In this document: one piece after another, positions 1 through 64,000 of the stretch
Layout of the letters: the number at the start of each line of letters is the position of its first letter
Position numbering within the stretch: position 1 is the stretch's first letter
Assembly (NCBI RefSeq): GCF_000585375.1
Contig: NZ_KK073874.1
Span: forward strand, 2,542,001 to 2,606,000
Length of the DNA: 64,000 bases
DNA from: Cryptosporangium arvum DSM 44712
GTDB lineage: Bacteria; Actinomycetota; Actinomycetes; Mycobacteriales; Cryptosporangiaceae
Direction of reading: 5' to 3'
Position numbers and translations under genes: made by a program
The notes under the pieces: generated by a model
What the model saw: only the letters and a program-made list of their open reading frames with translations
Database searches by the model: none
Told to the model about the DNA's origin: nothing

Positions 1-306
1 ATCCGTATCCACGACCGGTCGGTCCAGGAGCGGGTGTTCCAGGTGCTCGGCCTGACCGAGGAGGACCAGCAGGGCAAGTTCGGCTTCCTGCTCGAGGCGT
101 TCAAGTACGGCGCGCCGCCGCACGGCGGTATCGCGCTCGGCTGGGACCGCCTCTGCGCGCTGCTGGCCGGCGTGGACTCGATCCGCGACGTCATCGCGTT
201 CCCGAAGCTCGGCTCCGGCGGCGACCCGCTGACCGGTGCCCCGGCGCCGATCTCCCCGCGTCAGCGCAAGGAGGCCGGCGTCGACGGGAAACCGTCGAAG
301 GCCTGA
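1..306 (+). CDS. aspS: Aspartyl-tRNA synthetase, C-terminal fragment
   Basis: The gene runs in from the left edge; the last 101 residues are present. The class II motif 3 region is visible ([16 protein letters not shown] followed by the IRDVIAFPK block), which is typical of bacterial AspRS. The enzyme charges tRNA-Asp in the cytoplasm. The tail after the PK block is short and ends in GKPSKA. The stop codon lies inside the 3' end of the convergent MMPL transporter gene, so the two coding regions overlap by about 46 bp on opposite strands. Confidence 0.93.
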
Positions 307-2420
307 CGTTCGTCGGGCGGCGCCTCCCGGAGCCCGTACCGCTCGTGGAGGCGCCGTAACGGCTTCGGCGCCCACCAGTTCGCCTCGCCGAGAAGCGCCA
401 TCGTCGCCGGTACCAGCAGGCACCGCACGACGGTGGCGTCGACGGCCACCGCGATCGCCATCGCGACGCCCAGCTCCTTGATCGCGAGCATCCGCCCGGC
501 CGCGAACCCGGCGAACACGATGATCATCAGCAGCGCCGCCGACGTGATGATCTTCCCCGACCGTTGCAGTCCGATCTCGACCGCGCGGTCGTTGTCCATT
601 CCGGCGTCACGCAGTTCCTTGATGCGTGCGAGCAGGAACACCTCGTAGTCCATCGACAGCCCGAACGCGAAGCAGAACACCAGCACCGGGACGAACGGCT
701 CCAACCCGCCGGTGGGCGTGAAACCCAGGAACCCGTGCAGGTGCCCGTCCTGGAAGATCAGCTTCAGCGCCCCGAACGACGCCGCGAGCGACAGCACGTT
801 CATCACCAGCGCCTTGATCGGCACCAGCAGCGAGCCGGTCATCGCGAACAGCAGCACGAACGTCGCCACGACCATCAGCGTCACCGCCCACGGCGCGTAC
901 CGGCGCACCTCGGCGAGGAAGTCGACGAGCACCGCGGTCTCGCCGGTGACCCAGATCCGGAACGGTGGTCGGTCGGCCCGGATCTCGCCGACGAGCCGCC
1001 GGCCGATCCGGTCGTGCCCGCTCGCCTCCGGCACGACGTCGATGCTGGCCAGGCCCTCGGTGACCTGGGTCGGGGGCATGACCCGGGCGATGCCGTCGTA
1101 CTCGCCCGGCAGCCGCGCCGCCCAGAGGGCCAACTCGCCGCGGCTGGTGCTCGCCACGACCGTGATCGGCGGCGCGTCCTGGCCGGGGAACCGGTCGGCG
1201 GTGATCTCGGCGAAGCGCCGCGCTTCGAAGCCCTCGGGCAGCAGGTTCGCGCTGCTGTTGACGAACGTCACCGACGCGAACGGCAGCCCGGTGGCCAGGA
1301 GCGTCGCGGTGAGCAGCACGGTGGCGACCAGCGGGCGGCGGCGGGTGAGCCGGGCCAGGCGGGCGAACGTGCCGTCGTCGCTCGGGCGCTCCGGGCGGTG
1401 CCTGCCGACGCCGACGCGCCGCGAGGTCATCCCGAGCAGCGCCGGCACCAGCGTCACGCCGGCGAGCAACGCGAACAGCACGACGCCGACGCCGGCCGCG
1501 CCGATGCCGCGGAAGATCGGGCTCGGGAACACGAACAGGCCGGCCAGCGAGAGCGCGACCGTGAGCGCGGAGAACGTGATCGTGCGCCCCGCCGACGCGA
1601 CCGTCCGCTCGATCGCCGCGGGCACCGTGCGCTTGGCGTACCGCTCCTCGCGGAACCGGTTGACCATCAGCAGCGCGTAGTCGATCGACAGGCCGAGCGC
1701 GAGCACCGTGCTCACCGACAGCACGTTGGGGTCCAGGTCCATCAGCCGCAGCAGGCCCAGCATCACGAGCATGCCGCAGGCGATCGACGCCAGCGCCCCG
1801 ACGATCGGGATGCCCGCGGCCACCGCGCCGCCGAAGATCGCCACCATCGCGAGCAGCGTGAGCGGCAGGGCGATGAGCTCGCCCTTCTCGGTGTCGCGGC
1901 GGGTCTGCTCGTTGATCTCGCGCTGCAGCAGCGCCGGTCCGCCGACCGTCACCCGCACGCCGGGGATCGCGTGCAGGCGATCGGCGATCGCCTGTTCGAT
2001 GCGGTGCTGCGCGTCGACGGACAGGTCCCTTCTCAGGTCGACGACGATCAGCGCCGCGTTCCGGTCGTCGGCGACGAACAGCGCCCGGCCCTGCTCGGGG
2101 AGCTGCGGGGAGAACGGGTCGAGGACCCGGCCCACGCCGTCCGTGCGGCCGAGGTCGTCGCGGGCGTCGGCGATCGGGGTCTCGAGCGTCTCCACGGGGG
2201 CCCCGTCGACGACGGCGGAGACCCGGCCGCCGAACTCGGAGTGATCGGCCAGCAGCCGCGCGGCGAGCACCGACTCCATCGACTCCGACGCCTGCTGGCC
2301 ACCGCCGAGCCGGTCGGTGACCCGGCCGGTGTTCGCGATGCCGGCGACGAACACGAGCAGCCAGAGCACCACGACGAGCTTGCGGCGGCGATAGCAGAAC
2401 CGCCCGAGACGCGCGAACAC
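261..2420 (-). CDS. MMPL family (RND superfamily) membrane transporter
   Basis: About 719 residues from a GTG at 2420 ([21 protein letters not shown]...). I chose this start because translation further upstream is Arg/Pro-rich shadow sequence. The first transmembrane helix follows the basic RRRK stretch, then a large extracytoplasmic loop, a five-helix bundle with [10 protein letters not shown]-like signatures repeated in both halves ([14 protein letters not shown] and [14 protein letters not shown]), a second loop and a second bundle. That duplicated layout is diagnostic of MMPL transporters, which export lipids, siderophores or other envelope molecules using the proton gradient. The substrate cannot be read from sequence. 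No TetR regulator is adjacent, although a palindrome lies in the divergent promoter region. The 3' end overlaps aspS convergently. Confidence 0.88.
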
Positions 2421-2465
2421 TGGGACTCCTGGCGACGTTGCCACCGGCCACTGGTTACCCGACGG

Positions 2466-2494
2466 TACGGTGCGCGGGTGGCGCCCGCACCGTA
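2466..2494. promoter_or_regulatory. 9-bp palindrome in the MMPL/rarA divergent intergenic region
   Basis: TACGGTGCG (2466-2474) is the exact reverse complement of CGCACCGTA (2486-2494), separated by 11 bases. It sits about 45 bp upstream of the MMPL start and 70 bp upstream of rarA. It could be an operator for a dimeric repressor or a hairpin. No assignment is possible from sequence alone. Confidence 0.35.
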
Positions 2495-2566
2495 GTTCCC
2501 GGGATGTCCCGCTTCGCGCGGTGGCTGTCCGCCGGGGCGGCCGGGGGCGCGGATAGGGTCGGGACC

Positions 2567-3967
2567 GTGGAGACCGAAAGTCTGTTCGACGGGCTCGCGG
2601 AGGACCCGGCGGCTCCGGTCGCGCCCCCACCGCGCCCGGCGCGCATCGCGGGTGCGGTGGACGCCGACCGCGTCGACCCGCACGCGCCGCTGGCCGTGCG
2701 GATGCGCCCGCGGACGCTCGACGAGCTGGTCGGGCAGCGGCACCTGCTCGCACCCGGCTCCCCGTTGCGTCGGCTGGTCGAGGGCGACGCGCCGCTCTCG
2801 GTGATCCTCTGGGGTCCGCCGGGCGCCGGGAAGACCACGATCGCGCACCTGGTCTCGCGGGCCACCTCCCGGCGGTTCGTCGCGCTCAGCGCGCTGTCGG
2901 CCGGGGTGAAGGACGTGCGCGCGGTGATCGAGCAGGCCAAGCTCGAGCGCCGCCGCGGGGTGTACACGGTGCTGTTCGTCGACGAGGTGCACCGCTTCTC
3001 CAAGACCCAGCAGGACTCGCTGCTGGCCGCGGTCGAGGACCGCACGGTCACGCTGGTGGCGGCCACGACCGAGAACCCGTCGTTCTCGGTGGTGGCGCCG
3101 CTGCTGTCCCGCTCGCTGCTGCTCACGCTGATGCCGCTGGACGCCGACGACATCCGCGAGCTGCTCCACCGTGCGGTGACCGACGAGCGCGGCCTGGGCG
3201 GCGCGGTCACGCTCGCGCCGGAGGCCGAGGACCACCTCGTCCGCCTGGCCGCCGGCGACGCCAGGCGCTCGCTCACCGCGCTGGAGGCCGCCGCCGACGC
3301 CGCGCTGGCCGCCGCACGCGCCGACATCGACCTGGCGACCGCCGAGGCCGCGGTGGACAAGGCGGCCGTGCGCTACGACCGCGACGGCGACGCGCACTAC
3401 GACGTCACGAGCGCGTTCATCAAGAGCATGCGCGGCTCCGACGTCGACGCCGCGCTGCACTGGCTCGCGCGGATGCTCACCGCGGGGGAGGACCCGCGCT
3501 TCATCGCCCGGCGGCTGATGATCTTCGCCAGCGAGGACATCGGCATGGCCGACCCCACCGCGCTGCAGACCGCGGTCGCCGCGGCCCAGACCGTGCAGCT
3601 GATCGGCCTGCCCGAGGGCCAGCTCACGCTCGCGCACGCGGTCGTGCACTGCGCCACCGCTCCGAAGTCGAACGCGGTCACCACCGCGATCAGCGCCGCG
3701 CTCGGCGACGTCGCCGCGGGTAAGACCGGTACCGTGCCGCCGGCGCTGCGCGACGCGCACTACCCGGGCGCGAAGGCACTCGGCCACGGACAGGGCTACC
3801 GGTACCCGCACGACGACCCGGCCGGCGTCGTGGCGCAGCAGTACGTGCCGGACGAGCTGGTCGGCCGCGACTACTACCGGCCGACCCGGCGCGGTGTCGA
3901 ACGCCCGATCGCCGAACGCCTCGACCGCATCAGATCCGTGATTCGGGGTAAGACCGACCCATCCTGA
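2567..3967 (+). CDS. rarA: Replication-associated recombination protein A (AAA+ ATPase)
   Basis: 466 residues from GTG 2567. Upstream in-frame codons exist, but the protein from 2567 ([13 protein letters not shown]...) matches the usual RarA/MgsA opening and leads directly to the [17 protein letters not shown] signature. Walker A is GPPGAGKTT (around residue 83) and Walker B is FVDEVHRF (around 135), followed by sensor and lid regions and a C-terminal tetramerisation domain containing YPHDDP. RarA acts at stalled forks and binds SSB in the cytoplasm. The position next to alaS-ruvX is standard for actinobacteria. The upstream Shine-Dalgarno is weak. Confidence 0.93.
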
Positions 3968-4057
3968 AGCGACGCGCGAGGTCCCTGCGCCGAGCGTGAT
4001 CGCCGCAGGCGGTAGGGTCTGTTCACCCCGCGCCCACTCACCCAAGGAGACTCGCCG

Positions 4058-4483
4058 GTGTCTCTCGGCGGAATCGCGGCCATCATCGCCGCCGTTGCGT
4101 TCGTCCTTCTGGTCGGTGCGCTCGCCGTGCCGCTGATCAAGCTCGGCCGCACGGTCGACGCGGCCACGAAGGCCATCACCGACATCACCGAGCAGGCGGT
4201 GCCGATCCTGGCCAGCGCCCACGTGACCGTCGAAGGCGTGAACCAGACGCTGGGCGGTGTGAACCACCAGCTCGACAAGGTGGACACGCTCACCGACCAC
4301 GTCGGCGCCGTGACCGGCAGCATCGCCCAGGTCACGACCCTGTTCGGCGCCACCGTGTCCGGCCCGCTGGTGAAAGCCGCGGCGTTCAGCTACGGCGTGC
4401 GGTCCGCGCTGCGGGCGCGCAAGGCCACCGAGGTCGAGCGCGAGATCCGCGACGAGCTGAAGAAGCGGCGGAGGGGCGCCTGA
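4058..4483 (+). CDS. DUF948-type small membrane protein
   Basis: 141 residues from GTG 4058, with a good ribosome site AAGGAG at 4044-4049. One N-terminal helix (GIAAIIAAVAFVLLVGALAVPLI) is followed by an amphipathic heptad-like segment (VDAATKAITDITEQAVPILASAHVTV) and a basic C-terminal tail (ELKKRRRG). This is the DUF948 layout, a family of unknown function found beside alaS in actinobacteria; other members are general stress or envelope-associated proteins. The stop overlaps the start of the next gene by one base, so the two are coupled. Confidence 0.82.
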   Translation: MSLGGIAAIIAAVAFVLLVGALAVPLIKLGRTVDAATKAITDITEQAVPILASAHVTVEGVNQTLGGVNHQLDKVDTLTDHVGAVTGSIAQVTTLFGATVSGPLVKAAAFSYGVRSALRARKATEVEREIRDELKKRRRGA

Positions 4484-4734
4484 TGCGGCGGCTGTTCTGG
4501 ATCGGCGTCGGCGCCGCGGTCGGCATCCTCGTCGTCCGGAAGATCAGCCGGACGGCGGAGGCCTACAGCCCCAAGGGGCTGGCCGACTCCGCCCGCGGCT
4601 CGGCGATCGGCCTGCTGGATTCCGTGCGTGACTTCCTCGAGGACGCGCGCGTCGCGATGGCCGAGCACGAGGTCGAGCTGACCCGCGCCCTGCAGGAAGG
4701 CACCGCGGAAGGCGGAGCCCACCGCGCGCCCTAA
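4483..4734 (+). CDS. Small membrane-anchored protein (DUF6167-like)
   Basis: 83 residues, ATG overlapping the previous stop (TGATG). It has an N-terminal membrane helix (LFWIGVGAAVGILVVRKI) and a cytoplasmic amphipathic region (SVRDFLEDARVAMAEHEVEL). It is the usual partner of the DUF948 gene ahead of alaS in actinobacteria. The function is unknown. The family name is recalled from gene order and general appearance, not from a search. Confidence 0.75.
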   Translation: MRRLFWIGVGAAVGILVVRKISRTAEAYSPKGLADSARGSAIGLLDSVRDFLEDARVAMAEHEVELTRALQEGTAEGGAHRAP

Positions 4735-4749
4735 TTGGGCAGCGCCTTC

Positions 4750-4779
4750 CCGTCCCGGCGAGAGATAGTGTCGGGACGG
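4750..4779 (+). terminator. Stem-loop between the small membrane gene and alaS
   Basis: CCGTCCCG (4750-4757) pairs with CGGGACGG (4772-4779) across a 14-base loop, 16 bases after the stop codon. There is no T-run, so it may be a weak terminator or a leader structure for alaS. Confidence 0.4.
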
Positions 4780-4813
4780 AATACCCCCTATCGGAACCGA
4801 CGGACACCTGGCG

Positions 4814-7504
4814 ATGAAGACCTCTGAGATCCGGCAACGCTTCCTCGATCACTTCGCGAACCGTGGCCACACCGTGGTCCCGAGCGCGGGGCTGATCGCC
4901 GACGACCCCAACCTGCTGTTCGTCAACGCAGGGATGGTGCCGTTCAAGCCGTACTTCCTCGGTCAGGTGACCCCGCCCTACCCGCGAGCGACGAGCGTCC
5001 AGAAGTGCGTGCGGACGCTCGACATCGACGAGGTCGGCAAGACCACCCGGCACGGGTCGTTCTTCCAGATGAACGGCAACTTCAGCTTCGGTGACTACTT
5101 CAAGGACGGAGCGATCCGCTACGCCTGGGAGCTGGTCACCAACTCGATCGCCGACGGGGGGTACGGCTTCGACGAGTCGAAGCTGTGGGTCTCGGTCTAC
5201 GAAGAGGACGACGAGGCCTACCGGCTCTGGAACACCGAGGTCGGCGTTCCCGAGTCGCGCATCATCCGGCTCGGCAAGGGCCCGAACTTCTGGTCGATGG
5301 GCGTGCCCGGGCCGTGCGGTCCGTGCTCGGAGATCCTGATCGACCGCGGCCCGGAGTACGGCCCCGAGTACGTGAACACCCCCGGGGTCGAGCCCGACGG
5401 CGACCGGTACCTGGAGTTCTGGAACCTCGTCTTCATGCAGTACGAGCGGGGGCCGGGGCAGGGCAAGACCGACTACCCGATCCTCGGTGACCTGCCGGCT
5501 CAGAACATCGACACCGGCATGGGCATGGAGCGGGTCGCGTTCCTGCTGCAGGGCGTCGACAACTTCTACGAGGTCGACGAGGTCCGCCCGATCCTCGACC
5601 GCGCGGCCGCGCTCTCCGGCAAGCGCTACCCGGCGCACGAGCAGCACGACGGGCACCCCAACCCCGACGACGTGCGGCTGCGTGTCGTCGCCGACCACGT
5701 CCGCACCGCGCTGATGCTGATCGGCGACGGCGTCACCCCCGGCAACGAGGGCCGCGGCTACGTCCTGCGCCGCATCCTGCGCCGCGCGGTGCGCTCGATG
5801 CGTCTGCTCGGCTACGAGGACCCGTCGTTCCCGGAGCTGTTCCCGGTGGCGCGCGACGCGATGAAGGCGTCCTATCCGGAGGTCGAGACCGACTACACGC
5901 GCATCGCCGGGTACGCGTACGCCGAGGAGGACGCGTTCCGCACGACGCTGCGCTCGGGAACCACCATCCTGGACACCGCGGTCGCCTCGACCAAGTCCGG
6001 CGGGGGCTCGCAGCTCTCCGGCGCGTCGGCGTTCCAGCTGCACGACACCTACGGGTTCCCGATCGACCTCACCCTGGAGATGGCGGCCGAGCAGGGCCTC
6101 ACCGTCGACGAAGAGGGCTTCCGCCGGCTCATGTCCGAGCAGCGGCAGCGGGCGAAGGCCGACGCGCTGGCGCGCAAGACCGGCCACGCCGACACCTCGG
6201 TGCTGCGCTCGATCCTCGACCGCACCGGCCCGACGAACTTCACCGGCTATCTCGAGGTGGAGCGCGAGGGGCGGATCGGCGGCATCGTCGGCAAGGACGG
6301 TGCGGTACGTGGCGGCGCCGGCCAGGGCGAGGAGGTCGAGGTCGTCCTCGACGCCACGCCGTTCTACGCCGAGGGCGGTGGCCAGCAGCCCGACCAGGGT
6401 GTGATCGTCACGCCGGGCGGCAAGTTCGAGGTGTTCGACGTCCAGCAGCCGCTGCCGGGCCTGTACGTGCACCGCGGCACCGTCGTCGACGGGGAGATCA
6501 AGGTCGACGACCCGGTGCTGGCGACGATCGACGTCGACCGCCGCCGGGCGATCTCGCGCGCGCACACCGCGACGCACCTGATCCACACCGCGATCCGGGG
6601 TGCGCTCGGCGAGTCCGCGACCCAGGCCGGTTCGCTGAACGCGCCCGGGCGGCTGCGGTTCGACTTCAACACGCCGGGCGCGGTGCCGCAGTCGGTGCTC
6701 TCCGACGTCGAGGACGAGGTCAACGCGGTACTGCTCGACGACCTCGAGGTGCGCGCGTTCATCACGTCGCAGGCCGAGGCGCGGCGGATCGGCGCGATGG
6801 CGCTGTTCGGCGAGAAGTACGGCGACGAGGTGCGTGTCGTCGAGGTCGGCGAGTACGCCCGCGAGCTGTGCGGCGGCACCCACGCGGCGCGGTCCGGGCA
6901 GCTGGGCGTCGTCAAGCTGCTCTCGGAGGCGTCGATCGGATCCGGTGTGCGCCGGGTCGAGGCGCTGGTGGGCCTGGACGCGTTCCGGTTCCTCGCGAAG
7001 GAGCACCTGCTGGTCTCGAAGCTGGCCGAGCAGTTCAAGGCCAAGCCCGACGAGCTGCCCGACCGGGTGGCGTCGGTCGTCGCCCAGCTGCGTGACGCCG
7101 AGCGCGAGCTGGAGAAGCTGCGTGCGGCCGCGGTGCTCAGCGGGGCCGGTGACATCGCGTCCCGGGCCCTGGACGTGCAGGGCGTCGCGGTCGTCGCGGT
7201 CGAGGCGCCGGAGGGTACGGCCGGCAACGACGTGCGGTCGTTGACGCAGGAGATCCGCGGCCGGTTGGCGGCCGACCGTCCGGGTGTCGTGGCCGTGGCC
7301 GCGCGCGCGAACGGCAAGGCGTCGCTGGTCGTCGCGGTCAACCAGGCCGCGCGCGACCGCGGGATCTCGGCGTCCGCGCTGGTGAAGGGCGCGTTGTCGG
7401 GCCGCGGTGGTGGCAGCGACGACCTGGCGCAGGGCGGCGGTGTGCCGGCCGACGCCGCGCCGACGGTGCTCGCGTCGATTTCCGAGCTGGTGGCGTCTGC
7501 TTGA
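4814..7504 (+). CDS. alaS: Alanyl-tRNA synthetase
   Basis: 896 residues, full length. The N-terminal class II core opens with the family signature ([20 protein letters not shown]) and includes the motif 2/3 segments ([15 protein letters not shown]). The editing domain carries the zinc-binding HxxxH (H584, H588) and CGGTH (C686, H690). A C-terminal coiled region ([14 protein letters not shown]) and C-Ala domain with the final GGG repeat segment complete it. It charges tRNA-Ala and deacylates Ser/Gly-tRNA-Ala in the cytoplasm. Confidence 0.98.
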
Positions 7505-7514
7505 GCCCCGATTC

Positions 7515-7544
7515 GGGCCTGGTTTGCCCTGGCGGACCAGGCCC
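7515..7544 (+). terminator. Stem-loop after alaS
   Basis: A 9-bp perfect stem, GGGCCTGGT (7515-7523) with ACCAGGCCC (7536-7544), lies 11 bases after the alaS stop and 30 bases before ruvX. It lacks a T-run; it may attenuate transcription between alaS and ruvX. Confidence 0.5.
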
Positions 7545-7573
7545 GGAGGGCCGATAGGGCACAATCTTGTGAT

Positions 7574-8053
7574 GTGGAAGCGCTCTCGGGGTTCACACCC
7601 GTGAAACGTGGTGTCAGGATCGGCGTCGACGTCGGTTCCGTGCGGGTCGGTGTCGCGGCGAGCGACCCGTCCGGCATCCTGGCGTCCCCGGTCGAGACGG
7701 TTCGCCGGGACCAGCGTTCCGGAACCGACCTGGACCGGATCGTGGCCCTGGTCGCCGAGTACGAGGCGATCGAGGTCGTCGTCGGCCTGCCCCGCTCGCT
7801 CTCCGGAGCCGAGGGTGCGGCAGCGGTGGCAGCCCGTGAGTACGCTGCCCTATTGGCCGAACGGCTAGGTGATTCTCCGCATCCGGTGCCGATCGAGTTG
7901 TCCGATGAACGGCTGACGACGGTCATCGCGGGACGTACTCTCTCTCAGAGGGGCGTACGCGGGAAGAAGCACCGAGCCGTGGTGGACCAGGCCGCCGCGG
8001 TACTCATCCTCCAGGCCTGGTTGGACGCGGAGCGGAGTGCGGATCAACCGTGA
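7574..8053 (+). CDS. ruvX: YqgF/RuvX-family nuclease (putative pre-16S rRNA / Holliday junction nuclease)
   Basis: 159 residues from GTG 7574; a second GTG at 7601 gives a protein starting [12 protein letters not shown] and is equally plausible. The RNase H-like fold is evident from [12 protein letters not shown] (first catalytic Asp), [16 protein letters not shown] (catalytic Glu) and the C-terminal [10 protein letters not shown] (catalytic Asp). Family members mature the 16S rRNA 5' end or resolve junctions. The last four bases (GTGA) contain the start of mltG. Confidence 0.92.
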
Positions 8054-9228
8054 ACGACCTCGACCTCGTGCCGTTCACGGATGAGTCCGGCGGCTACGGC
8101 CCGGGCAATCCCGGACGCCACCGCCGCAAGAAGGAACGCAGCGGCGGCCGGACGTTAGTGGCTCTGGCGGTCGTGGTCGCGGTCCTCGGCGGGCTCGCGT
8201 TCGGTGGTTGGTACGGCGTCACCAAGGTGCGTGACTTCTTCACCGCCGACGACTACCCGGGTCCGGGTAACGGCTCGGTGATGATCGTCATCAACCAGGG
8301 CGACAACGTCACCGACATCGGCAACACGCTGTTCGAGAACGACGTCGTCGCGAGCGCGAAGGCGTTCGTCAACGCCGCGGCCGACAACCCCGACTCCACG
8401 TCCAGGCTGCAGCCCGGCAACTTCAAGCTCAAAAAGCAGATGAAGGCCGAGGACGCGCTGCTGGTCCTGATGGACCGGAACAACCGGGAGAGCGGGCCCC
8501 GGGTGACGATCCCCGAGGGCCTGGCCGTGGTGGAGATCCTGCCGCTGCTGGCCAAGGCCACCGACATCCCGCTGACGGACTTCCAGGAGGCGGTGAAGGA
8601 CCCGGCCGCGCTCGGCGTGCCCGAGTGGGGCGGCCCGAGCCCCGACAAGCTGGTGCTCGAGGGCTTCCTGTTCCCGTCGACGTACGAGCTCACCGGCAAG
8701 GAGACCGCGCAGAGCCTGCTGCAGGAGATGGTCAAGCTGGCCGTACAGGCCGCGACCAAGGACGAGCTCGCCACGAAGGCCAAGGAGCTCGGCGTCACCG
8801 AGTGGGAGATGCTCACGATCGCGTCGCTGATCGAGCAGGAAGGCATCGACGACGACTTCGGCAAGGTGTCCCGGGTGATCTACAACCGGCTCAGCCAGGA
8901 GACCGGTGCGCTCACCTACCTGCAGTTCGACTCGACGACGCAGTACTGGCTGATCATCACCGGCAAGGGCCGCAAGAAGATCGTCACCGACGCCGAGCTG
9001 AAAGACCCGGACAACAACTACAGCACGCACGTCGACCGGGTCCAGGGCCTGCCGCCGACGCCGATCGGCAACCCGGGTGACGCCGCGCTGAAGGCCGCCG
9101 CCAACCCGGAGCCGGGCGACTGGACGTACTTCGTGGTGACGTCCAAGGACGGGCACTCGTCGTTCACGAGCAACTACAACCAGCACCTGGCCAACATCGA
9201 GAAGTGCCGGCAGGTCGGTCGCTGCTGA
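8050..9228 (+). CDS. mltG: Endolytic murein transglycosylase
   Basis: 392 residues, GTG start overlapping the ruvX stop. A basic cytoplasmic N-terminus ([12 protein letters not shown]) leads to a membrane helix at about 34-56, a LysM-like small domain, then the YceG catalytic domain with [10 protein letters not shown] (catalytic Glu about residue 262), [10 protein letters not shown] and a closing [11 protein letters not shown] motif followed by the Asn-rich terminus. The enzyme cleaves nascent glycan strands at the outer face of the membrane and sets strand length. In actinobacteria it sits between ruvX and aroE, as here. Confidence 0.95.
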
Positions 9229-9292
9229 CGCGGCGCCGCAGGCCTGTGGACGGCGTCCGCGGGCTCGCGGCGGGAACGCCTAGGGTGGGCGC

Positions 9293-10168
9293 GTGTCCAC
9301 GTTCTCGACGGCGTCACCGGTGCCCTCCGCGGCCGGCTCCCCGGCCGGCGCGGTGCGGAGGGCCGCGGTGCTCGGGTCACCGATCGCGCATTCCCTCTCC
9401 CCGGTGCTGCACGCCGCCGCCTATGAGGCGCTCGGCCTCACCGCGTGGTCGTACACCCGGGTCGAGTGCGCCGAGGAGGGGTTGGCGGGCTTCGTCGGCG
9501 CTCTCGGCCCCGAGTGGGCCGGGTTGTCGCTCACGATGCCGCTGAAGCGGGCCGCGCTCGGCGTCGCCACCGAGGTCAGCCCGGAGGCGGCGGCGATCGG
9601 GGCGGCGAACACCCTGCTGCTCGCGCCGGGCCGGCGCCGCGCCGAGAACACCGACGCGCCCGGGATGGCCGACGCGCTGCGCGAGGCCGGCCTGCGCTCG
9701 GCGTCGGCGCCGCTGCTGCTCGGAGCCGGCGGCACCGCCCAGGCGGCGCTCGCGGCGCTGGCCGGCCCCGTCCCGCTCGCGGCCGCCCCGGTCACCGCGC
9801 TCGTGCGCTCACCGCACCGGGCGGCGGAGCTGCGCACCACCGCCGAGCGGCTCGGCATCACGCTCGACGTCCGCCCCCTGGACGAGGCCCCGTCCCGGGT
9901 GGCCACTGCCGATCTGGTCATCTCCACCCTCCCGAAGGGCGCGGCCGACCCGCTCGCCCACGCCGCCCTACGCCCGGCCGCCGTGGTGTTCGACGTCGTC
10001 TACGACCCGTGGCCCACCGCCCTGGCCGCCGCGGCCGCCGCGGCCGGCTGCCGGGTGGTGTCCGGGCTCGACCTGCTCCTGCACCAGGCCGGGCACCAGG
10101 TCCGGCTGATGACCGGCCGCCCGGCCCCGATCGAGGCAATGCGCGCCGCCCTGGCGCTGGCCCGCTGA
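9293..10168 (+). CDS. aroE: Shikimate dehydrogenase
   Basis: 291 residues from GTG 9293. The substrate-binding SLSP (34-37), the catalytic LTMPLK (Lys85) and NTDAPG segments are intact, followed by a Rossmann domain (LLLGAGGTAQAAL) and the DVVYDPWPTAL and GLDLLLHQA motifs. It reduces 3-dehydroshikimate to shikimate with NADPH. Its presence ahead of aroC-aroK-aroB-aroQ completes much of the shikimate pathway. An Ala/Pro/Ser N-terminal extension of about 20 residues precedes the domain. Confidence 0.94.
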   Translation: MSTFSTASPVPSAAGSPAGAVRRAAVLGSPIAHSLSPVLHAAAYEALGLTAWSYTRVECAEEGLAGFVGALGPEWAGLSLTMPLKRAALGVATEVSPEAAAIGAANTLLLAPGRRRAENTDAPGMADALREAGLRSASAPLLLGAGGTAQAALAALAGPVPLAAAPVTALVRSPHRAAELRTTAERLGITLDVRPLDEAPSRVATADLVISTLPKGAADPLAHAALRPAAVVFDVVYDPWPTALAAAAAAAGCRVVSGLDLLLHQAGHQVRLMTGRPAPIEAMRAALALAR

Positions 10169-10172
10169 GCCG

Positions 10173-10952
10173 ATGGAGCCGCTGGTCAGCGCGGGGGTGG
10201 TGGCGCTAGCGGGGTGGGGTGCCGGGCCGTGGCTCGCCGACGCGCTCGAACGGGTGGCGGTGGTGGCCACCGGCCCGGTCGCGGGCGAACCGGTCCTGGC
10301 CCACGCGGCCGCCGCCACTGTCCTGTCCGCCGATCCACCGGCCCGCTCCGACCGAGCCCCCAGCACGAGCCGGGGCTCGGGTCGGGGTGGTGCTGCCCGT
10401 GCCGTTGGTTTCTTCGCTCCGGCGGCGAGGGGGAGGGCGGCCGGGGTGGCCGCGGCGGCGGTGGGCGGAGTGGTGGCGTGGGCGGTGGAGGCTCCGGAGC
10501 TGGCCGGAATGGTGTTCCTGGCCGGGCTCGGCCTCGTCCTGGCCGCGGTCGACGTCCGCGCGCACCGGCTGCCCGACGCGCTCGTCCTGCCGGCCTACCC
10601 GATCCTCGCCGCGCTGCTGACGACCGGCGCGCTGCTCGGCGGCACCGGCCCGGCCCCCCTGGTGCGCGCGGCCGAGGCCTCCGCGGTCGCGTTCGGCGTC
10701 CTGTACCTGCTCGCGGTGGTGGTCCCGGCCGGCTTCGGCTACGGCGACGTGAAGCTCACCGGCCTGCTCGGCGCGGCCCTCGGCTGGTACGGCTGGCCGG
10801 AGCTGGCCACCGGCCTCACCTACGGCTTCGTCTACGGCGGCCTCGGCGCCGCCGCCCTGCTGGCCACCCGCCGCTTGTCCCGCACGGACCGCCTGGCCTT
10901 CGGCCCCTTCCTGCTGGCCGGGGCCCTCACCGCCCTGTGCACGGCCGGCTGA
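10173..10952 (+). CDS. Prepilin peptidase, A24 family, short form
   Basis: 259 residues, starting 4 bp after aroE. The two catalytic aspartates are visible: VDVRAHRLPDAL (D127) and FGYGDVKLTG (D192). The cytoplasmic Cys-rich methyltransferase domain of PilD is absent, so it resembles TadV-type peptidases, although residues 1-110 form an Ala/Gly/Arg-rich leader with a possible helix. It would cleave type IV or Flp prepilins at the membrane. No pilin or tad genes are in the window. The location between aroE and aroC is common in actinobacteria. Confidence 0.88.
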   Translation: MEPLVSAGVVALAGWGAGPWLADALERVAVVATGPVAGEPVLAHAAAATVLSADPPARSDRAPSTSRGSGRGGAARAVGFFAPAARGRAAGVAAAAVGGVVAWAVEAPELAGMVFLAGLGLVLAAVDVRAHRLPDALVLPAYPILAALLTTGALLGGTGPAPLVRAAEASAVAFGVLYLLAVVVPAGFGYGDVKLTGLLGAALGWYGWPELATGLTYGFVYGGLGAAALLATRRLSRTDRLAFGPFLLAGALTALCTAG

Positions 10953-12568
10953 GCACCACACCTCCGCCCCGCCCGCGCTGCATTCCCCCAGCGGCAAGCC
11001 CTTGCTCCGGTGGGCACGCTCTCGTTCTGATGGGCACGCTCTCGTTCTGGTGGGGAGGCTCGTTTCGGTGGGGAAGCTCTCGTCTCGGTGAGCATGCCCT
11101 TCGTCCCAGGGGGCCTCGCGCTGGGCGGCAGTTGCGCGCTCGGCGGGCGAGCCCTCATGGCCACTCGGTAGCTTCGCCCCCAGCGGGCAGGGCTCCGCCG
11201 AGCGGTGCTTCTCTCGGCGGGCAGGCCCCCAGCTCGGCGGTGTTGCTCTCGGCAAGCGAGCATCCGCTCCGCTCGGTTAGCCATAGTTTTCGTACGACTC
11301 GGCAGCGCCGTCCTCGGGAGGCGAGCCCTTCACGCCTGCGCGGCGGCGGCGCTCTCGGCAGTTGGGCCAACTTGCTCGGGCAGCACTGCTCCCGGCAGGT
11401 AGTCCGCGTAGCTGCGCAACAGCGCCGCCCCGGCGGGTAGCCCGCGTAGCTGCGCGACGGCGTCGCTCCCGGCGGGTAGCTCGCGTGGCTGCGCGACGGC
11501 GCTGCTCCCGGCAGGCAGTCCACGTAGCTGCGCGACGGCGCTGCTCCCGGCGGGTCGCCCGCGCGACGGCGCTGCTCCCGGCGGGTAGCCCGCGTAGCTG
11601 CGCGACGGCGCTGCTCCCGGTAAGCGGGCCGTCGTGCATGCGACTGACGCCGCCAGCGGTAGCCCACCTGCACGGCGGCGCAGCCCGCGAGTCCGGCCTC
11701 GTGCCTGCTCGGGAGCGTGCTCCTGGCGGTTGCCTCGCCCGGGCTCGGCAGCGCGGCTCCGACAGAACGGGTACTCACTCGCCGCCGGGTACCACCTCAC
11801 TCGGCGAGCGAGTCCTCGTGCCCGTTCAGCAGCGCCGCCCTCGGCTGGTGAGCCGTCGCCCCACTCGGCCCCGCCGCCTCGGCGGCCAAGCCTCCGCAGC
11901 TACTCAGGAGCGCCGCCCTCCGCAGGCGAGCCTTCGTCTTCCGTGGCAGCGCCACCCGCCGGGCCTGACTTCCGTGTACATGAGTAACGGCCGCTCTCGG
12001 CGGACCTCGCATGTGCGCGGCGGCGCTGCCCGCGAGGCCGGCACTCGTGCCTGCTCAGCAAAGTGCCCGCGGCGATGGCCCCGCCTCGGCTGGTCAGCGC
12101 CGCCCGCGGGGCCGGGCCTTCCTGCCTGTGCGTCAGAGCAAGCAGGCCACTTCGACGCGGCCGAGTTCCCCGCCTCATCGCTAGCGGTGGGACTCGCTCC
12201 GGCCCGACACCTCCACGTCATGGCGAGCAGGCACTTGCTCCGGCCCACCTCCTCCGCCTCTTGGCGAGTGAGCACCTGCTCCGCCCGATATCTCGGCCTC
12301 ATCGCGCGAGCACTCGCTCCGGCGCGACACCTTCGCCCGTCGTGGGCGAGCACTGGCCACGCCCGGTGCCCGAGCGCGAGCGGACACTCGCTCCCGCCGC
12401 ACACCGCCTCACCCGGCGAACGAGTCCTCGTGCCGGCCCACCCGACCACCGCGCACCCCGCTCGGCAGCGGCACCCTCGCCGACGAACACACCGCGCGCG
12501 TGGTCACACTGCGGGACGACGCCTTGCGGCGCGGCTGCGTCCGCCCCGGTCGTGGAACACTGCACGTT
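10953..12568. repeat. 1.6 kb gene-free stretch of degenerate tandem repeats, about 20 bp per unit
   Basis: Between the prepilin peptidase and aroC I see no credible gene. From about 10985 to 12480 the DNA is built from imperfect units of 15-25 bp, roughly GC(A/G)NGCTCTCGTTCTCGGTGG. The clearest pair is 11014-11033 and 11034-11053, which differ at one base. The units drift: near 11040-11100 they read GCTCGTTTCGGTGGGG, near 11200-11280 GCTCTCGGCGGGCAG, and at 12180-12430 they become about 40 bp (GCACTCGCTCCGGCGCGACACC...). Open frames here have Arg/Ala/Pro repeats, many on both strands, as expected for repeats without stops. Confidence 0.8.
11386..11620. repeat. 39-bp tandem repeat core, six copies
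   Basis: The best preserved part of the repeat region has six head-to-tail copies at 11386, 11425, 11463, 11502, 11541 and 11572, then a partial seventh. The unit starts CTGCTCCCGGCGGGTAGC and ends GCTGCGCGACGGCG. Copy 2 lacks one base (38 bp) and copy 5 lacks eight (31 bp), so no reading frame is maintained. Each 39-bp unit looks like a dimer of the ~20-bp motif. Confidence 0.85.
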
Positions 12569-15787
<3,219 letters not shown>

Positions 15788-15792
15788 GCCCC

Positions 15793-15820
15793 GGGGGCGG
15801 AGGCCTCGGCCCCCGCCCCC
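15793..15820. terminator. Terminator hairpin between convergent aroQ and the GH9 gene
   Basis: GGGGGCGG (15793-15800) pairs with CCGCCCCC (15813-15820) in the 40-bp gap between two convergent genes. This placement suits a bidirectional terminator, although no T-run is seen. Confidence 0.5.
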
Positions 15821-15827
15821 GATCGGG

Positions 15828-17798
15828 TCACAGCCGTGACTCGAGGGTCACCGCCAGGAGCGCGGTGGCGGTGAAGTCGATCGCGGGTTCGACGCTGGAG
15901 TAGGCGTGGGGCTGGTCGACGAAGCGGGCGTCCTGCCCGTCGAACCGGCTCACGTCGACCCCCGTGCAGTCCTTCGCGGTCGACGACCTCGTCAGCGACT
16001 TGAACGCGCTCGCCGCGTTCGGCCCGTTCAGCACCGCTCCGGTCGCGATCTTGCCCTTCCCGCTCAGGTCGCCGGCCAGGTTCGCGATCTGGTGGTGGAT
16101 GCACTTCGGGTACGTGTTCCCGACGCCGACCACCAGCGACAATCCCCACCCGTTGGTCCCGAGCGCGATGTTGCGCTGCGCCGTGCCGAACGCGTCGTAC
16201 GAGTCGTCCTCGGCCGCCCGGCGGTACAGCGCCGCGACCGCGCTCCAGCCGAACGTCTTCGTCGTGAAGTCCGACTGGGTCATCGGCGCCGCCGCCCCGA
16301 TCGGGCTCTTGCGTGCCGCCGAGACCCCGGTCTCCAGCCGCGTCTTCAGGTCGGCGATCAGCGCCTCCGGCGTCACACCGGCAGGCTTGTTGCCGGTCTC
16401 GGCCATCAGCCCGTACAGCTCGGCGTCGGCCACCGGCCCCACGTCGTAGAGGTTCAGCGGCTGCTTGCTCCCGGAGCCGGTCATCTGCCCGGCCCATTGC
16501 GCGGCCTGCCCGGCCCACGTCGACCAGCGGTCGTCCCCGAGCACGAACCCGGCCCGGGCGACCTCGGTCGCGCCCAGCGCCATGTCGTCGGTCCAGGTGC
16601 TCTCCGCGTAGTACGAGCGCGGGTACGTCGTCAGCAGCGTGCCCGGGTCGTCGGTGTCGGCCAGGCTCAGGATCTTCGCGGCGGCGTCCAGGTGCGCCCG
16701 TGCGCGCGTCGGGTCGTCGCCGGCCTCGACCTGCGCGGCCAGCGCGAACGCCGACGCCACCCGCCCGGCCAGGTTGGGGCTGATCAGCTCGCCGGGGGAG
16801 TTGGCCCGGAACACCGGCCGGTTGCGCAGGTAGCGCTTCCCGTCGCCGGACGCGCTGTCGTCGTCCTGCGGGAGCCGCCAGACGTCGTGGTCGCCGACGA
16901 TCCCGTCGACGCCGCCGCTGCCCAGCCCGACCTGCAGGTACAGCGTGCCGGTCTTCTCGTCCCACATCTTGTCGAGCCAGTCCATGCCGAACGTCGTCTC
17001 GTCCGAAAGGCCCTCGATCGCCTTGCCGTTGCCGATGCTGGCGTCGCCGCCCCGCTGGGCCAGCTGCATCAGCGTCAGCGCGTACGCGGTGGTGTGGGTG
17101 AACTTGAGGTAGTCGCCGGCGTCGAACCAGCCGCCGCTGACGTCGACGGTCGGCGCGCCGTCGACCGTGCTCAGCCCGGCGCCGAGGTCGTCGCCCTCGG
17201 AGAATTCGGGTGCCTCGTAGACGGCCGCCGCGTCGTCGTGCAGGTGGGACGCCCGCCGGGGGATCGGCTCGGACAACACGTCCTCGCCGTCGCGCTGAAC
17301 CCCGAAGAACTGCACGGTGTCGGCCGCGACCTGGCCGAACAGTTCTTTGCTCGCCCCCACGACGAACACCTGCGAGGCGGCGGTGACCCCACCGCTGACC
17401 CGGATGCGGTAGGTGCCCGCGGTGCGTAACTCCGAGACGTCGATCGGGTAGGTGGCCGGGTACCGGGTGCTCCAGGAGCCGCGGTCCTCGCCGACCGTGC
17501 CTTTCATCGCGACCGAGCCGTCCTGCCGCTCGACGAGGAACGCGGCGTCGTCGGCCTGGCGCGGAGCCAGCAGGACCGCGATCTTCGTTTCCGTGGTGCC
17601 GTAGCCGACCTGGTCGGTACGGACGACGGCATCGGTGGGGCCCACCGGCTCCCAGCTGCCCACCGGTGCGTCTTGGTCTGGTGCGGCGTCCTCGTCGGGA
17701 TCGTCGCCCGTGCAGCCGGCGACCAGCGCCAGCGTGGTCAGGACGGCGGCTGCCCCCACGAGTAGCCGGGATATGACCGCTGGGCGGCGGTTATGCAC
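15828..17798 (-). CDS. Lipoprotein glycoside hydrolase family 9 (endoglucanase-like)
   Basis: 656 residues. The N-terminus is a lipoprotein signal: basic HNRRPAVISR, a hydrophobic core and lipobox LVAGC near residue 29, then an acidic linker. An Ig-like CelD N-terminal domain follows (DQVGYGTTETKIAVLL to about residue 150). The (alpha/alpha)6 GH9 catalytic domain shows SGGWFDAGDYLKF with the paired catalytic aspartates, GTNGWGLSLVVGVGN, PKCIHHQ, and a C-terminal SSVEPAIDFTATALLA segment carrying the acid Glu. It should cut beta-1,4-glucans at the cell surface; the exact substrate is not readable. It sits on the reverse strand where an aminopeptidase gene is often found between aroQ and efp, so it is probably an insertion. 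Confidence 0.9.
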   Translation of the reverse strand: MHNRRPAVISRLLVGAAAVLTTLALVAGCTGDDPDEDAAPDQDAPVGSWEPVGPTDAVVRTDQVGYGTTETKIAVLLAPRQADDAAFLVERQDGSVAMKGTVGEDRGSWSTRYPATYPIDVSELRTAGTYRIRVSGGVTAASQVFVVGASKELFGQVAADTVQFFGVQRDGEDVLSEPIPRRASHLHDDAAAVYEAPEFSEGDDLGAGLSTVDGAPTVDVSGGWFDAGDYLKFTHTTAYALTLMQLAQRGGDASIGNGKAIEGLSDETTFGMDWLDKMWDEKTGTLYLQVGLGSGGVDGIVGDHDVWRLPQDDDSASGDGKRYLRNRPVFRANSPGELISPNLAGRVASAFALAAQVEAGDDPTRARAHLDAAAKILSLADTDDPGTLLTTYPRSYYAESTWTDDMALGATEVARAGFVLGDDRWSTWAGQAAQWAGQMTGSGSKQPLNLYDVGPVADAELYGLMAETGNKPAGVTPEALIADLKTRLETGVSAARKSPIGAAAPMTQSDFTTKTFGWSAVAALYRRAAEDDSYDAFGTAQRNIALGTNGWGLSLVVGVGNTYPKCIHHQIANLAGDLSGKGKIATGAVLNGPNAASAFKSLTRSSTAKDCTGVDVSRFDGQDARFVDQPHAYSSVEPAIDFTATALLAVTLESRL

Positions 17799-17822
17799 GA
17801 GTTCCCTTCCTGCTGTTTCGGT

Positions 17823-17841
17823 CCGACCCCGCTCGGGTCGG
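17823..17841. promoter_or_regulatory. Inverted repeat upstream of the GH9 gene
   Basis: CCGACCC (17823-17829) and GGGTCGG (17835-17841) form a 7-bp inverted repeat 25 bp upstream of the GH9 start. It may be an operator or 5'-UTR hairpin. It does not resemble the CebR operator known for cellulose utilisation genes. Confidence 0.3.
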
Positions 17842-17934
17842 TCGGTGCTGGCCAGCCGGGGGACGGACCTGCGGCCGTCAGCCGACCACCTCCCGGCAGA
17901 CGTGGAGCCGGTAGGGTCGACTATCGGATACAGG

Positions 17935-17940
17935 TAGTAT
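17935..17940 (+). promoter_or_regulatory. Candidate -10 element for efp-nusB
   Basis: TAGTAT fits the actinobacterial TANNNT -10 pattern and lies in the 272-bp GH9/efp divergent gap, about 130 bp before efp. No good -35 box is visible, so this is tentative. Confidence 0.25.
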
Positions 17941-18070
17941 CTGGTGACCTGACAAGCGGGTGGCAGCCGCCGCCCCGCTTCTCAGTGAATCCCTACGACT
18001 TGCGCACCGGTTTTCCCCACTGCGCCCCGCGCTGGGCAGGCCGGCCGACCAGGAGACGAAGAGCTTCCGC

Positions 18071-18634
18071 ATGGCCACCACGAACGACCTGAAGAACGGC
18101 ATGACGCTGAACCTCGACGGTCAGCTCTGGAACGTCGTCGAGTTCCAGCACGTGAAGCCCGGCAAGGGCGGCGCGTTCGTGCGGACGACGCTGAAGAACG
18201 TGCTGACCGGCAAGGTCGTCGACAAGACGTTCAACGCCGGCGTCAAGGTCGACACCGCGAACGTTCACAAGGCCGCGATGTCGTACCTGTACAAGGACGG
18301 CGGGGACTTCGTGTTCATGGACTCGGAGACCTACGACCAGATCACGGTCCCGGCGGGCACCGTCGGCGGCAACGCCGACTACCTGCTGGAGAACGCCGAG
18401 GTCACGGTCGCGCTGCACGACGCGACGCCGCTCTACGTCGAGCTTCCGGCCTCGGTCGAGCTCGTCGTCGCGCACACCGACCCGGGCCTGCAGGGCGACC
18501 GGTCGACCGGTGGCACGAAGCCGGCCGAGCTGGAGACCGGCGCCACGATCCAGGTGCCGCTCTTCGTCAACACCGGCGACAAGCTGAAGGTCGACACCCG
18601 CGACGGACGGTACATCGGCCGGGTCACGGGGTGA
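18071..18634 (+). CDS. efp: Translation elongation factor P
   Basis: 187 residues from ATG 18071. The three-domain EF-P fold is recognisable: KOW-like N-terminal domain with the loop KPGKGGAF (tip residue Lys32), the central domain ([29 protein letters not shown]) and the C-terminal signature with [21 protein letters not shown] relieves ribosome stalling at polyproline; several encoded proteins in this window are Pro-rich. The stop overlaps nusB. Confidence 0.97.
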
Positions 18635-19068
18635 CCAGTCCCACCTCGAAGGACCCGGAGAAGCGTTCGGCGCGCCGGAAAGCACGCAAGCGTGCCCTCG
18701 ACATCCTGTTCGAGGCCGACGTCCGCGGCACCGAACCGCTCGCGACCGCTCGCGACCGGCTCGCGCAGTCCGACCCTCCGGTCCCGCAGTACGCGGTCAC
18801 GCTCGTCGAGGGCGTGACCACCAATCGGGCACGGCTGGACGAGCTGATCGCGACGTACGCCGAGGGGTGGACGATCGACCGGATGCCCGCGGTCGACCGG
18901 AACCTGCTGCGGCTCGGCATCTACGAGCTGCTGTTCCGCGAGGACATCCCGGACGCGGTAGCGATCGACGAGGCCGTCGACCTGGCCCGCGAGCTCTCCA
19001 CCGACGAGTCCCCGAGGTTCGTCAACGGCCTCCTGGGCCGCCTACAACTAGTCAAAGCCGAGCTTTAG
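18631..19068 (+). CDS. nusB: Transcription antitermination factor NusB
   Basis: 145 residues, GTG overlapping the efp stop. A basic N-terminus ([23 protein letters not shown]) opens the all-helical NusB domain; the conserved [18 protein letters not shown] and [28 protein letters not shown] segments are intact. It binds boxA RNA with NusE in rRNA antitermination. Two strong RNA hairpins follow the gene. Confidence 0.96.
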
Positions 19069-19073
19069 GGGCG

Positions 19074-19171
19074 GCCCGCTCAGAACGACGCTGCCGAGCG
19101 GGCGGCAGGACTTGAGTATCAGCTATACGCGGCGTCCTGCCGCCCGATCGGCAGCGTCGCCCTGAGCGGGC
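19074..19171. repeat. 98-bp element with 37-bp near-perfect inverted arms
   Basis: Left arm 19074-19110 and right arm 19135-19171 are reverse complements with only 3 mismatches in 37 positions; the 24-base loop (19111-19134) is AT-richer than its surroundings. It starts 6 bp after the nusB stop and ends 20 bp before a separate terminator hairpin. It could be a MITE-like element, an extragenic palindrome or a very stable RNA hairpin protecting the nusB mRNA. No ORF is inside. Confidence 0.85.
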
Positions 19172-19190
19172 TCCAGGTCAGAGCAACGAC

Positions 19191-19223
19191 GAAGCCCCCC
19201 GCGCCTGTGGCGCGGGGGGCTTC
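19191..19223. terminator. Strong bidirectional terminator between nusB and bldD
   Basis: A perfect 14-bp stem, GAAGCCCCCCGCGC (19191-19204) with GCGCGGGGGGCTTC (19210-19223), has a 5-base loop. It lies in the gap between two convergent genes, so it can serve both strands. Confidence 0.85.
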
Positions 19224-19264
19224 GTCTCGTTCCAGCCGACACCCCCGGCTGGAACCGGGGGGAC

Positions 19265-19741
19265 CTACGGGCGGATCGGCGTCGCGACCAGCACGTTCCA
19301 CTCGGTGAGCTTCTCGATCAGGCCGGCCGGCGAGAGGTCGAACACGATCGCGAGCGTGCGGAGGTCGTCGGCGCGGATCGAGAGCACCCGGCCGTTGTAG
19401 TCGCCGCGCTGCTGCTGGATGCTGCGGGCGAACCGCTGCACCGCACCGAGCTCGTCACCGGGCAGCTGCTCGAGACGCTCGAGGTCGATGACGACCTTGC
19501 TCGCGCCCTCGTGACGGCCGGGGCCGTCGCCGGGGAGGAGCTCCGCGATCGGAACCCGGTAGAACTCGGCCAGCTCGTTGAGGCGGGCGACGGTCACGGC
19601 ACGGTCGCCGCGCTCGTACGACCCGACGACCACGGCCTTCCAGCGGCCGCCGGACTTCTCCTCCACCCCCTGTAGAGACAGGCCCTGCTGCTGCCGGATG
19701 GCTCGCAGCCGGGCACCGAGGGCCTTGGCGTAATCGGACAT
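19265..19741 (-). CDS. bldD: BldD-type c-di-GMP-responsive developmental regulator
   Basis: 158 residues from ATG at 19741, chosen because it opens MSDYAKALGARLRAIRQQQGLSL and has GGAG 8-12 bases upstream; longer frames read through the promoter region. Residues 5-70 form an Xre-type helix-turn-helix. The C-terminal domain carries the full c-di-GMP signature RxD-x8-RxxD as RGD, eight residues, RADD, within RGDYNGRVLSIRADD. In Streptomyces, tetrameric c-di-GMP holds BldD as a dimer that represses sporulation genes. The same role is inferred here. A diguanylate cyclase lies in this window at 41757. Confidence 0.95.
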   Translation of the reverse strand: MSDYAKALGARLRAIRQQQGLSLQGVEEKSGGRWKAVVVGSYERGDRAVTVARLNELAEFYRVPIAELLPGDGPGRHEGASKVVIDLERLEQLPGDELGAVQRFARSIQQQRGDYNGRVLSIRADDLRTLAIVFDLSPAGLIEKLTEWNVLVATPIRP

Positions 19742-20191
19742 TCGTACTCCGAGGGGTAAAGCGCATGCCCGGGGAAAGCATGCGGGCGGACGAGCAGCGA
19801 CATGCCGGACCACGTCACCGCGCCCGGTCGCTACGGAGAGTGACCGTAGAGCCGAAACGGCAATCCGGTCAAGAGGAATGACGAAACCGTAGCCGCCCGG
19901 CGATGTGACGTTGAACGCCCCAGTCGATTCCACGCGGTAAGCAACCGTGCCCGTTCTCGCTGCGAAGTGTGACCGGAACAGTTCATCACCCTCTCGTCAC
20001 ATGGTTCACATCGGTACCGGAAGTCGCGCTATCTCCCGTACGAAACGGGCCGAAAGGCTGAGGGCGTCAGCGCTGGGAAAGCGCGTGTGACGTGGGTCGC
20101 GCGAGCCTGCTGAGGGCCGTGCGCCGAACCGTCGCGCACCGTACCGGCGCTGATAGGTTTGCTCCCGACAAGCCCATCCTTTAACGACCCG
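19742..20191. other. bldD/pyrR divergent intergenic region
   Basis: About 450 bp with no credible gene. It must hold promoters for bldD and the pyr operon; I could not fix convincing -35/-10 pairs. BldD usually represses itself, so a BldD box may be present, but I did not identify one with confidence. Confidence 0.6.
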
Positions 20192-20213
20192 TCCCGTGAG
20201 GCGGGGAAGGAGG
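20188..20213 (+). promoter_or_regulatory. PyrR-binding RNA loop overlapping the pyrR ribosome site
   Basis: TCCCGTGAGGC (20192-20202) matches the PyrR recognition consensus UCCNGNGAGGY, closed by CCCG (20188-20191) with CGGG (20202-20205). The Shine-Dalgarno AAGGAGG (20207-20213) follows immediately, 9 bases before the GTG start. This arrangement fits UMP-dependent translational repression by PyrR, as described for mycobacteria, and not Bacillus-type attenuation. Confidence 0.8.
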
Positions 20214-20222
20214 TGGCCGGCG

Positions 20223-20777
20223 GTGACGCCTGCCATTGACGAAGTCCGCGAGATCCTCGACGAATCAGCGGTCGCACGCACGGTCGACCGGATCGCGCAC
20301 CAGATCCTGGAGAAGACCGACGGCGGCGCCGACACGGTGCTGATGGGGATCCCCACCCGCGGCACCCCGCTCGCCCGGCGGCTGGCCGGGCGCATCGAGA
20401 CGTTCACCGGCGTGGCCCTCCCGGTCGGCGCGCTCGACGTCACCCTCTACCGCGACGATCTGCGGCTGCGCGCCCCCCGCGCGCTGGAGAAGACCGATCT
20501 GCCCAGCGAGGGCATCGACGGCCGCCGGGTGGTCCTGGTCGACGACGTCCTGTTCTCCGGACGCACGATCCGGGCCGCGCTCGACGCGCTGTCCGACCTC
20601 GGCCGCCCGCAGAGCGTCCAACTCGCGGTCCTGGTCGACCGCGGGCACCGGGAACTGCCGATCCGGGCCGACTACGTGGGCAAGAACCTGCCGACCTCGC
20701 GGACCGAGAACGTGCGGGTGCAGCTGCGCGAGGTCGACGGCCGGGACGCGGTCGTGATCGCGAAGGCGGACTCGTGA
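20223..20777 (+). CDS. pyrR: Bifunctional pyr operon regulator / uracil phosphoribosyltransferase
   Basis: 184 residues from GTG 20223, chosen because AAGGAGG lies at the correct spacing. The PRPP-binding signature [18 protein letters not shown] is intact, with the RNA-binding and uracil-site regions ([34 protein letters not shown]). PyrR binds the leader RNA when UMP is high and also has weak UPRTase activity. It heads the pyr operon and overlaps pyrB by four bases. Confidence 0.96.
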
Positions 20778-21688
20778 TCCCCCACCTGCTCTCCGCCGCC
20801 GACCTGGACGCCGACACCGCAACGCTCGTGCTCGACACCGCCACCGAGCTCGCGGCGGCCGCGGGGCGCAGCGTCAAGAAATTCCCGACGCTGCGCGGGC
20901 GCACGGTGGTCAACCTCTTCTACGAGGACTCCACCCGCACCCGGATCTCGTTCGAGGCGGCCGCGAAGCGGCTGTCCGCGGACGTCATCAACTTCTCGGC
21001 CAAGGGCTCGAGCGTCAGCAAGGGCGAATCGCTCAAGGACACCGCGCTCACGCTGCAGGCCATGGGCGCCGACGCGGTGGTCATCCGCCACCAGGCGTCC
21101 GGCGCTCCGCACAACCTCGCCCAATGGGTCGACGGTGCGGTGGTCAACGCCGGTGACGGCACCCACGAGCACCCCACCCAGGCGCTGCTCGACGCGTACA
21201 CGATGCGCAGCAGGCTCGGCCGCCTGGAGGGCCTGCGCGTCGGCATCGTCGGCGACGTGCTGCACAGCCGGGTGGCTCGTTCGAACGTGCTGCTGCTCGC
21301 GACGCTCGGCGCCGAGGTGACGCTGGTGGCGCCGCCGACGCTGGTGCCGGTGGGGGTCGGCGCGTGGCCGGTGGAAGTGTCGTACGACCTCGATACGGTG
21401 CTGCCGAAGCTGGACGTGGTGATGGCGCTGCGAGTGCAACGGGAACGGATGAACGCCTCGTTCTTCCCGACCGAGCGTGAGTACGCCCGCCGCTACGGCC
21501 TCGATGCCAAGCGTCTGGCCGCGCTGCCCGAGCACGCGATCGTCATGCACCCCGGGCCGATGAACCGCGGCATGGAGATCACTCCGGAAGTAGCGGATTC
21601 CCCCCGTTCCACGATCGTCGAACAGGTCACCAACGGCGTGAACGTCCGGATGGCCGTCCTGTACCTGTTGCTCGGAGGCTCGCAGTGA
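20774..21688 (+). CDS. pyrB: Aspartate carbamoyltransferase, catalytic subunit
   Basis: 304 residues, GTG inside the pyrR stop. The carbamoyl-phosphate loop [13 protein letters not shown], the 80s loop [39 protein letters not shown] and the terminal HPGPMNRG are complete. It joins carbamoyl phosphate to aspartate. No pyrI regulatory subunit is encoded, as usual in actinobacteria. It overlaps pyrC. Confidence 0.98.
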
Positions 21689-22956
21689 ACTACCTGATCC
21701 GCGGTGCGACGCTGCCCGACGGCACGACCAGGGACCTGGCCGTCCGGGACGGGCTGATCGCGGAGACGACCGACGGCGAGGTCATCGACGCCGGCGGGCT
21801 CCGGGTGCTGCCCGGCCTCGTCGACATCCACACCCACCTGCGCCAGCCCGGCCGGGAGGACGCCGAGACGATCGAGACCGGAAGCCGGGCCGCCGCGCTC
21901 GGCGGCTACACCGCGGTCTGCGCGATGGCCAACACCGACCCGGTGGCCGACGCGGCCGGCATCGTCGAGCAGGTCTGGCGCCTGGGCCGCGAGGTCGGCC
22001 TGGTCGACGTCCAGCCGGTCGGCGCGGTCACGCTGGGCCTGAAGGGCGAGCGCCTGGCCGAGCTCGGCGCGATGGCCGAGTCCGCCGCCGGAGTGCGGGT
22101 GTTCTCCGACGACGGGCACTGCGTGCACGACGCCGCGGTCATGCGCCGGGCGCTGGAGTACGTCAAGGCGTTCGACGGCGTCATCGCCCAGCACGCGGAA
22201 GACCCGAAGCTCACGGTCGGCGCGCAGATGAACGAGGGGGAGCAGTCGGCCCGCCTCGGCCTGGCCGGCTGGCCCGCGGTCGCCGAGGAGGCGATCATCG
22301 CCCGTGACGCGCTGCTCGCCGCGCACGTCGGCTCCCGGCTGCACGTCTGCCACGTGTCGACGGCCGGCTCGGTCGAGGTGCTGCGCTGGGCGAAGAGCCG
22401 CGGCATCCGGGTCACCGCCGAGGTCACGCCGCACCACCTGCTGCTCACCGACGAGCTGGCCGCCACCTACGACCCGGTGTACAAGGTCAACCCGCCGCTG
22501 CGCACCGCCGAGGACGTCACCGCGCTGCGCGAGGCCCTGGCCGACGGCACGATCGACGCGGTCGCCACCGACCACGCACCGCACGCCCGCGAAGACAAGG
22601 AATGCGAGTGGGCCGCGGCCCGCCCCGGCATGCTCGGGTTGGAGACCGCGCTCCCGATCGTCATCAAGACGATGGTGGAGACCGGCCTGCTCGACTGGGC
22701 GGGCGTCGCGGAGCGCATGAGCCACGCACCGGCGCGCATCGCGAACCTCGAGAGCAGGCACGGTCGTCCGCTGACGCCCGGTGAACCCGCGAACCTGACC
22801 CTGGTGGACCCGGCGCAGCGCTGGACGGTCACCCCCGACGGGCTGGCCAGCATCAGCCGCAACACCCCGTACACCGGGCTGGAGCTGCCCGGCGCGATCG
22901 TGGCGACGTTCCTGCGGGGGCGGGCCACGGTGCTGGACGGGAAGGCCCAGGCATGA
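21685..22956 (+). CDS. pyrC: Dihydroorotase, type I
   Basis: 423 residues, GTG overlapping pyrB. Metal ligands are visible in [10 protein letters not shown], the QHAEDP region, the HVSTAGSVE segment and [13 protein letters not shown]. It cyclises carbamoyl aspartate to dihydroorotate. Length and motifs match class I bacterial dihydroorotases, which act with PyrB. The stop overlaps the next gene by ATGA. Confidence 0.97.
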
Positions 22957-23483
22957 TCGCCGCCGCCTACGAACGTCCGCCGGACAACTGGACCGGCCGG
23001 ATCCTGTTCACCGCCGTCGTGCTGGCGCTGTTCGCGCTGATCGTGTGGGCTGCCCGCCGGGCCTGGAAGCGCCGCGTGGCCGCCCACGCCGACCTGCTGC
23101 CGCTGCCGGCCGGAACCGTCACCGACGCCGTGGCCGCGTCCGACGGGCTCTACGCGGGCACCACGCAGTCCGGTGAGTGGCAGGCCCGCGTCTACGCCGG
23201 CGGCCTGGCCAACCGGGCCGCCGCCACCCTGCACACCGGCCCCGAGGGCGTCCGGATCGAGCGCGACGGCAGCGACCCGCTGTTCATCCCGGCCGCCGCC
23301 ATCACCGCAGCCCGCCTCGACGCCGGGCACGCGAACAAGGTCGTCGGCGGCGCCGGAATGCTGGTGATCACCTGGGAGCAGCAGGGCTACCTGCTCGACA
23401 CCGGGTTCCGCGCCGACCACCGGGTCGACAACGCCACCCACCTGCGTGAGATCGAGAAAGTGATCCTGGAGAAGACCGCATGA
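22953..23483 (+). CDS. Pyr-operon single-pass membrane protein, function unknown
   Basis: 176 residues, ATG overlapping pyrC by four bases and overlapping carA by four. One N-terminal transmembrane helix ([22 protein letters not shown]) is followed by a beta-rich cytoplasmic domain with a repeated Gly/Arg pattern ([41 protein letters not shown]) that suggests a PH-like or transporter-accessory fold. A membrane protein at this position between pyrC and carA is conserved in actinobacteria (Rv1382-type in mycobacteria, from memory). No function is assigned. Tight coupling suggests a role tied to the pathway. Confidence 0.8.
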
Positions 23484-24592
23484 GCACCACCTCCGCACTG
23501 CTGGTCCTGGAAGACGGCCGCACGTTCCGTGGCGAGGCCTTCGGCGCGATCGGCGAGACGTTCGGCGAAGCCGTCTTCACCACCGGCATGACCGGTTACC
23601 AGGAGACCCTCACCGACCCCTCGTACCACCGGCAGATCGTCGCGATGACCGCGCCGCACGTCGGCAACACCGGCGTCAACGGCGAGGACGACGAGTCCGC
23701 GCGGATCTGGGTCGCCGGCTACGTCGTCCGCGACCCGGCCCGGATCTCGTCGAACTGGCGCGCGACCGGCGCGCTGGGCGACCGTCTGGCCGACGAGGGC
23801 ATCGTCGGCATCGCCGGCGTCGACACCCGGGCGCTCACCCGGCACCTGCGTGAGCGCGGCGCGATGCGTGCCGCGGTCTCCAGCACCGGGGAGAGCCCCG
23901 CCGAGGTGCTGGAGAAGGTGCTCGCGAGCCCGTCGATGGCCGGCGCCGACCTGGTCGGCGACGTCACCACGGCCGAGCCCTACGTCGTGCCGGCCCAGGG
24001 CCAGGTCCGGTACCGCGTCGCGGCGATCGACCTCGGCATCAAGCGCAACACCCCCCGCCGGATGGCCGAACGGGGCATCGAGGTGCACGTCCTGCCCGCG
24101 ACGACGGCCCCCGAGGACCTGCTCCGCCTCGCCCCCGACGGCGTCTTCTTCTCGAACGGCCCCGGCGACCCGGCCACGGCGGACGGCCCCGTCGCCCTCG
24201 CCCGGGCGTCGCTCGGCGCGGACGTCCCGACGTTCGGCATCTGCTTCGGCAATCAGGTGCTGGGCCGGGCGCTGGGCTTCGGCACCTACAAGCTGCGCTA
24301 CGGCCACCGGGGCATCAACCAGCCGGTCATGGACCGGCAGACCGGCAAGGTCGAGGTCACCGCGCACAACCACGGGTTCGCCGTGGACGCGCCGCGGGAC
24401 GGGGCCGCCGAGACCGAGTTCGGCCGCGCCGAGGTGAGCCACGTCTGCCTCAACGACGACGTCGTCGAGGGCCTGAACTGCCTCGACAAGCCCGCGTTCA
24501 GCGTCCAGTACCACCCCGAGGCGGCGGCTGGTCCTCACGACGCTGACTATCTCTTCGATCGTTTCGTCCGGCTGATGGAAGGCAAGAGCTGA
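23480..24592 (+). CDS. carA: Carbamoyl-phosphate synthase, small (glutaminase) subunit
   Basis: 370 residues. The N-terminal CPSase domain ([29 protein letters not shown]) is followed by a class I glutamine amidotransferase with [15 protein letters not shown] (nucleophile Cys; the GICFGNQ form replaces the enterobacterial GVCLGHQ) and the catalytic His-Glu pair in QYHPEA. It supplies ammonia to CarB for pyrimidine and arginine synthesis. The stop overlaps carB by one base. Confidence 0.97.
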
Positions 24593-27500
24593 TGCCGAAG
24601 CGCACAGACATCCAGCACGTGCTGGTCATCGGTTCCGGGCCGATCCTGATCGGCCAGGCCGCCGAGTTCGACTACTCCGGCACCCAGGCCTGCCGCGTGC
24701 TGCGCGAGGAGGGCCTGCGGGTCAGCCTCGTCAACTCCAACCCGGCAACGATCATGACCGATCCGGAGTTCGCCGACTCGACCTACATCGAGCCGATCAC
24801 CCCGGAGTACGTCGAGCAGATCATCGCGAAGGAACGGCCGGACGCGCTGCTCGCGACCCTCGGCGGCCAGACCGCGCTGAACACCGCGGTCGCCCTGCAC
24901 GAGCGCGGCGTGCTGGAGAAGTACAACGTCGAGCTGATCGGCGCCGACATCGACGCGATCCAGCGCGGCGAGGACCGGCAGCGGTTCAAGGACATCTGCG
25001 CCTCGGTCGGCGCCGAGACGCCGCGCTCGGCGGTCTGCCACTCGATGGACGAGGTCCGCGCCACCGTCGCCGACCTCGGCCTTCCGGTCGTCATCCGGCC
25101 CTCGTTCACGATGGGCGGCCTCGGCTCCGGCATGGCCCACACGCCCGAAGACCTGGAGCGCATCGCCAGCGCCGGTCTGGCCGCCAGCCCCACCACCGAG
25201 GTGCTGATCGAGGAGAGCGTGCTGGGCTGGAAGGAGTACGAGCTCGAGCTCATGCGTGACCGCAACGACAACGTCGTCGTGGTCTGCTCGATCGAGAACG
25301 TCGACGCGATGGGCGTGCACACCGGCGACTCGGTGACCGTCGCCCCGGCGATGACGCTCACCGACCGCGAGTACCAGCGGCTGCGTGACGTCGGCATCGC
25401 CGTGCTCCGCGCGGTCGGCGTGGACACCGGCGGCTGCAACATCCAGTTCGCGGTGCACCCGGAGACCGGCCGCCTGGTCGTGATCGAGATGAACCCGCGG
25501 GTGTCCCGGTCGTCGGCGCTGGCCTCCAAGGCCACCGGGTTCCCGATCGCGAAGATCGCCGCGAAGCTCGCGGTCGGCTACACGCTCGACGAGATCCGCA
25601 ACGACATCACCCGGCAGACCCCGGCCAGCTTCGAGCCGGCGCTGGACTACGTCGTGGTGAAGGTGCCGCGGTTCGCGTTCGAGAAGTTCCCGGGCGCCGA
25701 CCCGGAGCTCACCACGACGATGAAGTCGGTCGGCGAGGGCATGGCGCTGGGCCGGTCGTTCCCGGAGGCGCTGAACAAGGCGCTGCGGTCGGCCGAGACG
25801 ACCGCCGGTGGCTTCTGGACGACGCCCGACCCCGACAACGACCCGCTCGAGGCGCTGAAGACGCCGCACGACGGTCGCCTCTACGACGCCGAGCGGGCCC
25901 TGCGGCTGGGCGCGAGCGTCCAGGAGGTCTCGGCGGTCTCCGGCTACGACCCCTGGTTCGTCGACCAGATCGCCTCGCTGGTGGAGCTGCGGTCCGAGCT
26001 CGTCGACGCGCCCGTGCTCGACGCCCACCTGCTCGGCCGGGCCAAGCGCGCCGGCCTCTCCGACCGTCAGGTGGCGTCGCTGCGTCCGGAGTTCGCCGGT
26101 GAGGACGGCGTCCGCACGCTGCGCCACCGGCTGGGCGTCCGGCCGGTCTACAAGACCGTCGACACCTGCGCGGCCGAGTTCGCCGCGTCCACGCCGTACC
26201 ACTACAGCGCGTACGAGACCGACCCGGAGGCCGAGACCGAGGTCGCGCCGAGCACGGGTGCGAAGGTGCTGATCCTCGGCTCCGGCCCGAACCGGATCGG
26301 CCAGGGCATCGAGTTCGACTACTCCTGTGTGCACGCCGCGATGTCCCTGCGCGACGCCGGCTACGAGACCGTGATGGTCAACTGCAACCCCGAGACGGTC
26401 TCCACCGACTACGACACGTCCGACCGCCTCTACTTCGAACCGCTGACGTTCGAGGACGTGCTCGAGGTCTGGCACGCCGAGGACACGTCCGGGAAGGCGG
26501 CCGGCGGGCCGGGGGTCGTCGGCGTGATCGTGCAGCTCGGGGGCCAGACGCCGCTGGGCCTGGCCCGGCGGCTGGCCGCGGCGGGCGTCCCGATCGTCGG
26601 CACGCCGCCGGAGAGCATCCACCTCGCCGAGGAGCGGGGCGCGTTCGGTCGGGTGCTGGAGGCCGCCGACCTGCCCGCGCCCAAGCACGGGATGGCCACG
26701 TCCTACGCCGAGGCGAAGAAGATCGCCGAGGCGATCGGCTACCCGGTGCTGGTACGTCCGTCCTACGTGCTCGGCGGGCGCGGCATGGAGATCGTCTACG
26801 ACGACGTCACGCTCGAGTCCTACATCGCCCGGGCCACCCAGGTCAGCCCGGAACACCCGGTGCTGGTGGACCGCTTCCTCGACGACGCGATCGAGATCGA
26901 CGTGGACGCGCTGGCCGACGGCACCGGCGAGGTCTACCTGGGCGGCGTGATGGAGCACATCGAGGAGGCCGGGATCCACTCCGGCGACTCGGCGTGCGCG
27001 CTCCCGCCGATCACGCTCGGCTCGGCCGACGTCGAGAACGTGCGCCGGTCGACGGCGGCCATCGCCGCGGGCGTGGGTGTGAAGGGCCTGCTGAACGTGC
27101 AGTACGCGCTCAAGGACGACACGCTCTACGTGCTCGAGGCCAACCCGCGCGCGTCGCGCACCGTGCCGTTCGTCAGCAAGGCCACGGCCGTACCGCTGGC
27201 GAAGGCCGCGGCCCGGATCATGCTCGGCGCGACGATCGCCGAGCTGCGCGCGGAGGGGCTGCTCCCGCCGACCGGCGACGGCGGTTCGCTCGCGCGCGAG
27301 CAGACGCCGATCGCGGTCAAGGAAGCCGTGCTGCCGTTCAAGCGCTTCCGCACGATCACCGGCGCCGGCGTCGACAGCCTGCTCGGCCCGGAGATGAAGT
27401 CCACCGGCGAGGTGATGGGCATCGACACCACGTTCGGCGCGGCGTTCGCCAAGAGCCAGGCCGGTGCGTACGGGTCGCTGCCGACGTCGGGGCGGGTGTT

Positions 27501-27912
27501 CGTCTCGGTCGCCAACAAGGACAAGCGCTCGATCGTCTTCCCGGTCAAGCGCCTGACCGACCTGGGCTTCGAGGTGATCGCGACGCACGGCACCGCGGAG
27601 GTGCTCTGGCGCCACGGCATCCCGGCGCGCGTCGTGCGCAAGCACTTCGAGCCGGCCGGCGGCGAGGACGATCACGACGTGGTCACGTTGATCCGGGCCG
27701 GAGAGGTTCAGTTGGTCGTCAACACGCCGTACGGAAACTCCGGGCCGCGCGTGGACGGCTACGAGATCCGGTCGGCCGCGGTGGCCGCCGACGTGCCCTG
27801 CATCACGACCGTCCAGGCCGCCGCCGCGGCGGTGTTCGGCATCGAGGCGCAGCTGCGCGGGGAGCTCTCGGTCCGGCCGCTGCAGGAGCTGCACCGGGCG
27901 CTGGGCCGGTGA
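24592..27912 (+). CDS. carB: Carbamoyl-phosphate synthase, large subunit
   Basis: 1,106 residues, full length. The two homologous ATP-grasp halves are visible ([21 protein letters not shown] and, in the second half, [17 protein letters not shown]), each followed by [20 protein letters not shown] or [20 protein letters not shown]. An MGS-like C-terminal regulatory domain ends with the [11 protein letters not shown] tail and would bind UMP. It makes carbamoyl phosphate from bicarbonate, ammonia and two ATP. Its stop overlaps the pyrD start. Confidence 0.98.
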
Positions 27913-29114
27913 GCGTCTACGGCGTCCTGCGGGACCGGGCGCTCTTCCGCCTCGGCGGAGGCGACGCCGAGACCGCCCACGAGCGGACGCTGTCCGCGCT
28001 GACCCGGTTCGGCCGGACTCCCGCCGCCGTCGCGGCCGCCCGCCGCTGGGCCCTCGGCGACGCTCCCGGCCTGGCCCGCACGCTGTTCGGCGTGCGGTTC
28101 CCCGGGCCGGTGGGCCTGGCCGCGGGCATGGACAAGAACGGGGTCGCGCTGCCGGCCTGGGCCGGGCTCGGCTTCGGGTTCGTCGAGGTCGGCACGGTCA
28201 CCGCGCACGCCCAGCCGGGCAATCCGCGGCCGCGGCTGTTCCGGCTGCCCGAGCACGAGGCGATCGTCAACCGGATGGGGTTCAACAACCGGGGCGCCGC
28301 GGCGCTGGCGGCGCGCCTGGCCGACCTGTCCGCCGGGGGGAGCCCGCCGCTACCGATCCCGATCGGCGTCAGCCTGGGCAAGTCCAAGGTGACGCCGCTG
28401 GAGGACGCGGTCTCCGACTACGTGACCTCGCTGCGGCAGGTCGGTCGCTACGCCGACTACGTGGCGGTCAACGTCAGCTCCCCGAACACCCCGGGGCTGC
28501 GTGCGCTGCAGGACCGGGCCGCGCTCGACCAGCTGCTGGCGGCGCTCGCCGCCGAGGCGCAGATCCCCGGCCCGCGCCGCCCGGCCGGCCAACCCGTGCC
28601 ACTCGTCGTGAAGATCGCGCCCGACCTCACCGACGCGGCGATCGGCGAGGTGCTCGAGGTCTGCGCGGCGCACGGCGTCGCGGGCGTGATCGTCTCGAAC
28701 ACCACGCTGGGTCGCGCCGGGGTCGAGACGCCCGAGGCCGGTGGGTTGTCGGGTGCGCCGCTGACCCGCCGGGCCCGCGAGCTGGTCGCGTTCGTCGTCC
28801 GGGAGACCGACGGGCGTCTGCCGGTGATCGGCGTCGGGGGAGTGCTCACCGCCGCCGACGCCACCGCGCTGTTCGACGCCGGTGCCGCGCTCGTGCAGGT
28901 CTACACCGGCCTGGTCTACCGGGGCCCCGGCCTGGTCCGGGCGATCAACAAATCCGTCACTCAGCGTGGTGTCGGGCGCCTCGGCTCCGGCGATGGTGGT
29001 TCCAGCCCGCTGAGAGCGCCCCAGAGCGATTTTCGGGGGTCGACGGAGGGCGCAGTGACCATGGAGGGGTCTGCGACGCTCAGCGGGCCCGTGGCGAGGG
29101 AGGTGTCCGAGTGA
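27909..29114 (+). CDS. pyrD: Dihydroorotate dehydrogenase (quinone), class 2
   Basis: 401 residues from GTG 27909, overlapping carB. Class 2 features are clear: an N-terminal membrane-binding helical region, [46 protein letters not shown], and the catalytic Ser in [14 protein letters not shown]. It oxidises dihydroorotate and passes electrons to the quinone pool at the membrane. After the final [13 protein letters not shown] the protein continues for about 50 Ser/Gly-rich residues, beyond the usual end of the family. The stop overlaps pyrF. Confidence 0.95.
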
Positions 29115-30001
29115 CCGTTAACACGGCCGCAGCGCCGCAGGTCGCGCCGACCACGGATCACTTCGGGGCCCGCCTCGCGCGGGCCGTCGCCGACCGGGGG
29201 CCACTCTGCGTGGGCGTCGACCCGCACCCCGGCCTGCTCGACGCCTGGGGGCTGACCAGGGACGTCGCCGGGGTGGAACGGTTCGCCCGCACGGTCGTCG
29301 AGGCCCTCGCGGACCGGGTCGCGGTGCTCAAGCCGCAGTCGGCGTTCTTCGAGCAGTACGGCAGCCGCGGGGTCGCGGTGCTGGAGCACGTGATCGCCGA
29401 CGCCAGGGCGGCCGGCGCGCTGGTCCTCAACGACGTGAAACGCGGCGACATCGGCAGCACGGTGGAGGCGTACGCCGCGGCCTACCTCGACCCGGCGTCG
29501 CCGCTCTGCGGTGACGCGATGACCGCCAGCCCGTACCTGGGCTTCGGCTCGCTCGCCCCGCTGATCGACACCGCGGTGGCGAACGGCAACGGCGTGTTCG
29601 TGCTCGGCCTGACGTCCAACCCCGAAGGACCGCAGGTGCAGCACGCGGTGGCCGCCGACGGGCGGACCGTCGCGCAGACCGTACTGGATTCGGTCGCCGC
29701 GGCGAACGCCGGCTGTGTTCCGGAAGCGGACGGGGCCCCCTACGGCCCGGTCGGCGTCGTCGTCGGCGCGACCGTGGGGGAGACCGGGCACGACCTGAGC
29801 CGGGTGGGCGGGCCGTTCCTCGCGCCGGGACTGGGCGCGCAGGGCGCCGGCGCCGAGGACCTCCGGGCGGTGTTCGGCGACGCCCGCCGGGCGGTCCTCC
29901 CGTCGGTCTCGCGGGAGGTGCTCCGGGCCGGTCCGAAGCACTCGGCATTGCGTTCAGCGGCATCCCGGGCAGCGGACGATTTCGCGGCTGTGCTTGCCTA
30001 G
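29111..30001 (+). CDS. pyrF: Orotidine 5'-phosphate decarboxylase, type 2
   Basis: 296 residues, GTG overlapping pyrD. The long actinobacterial type 2 form shows [32 protein letters not shown] and the catalytic [15 protein letters not shown]. It makes UMP from OMP, the last step of this operon. pyrE is not in this operon and must be elsewhere, which is usual in actinobacteria. Confidence 0.96.
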
Positions 30002-30029
30002 AGAAGGGTCGGTTCGAGCGCCCGGCTGA

Positions 30030-30050
30030 GGCGTAGGTGTTGCCTACGCC
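30030..30050 (+). terminator. Candidate terminator of the pyr operon
   Basis: A perfect 8-bp stem, GGCGTAGG (30030-30037) with CCTACGCC (30043-30050), with a 5-base loop, starts 29 bases after the pyrF stop. It has no T-run. Confidence 0.5.
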
Positions 30051-30310
30051 ACGATGGGTACTCCCCGACCTGCATGAACCCCTCGCGGCGAACCCTCGTT
30101 GCTGTCAGTGTGGAGTGTGTCATCGATCACTGCTTTGTTCCGGTGGAGCTTGACAAAGTCGGTCATTCGCAGACAAATCGGAGTTTTCTCCGGTTTCATG
30201 CAACGATTAGTCGGGGAGCAACACCGGGCCGCATTGATTCCTGTCGCACTTCCTCGCTAGGTTCACGCGCTGGAATCGTCCGCTTCCCCAACGAACACCC
30301 GAGGTGACCT
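30051..30310 (+). promoter_or_regulatory. AT-richer promoter region of mihF
   Basis: This 260-bp gap is less GC-rich than its surroundings and has no gene. A TTGACA at 30150-30155 is a perfect -35 hexamer; the best -10 at 17 bases is only a partial match (ACAAAT, 30173-30178). A small hairpin CGGAG/CTCCG follows. Strong, growth-rate type expression of mihF would fit. Confidence 0.4.
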
Positions 30311-30640
30311 GTGGCTCTTCCGTCGTTGAGCCCCGAGCAGCGCGCTGCTGCTCTGCAGAAGGCTGCCGAGGCGCGCAAGCAGCGTGCCGCGGTCAAGGAC
30401 AAGCTCAAGCACGGTGGGCTGTCCCTGTCGGAGGTCCTCGAATCGGCCGAACAGGACGACGTCATCGGCAAGATGAAGGTCTCGGCCGTCCTCGAGGCGC
30501 TGCCCGGCATCGGCAAGGTCCGTGCCGTCCAGATCATGGAGAAGTTCAAGATCGCCGAGAGCCGGCGGGTGCGTGGCCTGGGTGACAACCAGAAGCGCGC
30601 GCTGCTCACGGAGTTCGGCTCCCCTTCCGGTGGACGCTGA
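30311..30640 (+). CDS. mihF: Actinobacterial integration host factor
   Basis: 109 residues from GTG 30311, with GAGG at 30301-30304. It is not related to HU-type IHF. It has a long N-terminal helix ([27 protein letters not shown]) and a helix-two-turns-helix DNA-binding domain ([37 protein letters not shown]). In mycobacteria and Streptomyces it compacts the nucleoid and helps phage integration and development. The gene overlaps gmk by 11 bases, the conserved arrangement. Confidence 0.95.
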
Positions 30641-31226
30641 AATTCCCGGCCTCCCGTCCCGCGCCGCTGATGCGGCGCGGCTGACGGTGCTCTCCGGTCC
30701 GTCCGGAGTCGGCAAGGGCAGCGTCGTGGCCGAGATCCGGCGTCACCACCCCTCGGTGTGGCTGTCGGTCTCGGTGACGACGCGCGCGCCCCGGCCTGGC
30801 GAAGAGCACGGCAAGCAGTACTACTTCGTCAGCCGGGACGAGTACGACGCAATGGTGGCCGCCGGCGAACTCTTGGAACATGCGGAGTTCGCCGGCAACG
30901 GCTACGGCACTCCTCGGCGTGCGGTCGAGGAGCGCCTCGCTGCCGGTCGTCCCGCGCTGCTCGAGATCGAGCTGCAGGGGGCCAGGCAGGTTCGGGCCGC
31001 GATGCCCGAAGCGCAATTCGTCTTCCTGGCGCCCCCGTCCTGGGACGAGCTGGTCCGCCGGCTCGTGGGGCGGGGCACCGAGGACGAGGACACGATCCGC
31101 CGGCGCCTGGACGCCGCGGTCGTCGAGCTCGCCGCGGAAAAAGAGTTCGACGTGACGATCGTCAACGACAATGTCGGTCAGGCTGCCACGGAGTTGGTAG
31201 AGTTGCTCTCCGTGCCGGTCCGCTGA
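30630..31226 (+). CDS. gmk: Guanylate kinase
   Basis: 198 residues from GTG 30630, inside the end of mihF; the upstream in-frame extension is mihF shadow. P-loop [35 protein letters not shown] and the [11 protein letters not shown] lid region identify it. It phosphorylates GMP to GDP. Confidence 0.95.
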
Positions 31227-31306
31227 GGGACGGTCGGGCGCTGAGGTGGGGCGAGTTCCCCACGAGAAACCACACATTCCCGCTTACTTTTTGAGGCTGA
31301 TCAGTC

Positions 31307-31585
31307 TTGGCTGGAACCGTCGCCGCTCCCGAGGGCATCACCAACCCGCCGATCGACGAGTTGCTGGAGAAGACCTCCTCCAAGTACGCACTCGTCATCT
31401 ACGCGGCGAAGCGCGCGCGTCAGATCAACGCCTACTACTCGCAGCTCGGCGAGGGCCTGCTCGAGTACGTCGGTCCTCTGGTGGAGACCTCTCCGCAGGA
31501 GAAGCCGCTCTCGATCGCGCTCCGCGAGATCAACAGCGACATGCTCACCCACGAGGCGGTCGCCGAAGAGGGCGCAACGAACTAA
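31307..31585 (+). CDS. rpoZ: RNA polymerase omega subunit
   Basis: 92 residues from an apparent TTG at 31307 (GAGG at 31293-31296). The actinobacterial omega signature [31 protein letters not shown] and the conserved [19 protein letters not shown] are present. It assists beta-prime assembly. The TTG start is the only initiator close to the family N-terminus in this frame. Confidence 0.93.
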
Positions 31586-31604
31586 GTACTTCACAAGCCT
31601 TAGG

Positions 31605-31636
31605 CGGACGCTCGGCAGGTGCCGAGCGTCCGTTTT
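31605..31636 (+). terminator. Intrinsic terminator after rpoZ
   Basis: A perfect 12-bp stem, CGGACGCTCGGC (31605-31616) with GCCGAGCGTCCG (31621-31632), 4-base loop, followed by TTTT. It is the clearest classical terminator in the window and separates mihF-gmk-rpoZ from coaBC. Confidence 0.9.
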
Positions 31637-31675
31637 GGTGTGTGCGGGGCGCGGTGTGCGCGTTAAGTTTTGAGC

Positions 31676-32890
31676 GTGACCGAAGTCGTGCTGGGTGTCG
31701 CCGGGGGAATCGCTGCCTACAAGGCCTGTGAGCTGTTGCGGCGGCTGACCGAATCGGGGCTGTCGGTGACCGTGGTGCCCACCGAGAGCGCGCTGGAGTT
31801 CGTGGGCGCACCGACCTGGGCCGCGCTCTCGGGGCGGCCGGTCGCCACCGACGTCTGGACGTCCGTCCACGAGGTGCCGCACGTGGCGCTGGGCCGCCGG
31901 GCCTCGCTCGTCGTCGTGGCTCCGGCCACCGCCGACCTGCTGGCGCGCGCCGCGAACGGGCTGGCGAACGACCTGCTGACGAACACGCTGCTCACCGCCC
32001 GGTGCCCGATCCTGTTCGCGCCCGCGATGCACACCGAGATGTGGGAGCACCCCGCGACCCAGGCGAACGTGGCGACGCTGCGCTCGCGGGGCGTCGTCGT
32101 GCTGGAGCCTGCGGTGGGGCGCCTGACCGGGCCGGACACCGGCAAGGGCCGGCTGCCGGAACCGGCGGAGATCGCCGATGTGGCGTTCTCGCTGCTCCGG
32201 CGCGGGGCGGCCGAGCCCGACCTGTCCGGGCGCCGGGTCGTGGTGTCCGCCGGTGGCACCCGCGAGTACCTCGACCCGGTGCGTTTCATCGGCAACCGCT
32301 CGTCCGGGCGCCAGGGCTACGCGCTGGCCCGCACCGCGGCCGCCCGGGGCGCGAAGGTGACGTTGATCGCAGCGAACACCGCGCTGCCCGACCCGGCTGG
32401 CGTCGACGTCGTCCGGGTCGTCAGCACCCGTGATCTGCAGGAGGCCGTCTTCGCGGCCGGCGCCGACGCGGACGTGGTTGTGATGGCCGCGGCTCCGGCC
32501 GACTTCCGGCCCGCCGATTACGTGGAGACGAAGATCAAGAAATCCGGTGACACCGATGCGCCGGTCGTCACGCTGATGCAGAACCCGGACATCCTCGCCG
32601 GGCTCGTCCGCCGGCGCCGCGAATCGGGCGGCGGCCCGGTGATCGTCGGCTTCGCGGCCGAAACCGGCGACACGACCGGCTCGGTGCTCGAGCTCGGCCG
32701 GGCCAAGCTCGCCCGGAAAGGCTGCGATCTGCTCGTCGTCAACGACGTCTCCGACGGCAAAGCCTTCGAATCGACCGAGAACGCCGCCGTCGTGCTCGCC
32801 GACGACGGCACCTCGACCGAGGTGCCGCACGGCCCGAAAGAGGTGCTGGCGGACACGATCTGGGATCTGGTCGCACCCCGCCTGCGCTAG
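31676..32890 (+). CDS. coaBC: Phosphopantothenoylcysteine decarboxylase / phosphopantothenate-cysteine ligase
   Basis: 404 residues from GTG 31676; a TTG six bases upstream is an alternative. The N-terminal flavin-dependent CoaC half shows [34 protein letters not shown] and [14 protein letters not shown]. The CoaB half begins about residue 185 with [30 protein letters not shown] and ends with the lysine-rich KKSGD loop and NDVS. It catalyses two consecutive steps of coenzyme A synthesis. A weak hairpin at 32924-32942 follows. Confidence 0.95.
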
Positions 32891-33002
32891 TTGTTTCCGG
32901 AGGTCGACAACTTCTGGTTCAGGGCCCCGCTCTTTCCGGGGCTCACCCACCGGATCGGTAGACTCGCGCCGATACGAACCCACCCTCGACCCTGGGAGCA
33001 CC

Positions 33003-34199
33003 GTGGCCCGCCGTTTGTTCACCTCCGAATCCGTGACCGAGGGTCACCCCGACAAGATCGCCGACGCGATCAGTGACGGCATCCTCGACGCGCTGCTGGC
33101 CCAGGACCCGCGCAGCCGGGTCGCGGTGGAGACCCTGATCACCACCGGCCAGGTCCACGTCGCCGGTGAGGTCACCACCGACGCGTACGCGGACATCCCG
33201 AGCATCGTCCGGGAGACCATCCTGGGGATCGGCTACGACTCGTCGAAGAAGGGCTTCGACGGAGCGTCCTGCGGGGTCAGCGTCTCGATCGGGTCGCAGT
33301 CGCCGGACATCGCGCAGGGCGTCGACACCGCCTACGAGGCCCGCGTCGAGGAGTCCGAGGAAGACGCGCTCGACCGCCAGGGCGCCGGCGACCAGGGCCT
33401 GATGTTCGGGTACGCCAACAACGACACCCCCGAGCTGCTGCCGCTGCCGATCGCGCTCGCCCACCGCCTCGCGCGCCGCCTCGCGCAGGTCCGCAAGGAC
33501 GGGCTGATCCCGTACCTGCGCCCCGACGGCAAGACCCAGGTCACGATCGAGTACGACGGCCCCAAGGCGGTCCGTCTCGACACCGTGGTCGTCTCGTCGC
33601 AGCACGCCTCCGACATCTCGCTGGAGACGCTGCTCGCGCCCGACATCGCCGAGTACGTCGTCGCGCCCGAGCTCGCCGAGCTGGGTCTGGAGACCGAGGG
33701 CTACCGCCTGCTGGTCAACCCGACCGGTCGCTTCGAGATCGGTGGCCCGATGGGCGACGCCGGCCTCACCGGCCGCAAGATCATCGTCGACACCTACGGC
33801 GGTTTCGCCCGCCACGGCGGCGGCGCGTTCTCCGGCAAGGACCCGTCCAAGGTCGACCGGTCCGCCGCCTACGCGATGCGCTGGGTCGCCAAGAACATCG
33901 TCGCGGCCGGCCTCGCCGACCGGGCCGAGGTGCAGGTCGCGTACGCGATCGGCAAGGCGCACCCGGTGGGTCTGTTCCTGGAGACGTTCGGCACCGAGAC
34001 CGTCGACCCGGACCGGATCACCAAGGCCGTCAACGAGGTCTTCGACCTGCGCCCGGCCGCGATCATCCGCGACCTGGACCTGCTGCGCCCGATCTACCGC
34101 CAGACCTCGGCCTACGGCCACTTCGGCCGCGAGCTGCCGGACTTCACCTGGGAGAAGACCGACCGCGCCGCGGCGCTGAAGGACGCCGCCGGCGCCTGA
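33003..34199 (+). CDS. metK: S-adenosylmethionine synthetase
   Basis: 398 residues from GTG 33003, with GGGAG just upstream. Signatures include [28 protein letters not shown] (hexapeptide) and [20 protein letters not shown] (P-loop-like nonapeptide). It makes SAM from methionine and ATP, feeding the methyltransferases in this window. I saw no SAM riboswitch in the 112-bp leader. The last codons lie in a 54-bp tandem duplication that continues past the stop. Confidence 0.97.
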
Positions 34200-34307
34200 G
34201 AAGACCGAACTGGTGCGGTGTCCGCGGCGCTTAAGGACGCCGCCGGCGCCTGAGAAGGCCGAACTGGTGCGGTGTCCGCTGGGTTGAAGGACGCCGCCGG
34301 GGCCTGA
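34170..34307 (+). repeat. 54-bp direct repeat, 2.6 copies, running from metK into the intergenic space
   Basis: Units start at 34170, 34224 and 34278. Each contains the last metK codons (ending KDAAGA or similar, then TGA at 34197, 34251 and 34305) followed by GAAGACCGAACTGGTGCGG. The second copy has a C-to-T-type change making TTAAGG, and the third is the most diverged. The duplicated 3' ends are not translated after the first stop. Confidence 0.88.
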
Positions 34308-34346
34308 TCGCCCGCGTCTGTCGGAGGGTGCTGGTAGACCAGAGGC

Positions 34347-36659
34347 ATGACGCTGCTGGACATGGAGCCCGCCGAGCCGGAAGGCACGGCGGGCTCCGCG
34401 CGTCCGGGGGCGAAGCGCGCCGCGCCGCGCCGGGCCCCGGCGCGCACCGAAGACACGGCGTTGCCCCTGGACCTGGCCCCCGCTCCCGGCGAACCACCGC
34501 CGGTCGAGGAGTCGGCACCCGCTGAGTCGGCACCCGCTGAGTCGGCACCCGCTGAGGCGGCGCCTGCCGAGGCGGCGCCTGCCGAGGCGGCGCCTGCCGA
34601 GGCGGCGCCTGCCGAGGCGGGGGCGAAGCCGGCCAAGAAGAAGCGGGCGGCCAAGCCGAAGGGTGCGCGTGAGCCCGCGGCCGAGCTGCCGGTCGCCCGG
34701 ATCTGCGTCGACTTGCCGCTCCCGCACCTCGACCGCCCGTTCGACTACCTGGTCCCGTCCGATCTCGCCGACACCGCGGTCGTCGGCGGGCGCGTCCGGG
34801 TGCGCTTCGCCGGGCAACTCGTCGACGGCTACGTGCTCGACCGCGTCGCCACCACCGAACACACCGGGAAACTCGCGTACCTGGAGAAGGCCCTCTCCGC
34901 CGAGCCGGTGGTGAGCCCGGAGATCGCCCGGCTCGCCCGCACGGTCGCCGACCGGTCCGCCGGCACGCTCGCCGACGTGCTGCGCCTGGCGGTCCCGCCC
35001 CGGCACGCCCGCGCCGAAGCGGCCCGCCGCGGCGACGGCGTGCTCCCGGTCGACGAGCAGGGCCGCCACCGCCCCCCGGCCGACGGGTTCGCGCGCTACC
35101 GCGGCGGCGCCGCCTACCTGCGGCTGCTGGCCGAGGGCGGCTCACCCCGCGCGGTACTCGCCGCGCTCCCCGGCGAAGACTGGCCGCGCCGGGTCGCCGA
35201 GGCCGTCGCCGCCACCCTCGCGTCCGGGCGCGGAGCCGTCGCGGTGGTACCCGACGCCCGCGACCTCGAACGGCTCGACGGCGCCCTGGGCGACGTCCTC
35301 GGCTCGGGCCGCCACACCACGCTGGCCGCCTCGCTCGGCCCCGAGGAGCGCTACCGGCGCTGGCTGGCCGTGCGCCGCGGCGAAGTGCTCGCGGTCGCCG
35401 GCACCCGCGCCACCGCCTTCGCCCCCGTCCACGACCTCGGCCTGGCCGTCCTCTGGGACGACGGCGACGACCTGCACGCCGAACCGCGCGCACCGTACTG
35501 CCACGCGCGTGACGTGCTCCTCGTCCGCAGCCAGCTGGCCGGCGCCGGGCTGCTGCTCGGCGGGTACGCGCGTACGGCCGAGACGCAGCTGCTGCTGGAG
35601 ACCGGCTGGGCCAAGCCGCTCGAAGCCGACCGCGAGGTCGTCCGCGCCGCCGCGCCGCGCGTCGTCCCGGTCGGCGACGACCGCGACCTGGCGGCCGACC
35701 CCACCGCGTCGGCCGCCCGGCTGCCCACCGTGGCCTGGCGCGCCGCCCGCGAGGCGCTCGCCGCCGACGCCCCCGTGCTGGTCCAGGTTCCCCGCCGGGG
35801 CTACGTGCCGTCGGTGGCCTGCGGCCGGTGCCGCCGGCCGGCCCGGTGCACGACCTGCTCCGGCCCGCTGGAGCTGCGGGGGAGCGGCACCGACGACGTA
35901 CCGGCGTGCCGGTGGTGCGGTCACCTCGCCGGCGACTGGACCTGCCCCGAGTGCGGCCACCGCGGCCTGCGCGCGTCGATTCTCGGCGCACGGCGCACCG
36001 CCGAGGAGCTGGGCCGCGCGTTCCCCGGCGTCACCGTCCGCACGTCCGGCCGCGACGGCGTGCTCGGCTCGGTCGGCCCGGGAGCCGCGCTGGTGATCGC
36101 GACGCCCGGCGCCGAACCGGTCGCCGAGGGCGGATACGGCGCGGCGTTGCTGCTCGACACCTGGGCCCTGCTCACCCGGGCCGACCTGCGGGCCTCCGAG
36201 GAGGCGCTGCGCCGCTGGGCGAACGCGGTCGCGCTGGTGCGTCCGGCCCGCGCGGGTGGCCGCGTCGTCATCGCCGCCGACGGGGCGATCCCGGTCATCC
36301 AGGCCCTGCTGCGGTGGGATCCGGGCTGGCACGCCGGGCGTGAGCTCGCCGACCGGGCCGAGCTCGGGTTCCCCCCGGCGGTGAAGATGGCCAGCGCCAC
36401 CGGCACCCCCGACGCGGTCGCCGACTTCGTCCGCCTGGCCGACCTCCCGCCCGAGGCCGAGGTGCTCGGCCCGGTTCCGGTCGCGGCCCCGCCCCGCGCC
36501 GGCGCCGAAGGCGAGGAGCTGGAACGGGCCCTGATCCGGGTGCCCCGCTCCCTCGGCCCGGCCCTCGCCACCGCCCTGCACGCCGCGGCCTCCGTCCGCA
36601 GCGCCCACAAGGCCCCGCAACCGGTCCGCGTCGAGATGGACCCCCTGGAGCTGCTCTGA
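34347..36659 (+). CDS. priA: Primosomal protein N'-like protein, helicase-dead PriA
   Basis: 770 residues. Residues 1-110 are low complexity, including eight consecutive five-residue repeats (ESAPA, then EAAPA) and a Lys-rich patch KPAKKKRAAKPK. The PriA 3'-DNA-binding domain follows (VARICVDLPLPHLDRPFDYLVP, GGRVRVRFAGQLVDGYVL). The Walker A site is absent (region LPGEDWPRRVAEAV) and the DEAH box is LWDDGDDLH. Zinc-binding cysteine pairs remain (CGRC, CTTC, CRWC, CPEC). Actinobacterial PriA proteins commonly lack ATPase motifs. A role as a structural replication restart factor is inferred. Confidence 0.9.
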   Translation: MTLLDMEPAEPEGTAGSARPGAKRAAPRRAPARTEDTALPLDLAPAPGEPPPVEESAPAESAPAESAPAEAAPAEAAPAEAAPAEAAPAEAGAKPAKKKRAAKPKGAREPAAELPVARICVDLPLPHLDRPFDYLVPSDLADTAVVGGRVRVRFAGQLVDGYVLDRVATTEHTGKLAYLEKALSAEPVVSPEIARLARTVADRSAGTLADVLRLAVPPRHARAEAARRGDGVLPVDEQGRHRPPADGFARYRGGAAYLRLLAEGGSPRAVLAALPGEDWPRRVAEAVAATLASGRGAVAVVPDARDLERLDGALGDVLGSGRHTTLAASLGPEERYRRWLAVRRGEVLAVAGTRATAFAPVHDLGLAVLWDDGDDLHAEPRAPYCHARDVLLVRSQLAGAGLLLGGYARTAETQLLLETGWAKPLEADREVVRAAAPRVVPVGDDRDLAADPTASAARLPTVAWRAAREALAADAPVLVQVPRRGYVPSVACGRCRRPARCTTCSGPLELRGSGTDDVPACRWCGHLAGDWTCPECGHRGLRASILGARRTAEELGRAFPGVTVRTSGRDGVLGSVGPGAALVIATPGAEPVAEGGYGAALLLDTWALLTRADLRASEEALRRWANAVALVRPARAGGRVVIAADGAIPVIQALLRWDPGWHAGRELADRAELGFPPAVKMASATGTPDAVADFVRLADLPPEAEVLGPVPVAAPPRAGAEGEELERALIRVPRSLGPALATALHAAASVRSAHKAPQPVRVEMDPLELL

Positions 36660-36783
36660 CGTTGCGGTCACCGCGTCCGCTGGCTCGCAGACAGGGCATA
36701 TCGGCGGCGGCCGTAGAATCAAGGGCTGGCGCGCCGAGCGCGCCGGTTCCGCCATGCCTGCCGCCCGTCGCGAGAGGAACTGC

Positions 36784-37332
36784 GTGTCCGTCCGTCCCGT
36801 CCGGCTCTTCGGAGATCCGGTTCTGCGCACCCCCGCCGACCCGGTCGTCGACTTCGACCGTCAGCTGCGCAGCCTGGTGAAGGACCTCACCGAGACGATG
36901 CTCCAGGAGCGCGGCGCCGGCCTGGCCGCCCCGCAACTCGGCGTCGCGCTCCGGGTCTTCACGTTCGACGTCGGCGACGTCGTCGGTCACCTGGTCAACC
37001 CGGTCCTGGAATTCCCCGACGAGCAGGAGCAGGACGGCCCCGAGGGCTGCCTGTCGATCCCCGGCCTCTACTTCGACACCAAGCGCCGCCTGAACGTCGT
37101 CGCCAAGGGCCACGACATGCACGGCGAGCCGGTGCAGATCGTCGGCACCGAGATGATGGCGCGGTGCCTGCAGCACGAGACCGACCACCTGGACGGTGTC
37201 CTGTTCGTCGACCGGCTCGACGCGGCCACGAAGAAAGAAGCGATGAAGGCCATCCGCCAGGCCGAGTGGGCCGACCAGCCCGCGCCGACGGTCAAGGTCA
37301 GCCCGCACCCGCTGTTCGGCAAGATCCGATGA
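36784..37332 (+). CDS. def: Peptide deformylase
   Basis: 182 residues from GTG 36784, supported by GAGAGGA at 36772-36778. The three class signatures are [18 protein letters not shown] (metal Cys) and QHETDHLDG (HExxH). It removes formyl groups from nascent proteins. The stop overlaps fmt by four bases (ATGA), pairing the deformylase with the formyltransferase. Confidence 0.96.
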
Positions 37333-38255
37333 GGCTCGTGTTCGCCGGGACGCCGTCGGTCGCGGTGCCGCCGCTGGAACGGCTGGTGCGCAGCGGCCAC
37401 GAGGTCGTCGCCGTCGTCACCCGCCCCGACGCCCCGGCCGGCCGTGGCCGCAAGCTGCAGCGCTCGCCGGTGGGGGAGGTCGCGGACGCGCACGGCATCG
37501 AGGTGCTCACCCCGGCGAAAGCCGGCGACCCGGAGTTCCTCGCGCGGCTGGCTTCGTTGGCGCCCGATCTCGCGCCGGTCGTCGCCTACGGCGGGCTGAT
37601 CCCGCCGTCGGCGCTCGTGGTGCCGCGGCTGGGCTGGGTGAACCTGCACTTCTCGCTGCTGCCGGCCTGGCGTGGCGCCGCGCCGGTGCAGCACGCGATC
37701 CTGCACGGCGACGAACTCACCGGCGCCGCGGTGTTCCAGCTCGAGAAGGGCCTCGACACCGGGCCGGTCTTCGGCCAGCTCACCGAGGTGATCCGGCCCG
37801 ACGACACCGCCGGGGCGCTGCTCGAGCGGCTGTCCGAGGCCGGAGCGGAGCTGCTCGCGCAGGTCGTCGACGGCATCGCCGCCGGGGCGTTGCAGGCCGT
37901 GCCGCAGCCCGCCGACGGCGTCTCGCTGGCGCCGAAACTCACCGCCGAGGACGCACATCTCGACTGGTCGGTGCCCGCGTTCGCGGTCGACCGGCGGATC
38001 CGGGCGTGCACTCCGGCGCCGGGCGCGTGGACGACGTTCCGCGGCGACCGGGTGAAGGTCGGGGCCGTGCGGACGGCGCCGGACGCGGAGCGGCTCGAAC
38101 CGGGGGCGCTCCGGGTCGAGCGCAAGCGGATACTTGTCGGCACCGCGACCGATCCGGTGGTGCTGGGTGAGGTCGTGCCGCCGGGCAAGAAGGCGATGCC
38201 GGCCACTGACTGGGCGCGCGGCGCCCGCCCCGAACCCGGCGAGCGGTTCGAGTGA
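37329..38255 (+). CDS. fmt: Methionyl-tRNA formyltransferase
   Basis: 308 residues from ATG 37329. [18 protein letters not shown] opens the Rossmann-like domain; the catalytic [20 protein letters not shown] and [17 protein letters not shown] segments are intact, and a C-terminal OB domain follows. It formylates initiator Met-tRNA with formyl-THF. Confidence 0.96.
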
Positions 38256-38283
38256 CTTTTTCCTCCGAAGTGAAGGTGCAGCG

Positions 38284-41046
38284 GTGACCGAGGGCCAGGG
38301 CCGATTCCAGGGAGGCCGTTCCGACGGCGATCCCGACGCTTCCCGCGCGACGGGTCGGCCGAGTTCCGACCGGGGTTCCCGGGGCGAGGGCGGCGCGGAT
38401 CGTTCCCGCGGTGAGGATCGTTCCCGCGGTGACCGGGGTGCGCATCGGCCTCGTACCCAGCGTGAGGGCGGCAGGCCCGACGGGGCGGGTGGCGATCGAG
38501 GTCGTCCGACGGGCGGCGGCCGGTTCGACAACGGGAACCGCGCCCGTGGGGGCGACAACCGCTCCGGAGGCTCCGGTCGTCCGGATCGGGATCGTGGGTC
38601 TTCGGAGGGGCGGGGCTCCGGTCGTCCGGATCGGGATCGCCCCGCATCCGGTGGTCGCCCCGACGGCGCCCGTGGCTCCGATCGCGGCTTCGGCCGCTCG
38701 GATCGCGCTCGCCCGGAGAGCGGCGACCGTGGCCGGCCGGAGAGCAATGGCCGTGGCCGCCCGGACAGTGGTGACCGTGGCCGCCCGGACCGCGGCGGCT
38801 CGAACGACCGCCCGTTCCGTGGTGATCGTGCGGCGGGTGGTTCGCGTGATGAGCGCCCGTTCCGTGGTGATCGTCCGAGCGGGGGCTCGCGTGACGAACG
38901 GCCGTACCGCGGTGATCGTCCGAGCGGGGGCTCGCGTGACGATCGGCCTGCCGGAGGGCGTGGGCCTCGTCCGGATCGCGGCGATCGCCCCACGGGTGGG
39001 TCGCGTGACGATCGGGGGTCGCGGTGGGCTCGGGACGACCGGACGGGTGGCGAGCGGGCCTCCGGGCCACGGGGGCCGCGTCCGGACCGGGGCGATCGGG
39101 CGGCGGGACCCCGCCCGGACCGTGGGCGCTCGGGCGGCGAACGGCCGCGTAACGCCGCGGGGCACGAGGGCGAGAAGCGCGCCTGGGGTTCGTACCAGAA
39201 AGCCACCCCCGACCCGGCCCGCCGCGCGGCCTTCGACGTGCTCGTCGCCGTCTCGGCCCGCGACGCCTACGCGAACCTCACCCTGCCGCCGATGCTGGTC
39301 GAACGCCGCATCACCGGGCGCGACGCGGCCTTCGTCACCGAGCTGACCTACGGCACCCTGCGCCACCGGGGCACGCTCGACGCGATCCTCGCCGCGGGGA
39401 GCAGCCGTCCGATCGACAAGGTCGACCTGCGGGTGCTCCAGGCGCTCCGGCTCGGCGCCTACCAGTTGCTCTTCACGCGCGTACCCGATCACGCGGCGGT
39501 CGCCGGCACGGTCGAGGTGGCGCGGGTCGCGCTCACCGACGGTCCGGCCCGCTTCGTGAACGCGGTGCTGCGCCGGGTCGCCGAACGGGACCTCGCCGAC
39601 TGGCTCACCGAGGTCGTCCCGCCGCTCGGCGACGACCCGATCGCGCACCTCGCGATCCGCTACAGCCACCCGGAGTGGGTGGTACGAGCGTTCGCCGACG
39701 CGCTCGGCGAGGACGTCGCCCGCCTGGGCGAACCCGACAGCGAAACCGCGAAGGCGCTCGCCGCCGACAACGAGCGTCCCGGTGTCGACCTGGCCGCCCG
39801 GCCCGGTCGCATCGACCCGCTCGAACTGGCCACCGAGATCCAGACCGAGCTGACCCGCTGGACCCGCCCGGCCACACCCGAATCACCGGCCCGCCCAGCT
39901 ACACCTGAATCCCCGGCCCGTCCGGCCGCGGCCGCCCCGCACCTGGAGCCCACCGCCTCGCCGGAGGCCGTCACCGCGGCGGCCGAAGCCTCGGTCCCGG
40001 AGGTCGTCACCGCGGCGGCTGAAGCCTCGGTCCCAGAGGTCGCGACCGCGACGGCCGAAGCCACCGATTCGACCCGGACCGAAGCCACCGACGCCGCCTC
40101 CCAGCGCCCGCCGGCGACCGAGGAGGCCCCGTCCGAGCAGCCGACCCCAGAGCAGCTCGCGCCCGAGCAGCCCTCAGCCGAGCAAGCCCCGGTGGAGCAA
40201 GCCCCGGTCCCCGAGATCGCGGCCGTGGCCGAGAAGCAGGCCGCACCGTCCGCCGACGACCCCGGCTCGCTCCTGGGCCGGTGGTCACCGGTCGCCGTCA
40301 GGCTCCCCGAAGGCGCCCCCGGCAACATCCCGGCCATCGCCGACGGTCGCGCGCACGTCCAGGACGAGGGCAGCCAGCTCTGCGCCTGGACCCTCGCCGC
40401 CGCACCCCTCGAGGGCCCCGACGCCCGGTGGCTCGACCTCTGCGCCGGTCCCGGCGGCAAGGCGGGCCTGCTGGCCGCGATCGGCGTCGACCGGGGCGCG
40501 CACCTCACCGCGGTCGAGGTGATCGAGCACCGCGCCGTGCTCGTCCAGCAAGCCGTGGCCGGCCTGCCCGCGACCGTCCTCACCGCCGACGGCCGCGACG
40601 TCGGCACCCACCCCGACCTGCCCGAGGGCGGCTTCGACCGGGTGCTCGTCGACGCTCCGTGCACGGGCCTCGGAGCCCTGCGCCGCCGCCCCGAGGCGCG
40701 CTGGCGCAAGGAGCCGGGCGATGTGCCGGCCCTGGCCAAACTCCAGCGCGAGCTGCTCACCGCCGCGCTCCGGGCGGCCCGCCCGGGTGGCCTGGTCGCG
40801 TACGTCACCTGCTCACCGCACCTGGCCGAGACCCGCGTGCTGGTGGCCGACGTCTGCCGTCGCACCGGCGCCGAGCCCGTCGACGTCCGCGGAGTGCCGG
40901 AAGCCGCGGCCGCCGCGGACCTCAACCCGACGCCGGAGCGGGTGAGCGCGTCCCGCGCGGCCGCCCTGCAGCTCTGGCCGCACCGCCACGGCACCGACGC
41001 GATGTTCCTGTCGCTGCTGCGCAAGCCGGTCGGAGGCCACGACTAA
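38284..41046 (+). CDS. rsmB: 16S rRNA (cytosine-967-C5)-methyltransferase with RGG-rich N-terminus and internal linker
   Basis: 920 residues from GTG 38284, about twice the family's usual 430-450. Residues 1-300 are Arg/Gly/Asp/Ser repeats ([14 protein letters not shown], repeated with variation), predicted disordered and RNA-binding. A NusB-like domain follows ([22 protein letters not shown] to about residue 430), then the N1 region. A second low-complexity block of about 130 residues rich in Ala/Pro/Glu lies at about 525-660, exactly where normal RsmB has a short loop. The methyltransferase domain has the SAM motif [14 protein letters not shown] and the two catalytic cysteines in DAPCTGLG and YVTCSPH. 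Both insertions keep the frame, and the enzyme core is intact. Confidence 0.93.
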
Positions 41047-41056
41047 GCTTTCGGAC

Positions 41057-41731
41057 GTGGAACTTTTCGTCGCACCGAGCATCCTGTCCGCCGACTTCGC
41101 CCGCCTCGCGGAGGCGGCCGCCTCGGTGGCCGGGCGCCCCGGCACGCCGGGCGCGGACTGGTTGCACGTCGACGTCATGGACAACCACTTCGTCCCGAAC
41201 CTCACGCTCGGCCTGCCGGTCGTGAAGAGCATCAGGGCCGCCACCGAGATCCCGCTCGACTGTCACCTGATGATCGAGGACCCGGCGCGCTGGGCGCCGG
41301 GTTACGCCGAGGCGGGTGCGCACAACGTCACGTTCCACGCCGAGGCGACGGACGACCCGGCGGCGGTCGGGCGTGACCTGCGCAAGGCGGGCGCCAAGGC
41401 CGGGCTGGCGCTCAAGCCCGGCACGCCCCTCGAGCCCTACCTCGAGATCCTCAGGGACTTCGACACGCTGCTCGTGATGACCGTCGAACCCGGTTTCGGG
41501 GGCCAGGAGTTCATGGCCGAGGTCCTGCCGAAGGTCACCGAGGCCCGCAGGCGGGTCGAGTCCGGGCATCTCGAGTTGCGTATCGAGGTCGACGGCGGCA
41601 TCAACGCCGACACGATCCACGCCGCGGCCGAGGCCGGGGCCGACACGTTCGTCGCCGGCTCCGCCGTGTACAACGCCGACGACCCCGCGAAGGCGGTCGC
41701 CGCCCTCCGCGAACTGGCGGCCCGCCGGTGA
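41057..41731 (+). CDS. rpe: Ribulose-phosphate 3-epimerase
   Basis: 224 residues from GTG 41057. A TIM barrel with [51 protein letters not shown] and the phosphate-binding [10 protein letters not shown] and FVAGSAVY. It interconverts ribulose- and xylulose-5-phosphate in the pentose phosphate pathway, whose product ribulose-5-phosphate feeds riboflavin synthesis nearby. Confidence 0.97.
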
Positions 41732-41756
41732 CCCGCCCCGAGCCGGTGGCCACGCC

Positions 41757-42818
41757 GTGACCGGGCACGCGGCCGACGTCTCCGGCGGGAGCGTCGCTCG
41801 CGGTTCCGACGGGGTGATCCTCGTCGTCGACGACGACACCGACGTCGCGGCGCTGGTGGCGATGAACCTGCGCTTCGAGCGGTTCGATGTGGTCACGGCC
41901 CACGACGCCCGCGGTGCGCTGGCCGCGATCGAGCGCCACCGGCCCGACCTCGTGCTGCTCGACGTGATGATGCCGCGCGTCGACGGCTTCGAGTTGTGCC
42001 GCCAGTTACGGGCGTCCCCGCTCACCGCCGCGCTCCCGATCATCATGCTCACGGCCAAGGACCTGTCGGCCGACCGCATCCAGGGCCTCACCGCCGGCGC
42101 CGACGACTACATCGTCAAACCGTTCGACGTCACCGAGCTCGTCGCCCGGGTGAAGTCGACGCTGCGCCGCAACCGGGAGATGCGTGACGTCTCGCCGCTG
42201 ACCGGTCTGCCGGGGAACACACGCATCCTCGAGGCCATCTCCGAGCGCATCGTGGCCCGGCAGGACCACGGCTGGGAGTACGCGGTCTGCTACGTCGACC
42301 TCGACAACTTCAAGACCGTCAACGACGTCTACGGGTTCTACCGGGGTGACCAGATGCTCACCGCCGCCGCCGGCGCGCTCCACTCGTCGACGATCGGGGT
42401 GGCCGGTTCGCCGCCGTTCCTCGGTCACATCGGCGGCGACGACTTCCTCGTGGTGTGCACGCCGGAGCAGGTGCGCCCGATCACCGACCGGGCGATCACG
42501 CTGTTCGACCAGGCCAGCCGCGTGCTGTACGACCCGGCCGACCTGGCCCGGGGTTACTTCGAGGTGGCCGACCGGCAGGGCCGGTTACGCCGCCACGGGC
42601 TGCTGACGCTCTCGATCGGCGTCACGGTCTCGACCCAGCGCCAGTTCGACGACCACCGTGCGGTGGTGGCCGCCGCCAGCGAGATGAAGTCGGTGGCCAA
42701 GCGCACCGAGGGGTCGATGGTGGCGATCGACCGGCGCCGTGACCCGGAGCCCGGTCGCGGCCCCGCCGCCCGCCATCAGGCCGCCCTCCAGCCGCTGCCC
42801 GACCCCGACACCCCGTAG
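41757..42818 (+). CDS. Response regulator with GGDEF (diguanylate cyclase) domain
   Basis: 353 residues from GTG 41757. A receiver domain (about 20-135) has acidic VDDDTD, the phosphoacceptor Asp69 in LLDVMMP, and the conserved KPFD. The GGDEF domain opens with SPLTGLPGN and VCYVDLDNFKTVNDVYG; the signature is GGDDF, with Asp in place of Glu, which may still be active. I see no RxxD inhibitory site five residues before it. It should make c-di-GMP from GTP on phosphorylation. No histidine kinase is adjacent. The C-terminus is a Pro/Arg-rich tail. It lies where ribD is found in many actinobacterial rpe-rib clusters. Confidence 0.88.
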   Translation: MTGHAADVSGGSVARGSDGVILVVDDDTDVAALVAMNLRFERFDVVTAHDARGALAAIERHRPDLVLLDVMMPRVDGFELCRQLRASPLTAALPIIMLTAKDLSADRIQGLTAGADDYIVKPFDVTELVARVKSTLRRNREMRDVSPLTGLPGNTRILEAISERIVARQDHGWEYAVCYVDLDNFKTVNDVYGFYRGDQMLTAAAGALHSSTIGVAGSPPFLGHIGGDDFLVVCTPEQVRPITDRAITLFDQASRVLYDPADLARGYFEVADRQGRLRRHGLLTLSIGVTVSTQRQFDDHRAVVAAASEMKSVAKRTEGSMVAIDRRRDPEPGRGPAARHQAALQPLPDPDTP

Positions 42819-42973
42819 CCGTCCGGGCGTGATCAAGGTCGCACCGGGCCGATCGGCGGTCGCCAACCGTGTCAGACTGGCGCGTAACGGTGGGATTTCG
42901 GCGACATCGGTGGCGATCTCCCGTCGGACGACGTAAGACAGAGTCAGAGCAACAGACCACAACAACGCAGTAC

Positions 42974-43103
42974 GCGCGCTCCGGGGTCGGTGAAATTCCG
43001 AACCGGCGGTTACAGTCCGCGACCCGCAAGCCCTTCGGGGCGAGCGGTTGACCCGGTGGAACTCCGGGACCGACGGTTAAAGTCCGGATGGGAGGAAGCG
43101 CGC
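42974..43103 (+). promoter_or_regulatory. FMN riboswitch (RFN element)
   Basis: The conserved core is fully visible: GGTGAAATTCCGAACCGGCG, GTTACAGTCCGCGACCC, TTGACCCGGTGGAACTCCGGG, ACCGACGGTTAAAGTCCGG, ATGGGAGGAAG. Closing stem P1 is GCGCGCT (42974-42980) with AGCGCGC (43097-43103). It should repress ribE-ribBA-ribH when FMN is abundant, by translation or early termination; the roughly 100-base expression platform to ribE is GC-rich and I could not settle the mechanism. Confidence 0.95.
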
Positions 43104-43204
43104 GGGCTGGCCGGCGTGCCCGTCCGCGGGTGACGCCGTCGCGCCCGTGCACGCCCATGTCCGCGCTCCGGAGCCTGCTCGAGGCGAGGAGGCGCACGGC
43201 GCAC

Positions 43205-43803
43205 ATGTTCACCGGCATCGTGGAAGAACTCGGCACGCTGGCCGCGGTCGAGGAACTCGACCGGGCGGCCCGGCTCCGGCTGAAAGGTCCACGCGTCGCC
43301 GTGGACGCCACCTACGGCGACTCGATCGCGGTCAACGGCGTCTGCCTGACGGTCGTGGAGAACACCGGCGACGAATTCACCGCCGACGTCATGGCCGAGA
43401 CGCTCACCCGCTCGGCCCTCGGTGGCCTCGTCCCCGGCGACCCGGTCAACCTCGAACGGGCCGCGACGCTCAGCACCCGGCTCGGCGGGCATCTCGTGCA
43501 GGGCCACGTCGACGGCGTCGGCACGGTGCTCGAACGGCGACCGGACACCCACTGGGAGGTCGTGCGGATCGGCCTGCCCCCCGAACTGGGCCGGTACGTC
43601 GTCGAGAAAGGCTCGATCGCCGTCGACGGTGTCTCGCTCACCGTCACCGCCGTCGCCGACGACTGGTTCGAGGTGAGCCTGATCCCGACGACGCTCTCGG
43701 CGACCACGCTCGGCGGCCGGGAGCCCGGCTCGCGCGTCAACCTCGAGGTCGACGTCGTCGCGAAGTACGTGGAGAAGCTCTTGCCCGGACCGAAGGAGCA
43801 GTC

Positions 43804-43807
<4 letters not shown>
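43205..43807 (+). CDS. ribE: Riboflavin synthase, alpha subunit
   Basis: 200 residues from ATG 43205 ([10 protein letters not shown]), with GAGGAGG at 43186-43192. The duplicated lumazine-binding domains are clear, each with a [13 protein letters not shown] or [12 protein letters not shown] segment. It dismutates two lumazines into riboflavin and a pyrimidine. The stop overlaps ribBA. The GTG/ATG starts upstream read into the riboswitch. Confidence 0.96.
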
Positions 43808-45572
<1,765 letters not shown>

Positions 45573-45579
45573 GGCGGGT

Positions 45580-45613
45580 CGCCCGGGCACCGGTGGAGAT
45601 CGGCGCCCGGGCG
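45580..45613 (+). terminator. Candidate terminator of the rib operon
   Basis: A 9-bp stem, CGCCCGGGC (45580-45588) with GCCCGGGCG (45605-45613), lies 7 bases after the ribH stop, with a 16-base loop. There is no T-run. Confidence 0.45.
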
Positions 45614-45641
45614 GCGTCCTGGCTCGTGAAAGACTGCGGGC

Positions 45642-45905
45642 GTGAAAACGTTCGATGCGCTGTTCGCCGAGCTGTCGGCCAAGGTGGCCGCCGGAACCGA
45701 GGGTTCCGGCACGGTGGAGGCGGTGCGGGCCGGCGTCCATACCGTGGGCAAGAAGGTCGTCGAGGAAGCGGCCGAGGTCTGGATGGCCGCCGAGCACGAG
45801 TCCTCGGAGCGGACCGCGGAGGAGATCTCCCAGCTGCTCTACCACCTGCAGGTCCTCATGCTGGCTCGCGGTCTGAGCCTCGAGGACGTCTACGCCCACC
45901 TGTAG
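45642..45905 (+). CDS. hisE: Phosphoribosyl-ATP pyrophosphatase
   Basis: 87 residues from GTG 45642. Short helical MazG-like protein with [18 protein letters not shown] and [16 protein letters not shown], giving the metal-binding EExxE-type cluster. It hydrolyses PR-ATP to PR-AMP, the second step of histidine synthesis. It is followed 27 bp later by hisG, the standard actinobacterial pair. Confidence 0.94.
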
Positions 45906-45932
45906 TTCACCCCCGCACTGGAGGAACCCGGC

Positions 45933-46787
45933 ATGCTGCGCATCGCCGTCCCCAACAAGGGATCGCTCTCCGAGCGGTCCACCCAGATGCTCGTCGAGGC
46001 CGGCTACAGCCAGCGTCGCGACCCCAAGGAACTGGTACTCACCGACACCGAGAACGAGGTCGAGTTCTTCTACCTGCGCCCCCGCGACATCGCGGTGTAC
46101 GTGGGCTCGGGCGACCTCGACCTCGGCGTCACCGGCCGTGACCTGCTGCTCGACTCGGGCGCCGACGCCGTCGAGATGCTCGCGCTCGGGTTCGGCCGGT
46201 CCACGTTCCGGTTCGCGGCCCGCCCCGGGACGGTCGAGTCGGTCACCGACCTGGCCGGTCGCCGGATCGCGACGTCCTACCCCGGCCTGGTGCGCGCCCA
46301 CCTGGCCGAGCACGGCATCACCGCGGAGGTCATCCGTCTGGACGGTGCGGTCGAGACCGCGATCCGCCTGGGCGTCGCCGACGTCATCGCCGACGTGGTC
46401 GAGACCGGAGCGACGCTCCGCCAGCAGGGGCTGGAGATCGTCGCCGAGCCGATCCTGCGGTCCGAGGCCGTGGTGATCCGCGGCAAGGGCCGGGCCGAGA
46501 CCGGCGCCGACCACCGCATCGACCAGCTCACCCGCCGCCTCAACGGCGTCCTGGTCGCCCGCCGGTACGTCATGCTCGCGTACGACGTCGAGCTGGCCCG
46601 GCTGGACGACGCGGTGTCGCTCACGCCGGGCATCGAGGGCCCGACGATCTCGCCGCTGCACAAGGACGGGTGGGTGGCCGTCCAAGCGATGGTGCCGCGC
46701 GACGAGACCAATCGGATCATGGACACGCTCTACGACCTCGGTGCGCGGGCCATCATCGTCACGTCGATCCACGCCTGCCGGCTGTGA
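45933..46787 (+). CDS. hisG: ATP phosphoribosyltransferase, long form
   Basis: 284 residues from ATG 45933, with GGAGGAA shortly upstream. LRIAVPNKGSLSE, VYVGSGDLDLGVTGRDLL and the phosphate loop DGAVETAIRLGVAD identify the catalytic domain. The extra C-terminal ACT-like domain (about 210-284) gives histidine feedback inhibition and marks the long form that does not need HisZ. The stop overlaps the next gene. Confidence 0.96.
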   Translation: MLRIAVPNKGSLSERSTQMLVEAGYSQRRDPKELVLTDTENEVEFFYLRPRDIAVYVGSGDLDLGVTGRDLLLDSGADAVEMLALGFGRSTFRFAARPGTVESVTDLAGRRIATSYPGLVRAHLAEHGITAEVIRLDGAVETAIRLGVADVIADVVETGATLRQQGLEIVAEPILRSEAVVIRGKGRAETGADHRIDQLTRRLNGVLVARRYVMLAYDVELARLDDAVSLTPGIEGPTISPLHKDGWVAVQAMVPRDETNRIMDTLYDLGARAIIVTSIHACRL

Positions 46788-47275
46788 CCGTGACCAGTCC
46801 GGAGGCCGACGTCGTCCGGTCGCGGCCGCACCGGCTGACGATCGTGTGCTGGATCCTCGCGATCGCGGTGATCGTGATCTTCAGCGTCGTCGCCGTGCTG
46901 CTGGGGCGGCCGACGACGACGGTGGACCCGGAGGTCGGGCCCCCGTTCGGCCTCGGCGACCAGATCGGAATGGTCTTCCTCGGCGTGCTGCTGGCCGGGG
47001 GAGTGCTCTCGCTGACCCGCCCCCGGATCGTCGCGGACGCCGAGCAGGTCACCGTGCGCAACGTCGTCGGGGGCGTCACCGTGCCGTGGACGCTCGTGCG
47101 GGGGGTGCGGTTCGACCGCCACTCCCCGTGGGCGGCACTGGAGCTCCTCAACGACGAACTCGTCTCGGTGCTCGCGGTTCAGGCCGCCGACAAACACCGC
47201 GCGGTCGACGCGGTGCGCGGCCTGCGCCGGCTGCACGCCGCGGCCTGGGAGGGCAAGGAGCCCCCGCCGGCCTGA
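46784..47275 (+). CDS. PH-like domain membrane protein
   Basis: 163 residues from GTG 46784, overlapping hisG. Two transmembrane helices (IVCWILAIAVIVIFSVVAVLL and QIGMVFLGVLLAGGVLSL) are followed by a compact beta domain (ADAEQVTVRNVVGGVTVPWTLVRGVRF) and a C-terminal helix. This is the bacterial PH-domain membrane protein seen after hisG in many actinobacteria. The function is unknown. Confidence 0.82.
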   Translation: MTVTSPEADVVRSRPHRLTIVCWILAIAVIVIFSVVAVLLGRPTTTVDPEVGPPFGLGDQIGMVFLGVLLAGGVLSLTRPRIVADAEQVTVRNVVGGVTVPWTLVRGVRFDRHSPWAALELLNDELVSVLAVQAADKHRAVDAVRGLRRLHAAAWEGKEPPPA

Positions 47276-47287
47276 CATGCCGCGACC

Positions 47288-47320
47288 AACGCCGCCCGGC
47301 TTCCTGGCCCGAGCGGCGTT
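47288..47320. terminator. Bidirectional terminator between the PH-like gene and the 51-residue protein gene
   Basis: AACGCCGC (47288-47295) pairs with GCGGCGTT (47313-47320), 12 bases after the PH-like gene stop and 24 bases before the stop of the reverse-strand small gene. Confidence 0.6.
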
Positions 47321-47344
47321 GACGTGTGCGAAGGATGTACTGGG

Positions 47345-47500
47345 CTACACCACGTTGGTGACGAATGCGCTCATGCCGCTAGCAATGTTCACCAAGCCGT
47401 CACCGAGTGATCGGACGACGCCGGCGGCATCCGCGGGCTGAGTGACGACGAAGAACACCAGCAGGGCAATCGCTCCCCATTTGAGGACCTTCTTCAACAT
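47345..47500 (-). CDS. 51-residue membrane or exported small protein
   Basis: From ATG at 47500, preceded on its strand by a strong ribosome site (GAGGAGG). The protein starts MLKKVLKWGAIALLVFFVV, a basic N-terminus and a hydrophobic helix, and continues TQPADAAGVVRSLGDGLVNI to a short hydrophobic C-terminus (SAFVTNVV). TQPADAA could be a signal peptidase site. Similar tiny proteins occur in other actinobacteria, from memory, without known function. It sits at the edge of the secretion-like locus, on the opposite strand. Confidence 0.7.
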   Translation of the reverse strand: MLKKVLKWGAIALLVFFVVTQPADAAGVVRSLGDGLVNIASGMSAFVTNVV

Positions 47501-47710
47501 GCCACGCCTCCTCGTTGCGGGGGTTGGCGCCTACGTGCACGCTTGCCGCAGAGTCACAGCCCATATACCAACAGTTAGAATCTAACACGCAGTTGTGACG
47601 CAGAGACTCTCGAGCTTCATTGTGTCGGATGACGAAGCGCGGCGTGTAGTCGCCCCTCGATTCACTCATGCTCACGTTTGGGGCGGATTACACACGGGGC
47701 CGGTCGACGT
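47501..47710 (-). promoter_or_regulatory. Promoter region of the 51-residue gene with a 13-bp palindrome
   Basis: This 210-bp gap is AT-richer than average. GTTAGA (47574-47579) and TCTAAC (47581-47586) form a near-perfect palindrome around one base. A TATATGG (47560-47567, reverse strand) could be a -10 element. Both are tentative. Confidence 0.35.
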
Positions 47711-48745
47711 CTAGTTGACACTGTTCTCATCAGTGAGAGGCGTGTCCGGGTCGTCGGGCAGGACCGTGAGTTCGGCCGCGCCGGCCCGGGTGAGCTCACC
47801 GACGGGCGCCTCCGGTCCGTCCGGGTCGATCAGGGCGAACGACGGCAGTCCTAACAGGGTGCAGGAGCCGCCCACCATGCCGACCGCGAGGAACCAGTCG
47901 TCGGATTCGTCGTGGTACATCCAGCCGGCGTCCAGGTCTCCCCATCGGGGATCGCCGCTGGTCATCTCGGCCGCCTCCACTGTGGGTGCCGGGTCGCCGG
48001 CGGTCCCGGTCGGGGTGCTGAAGTCGGTGGGGTAGCCGACGCGGGGATCGTCCGAGGTCGGAGCGGTGGTCTCGGGCGGGGTGCTGGCGTTCTCGGGTGC
48101 CCGGGGTGCCGGGTCGGGTGCTGGGTCGTGCTGGGCCGGAATGTGGGGTGCGGCGTGGTCGGGTCCGGGCGCCGTCCGGTCGGGCGCCGGGGGTTCGGGC
48201 GCGGCGATGGCCGGTGGCGGGGCGTCCGGTACAGGGGTTCGCGGCGGAACCGGGACCAGGGGCGTGGCGTACCCGAGGGCCGTGGACTCGGCCGGCGGCC
48301 GGGGCCGGGGCAGGGCCGCCGGTCGGGCGCGCTCCTCGGTCGCGGGCGCGGCGGCCGTCAGCGCCGCCCGGCGCGGTGGCGGTGAGATCGGACGATGCAC
48401 TTCGTCCGGCACCTTCAGCAGCCGCCGCTCCTCGACGCGGTCCGCGACCCGCGCGAATCCGGCCCCCACCAGGGCGAACAGGATCACGCCCGCGACGATC
48501 GCCGCCCACACCGCGGTACCGCCCCGCTCCGGAACGAGCCGCCAGCACAGCACCGCACCGGACACACTGGTGAGCAGGAACCCCAGCAGGGCCGAGAGCG
48601 CGGCCGGGAACTGAGTGATCGAGCCGCGTTGTGGACGGTCGGCACGCACCGCGGCGCGCGCGTGGGCGAGGATCACCGAGCCGCCACCGGCGAGCAATAA
48701 CCCCAAGCCGAGCGCGACGGCTGCGACCAGAGTCGTCCTGTCCAC
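47711..48745 (-). CDS. Three-helix membrane protein with Pro-rich tail and C-terminal domain
   Basis: 344 residues from GTG 48745, chosen because GGAGGA lies just upstream; the longer frame upstream has no family-like features. Three transmembrane helices occupy about 1-115 (LVAAVALGLGLLLAGGG, ALSALLGFLLTSVSGAV, AAIVAGVILFALVGAGF). A Pro/Ala-rich cytoplasmic stretch of about 130 residues follows, then an acidic C-terminal region with Trp/Tyr (DAGWMYHDESDDWFLAVGMVGGSC). I do not recognise the family. It is divergent from the T4SS-like operon and could be part of it or a regulator. Confidence 0.75.
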   Translation of the reverse strand: MDRTTLVAAVALGLGLLLAGGGSVILAHARAAVRADRPQRGSITQFPAALSALLGFLLTSVSGAVLCWRLVPERGGTAVWAAIVAGVILFALVGAGFARVADRVEERRLLKVPDEVHRPISPPPRRAALTAAAPATEERARPAALPRPRPPAESTALGYATPLVPVPPRTPVPDAPPPAIAAPEPPAPDRTAPGPDHAAPHIPAQHDPAPDPAPRAPENASTPPETTAPTSDDPRVGYPTDFSTPTGTAGDPAPTVEAAEMTSGDPRWGDLDAGWMYHDESDDWFLAVGMVGGSCTLLGLPSFALIDPDGPEAPVGELTRAGAAELTVLPDDPDTPLTDENSVN

Positions 48746-49077
48746 CGGTTTCCTCCGCGCATCCTGCGCATTCCACGCCGCCGACGGTCGCCGGGCCACG
48801 TGTGAAACAGGGTAACGGGTCGCACGCCGGACACCGGTGACTGATGGTGGCGATGATCGTCCGTACCGACGAGCAGCGCAGGGCCGGTCGGGGTGATTCA
48901 CCGGGCTCAACAGGTGAACGGTGTTATTACCAACTCTCCGGACGTAGCGGTAGCGTGTCTTAGCGTCACCAGAGAGGTGGTGGTACGTCGGCATGCCGAT
49001 CGACGGATGCGGGAACCCAGTAGTGTCCGTGGCCGTGTAAGGGCCGAGGAGTCGGCGTACCAATGCGGGAGGTACAA
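48746..49077. promoter_or_regulatory. Divergent promoter region of the T4SS-like operon
   Basis: The 332-bp gap between the reverse-strand membrane protein and the first secretion-like gene has no credible gene. TAGCGT (48950-48955 area) fits TANNNT as a -10 for the operon, but the -35 is unclear. Confidence 0.3.
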
Positions 49078-49374
49078 ATGCTGACCCACGTGATCCAGGC
49101 GACCGCAGGGATTCCTGACGAGATCCTTGCCGCGGCTGACCCGGGCGGCACCACGCTGAACACCGACGGCATCGTCGGCTTCATCGTGTCCAAGATCGTG
49201 CCGATCCTGCTGGCAGTCGTGGGCGTCATCATCCTGAGCCGGTCGGGCAAGGGCCAGTGGTCGGCGGCGCTGACCACGGGCGGCATCGCCCTGCTCGGCA
49301 TCGTCTTCATCGCCGGCGCCGGGCTGCTCTTCGCGTTCGGGCAGAGCTTCGCCGAGCTCGTTCTCGGGGGCTGA
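49078..49374 (+). CDS. Small pilin-like (VirB2/TrbC-like) membrane protein
   Basis: 98 residues from ATG 49078. I prefer it to the ATG at 49063 because GGGAGG (49067-49072) lies at the right distance before 49078. After a polar N-terminus there are two hydrophobic helices (IVGFIVSKIVPILLAVVGVIIL and ALTTGGIALLGIVFIAGAGLLFAF) separated by a basic loop (SRSGKGQW). This is the two-helix pattern of VirB2-type major pilins and of the equivalents in Gram-positive conjugation systems. There is no sequence motif to prove it; the neighbours are the main argument. Confidence 0.7.
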   Translation: MLTHVIQATAGIPDEILAAADPGGTTLNTDGIVGFIVSKIVPILLAVVGVIILSRSGKGQWSAALTTGGIALLGIVFIAGAGLLFAFGQSFAELVLGG

Positions 49375-49379
49375 CCCGG

Positions 49380-49733
49380 ATGCGGCTACGCCCGGACGAC
49401 GACATCTACCGCGCGAAACTGCTCTTCCTGGGTCCGAAGGGCTTCACGCTGCCGGTACACCTGCCCTATGTGGCGTATCCACTGTTCGCGGTGGTACTCG
49501 CCGTCATCATCTTCATCCGGTACCTGTTGACCCAGGAAGTCGACTACTTCCCCGCGATCGAGATCGCCCTGTCGATCGTCCTGACCTCAGTGATCCTGCG
49601 CCAGGTCAGTCCTGACCGGCCGGTCCGCGCAGTGCTGCGCACCGCCGCGACCGACTGGCGCCGGGACCGCACCGCCGGCGAACGCGGCGGCCGGGCCCGG
49701 TCGAGGATCGTCGTTCGGGAGACCATTCGATGA
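49380..49733 (+). CDS. VirB3/PrgI-like small membrane protein
   Basis: 117 residues from ATG 49380, five bases after the previous stop. Polar N-terminus (RLRPDDDIYRAKLLFLGPKG), then two helices (YVAYPLFAVVLAVIIFIRYLL and AIEIALSIVLTSVILRQV), and a basic C-terminal tail (RTAATDWRRDRTAGERGGRARSR). Size and position directly before the VirB4-like ATPase match VirB3/PrgI/TcpE-type partners. The stop overlaps the ATPase gene by four bases (ATGA). Confidence 0.68.
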   Translation: MRLRPDDDIYRAKLLFLGPKGFTLPVHLPYVAYPLFAVVLAVIIFIRYLLTQEVDYFPAIEIALSIVLTSVILRQVSPDRPVRAVLRTAATDWRRDRTAGERGGRARSRIVVRETIR

Positions 49734-52700
49734 GCGGACGTCACGCCCGGGGAGACGCCGACGCGGCGGCCGCCCGGGGCGCCCAGAGCAGCGCCGAGGA
49801 GTCGGCCGAGAAGGCCGCGGAAAACGGCGCCGAGGAGCGGGAGAGCGTGTCGGCGGGAGCAGGTCGGGGGAGAGCGCGCCGCTCCGGTTTCCCGGTGTTC
49901 CGACCGGCCGGTGCGAGGCAGCGGTCAGGTTCGTCTTCGGACGTGTCTTCTTCGGAGGGGGCGTCTTCGGAGGGGGCGTCCGCGGGGTCGTCCTCGGCTT
50001 CGTCGTCCGGGGAGGCGTCTTCCGAGGGTCCTTCTTCTTCGGGGTCTGCTTCGTCCGAGCGTGCTTCGTCCGAGCCTGCTTCGCTCGGTTCCTCGGTGGA
50101 GCCGTCGGCCGGGGAGCCGGATTCGGCTGGGGAGCCCGGTGCGGGTAAGGAAGCGGCGGACTCGGCCGAGGGGTCGGGTGGCCCGGTCGCGCCGGGTGGC
50201 CGGAAGGGTGGCCCCACCGCGGCTGATCCGTACGACGCCGATCTGGAGTCGGCGATCTCCGACGCACTGCAGCTGGTGCCGCCGGCCACCTCGGCTCCGG
50301 AGCCGTCGAGCACGCAGGAACCGGTACCGCCCCAGCAGGGACGCCCGATCCCGTCCAGCGGCCCGCCCGGAACGGGTGCGCCCTACGCCGGGCCCGTGCA
50401 ACCGTGGCCGGGGGAGCCGGTCGCGCCGGCGGAAAGCTCCGCGCAGGCCGTCGCCCCGGCGGCTCCGCCGTCCCCGTCAGGCGCCCACTCCGCGCCCGAG
50501 GTGCCCGGTCAGTATCCCGAGGCACCCTCCGGGGGTCCGTCCTCCTCCGGCGCGGCACCGCCGCGGTTCAGTGGTCGGCCGCCGGGCTCGCATCCGGGAA
50601 CCCCCCAGTCCGGCCCGCCCCACCCCACAGTGTCCCAACCGGGCGTATTCGAAGCGGGCGCGTCCCATCCAGGCGTCTTCCGCGCGGGCGGACCTCAATC
50701 GGGGGCGACTCAACCGGGTGGGCCTCAGGAGGGTGTTTCCTCTCCGGGTGGGCCCCAGCAGGGCGTTTCCCAGCAGGGCGTTTCCCAGCAGGGCGTTTCC
50801 CAGCAGGGCGTTTCCCAGCAGGGCGTATCCCAGCAGGGCGTATCCCAGCAGGGCGCGCCTCGTCAGGGCGGGCCCGCACCGGGTGGGGTGCAGTCGGGCG
50901 CGTTCCAGCACGGTGGACCTCAGCAGGGTGGTCTCGCCGACCCTGCCGATCCCGAGGCGTCGCAGTACGGGGCGCAACGCTCGGCCGGGGCGCCAACCGG
51001 ACCCGGTGAGCCCGGACCGGCAGAGGGCAGCGGGCCGGTCGGGCCGCAGTCGGCACCCCCGAGCCGTCCAGGACCCTTCCCCCCGCGGATCATGCCGCCC
51101 GGCGCCCGGCCGAACTACGGCCAGCCTCCGGTGGACCCCCGTGCGGTCAGCGGGCCGTCCGGTGCGCACCGGATCATCAACCAGCCGTCCGGCGCCTACC
51201 CCGTGCTCCCACCGAACCAGGTACCGCCGGGTGTCGGTCAGCCCTCGGGTGCACACCGGATCGTGCCGCCCAACGGCCCACCCCCCGGCCCCGTTCCACC
51301 CGGTGGCGCCCCTTCGCACGGCACTATCCCCCCGGGCCACATGGGCCCCGGCAGTGTGGCGCCCGGCAATGTGCCTCCGGGCAACGTGCCGCCCGGCAAT
51401 GTGGGCTCGGGATATGTGCCGCCCGGTAGCGGGGGTCCCGGTCACATGGGTCCTGGTAACTCGAGCTCCGGCAACGTGGGCCCCGGCAACGTAGGCCCTG
51501 GCGGCGTGGGCCCTGGCGGCGTGGGGCCCGGCAACGTTCCGCCTGGTGTCGGGCAGCATTCCGGGGCGCATCGTGTGCTGCCGCCGAACGGAATGCCTCC
51601 GGGCAACGTCCCGCCGAGTGTCGCCCAGCAGTCCGGTGCTCATCCGGTTCTCCCGCAGTCCGGCCCGACACAGGGCCACCCCGGCCGATCGGCTGGCCCC
51701 GGTGGCCCCGGTGGCCCCGGCCAGCGTCCGGGCTCCCGTGGACCGGCGCCGCAAGGTGCTGGACCGGGATCGGGCCCTCAGGGTGCCGGACACGGCTCGG
51801 GCCCGGACTACCCAGGGCAGGGCTCCCAGGGCCAGCCGCCCCAAGGCCACGCTCCTCACGGCCAGCCACCCCACGGCCAGTCGACCTATGGTCAGGCGCC
51901 CCACGGCGCGGGACCTCACAACGCGGCCACCCAGGCGCAGGCATTCCATGGGACCGGCCCGCAGGGCAACCCAGCGGAGGGGAACGCGCCGCACGGCTCG
52001 CGGACCGGTGGGCCACAAGGACACGCAACTCGTGAACAGCAGGGCCCCCCGGGGTCCGGGCCGCAGTCGCAAGGCGGCCCGCAGTCGCAGGGCCAGGAGC
52101 CACAGGGTCCTGGTTCGCTACCGCAGGGTTCCGGCCCGCAGTCGCAGGGCGGCCCGCAGTCGCAGGGTGGGCCGCAGTCGCAAGGTCCCGGGCCGCGGTC
52201 GCGAGGACCTGAGGCTTCGGGACCCCACGGACCTCAGGGACCTCAAGGACCCCAGGGATCTCAAGGACGGCCGGTCGCCGGTCAGCGCGGCCCGGGCGGT
52301 GGGCGTCCCGGGGGCCAGATCGCACCGAACTCCGCCCCGCCCCGCCCCGGCGTACCGCGCGGTGGCGGTTACCCCACCCCGGGCGGCCCCTCCACCGGTC
52401 CGGTGTCCGGCCCGGCCGCACGTCCCCTGTCCGGACCGGCCGACCACCCCGTCTCCGGCCCCACCGCACACCCGGTGTCGGGCCCGGTCGGTCGCCCCGC
52501 ACCCGGCTCGGGTGAACCCCCCGTGTCCGGCCCCGGCGGACGCCCCGTCTCCGGCCCCGTGGGCCGCCCGGTCTCCGGCCCGGTCAGCCGCCCGGTCTCC
52601 GGCCCCACCGCACACCCCGTGTCGGGCCCGGTCGGCCACCCCATATCCGGGCCCGTCGGACGCCCGGTCTCCGGGCCGGTCGGCGCGGACGGACTGGAGC

Positions 52701-55570
52701 ACGGCCCAGGCCCCGCGCCCTGGCCGGTACAGCACCCGATGAACGCCGCGCCGCGGAACGCCGCGCCGCCCTCGACCTTGCCCACGCACCCCGCGTCGGT
52801 CGCGGTCGCGCCGCCCGCGCGGATGCCGAGCCGCCCGGTGACCGGCATCCCCACCTCGGCGCCGCCGCAGTCGAGCCCGCCGGCCCCGCTCTACGTGCCC
52901 GCGCCCGAGCGTTACCCCGCGATCGATCCCCCCGAGTCCGACGACGCGAAAACGGCGCGCGACGAACGTCGGCAGAAGAAACGCAAGCCACGACGGGTGC
53001 GGAGCCGCCCGCCGAAGGAGCAGAAGGACCGGCAGGCGGTTCATGAACTCGAGCTGCGTGAGATCGCCGGGCACCTGACCTTCACCCGCAACGACGTGAC
53101 GGCCTGGTACCACCTCCCGGACATCCAGTGGGCGTTCCGGGCCGACAAGGAGCGGACCTCGATCCTGCTCGGCATCGCGGCGCAGTACGCGGCGCTGGGC
53201 GGCTACCGGCTGCACATGCGGCGCACCAACCGGCCGTACCCGGCCGTGGGCTGGGCGCGCCGGATGGCCGCGCTGACGCCGCACCCGGTCCCGGACGTCC
53301 GGGGCGCGCCGAGCTGGTCGGACCATCTCGAGGCGGGTCAGCGCCGGCTGCACGCCACCAGCCTCGCCGAGGGCGAGGTGTACCTCGGTGTCGTGTTCCA
53401 GCGCCGGACCATGCGTGAGCAAATGGTCGAGACCCTCAACGCGCTGCGCAAGCGCGGCTCCGGCAACGCGGAGCGGGCGCGTCTCGAACAGCTCGTCGGA
53501 CGGTTCGACGAGGTGCTCGGCGCGTTCGGCATGCAGGCCCGGCCGGCGACGTCCAAGCAGGTGGAGTGGCTGATCCACCGGTCGGTGGCGCTGTGCATGC
53601 CCCCGCCGCCCGCGCTCTCGCCGGCCGAGGCCGGTGGCTGGGAGACCGGCGACCTGCTCGCGTTCACCGAGCACACGATGCGTTACCGGTCGCCGTACGG
53701 AAGCACGGTGAAGCTGCTCTCGCGGATCGGCGACGAGCACGTCGAGCGACACGTCGCGGTGCTGACGTTCGGTCGTATGGAGGAGCTGTCGATCCCCGAG
53801 CGGCACGAGCCGTGGCTGCACTTCCACGAGCAGTTGCCGTGGCCGATGGAGCTCTCCAGCCGCGTCGACGTGCTCGGCCAGGGCGACGCCCTGCGCTCGC
53901 TGGAGCACAAGTTGCTGACGATCCGGTCGCAGCAGCGCGACTACCACGAGCACGAGATGGACGCTCCGCCCGAGCTCGAGCGGCTCGCGCAGCGCGCACT
54001 GGACATCTCCGACGAGATGTCGACGGGTCTCGACCTGGACGCGGCCCGGGTGCACGGCTGGCACCGGATCGCGGTGTCGGGACGCACCGAGGAGGAGTGC
54101 CTCAAGCGGGTCCGCGCGCTGACCGACCACTACCGCTCGATGCGCATCACCCTGAACCACCCGCGTGACCAGCTGCGGCTGCTCGACGAGTTCATCCCGG
54201 GCCAGCCGGTGGCCAACACCGGTTACCTGCGTCGCATGCCCGCCAAGTACTTCGCCGCCTCGATCCCGCAGGCCGCGGCAGCGATCGGTGACCGGCGCGG
54301 ACCGATCATCGGCGAGACGTGCGGAACGTCGCACCGTCCGGTCATGTGGGATCCGCACTACGCCACCGAGGTGCGTGAGCGGTCGGGTCTGACGGTGTTC
54401 GTCGCCGAGCCCGGCGGTGGTAAGTCGACGCTGATGGGCGGTATCGCCTACCTGGCGGCCCGACGCGGTGTGCAGTGCACGATCCTCGACCCGTCCGGCC
54501 CGCTGGCCCGGCTGGCGACGATGCCGGAGCTGGCGCCGTACTCCAAGGTGTACAACCTGACCCGGGGCGAGCCGGGCACGCTGGCGCCGTACGGCTTGAT
54601 CCCGACCCCCCGGCGCGAGCACTTCGCGTCGGACGAGTCGGGCACGGCGGAGTGGAACTCGGCCGTCGCCGCGGCCCGCGCGGAGCGGAAGGCGCTGGCC
54701 ACCGACATCTGCATGATGCTGCTGCCGCCGCAGATCCAGCGGGAGCGTTCGTCGCCCATCCTGCTGCAGCGGGCGGCACGTCAGGTGGAGCCGGAGGAGT
54801 CCGCGACCCTCGACGATCTGGTCGCCACCGTCGCCACGTTCGGCGAGGAGGGCGCCGAGCTGGCCGAGACGCTCGGCGACGTCCGGGACATGCCGCTCTC
54901 GCGGTTGTTCTTCGGGCGGTCAACGGCCCAATACGGTCAGGACGAGGCGGTGCTGACGATCATCACGATGGCCGGCCTCGCATTGCCCGACCTCTCGATC
55001 GACCGTGAGTTCTGGCAGCTCGAGGAACGCATGGCGCTGCCGATGCTGCACCTGGCCACGGCGTTCACCACCCGGCGGGCCTACGGCCGGGCGATGAGCG
55101 ACCGGAAACTCGTGGCGCTCGACGAGACGCACTTCCTGGCCGGCTGGGGCTCGGGCCGGGCCCTCTTCACCCGCCTGGCCCGCGACTCCCGTAAGTGGAA
55201 CATCGCTGCCCTGGCCGCGTCGCAGAACCCCGTGGACATTTTGGGGCTGGACGTCCAAAATCTAGTGTCGACGGTGTTCGTGGGGCGTATCGCCGAGGAT
55301 CCCGAGATCGCGGCTCAGGCCCTTCGGATGCTCGGTGTACAGCGTGGAATCGGCTACGAGAACACGCTGGCGCAGTTGTCGGTTGCGGATACTCAGAACG
55401 ACCAACGGCTCGGCTACCGGGAATTCGTCATGCGTGACGTTGACGGCCGGGTCCAGAAATTCCGGGCGGACCTGGCTTACGTGGCCGGGCTGCTCGAACA
55501 CCTTGACACCACCGCCGATCCGCTCGGCGATGTGGGCCGGAACTCCGGCCAGGAGGGTGATGCCCGGTGA
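49730..55570 (+). CDS. VirB4-like ATPase with a giant low-complexity N-terminal domain
   Basis: 1,946 residues in one uninterrupted frame. Residues 1-1,080 are low complexity: Ser/Glu/Gly-rich start, then Pro/Gly/Gln repeats, including QQGVS repeated six times (about 343), PPGN/GPGN collagen-like blocks, QSQGGP blocks and GPVSGP repeats near 900-985. A basic stretch RRQKKRKPRRVRSRPPKEQK marks the boundary. The C-terminal 865 residues form a complete VirB4/TraC-type ATPase: N-terminal TraC-like domain, Walker A EPGGGKSTLMGG (about 1,562) and Walker B KLVALDETHFL, then a C-terminal helical region. It should power a membrane secretion or conjugation apparatus. The overlapping start and stop show operon coupling. 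Confidence 0.85.
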   Translation: MSGRHARGDADAAAARGAQSSAEESAEKAAENGAEERESVSAGAGRGRARRSGFPVFRPAGARQRSGSSSDVSSSEGASSEGASAGSSSASSSGEASSEGPSSSGSASSERASSEPASLGSSVEPSAGEPDSAGEPGAGKEAADSAEGSGGPVAPGGRKGGPTAADPYDADLESAISDALQLVPPATSAPEPSSTQEPVPPQQGRPIPSSGPPGTGAPYAGPVQPWPGEPVAPAESSAQAVAPAAPPSPSGAHSAPEVPGQYPEAPSGGPSSSGAAPPRFSGRPPGSHPGTPQSGPPHPTVSQPGVFEAGASHPGVFRAGGPQSGATQPGGPQEGVSSPGGPQQGVSQQGVSQQGVSQQGVSQQGVSQQGVSQQGAPRQGGPAPGGVQSGAFQHGGPQQGGLADPADPEASQYGAQRSAGAPTGPGEPGPAEGSGPVGPQSAPPSRPGPFPPRIMPPGARPNYGQPPVDPRAVSGPSGAHRIINQPSGAYPVLPPNQVPPGVGQPSGAHRIVPPNGPPPGPVPPGGAPSHGTIPPGHMGPGSVAPGNVPPGNVPPGNVGSGYVPPGSGGPGHMGPGNSSSGNVGPGNVGPGGVGPGGVGPGNVPPGVGQHSGAHRVLPPNGMPPGNVPPSVAQQSGAHPVLPQSGPTQGHPGRSAGPGGPGGPGQRPGSRGPAPQGAGPGSGPQGAGHGSGPDYPGQGSQGQPPQGHAPHGQPPHGQSTYGQAPHGAGPHNAATQAQAFHGTGPQGNPAEGNAPHGSRTGGPQGHATREQQGPPGSGPQSQGGPQSQGQEPQGPGSLPQGSGPQSQGGPQSQGGPQSQGPGPRSRGPEASGPHGPQGPQGPQGSQGRPVAGQRGPGGGRPGGQIAPNSAPPRPGVPRGGGYPTPGGPSTGPVSGPAARPLSGPADHPVSGPTAHPVSGPVGRPAPGSGEPPVSGPGGRPVSGPVGRPVSGPVSRPVSGPTAHPVSGPVGHPISGPVGRPVSGPVGADGLEHGPGPAPWPVQHPMNAAPRNAAPPSTLPTHPASVAVAPPARMPSRPVTGIPTSAPPQSSPPAPLYVPAPERYPAIDPPESDDAKTARDERRQKKRKPRRVRSRPPKEQKDRQAVHELELREIAGHLTFTRNDVTAWYHLPDIQWAFRADKERTSILLGIAAQYAALGGYRLHMRRTNRPYPAVGWARRMAALTPHPVPDVRGAPSWSDHLEAGQRRLHATSLAEGEVYLGVVFQRRTMREQMVETLNALRKRGSGNAERARLEQLVGRFDEVLGAFGMQARPATSKQVEWLIHRSVALCMPPPPALSPAEAGGWETGDLLAFTEHTMRYRSPYGSTVKLLSRIGDEHVERHVAVLTFGRMEELSIPERHEPWLHFHEQLPWPMELSSRVDVLGQGDALRSLEHKLLTIRSQQRDYHEHEMDAPPELERLAQRALDISDEMSTGLDLDAARVHGWHRIAVSGRTEEECLKRVRALTDHYRSMRITLNHPRDQLRLLDEFIPGQPVANTGYLRRMPAKYFAASIPQAAAAIGDRRGPIIGETCGTSHRPVMWDPHYATEVRERSGLTVFVAEPGGGKSTLMGGIAYLAARRGVQCTILDPSGPLARLATMPELAPYSKVYNLTRGEPGTLAPYGLIPTPRREHFASDESGTAEWNSAVAAARAERKALATDICMMLLPPQIQRERSSPILLQRAARQVEPEESATLDDLVATVATFGEEGAELAETLGDVRDMPLSRLFFGRSTAQYGQDEAVLTIITMAGLALPDLSIDREFWQLEERMALPMLHLATAFTTRRAYGRAMSDRKLVALDETHFLAGWGSGRALFTRLARDSRKWNIAALAASQNPVDILGLDVQNLVSTVFVGRIAEDPEIAAQALRMLGVQRGIGYENTLAQLSVADTQNDQRLGYREFVMRDVDGRVQKFRADLAYVAGLLEHLDTTADPLGDVGRNSGQEGDAR
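50756..50860 (+). repeat. 15-bp tandem repeat within the ATPase N-terminal domain
   Basis: CAGCAGGGCGTTTCC occurs four times exactly (50756-50815), twice with one substitution (GTATCC, 50816-50845), then partially. It encodes QQGVS repeats. The near identity of the copies indicates recent slippage, so the number probably varies between strains. Confidence 0.92.
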
Positions 55571-57708
55571 CCCTACCTTCGGTGCCCAGGGGCGATGGTA
55601 GTCCCGAGGGAGTGGTGAGGCGTTCCGGCCCGAACCGGCGGGTGGTGCCGGCGGGCCGGTTGGTGGCGTGGGTCCTGACGGTGCTGGTGGTGGCAGTGGC
55701 GACGCTGTTCGCATCGCCGGGGGTCAGGCCGGCGCAGGCGGCATGCGGTCCGTCAGATCCAGCGGCGTGTCTGCCGAGCAGCAGCGTGGTCGACTGCCTA
55801 GACCCCCCAACCCCAGCCATGCCCGACACGGGCGTTTCCCGGTTTTTCTTGACGGCACCTGGAGACACGCCAGGTGATGGGCGATTGCATGCCACTTCGC
55901 GGTATGACGATTATGGCTATGCTGGCTTGCAATTTCACACGTACGACCTCGGGTGTGGCCCGGACGGTGCTGTGGCGCCCGATGCTCTCGTTAACAACTC
56001 AATCGCGAATATGATGCTTGGGGTTGCCACTTTTGTTGTCGGGCTCACCAACTCTGTAAGGGAGCATGCGTACGATCCGCAGGAGATGTGGGGTTGGACT
56101 GACGACCTAGTCGGCTCCGCAAGCGGTGCTCTATACGAACGGCTTTTTACGGCGCTCGGGGTTGTATCCGTCGTTATCGTCGGTGGCTGGCTGCTTTGGA
56201 GTGCACGGCGAGGTGATATGTCCAATGCGGCGACGACTGCTGGTTGGGCGGTTTTGGTTATGGTAGTAACCACCGCCATTGCTGCTTGGCCGGTGAGGGC
56301 AGCGTCGGTTGCTGACGGTGCTCTGACCGGATCGCTAGGTGCAGTCAATAGCGCCCTTCATCCGAATAAGGACGAAGTTTGTGGAACTACTCGGTGTGTG
56401 GACGATCGGACGCCTCAGCGACAAGCAAGCGGGGTAGTCTCGGAAGTTGTTCTTTATCGGCAATGGCTAAGTGGCGAGCTGGGTTCAGCAGATAGTCAGA
56501 CTGCTAAGAAGTACGGTGAGCGACTTTACGCGGCGTCCGCATTTACTTGGCAAGAGGCCGAAGAAGTCCGCCGGGATCCTACGCGGCGCGAAGAAATTGT
56601 TAAACGCAAAAACCAGGAATGGAAAGACACTGCGGCCGAGATTAAGAAATCGGACCAGGATGCGTACGAGTATTTGACTGGCAAGCAAGGTACTGATCGG
56701 ATGGGGGCCGCTTTTACTGCCCTGATTTCCGCGGCGGTCGCGGCGCCGTTCGACTTGATTTCATCAATTCTGATCATTATAGCGTTCCTCGTAATCCGAT
56801 TGGCGGTCGTTTTCCTACCTGCAATCGCGACGATCGGGATAATGCGCCCAGCATCCGGTCCGCTTCGAGGACTGTTCCGAACCGTTGTGGCCGCGATTAT
56901 CAATTGTGTGATCTTCGGGGTGGGTGCAAGCGTTTATCTCTTGGCGCTTGATTTGATAACCAGCACCGCCTCCCTGGCCGGCTGGCAACAGATCCTGCTG
57001 ATCTTCCTCACCGGCCTCGTCATGTGGTTACTGCTCCGTCCTTTCCGCCGCCTTACCAGCCTGGCCGGCGGCAATCCGTTCCACGATCTCGTCGGTGGGC
57101 TCGGTGCGGTTCGACGCCGGGCCTTCGGTGACGCTCGTACGGCCGGTATCGCCGCCGCGGGCGTCTTCATCGGCAACAAAGCCGCCGAAGACGACGACAA
57201 ACGCAGCGACGCCCGCCCGGAGTCCTGGAGCCGCGACCGTTCGTTCGTCCGGGTCGCCGACAGCCCGGCCGAGGCCGAGTCGGCCACCACCTTCACCCGC
57301 GCCAACGCCGGCGGCGGCCGCCTCTCCGACGAATCCCCGGTCGTCATGGCCGGCCGCAGCGCCCGCCCCGAGAACGGCACCACCGGCTCGTACGCCGGCG
57401 CCGGTTCGTACTCCGGCACCGGGCGGACGGACAGCGACGGCGATCAGATCACCCCCGCCGGCGCGCGTCCACCGATGCGTGTCCCCGCCGGCCCGGCGCG
57501 CCCCGAAAACGGGTCCGGCCTCGATTACCGCGATCCCTCGTACTCGGTGGCCACCCGCGGCGAGTCCGTCCCGGTCGAAGCCGAGGAGCGGTTCGTCGTC
57601 TACCGGCCTGACAGCGGTTACCGCACGGTGGAACCCGACATCCGTCCGGAGTCCCGCCCGACCCCGCGGCAGAGCGCCGACGCCACCGCGGGCAGTCGAC
57701 CTGAGTAA
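55567..57708 (+). CDS. VirB6/TrbL-like polytopic membrane protein, base composition mosaic
   Basis: 713 residues from GTG 55567, overlapping the ATPase stop. An N-terminal signal-like helix (LVAWVLTVLVVAVATLFA) ends at PAQAAC. About six to seven further helices follow (around 160-180, 195-215, 220-240, 390-440, 445-475, 480-500), then a long soluble Ser/Pro/Glu-rich C-terminal tail of about 200 residues. This is the layout of VirB6/TrbL-family channels in Gram-positive systems. Codons from roughly 55800 to 56950 are AT-rich, unlike both ends of the gene. It also contains a rare TTA codon at 57028-57030. Confidence 0.75.
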   Translation: MTLPSVPRGDGSPEGVVRRSGPNRRVVPAGRLVAWVLTVLVVAVATLFASPGVRPAQAACGPSDPAACLPSSSVVDCLDPPTPAMPDTGVSRFFLTAPGDTPGDGRLHATSRYDDYGYAGLQFHTYDLGCGPDGAVAPDALVNNSIANMMLGVATFVVGLTNSVREHAYDPQEMWGWTDDLVGSASGALYERLFTALGVVSVVIVGGWLLWSARRGDMSNAATTAGWAVLVMVVTTAIAAWPVRAASVADGALTGSLGAVNSALHPNKDEVCGTTRCVDDRTPQRQASGVVSEVVLYRQWLSGELGSADSQTAKKYGERLYAASAFTWQEAEEVRRDPTRREEIVKRKNQEWKDTAAEIKKSDQDAYEYLTGKQGTDRMGAAFTALISAAVAAPFDLISSILIIIAFLVIRLAVVFLPAIATIGIMRPASGPLRGLFRTVVAAIINCVIFGVGASVYLLALDLITSTASLAGWQQILLIFLTGLVMWLLLRPFRRLTSLAGGNPFHDLVGGLGAVRRRAFGDARTAGIAAAGVFIGNKAAEDDDKRSDARPESWSRDRSFVRVADSPAEAESATTFTRANAGGGRLSDESPVVMAGRSARPENGTTGSYAGAGSYSGTGRTDSDGDQITPAGARPPMRVPAGPARPENGSGLDYRDPSYSVATRGESVPVEAEERFVVYRPDSGYRTVEPDIRPESRPTPRQSADATAGSRPE

Positions 57709-57725
57709 GCGAGAGGAGTTCGTTC

Positions 57726-58250
57726 ATGGCGCGGCTGCCGGCGGGCATCTACCTACGCCGGCCGGGTTACCGGATTCTGTCCGCGCTCGTGCTGGGCGTC
57801 ATCGTGGCGGGCGTCGTCCTGCTGGCGCGGTTGTTCGGGTCGGTCACCGCGGACGGTACGGAGGCGGCCCCCGTGCCCGCGCCGTCGCGGACGGTCTCGT
57901 CCACCGAGGGCGACGACAGCGTCTACGCCGAGAAGAGCGCGTCGACGGCCCCCGCGGCCGGGGTCGGTGAGGCGTTCGTGCGTGCCTGGCTGCAGCCGAC
58001 CGACGGACGTTCGCAGGGCCAGTGGTACGCGGGCCTGGCCCGTTACGCCCTCCCCGACCTCGCGGCGCAGCTCAAGAACGCCGACCCGACGACGAATCCC
58101 GCCACCGCGGTCACCGGTGAGCCGACGACGACCGTCATCAGCGAGACCAGCGCCCAGGTCGTCGTGCCGACCGACGCCGGAAAAGCGTCGACGCTGTGCG
58201 TACTGACCGAGGACGGTTGGCGCGTCGCGACGATCGACCTGGGGAAGTGA
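57726..58250 (+). CDS. Bitopic membrane protein, VirB8/TcpC-position candidate
   Basis: 174 residues from ATG 57726, with GAGAGGAG upstream. Basic cytoplasmic N-terminus (ARLPAGIYLRRPGYR), one transmembrane helix (LSALVLGVIVAGVVLLARLF), a Thr/Ser/Ala linker and a compact extracytoplasmic domain (AGVGEAFVRAWLQPTDGRSQ to the end) that could adopt an NTF2-like fold as in VirB8/TcpC. The domain is too short for certainty. It is followed by the hydrolase after 3 bp, so it belongs to the same operon. Confidence 0.65.
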   Translation: MARLPAGIYLRRPGYRILSALVLGVIVAGVVLLARLFGSVTADGTEAAPVPAPSRTVSSTEGDDSVYAEKSASTAPAAGVGEAFVRAWLQPTDGRSQGQWYAGLARYALPDLAAQLKNADPTTNPATAVTGEPTTTVISETSAQVVVPTDAGKASTLCVLTEDGWRVATIDLGK

Positions 58251-58253
58251 CGC

Positions 58254-59414
58254 ATGGCTGTCGACCTGCGTCCGGACGCTGACGAGACCCCGCCGCCGGA
58301 GAAGTCGCGGCTACGCAAATTCGTGGTCATCGGTATTGCGCTCGCGGCCGTCAGCGCGCTGCTCTGCCTGGGTTTCACGCCGATGGTCTTCAACTCGGTC
58401 GTACAGAGCATGCGTGACTCGGCCGAGAACGCTCAGCAGGGCTGCGGATCGCTGGGCTTCAGCGTCGACGACAACGTGAAAATCGACGGGTTGGCCGCTG
58501 ACCAGTTGCAGAACGCGGCCACGGTCATCGGCGTCGGACAGAAAATGAAAGTGCCGCCGCGCGGGTGGGTGATCGCGTTGGCCACGGCACTGCAGGAAAG
58601 CCTTCTGCACAATTACACGGTCGCCACCGACCACGACTCGGTCGGCCTGTTCCAGCAGCGTCCTAGTAGCGGCTGGGGGAACGCGCCGGCGAATGCGAGC
58701 GACACCCGCACACCGGCTCAGCGGCTCACCGACCCGGCTTACTCGTCGGCGAAATTCTACGAGAAGCTCCTGCGGACGCCGAGCTGGAACTCTCGCCGGC
58801 TGGCCGACGTGGCCCAGGCCGTGCAGATCTCGGCCTTCCCGGAGGCCTATGCCCGCTGGGAGGGGTTCGCGACGCTGCTGGTCAACCGCATCACCAAGGG
58901 CGCCGCGAACGGTGTGGTCGCGAGCCAGGGCGATCCCATCCGCTGCGCCACGCCGGGCCAGGTGAGCGGCGCGGGCTGGACGGTGCCGGCGCTCGGTCAC
59001 GTCGGTAGCGGTTTCCGGACGGCGGACCGGCCCGGGCACGCCGGGGTGGACATCATCGTGCCGCGCTACACCGTGATCCACGCGGCCAGCGCGGGCATCG
59101 TCGTCACGTCGACGTGCAACGCCTCGACGGACAACTGCGACGTCGACGGCAGCCCGGCGGTCAAGGGGTGCGGCTGGTACGTGGAGATCGCGCACACGAC
59201 CGGACTCACCACCCGCTACTGCCACATGGTCGAACGGCCGGCGGTCGTCGTCGGCCAATCGGTGGAGGCGGGGCAGCCGCTGGGGAAGGTCGGCTCGTCG
59301 GGCAACTCGTCCGGGCCGCACCTGCACTTCGAGACCCGGGTGAACGGCGACGCGGTCAACCCGATCGCGTTCATGTCCGCCCGCGGCGCCCCGCTGGGCG
59401 AATCCCAGCGGTGA
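58254..59414 (+). CDS. Two-domain cell-wall hydrolase (transglycosylase-like plus M23 peptidase)
   Basis: 386 residues. N-terminal helix (FVVIGIALAAVSALLCLGF), then a transglycosylase-like domain (WVIALATALQESLLHNY with candidate catalytic Glu, and SVGLFQQRPSSGWG, the lytic transglycosylase-like active site). The C-terminal half is a LytM-type M23 endopeptidase with the zinc-site His-Asp in GHAGVDII and the conserved GPHLHFE. Such fused hydrolases (VirB1/TcpG-like) open the peptidoglycan for a conjugation or secretion channel. It is the last gene of the locus. Confidence 0.87.
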   Translation: MAVDLRPDADETPPPEKSRLRKFVVIGIALAAVSALLCLGFTPMVFNSVVQSMRDSAENAQQGCGSLGFSVDDNVKIDGLAADQLQNAATVIGVGQKMKVPPRGWVIALATALQESLLHNYTVATDHDSVGLFQQRPSSGWGNAPANASDTRTPAQRLTDPAYSSAKFYEKLLRTPSWNSRRLADVAQAVQISAFPEAYARWEGFATLLVNRITKGAANGVVASQGDPIRCATPGQVSGAGWTVPALGHVGSGFRTADRPGHAGVDIIVPRYTVIHAASAGIVVTSTCNASTDNCDVDGSPAVKGCGWYVEIAHTTGLTTRYCHMVERPAVVVGQSVEAGQPLGKVGSSGNSSGPHLHFETRVNGDAVNPIAFMSARGAPLGESQR

Positions 59415-59426
59415 GCCGCGAACGAA

Positions 59427-59792
59427 TCAGTAGACCGGGCCGGTCAGCTTCTCGCCCGGACCCTGCCCCGGCGGGTCAGGGATCACCGACGACTCCCGGA
59501 ACGCCCGCTGCAGGCTGGACAGGCCGTCGCGCAGCGGCGCGGCATGGGCGCCGAGGTACTCGACCGATGACATGATCAGGCCGGCGAGGGCGGTGATCAG
59601 GCGTCGGGCCTCGTCGAGGTCGCGGTGCGGGGACGAGTCCGGGTCGTCGGACGCGAGGCCCAGACGCTCGGCGGCGGCACTCATCAGCATGACGGCGGCT
59701 CGGCTGATCACCTCGACCGACGGGATCTCCGCGAGGTCACGGATGTCCGGTTCGAGGGAATGCGCATCGCTGGCTGGGTGTTCGGAACTCAT
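59427..59792 (-). CDS. DUF1844-family protein
   Basis: 121 residues from ATG at 59792 (MSSEHPASDAHS...). Contains the helical core IPSVEVISRAAVMLMSAAAERLGL and DLDEARRLITALAGLIMSSVEYLG, typical of DUF1844. It commonly lies beside infC in actinobacteria. Its function is unknown. It is convergent with the T4SS-like operon and ends 12 bp from the hydrolase gene. Confidence 0.85.
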   Translation of the reverse strand: MSSEHPASDAHSLEPDIRDLAEIPSVEVISRAAVMLMSAAAERLGLASDDPDSSPHRDLDEARRLITALAGLIMSSVEYLGAHAAPLRDGLSSLQRAFRESSVIPDPPGQGPGEKLTGPVY

Positions 59793-59935
59793 GCCTGGTA
59801 CCCTGGCAGAACGACCAGCCGTCCGCGCAGCGGGTGGCAGCCAAGAGGAGCCCCGCTCCCACCCTCGCCGCCGCAAGGTAGCAGGGTCCGGTCACAGTTT
59901 GACGTGGTGAAACACGCCAAAGGACCGGTCGAGTG

Positions 59936-59957
59936 GGCCCCAGCATGCGCTGGGGCC
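59936..59957 (+). promoter_or_regulatory. Leader hairpin upstream of infC
   Basis: GGCCCCAGC (59936-59944) pairs with GCTGGGGCC (59949-59957) around a 4-base loop, 60 bases before infC. Stable stems here usually act as an attenuator or leader element of the infC-rpmI-rplT operon. The trailing T-run is weak. Confidence 0.55.
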
Positions 59958-60020
59958 TTCACGTGTTGTGGGGCTTCGGGCAGGCAGGTCAATGACTAGA
60001 AGTACGTCCGAGGAGGTCCC

Positions 60021-60596
60021 ATCAGCGTAGAGCTGCGTGTGAACGACCAGATCCGCGCCCGCGAGGTGCGTCTCGTCGGTCCTGAAGGAGAGCAGGTCGG
60101 CATCGTTCCGGTTGCCGAGGCCCTGCGCCTCGCCCAGGACACCGACTTGGATTTGGTCGAGGTCGCGCCGACCGCGCGGCCGCCCGTCTGCAAGCTCATG
60201 GACTACGGAAAGTTCAAGTACGAGAGCGCGCAGAAAGCACGGGAGGCGCGGCGTAACCAGAGCCTCACCGTGATCAAGGAAATGAAGCTCCGGCCGAAGA
60301 TCGACCCGCACGACTACGAGACCAAAAAGGGTCACGTCGTGCGATTCCTCAAAGCCGGCGACAAGGTCAAGATCACGATCATGTTCCGTGGGCGTGAGCA
60401 GAGCCGCCCCGAGCTGGGTTTCCGGCTGTTGAAGCGGCTCGCGGACGAGGTGACCGAGCTCGGCTTCGTCGAGTCGGCTCCCCGCCAGGACGGCCGCAAC
60501 ATGATCATGGTGATGGCCCCCCACCGAGCTTTGAAGACCGTTGGCCAGCGTGGCTCCGGGGAAGACACGGAGGCGGACGCCCCAGCGGACGTCTGA
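60021..60596 (+). CDS. infC: Translation initiation factor IF-3, probable ATC start
   Basis: 191 residues if started at ATC 60021 ([16 protein letters not shown]). The Shine-Dalgarno AGGAGG (60011-60016) is only 4 bases before this ATC but 22 bases before the next GTG (60039), and IF-3 homologues extend this far. Non-AUG starts (AUU, AUC, AUA) are the hallmark of infC because IF-3 discriminates against them, which gives autoregulation. [14 protein letters not shown] and [23 protein letters not shown]-like segments identify the protein. Confidence 0.9.
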
Positions 60597-60678
60597 CGCG
60601 TGACGGGAGGCGCGGCGCCCGGACAGCGGGCGCCGCGCCCCGGTACGCCCTGAGTAGGTAACCGAACAAGGAAAACTG

Positions 60679-60873
60679 ATGCCGAAGAACAAGACCCACA
60701 AGGGCACCGCCAAGCGAGTGAAGCTGACCGGTACCGGCAAGCTGCGTCGCCAGAAGGCGAACCGGCGCCACCTGCTGGAGCACAAGTCCAGCACCCGCAC
60801 GCGTCGTCTGGACGGCACGACCGACTTCGCGCCGACCGAGACGAAGCGCATCAAGCGCCTGCTCGGTATCTGA
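60679..60873 (+). CDS. rpmI: 50S ribosomal protein L35
   Basis: 64 residues, very basic. [20 protein letters not shown] and [17 protein letters not shown] are the L35 signature. It lies 82 bp after infC in the standard infC-rpmI-rplT operon. Confidence 0.97.
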
Positions 60874-60956
60874 GTCTCTTTACTTCCCTTGACCATTGAT
60901 CGTCGCCGCCCGACAACGGGGACCGGACGACGACCGCAAGAAGGACAGGTGTACCC

Positions 60957-61346
60957 GTGGCACGCGTGAAGCGGGCGGTCAATGCCCAGAAGAAGCGCCG
61001 GACCACCCTTGAGGCCGCGAAGGGTTACCGCGGCCAGCGCTCGCGGCTCTACCGCAAGGCCAAGGAGCAGCTCCTCCACTCCGCGACGTACTCCTACCGC
61101 GACCGCAAGGCGCGCAAGGGTGACTTCCGCCAGCTTTGGATCACTCGCATCAACGCTGCGGCTCGGGCCGAGGGTCTGACCTACAACCGTTTCATCCAGG
61201 GTCTGCGTCTCGCCGAGATCGAGATCGACCGCAAGGTCCTCGCCGACCTGGCCGTCAACGACGCCGCTGCGTTCGCGGCGATCGTCGCGGTGGCCAAGGC
61301 CGCGCTGCCGGAGGACACGTCGGCGCCGCGTGAGGACGCAGCCTGA
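60957..61346 (+). CDS. rplT: 50S ribosomal protein L20
   Basis: 129 residues from GTG 60957. [26 protein letters not shown] opens the typical L20 long helix; [27 protein letters not shown] is the C-terminal globular domain. It binds 23S rRNA early in assembly. Confidence 0.97.
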
Positions 61347-61363
61347 CCAGGTCTTCTGATCGT

Positions 61364-62191
61364 TTGACGCGACCCGAGGATCCACCGCTCGCGAGCGGTC
61401 GGACTCCTCGGGTCGCTGCTGCTCGGCGCCTGACGCGCCGATCGCGCCGCGACGACGTCGGCCAGTTCCTGGCCGAGGGACCGCAAGCGGTCCGGGAAGC
61501 GTTGGCGCTCCCGCCGGGTGCTCCGGGTGCACCGTCGTTGGTCTTCGGTACAACCGCAGCGTTGCGACGCTACGAGCAGCTCGTCGCCGGCGCGTCGGTA
61601 CCGGTTGTTCCGGTCGACGAGGCGGGCATGGCCGGGCTCTCGGAGACCGTGTCGCCGCAGGGCCTGGTGGCGGTGTGCTCGTTCCTGGACGTGCCGCTCT
61701 CGGCGGTGTCGGGGCCGCTGGTGGCCGTGCTCGCGGAGATCCAGGACCCCGGGAACGCCGGAACCGTGCTGCGCACCGCGGACGCGGCCGGCGCGGGTGG
61801 CGTCGTGTTCACCGACGGCAGCGTGGATCCGTACAACGGGAAGTGTGTCCGCTCGTCGGCGGGAAGTCTGTTTCATCCACCGGTGGTGCGCGGGGTCGCC
61901 GCTTCCGAGGCGATCGTTTCGCTGCGTGACGCCGGGCTGCAGGTGCTGGCGGCTGACGGCTACGGCGAGGACGACCTCGACGACCTGGCCGACGCCGGGG
62001 AGTTGTCGCGGCCGACCGCATGGGTGTTCGGCAACGAGGCGCGGGGGTTGCCCGACTCGCTGGCCGCGCTGGCGGACCGGCGGGTGCGGATCCCGATCCA
62101 CGGACGGGCCGAGAGCCTCAACCTGGCCGCCGCGGCGGCGGTGTGCCTGTACACCTCGGCACGGGCACTGCGTTTCCACAGCCCCGCGTAG
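61364..62191 (+). CDS. TrmH/SpoU-family RNA 2'-O-methyltransferase
   Basis: 275 residues from TTG 61364, 18 bp after rplT. N-terminal substrate-binding region, then the knotted SPOUT domain with motif 1 (EIQDPGNAGTVLRTADAAGAGGVVFT), motif 2 (WVFGNEARGL) and motif 3 (IPIHGRAESLNLAAAAAVCLY), which form the SAM-binding trefoil knot. It methylates ribose in rRNA or tRNA; the exact site is unknown. The TTG has no strong ribosome site, so the start is uncertain. Confidence 0.88.
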   Translation: MTRPEDPPLASGRTPRVAAARRLTRRSRRDDVGQFLAEGPQAVREALALPPGAPGAPSLVFGTTAALRRYEQLVAGASVPVVPVDEAGMAGLSETVSPQGLVAVCSFLDVPLSAVSGPLVAVLAEIQDPGNAGTVLRTADAAGAGGVVFTDGSVDPYNGKCVRSSAGSLFHPPVVRGVAASEAIVSLRDAGLQVLAADGYGEDDLDDLADAGELSRPTAWVFGNEARGLPDSLAALADRRVRIPIHGRAESLNLAAAAAVCLYTSARALRFHSPA

Positions 62192-62260
62192 CGCGGCGAA
62201 TCGGGTCGGTCCGATCCGCTAGAGTTCCAGGCAATGACGACGTACGAGGAGGGGCGAGCG

Positions 62261-62305
62261 GTGCGCTATCGGCACGAGTTTCGCCGGCCCGCCGGTCGGG
62301 CCTGA
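62261..62305 (+). promoter_or_regulatory. Candidate pheST leader peptide
   Basis: A GTG at 62261 follows GAGGAGG (62246-62252) and would encode MRYRHEFRRPAGRA. Downstream stems compete: CCCGCCGG (62288-62295) with CCGGCGGG (62317-62324), and GGCGG (62319-62323) with CCGCC (62336-62340), plus GCGGC/GCCGC at 62327-62339. This looks like attenuation, but only one Phe codon (TTT) is in the peptide. Confidence 0.35.
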
Positions 62306-62334
62306 CGCTCCGAACCCCGGCGGGCTGCGGCTGA

Positions 62335-63488
<1,154 letters not shown>

Positions 63489-63489
<1 letters not shown>

Positions 63490-64000
63490 TGCGCGTCGCC
63501 GTGTCCTGGCTCGGCGAGTACCTCGACCTCTCCGGTCGTTCGGCCGAGGAGATCGACACCGCCTTCGTCCGGGCCGGGCTCGAGGTGGAGGCCGTGCACC
63601 GGCCCGGAGCGGAGATCTCCGGCCCGCTGGTGATCGGCCGCGTGCTCTCGGCCGAGGAACTGACCGGCTTCAAGAAGCCGATCTGGTACTGCCGCGTCGA
63701 CGTCGGTCCCGAGCACAACGGCGACGAGGGGAGCCGCGGCATCGTCTGCGGCGCACCCAACGTGGCCACCGCGGAGTACGTCGTCGCCTCGCTGCCCGGC
63801 GCGGTGCTGCCCGGCGGATTCGCGATCGCGGCGCGCAAGACCTACGGGCAGGTCTCGGACGGCATGATCTGCTCCGGCCGTGAGCTAGGAATCAGCGACG
63901 ACCACAGCGGGATCATCGCCCTCTCCGCGGCCGAGTTGCCGGCCGGCGTGGAACCGGGGTCGGACGCCGCGCCGGTGCTCGGGCTCGACGACGTCATCTT
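63489..64000 (+). CDS. pheT: Phenylalanyl-tRNA synthetase, beta chain, N-terminal fragment
   Basis: The gene starts at ATG 63489, one base inside the pheS stop, and runs off the right edge; about 170 residues are visible. MRVAVSWLGEYLDLSGRSAEEID and the EMAP-II-like tRNA-binding domain with IVCGAPNVA and SDGMICSGRELGI are typical of PheT. Confidence 0.96.

Follow-up and report, generated by a model that had tools for sequence, protein, structure and literature searches.

A probable resident operon of type IV secretion type between hisG and infC in Cryptosporangium arvum

Described systems comparable to the operon

Streptomyces carries a resident six-gene operon resembling a type IV secretion system (T4SS), cmdABCDEF (SCO4126-4131), which it requires to sporulate and to segregate its chromosomes normally (Xie 2009, PMC2782261). 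Its deletion left the transfer of an SLP2-derived plasmid unchanged (PMC2782261), and its mutation also alters antibiotic output (PMC2782261; PMC6585502). Chromosomal VirB4-type systems without an adjacent relaxase are known as MOBless T4SSs, with few T4SSs in actinobacteria according to the available part of the survey (Guglielmini 2011, PMC3158045). For M. lupini, a solitary virB4 has been mentioned (PMC4182475). We found no account of the operon presented here as a family-wide machine in a literature in which subscription papers were little covered.

The window (the whole stretch of DNA that was analysed, 64,000 nucleotides of the C. arvum DSM 44712 chromosome) contains six co-directional genes (Table 1), flanked by hisG (Pfam 3.2e-46) and infC (IF3_N 6.2e-34, IF3_C 1.6e-33). 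An earlier note had described a co-directional, overlapping operon embedded between these housekeeping genes; the Pfam matches confirm the flanks, and the six genes and their conserved order across loci confirm the operon.

Both cmd and the window operon are resident six-gene T4SS-like operons of mycelial actinomycetes, sharing in kind a VirB4-type ATPase, a small membrane protein, a VirB8 candidate and a polytopic protein. However, the cmd VirB4 is split into a member of the SCO6880 family (8e-53) and a 475-aa ATPase, whereas the window encodes a single VirB4 ORF. In addition, cmd has a VirD4-like member (TraG-D_C 6.6e-4, just below cut-off) and no wall hydrolase, and its gene order differs. 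With the operon profiles, the VirB8 candidate alone matched in cmd (6e-4 to 1e-2), and no cmdB-like protein was found in the window's genome at 1e-20 (6 of 17 candidates scored). With its unsplit VirB4 and without a VirD4-like member, the window operon thus does not appear to be a cmdABCDEF-type cluster. Counted by family codes, from three or six candidates scored in each genome and with the misses listed in part, the two types seem hardly to overlap among the genomes listed. There, 21 genomes of family f33 have cmdB at 91% or more; the window VirB4 type, with cmdB not among the matches listed, occurs in 21 listed f31 genomes, in G015 and G028 and in the window's genome, and G700 (f33) holds both. 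The labels Streptomyces for f33/g156 and Pseudonocardiaceae for f14 (below) are by inference.

Table 1. Features of the operon, with positions in the window.
Feature	Position	Strand	Basis
Gene 1, small two-helix membrane protein, VirB2/pilin position	49063..49374	+	homologues aligned
Gene 2, small membrane protein, VirB3/PrgI/TcpE position	49371..49733	+	homologue comparison
Gene 3, VirB4-type ATPase	49730..55570	+	AAA_10 1.4e-15; TcpF 4e-24; P-loop
Gene 4, VirB6-like polytopic protein	55567..57708	+	weak profile, moderate fold match
Gene 5, VirB8-like, membrane helix and NTF2-like domain	57726..58250	+	predicted fold
Gene 6, VirB1-type wall hydrolase, muramidase-like part and M23 peptidase	58254..59414	+	profiles
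Conserved stretch at operon start, possible promoter or leader	48960..49079	.	overlaps first bases of gene 1

Parts of the putative machine and their conservation

The VirB4-type ATPase consists of a repetitive extension (49730-52996), which adds about 1,089 residues to the N-terminus, and a conserved part (52997-55567). Its P-loop ([AG]x4GK[ST]) is found in 121 of 128 homologues, and the remaining seven keep GGGKST with S in the first position. The VirB4-like ATPase of the earlier note is upheld by the AAA_10 and TcpF profiles and the P-loop. A sequence search of solved structures with this protein gave no match at 0.01. In NCBIfam it is nearest to TcpF, a likeness to the Firmicute MPF-FA T4SSs (Tcp of pCW3, pIP501; available part of PMC12857230).

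This likeness extends to genes 4 and 5. The gene 4 product matches the CD3337/EF1877 type of VirB6 at 1.2e-6, below cut-off, and its predicted structure has R388 VirB6 as top fold match, which supports a polytopic VirB6 channel protein. For gene 5, 19 of the top 21 rows in the predicted-fold ranking are VirB8-type proteins of T4SSs (the exceptions are 3d9r and 3gzr), with pIP501 TraM nearest, and its assignment as VirB8 is likewise supported. Both fold claims go by ranking plus a second aligner; Foldseek gave zero matches for either model at E<=0.001, and a sequence search of solved structures with the gene 5 VirB8 profile did not find VirB8. Gene 6 encodes a putative VirB1-type muramidase-M23 hydrolase, supported by Peptidase_M23 (7.5e-26) and by residues 75-207, which match muramidases at 4.1e-9 and 2.7e-8. 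In the f14 hydrolases, the half beside the muramidase part is NlpC/P60 instead of M23.

The two small proteins give weaker signals. Homologues of gene 1 match TrbC (2 of 21) and T4SS_pilin (1 of 21) with E-values of 0.017-0.03, and TcpE was matched once (0.008) among 27 homologues of gene 2, for which the start conserved among homologues is the ATG at 49380. The pilin identity of gene 1 and the VirB3 identity of gene 2 are unproven from these sequences. From the part list of the earlier note, VirB4, VirB6, VirB8 and the VirB1-type hydrolase therefore stand by profiles or predicted fold, while the pilin and VirB3/PrgI, with weak scattered matches, do not.

The full six-gene order is kept at 59 of 80 named loci, at all six from the window's own group and at 19/19 f14 loci, with the hydrolase scored by the profile of its muramidase part and gene 1 solely where in order, because its iterated profile also matches unrelated membrane segments in contigs ending short of gene 1. 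Among the 21 named loci that lack a gene, 20 are below 16 kb, and the remaining one (L094) measures 17.6 kb. Against sister species, dN/dS is 0.07 for the VirB4 domain and 0.07-0.41 for the five other genes (hisG, 0.13-0.14), a sign of purifying selection.

A minus-strand ORF (47711-49063), inside the span of the earlier note, was rejected as a machine part: it evolves fast, occurs in three sister species only and is absent from L114 and L115. The conserved stretch at the operon start is 97-98% identical to three sister species and has no codon-position bias; in other families, no counterpart precedes the operon. An RNA leader was considered here and rejected, since the fold is not unusual (z -0.89) and no Rfam family reaches the gathering score in the window except an FMN riboswitch elsewhere. 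One chance-like Rfam-type match (E 0.79) lies on the opposite strand.

Chromosomal places, mobility and plasmid kin

All five genomes from the window's family have VirB4, as do 142/150 of f15 (Micromonosporaceae, as inferred from named loci of similar identity) and 150/150 of f14, mostly as a single copy. Because eight of the 150 f15 genomes have no operon, it is dispensable there. The operon also occurs in two f11 genomes of small size (2.4 and 3.0 Mb), which, like its absence from these f15 genomes, we count against the explanation preferred below. In the window's group, the ribH side is kept in 6/6 loci and infC in 5/6; 51 of the 53 named loci with full flanks have folP upstream, 40 additionally folE downstream, and the f14 loci have neighbours common to 10-14 of 19. 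The location is thus lineage-specific, with one chromosomal place per lineage. Transposase-like ORFs, recognised by eye, adjoin the operon in one sister genome (L112).

The earlier note had listed a coupling ATPase as missing in view, and indeed there is none between 47000 and 60500, nor is there a plasmid-type FtsK/T4CP in the searched stretches of the window, L111-L115 and the 19 f14 loci. Genome-wide, TraG-D_C has no match and T4SS-DNA_transf a single one, in another cluster; the unlinked VirD4/TcpA that the note proposed to look for thus exists as a VirD4-like protein, which belongs, however, to another T4SS-like cluster that encodes a VirB4 as well. FtsK-domain matches lie away from the operon, and an AICE in this genome also encodes an FtsK-type protein. 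The TrwC relaxase family is absent genome-wide, and a Replic_Relax protein sits in the 3.3-Mb cluster. The FtsK/SpoIIIE neighbour in Micromonosporaceae (L076:17623-20202) was rejected as a lost coupling protein, being unrelated to plasmid FtsKs in blastp at 1e-3; in the window's genome, the protein most closely related to it is encoded at 8.81 Mb, in a different gene neighbourhood. Unlike in the Firmicute systems, no TcpA/VirD4 or relaxase is seen at the window locus. With the MOBless T4SSs, as the available part of the survey presents them, the operon shares a chromosomal VirB4-type system without adjacent relaxase, but its presence is near-universal across whole families, and the coupling protein is also missing at the locus.

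The window contains no tRNA, and the three families of direct repeats within 46700-60100 all lie inside the VirB4 extension, none flanking the operon. The att repeats, tRNA target and variable location of a conjugative element thus seem to be absent, in agreement with the earlier note on att sites. A recently inserted or decaying conjugative element, to which the transfer-module gene content and the L112 ORFs could point, is highly improbable given the family-wide presence, fixed places and purifying selection; these also bear out the earlier view of a resident rather than mobile locus.

The closest mobile kin are transfer modules of linear plasmids. We compared seven from actinobacteria (pRHL3, pRVR2, pSM17C and four unnamed or p1 plasmids). 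Six keep the six genes in order, gene 1 of L147 being below threshold, and VirB4 identity is 28.9-38.0% among the 60 plasmid matches listed. Their hydrolases are annotated as C40 or NlpC/P60 in six and M23-like in one. Unlike the resident loci, 6/7 have an annotated FtsK/SpoIIIE or T4CP within ~2 kb, and L148 has a weak coupling-ATPase candidate ~9 kb off. The plasmid rows lie on long branches in the tree. A single clade of all resident copies was rejected by the AU test (p 0.0006, with a long-branch warning and a group chosen after the tree was seen). Both two captures and a descent of the plasmids from resident copies appear possible; chromosomes have probably captured plasmid-type channels more than once.

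Possible function of the operon

The operon very probably encodes a resident T4SS-type machine. Plasmid-style DNA export is unlikely because the locus shows no coupling ATPase, in contrast to the mobile relatives, each with such a gene or a candidate for it. With no DNA-feeding motor beside it, the channel was probably recruited for a task in the cell's own life. Our best explanation, which we hold with fair though limited confidence, is a chromosome-domesticated conjugation-type channel, most likely serving hyphal development. The hydrolase would open the peptidoglycan, and a channel or short pilus across membrane and wall would be formed by the two small proteins together with VirB6 and VirB8. 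VirB4 would drive its assembly or substrate movement, and the machine may serve aerial growth, septation or chromosome placement. Its job in these families would be that of the differently built cmdABCDEF in Streptomyces, an analogy only, because cmd is no close homologue. Preferring development to effector export or DNA transfer is a tentative choice, slightly short of an even call.

Among the rivals, a machine that exports proteins without VirD4 as receptor, like Ptl or the Brucella T4SS, is unlikely; its cargo, secreted or injected, would act against competitors or would consist of wall and signal proteins. VirD4-less exporters are known (available part of PMC12857230), and MOBless T4SSs are thought to export mostly proteins (available part of PMC3158045), but the window holds no conspicuous substrate gene or effector neighbour, and the flanking genes are housekeeping and differ between families. 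Less probable still is a resident helper of DNA transfer, with AICEs or plasmids bringing an FtsK-type coupling ATPase in trans. The shared six genes of plasmid modules, the AICE and VirD4-like protein elsewhere in the genome and an AICE-like element in G079 that itself holds the module would fit; the unaffected plasmid transfer of the cmd deletion (PMC2782261) would not, nor would AICEs requiring one FtsK-type protein only, as described in the available part of PMC3218068. DNA uptake as by H. pylori ComB, which consists of VirB2-4 and VirB6-10 without VirD4 (available part of PMC12857230), is very unlikely, with no competence genes near the operon.

The earlier note knew of no assigned function, which no longer holds in that form: cmd has a published deletion phenotype, and the six-gene set corresponds to the linear-plasmid transfer module. 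A fuller scenario, which we regard as doubtful, has several captures (window/Micromonosporaceae and f14, perhaps f31 and Streptomyces cmd), loss of the coupling ATPase and a present role as developmental hyphal organelle, for example a wall- or septum-spanning channel for aerial growth and chromosome placing before sporulation. It is unusual in Gram-positive bacteria for whole families to keep a T4SS-type machine in their core genome while lacking the part that feeds in DNA. Together with cmd, the operon suggests repeated recruitment of conjugation machinery for mycelial life, and the cmd phenotype of 2009 would gain a concrete machine model, in antibiotic-producing genera.

Conserved operon, chromosomal places and selection

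The operon has the parts and gene order of a T4SS-like system, is under selection, occupies fixed chromosomal places and lacks a coupling ATPase in the stretches searched. Gene calling puts its six genes on the plus strand; three junctions overlap as called, with gaps of 17 and 3 bases in the remaining two, in agreement with the co-directional, overlapping operon of an earlier note. Within that note's span (47345-59414) the six genes form the system; the preceding minus-strand ORF is not a component of it. The setting between hisG and infC was also recovered: ribH, hisE, hisG and a PH-domain gene lie on one flank, and a minus-strand DUF1844 gene, infC, rplT, a SpoU methylase gene and pheS on the other. 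The genome is a single contig of 9,195,993 bases, with the window at 2,542,001-2,606,000. No tRNA was found within the 64-kb window, and the direct repeats of 46700-60100 all fall within the low-complexity VirB4 extension, consistent with the noted absence of att sites.

Features of the operon region and of related loci
Feature	Location	Strand	Characteristics
Six-gene operon	49063-59414	+	
Minus-strand ORF	47711-49063	-	similar only to three sister species; dN/dS 0.35-0.50
Operon start, ~120 bases	48960-49079		97-98% identity across four species; codon-position bias absent; neither known RNA family nor unusual fold found
VirB4 extension	49730-52996		~1,089 repetitive residues rich in proline/glycine/serine/glutamine; rapid divergence among sister species
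FMN riboswitch	42972-43105		RF00050, 98 bits; upstream of riboflavin genes
Second T4SS-like cluster, window's genome	L192:4982-12405 = G000:C1 ~3.299-3.306 Mb		VirD4-like, VirB4-like, pilin and replication-relaxation proteins
AICE, window's genome	L193:2607-9510 = G000:C1 ~1.42 Mb		tyrosine integrase, FtsK-type transfer protein, RepSA
AICE-like element, genome G079	L126:4316-17327		six-gene module beside integrase (1.4e-23) and RepSA (5.9e-141)
FtsK/SpoIIIE-domain gene, near operon in many Micromonosporaceae	L076:17623-20202		protein related to that of L143
FtsK/SpoIIIE-domain gene, window's genome	L143:9442-12465		adjoining genes, named by eye: small WXG-like and DnaK-like

The hisG-infC neighbourhood is specific to the window's group, with ribH upstream in 6/6 loci, hisG in five (all except L115) and infC downstream in five (window, L111, L113, L114, L115). 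At L112, the 3.8 kb that follow the hydrolase are filled by transposase-like ORFs (by eye) instead of infC. The named loci, mostly Micromonosporaceae, sit elsewhere: among 53 with full flanks, folP lies upstream in 51 and is combined with downstream folE in 40. Family f14 (presumably Pseudonocardiaceae) shares another neighbourhood, with a 177-aa gene (14/19), a 74-aa gene (13/19) and an RNB gene (10/19).

Against three sister species, dN/dS was 0.066-0.070 for the VirB4 domain, 0.39-0.50 for its extension, 0.07-0.12 for gene 1 (pilin position), 0.15-0.20 for gene 2 (VirB3 position), 0.13-0.16 for VirB6 (dS close to saturation), 0.28-0.41 for VirB8 and 0.17 for the hydrolase, compared with 0.13-0.14 for hisG.

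At E<=1e-10, the VirB4 domain was detected in 95/249 genomes of the order sample, 5/5 of the window's family (its own included), 142/150 of f15 (presumably Micromonosporaceae; 129/134 of high quality) and 150/150 of f14 (140/140 of high quality). Most genomes carry one copy; some second matches are pieces of a single gene, and others are second copies. Named loci at 60-64% VirB4 identity include Micromonospora, Salinispora, Actinoplanes, Dactylosporangium and Stackebrandtia. Class-wide, 31/246 genomes match at 1e-6, 21 of them from another family, f31, at 31-33% identity. The lists behind these counts name only some of the genomes without a match. VirB4 is missing from all three sampled genomes of f15 genus g86 (G266, G295, G313; one a single contig), a natural loss usable for comparison.

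Coupling genes and mobile relatives

Genome searches found neither TraG-D_C nor a TrwC relaxase in the window's genome. The single T4SS-DNA_transf match lies at ~3.30 Mb, where an unlinked VirD4-like protein (TrwB_AAD_bind 1.6e-9; TraG-D_C only 0.0069) belongs to a separate cluster. This cluster also encodes a VirB4 of its own (CD1110 family, 1.3e-76), a Replic_Relax protein (3.8e-37) and a T4SS pilin (1.4e-17).

A plasmid search with VirB4 gave 279 records, every one below 60% identity; 140 are weaker Enterococcus matches, and the best are actinobacterial. The six best matches and pRHL3 were fetched, all seven being linear. In six of them the module is complete, with the genes in order (gene 1 of L147 fell below threshold). 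An FtsK/SpoIIIE or T4CP gene is annotated within ~2 kb of the module in all except L148, whose coupling-type candidate is only a weak match (5e-9), ~9 kb off. ParA-type genes are annotated in five of the seven regions. The plasmid-type FtsK was not found in window 47000-60500, as the earlier note had claimed for a coupling ATPase, nor in L111-L115 (17.5-20 kb each) or 19 f14 stretches of 20 kb. A plasmid-like FtsK does lie near two second copies in f15, L187 and L188 (3e-12, 3e-11). Many Micromonosporaceae loci contain a different FtsK-domain gene ~1-3 kb downstream, unrelated to the plasmid type by blastp.

AICEs reportedly require a single FtsK-type protein; even so, the AICE-like element L126 carries the same module, and its FtsK match (1.9e-4) is under the cut-off. 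In f14 loci and 6/7 plasmids, NlpC/P60 replaces M23 in the C-terminal part of the hydrolase with the muramidase part kept, a domain swap between lineages.

In a quick tree of 61 VirB4 rows, the window, L111-L113, L115, L032 (which shares its contig with L114) and L031 (whose 4-kb contig does not show the chromosomal place) form one group (99), which joins Micromonosporaceae (100). Another group (100) unites the f14 rows with every one of the seven plasmids and with L116, L126, L185 and L186. A single clade of resident copies is rejected by the AU test (p-AU 0.0006; long-branch warning, group chosen after the tree). The simplest reading of this tree is at least two captures, with derivation of the plasmids from residents as a possible alternative. 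Plasmid end branches measure 0.30-2.39, against a median of 0.078 over all rows.

Comparison with Streptomyces cmd and possible role

According to PMC2782261, cmd is a co-transcribed chromosomal cluster akin to SLP2 transfer genes, whose CmdB ATPase its authors liken to VirB4. Cmd deletion there gave late sporulation, aberrant branches, 6-8% anucleate spores and increased actinorhodin; deletion of cmdA alone left sporulation without apparent change, and cmd deletion did not affect how an SLP2-derived plasmid was transferred. Insertions in cmdBCDEF likewise raised actinorhodin (PMC6585502).

A 30-base pattern located cmd in 45/121 genomes from a single genus (none of the genomes listed matched the reversed control). 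In the fetched ATPase, residues 90 (P-loop) and 404, which were mutated in PMC2782261, are lysines. The gene order is small membrane protein, VirB8 candidate, polytopic protein, SCO6880-family VirB4 half (8e-53), ATPase half and VirD4-like protein (TraG-D_C 6.6e-4). The window's profiles match only the VirB8 candidate, weakly, and cmd is therefore a second, differently built resident system. With three or six candidates scored per genome, cmdB at 1e-20 occurs in 72/246 class genomes, 21 of them from f33 (presumably the Streptomyces family) at 91% identity or more; the window's genome, G015, G028 and the 21 f31 genomes with the window's type show none among the matches listed. Both types occur together in G700 (f33), where the window type lies on a contig of 8 kb.

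By general T4SS knowledge (PMC12857230), the hydrolase would open the cell wall, VirB3-B4-B6-B8 would form the translocon and VirB4 would act as motor. Possible alternatives to a developmental role are protein export, DNA transfer in trans and DNA uptake. Domestication of MOBless T4SSs is an established idea (PMC3158045), cmd has been described, and M. lupini was noted to carry a lone virB4 (PMC4182475). The literature searched yielded no description of the operon as a family-wide core machine, of its link to linear-plasmid modules, or of its missing coupling ATPase and relation to cmd.

The named genera carrying the window-type VirB4 are mycelial. By analogy with cmd, the operon may have a developmental role, a reading that also draws on how little the two types overlap and on this mycelial habit.
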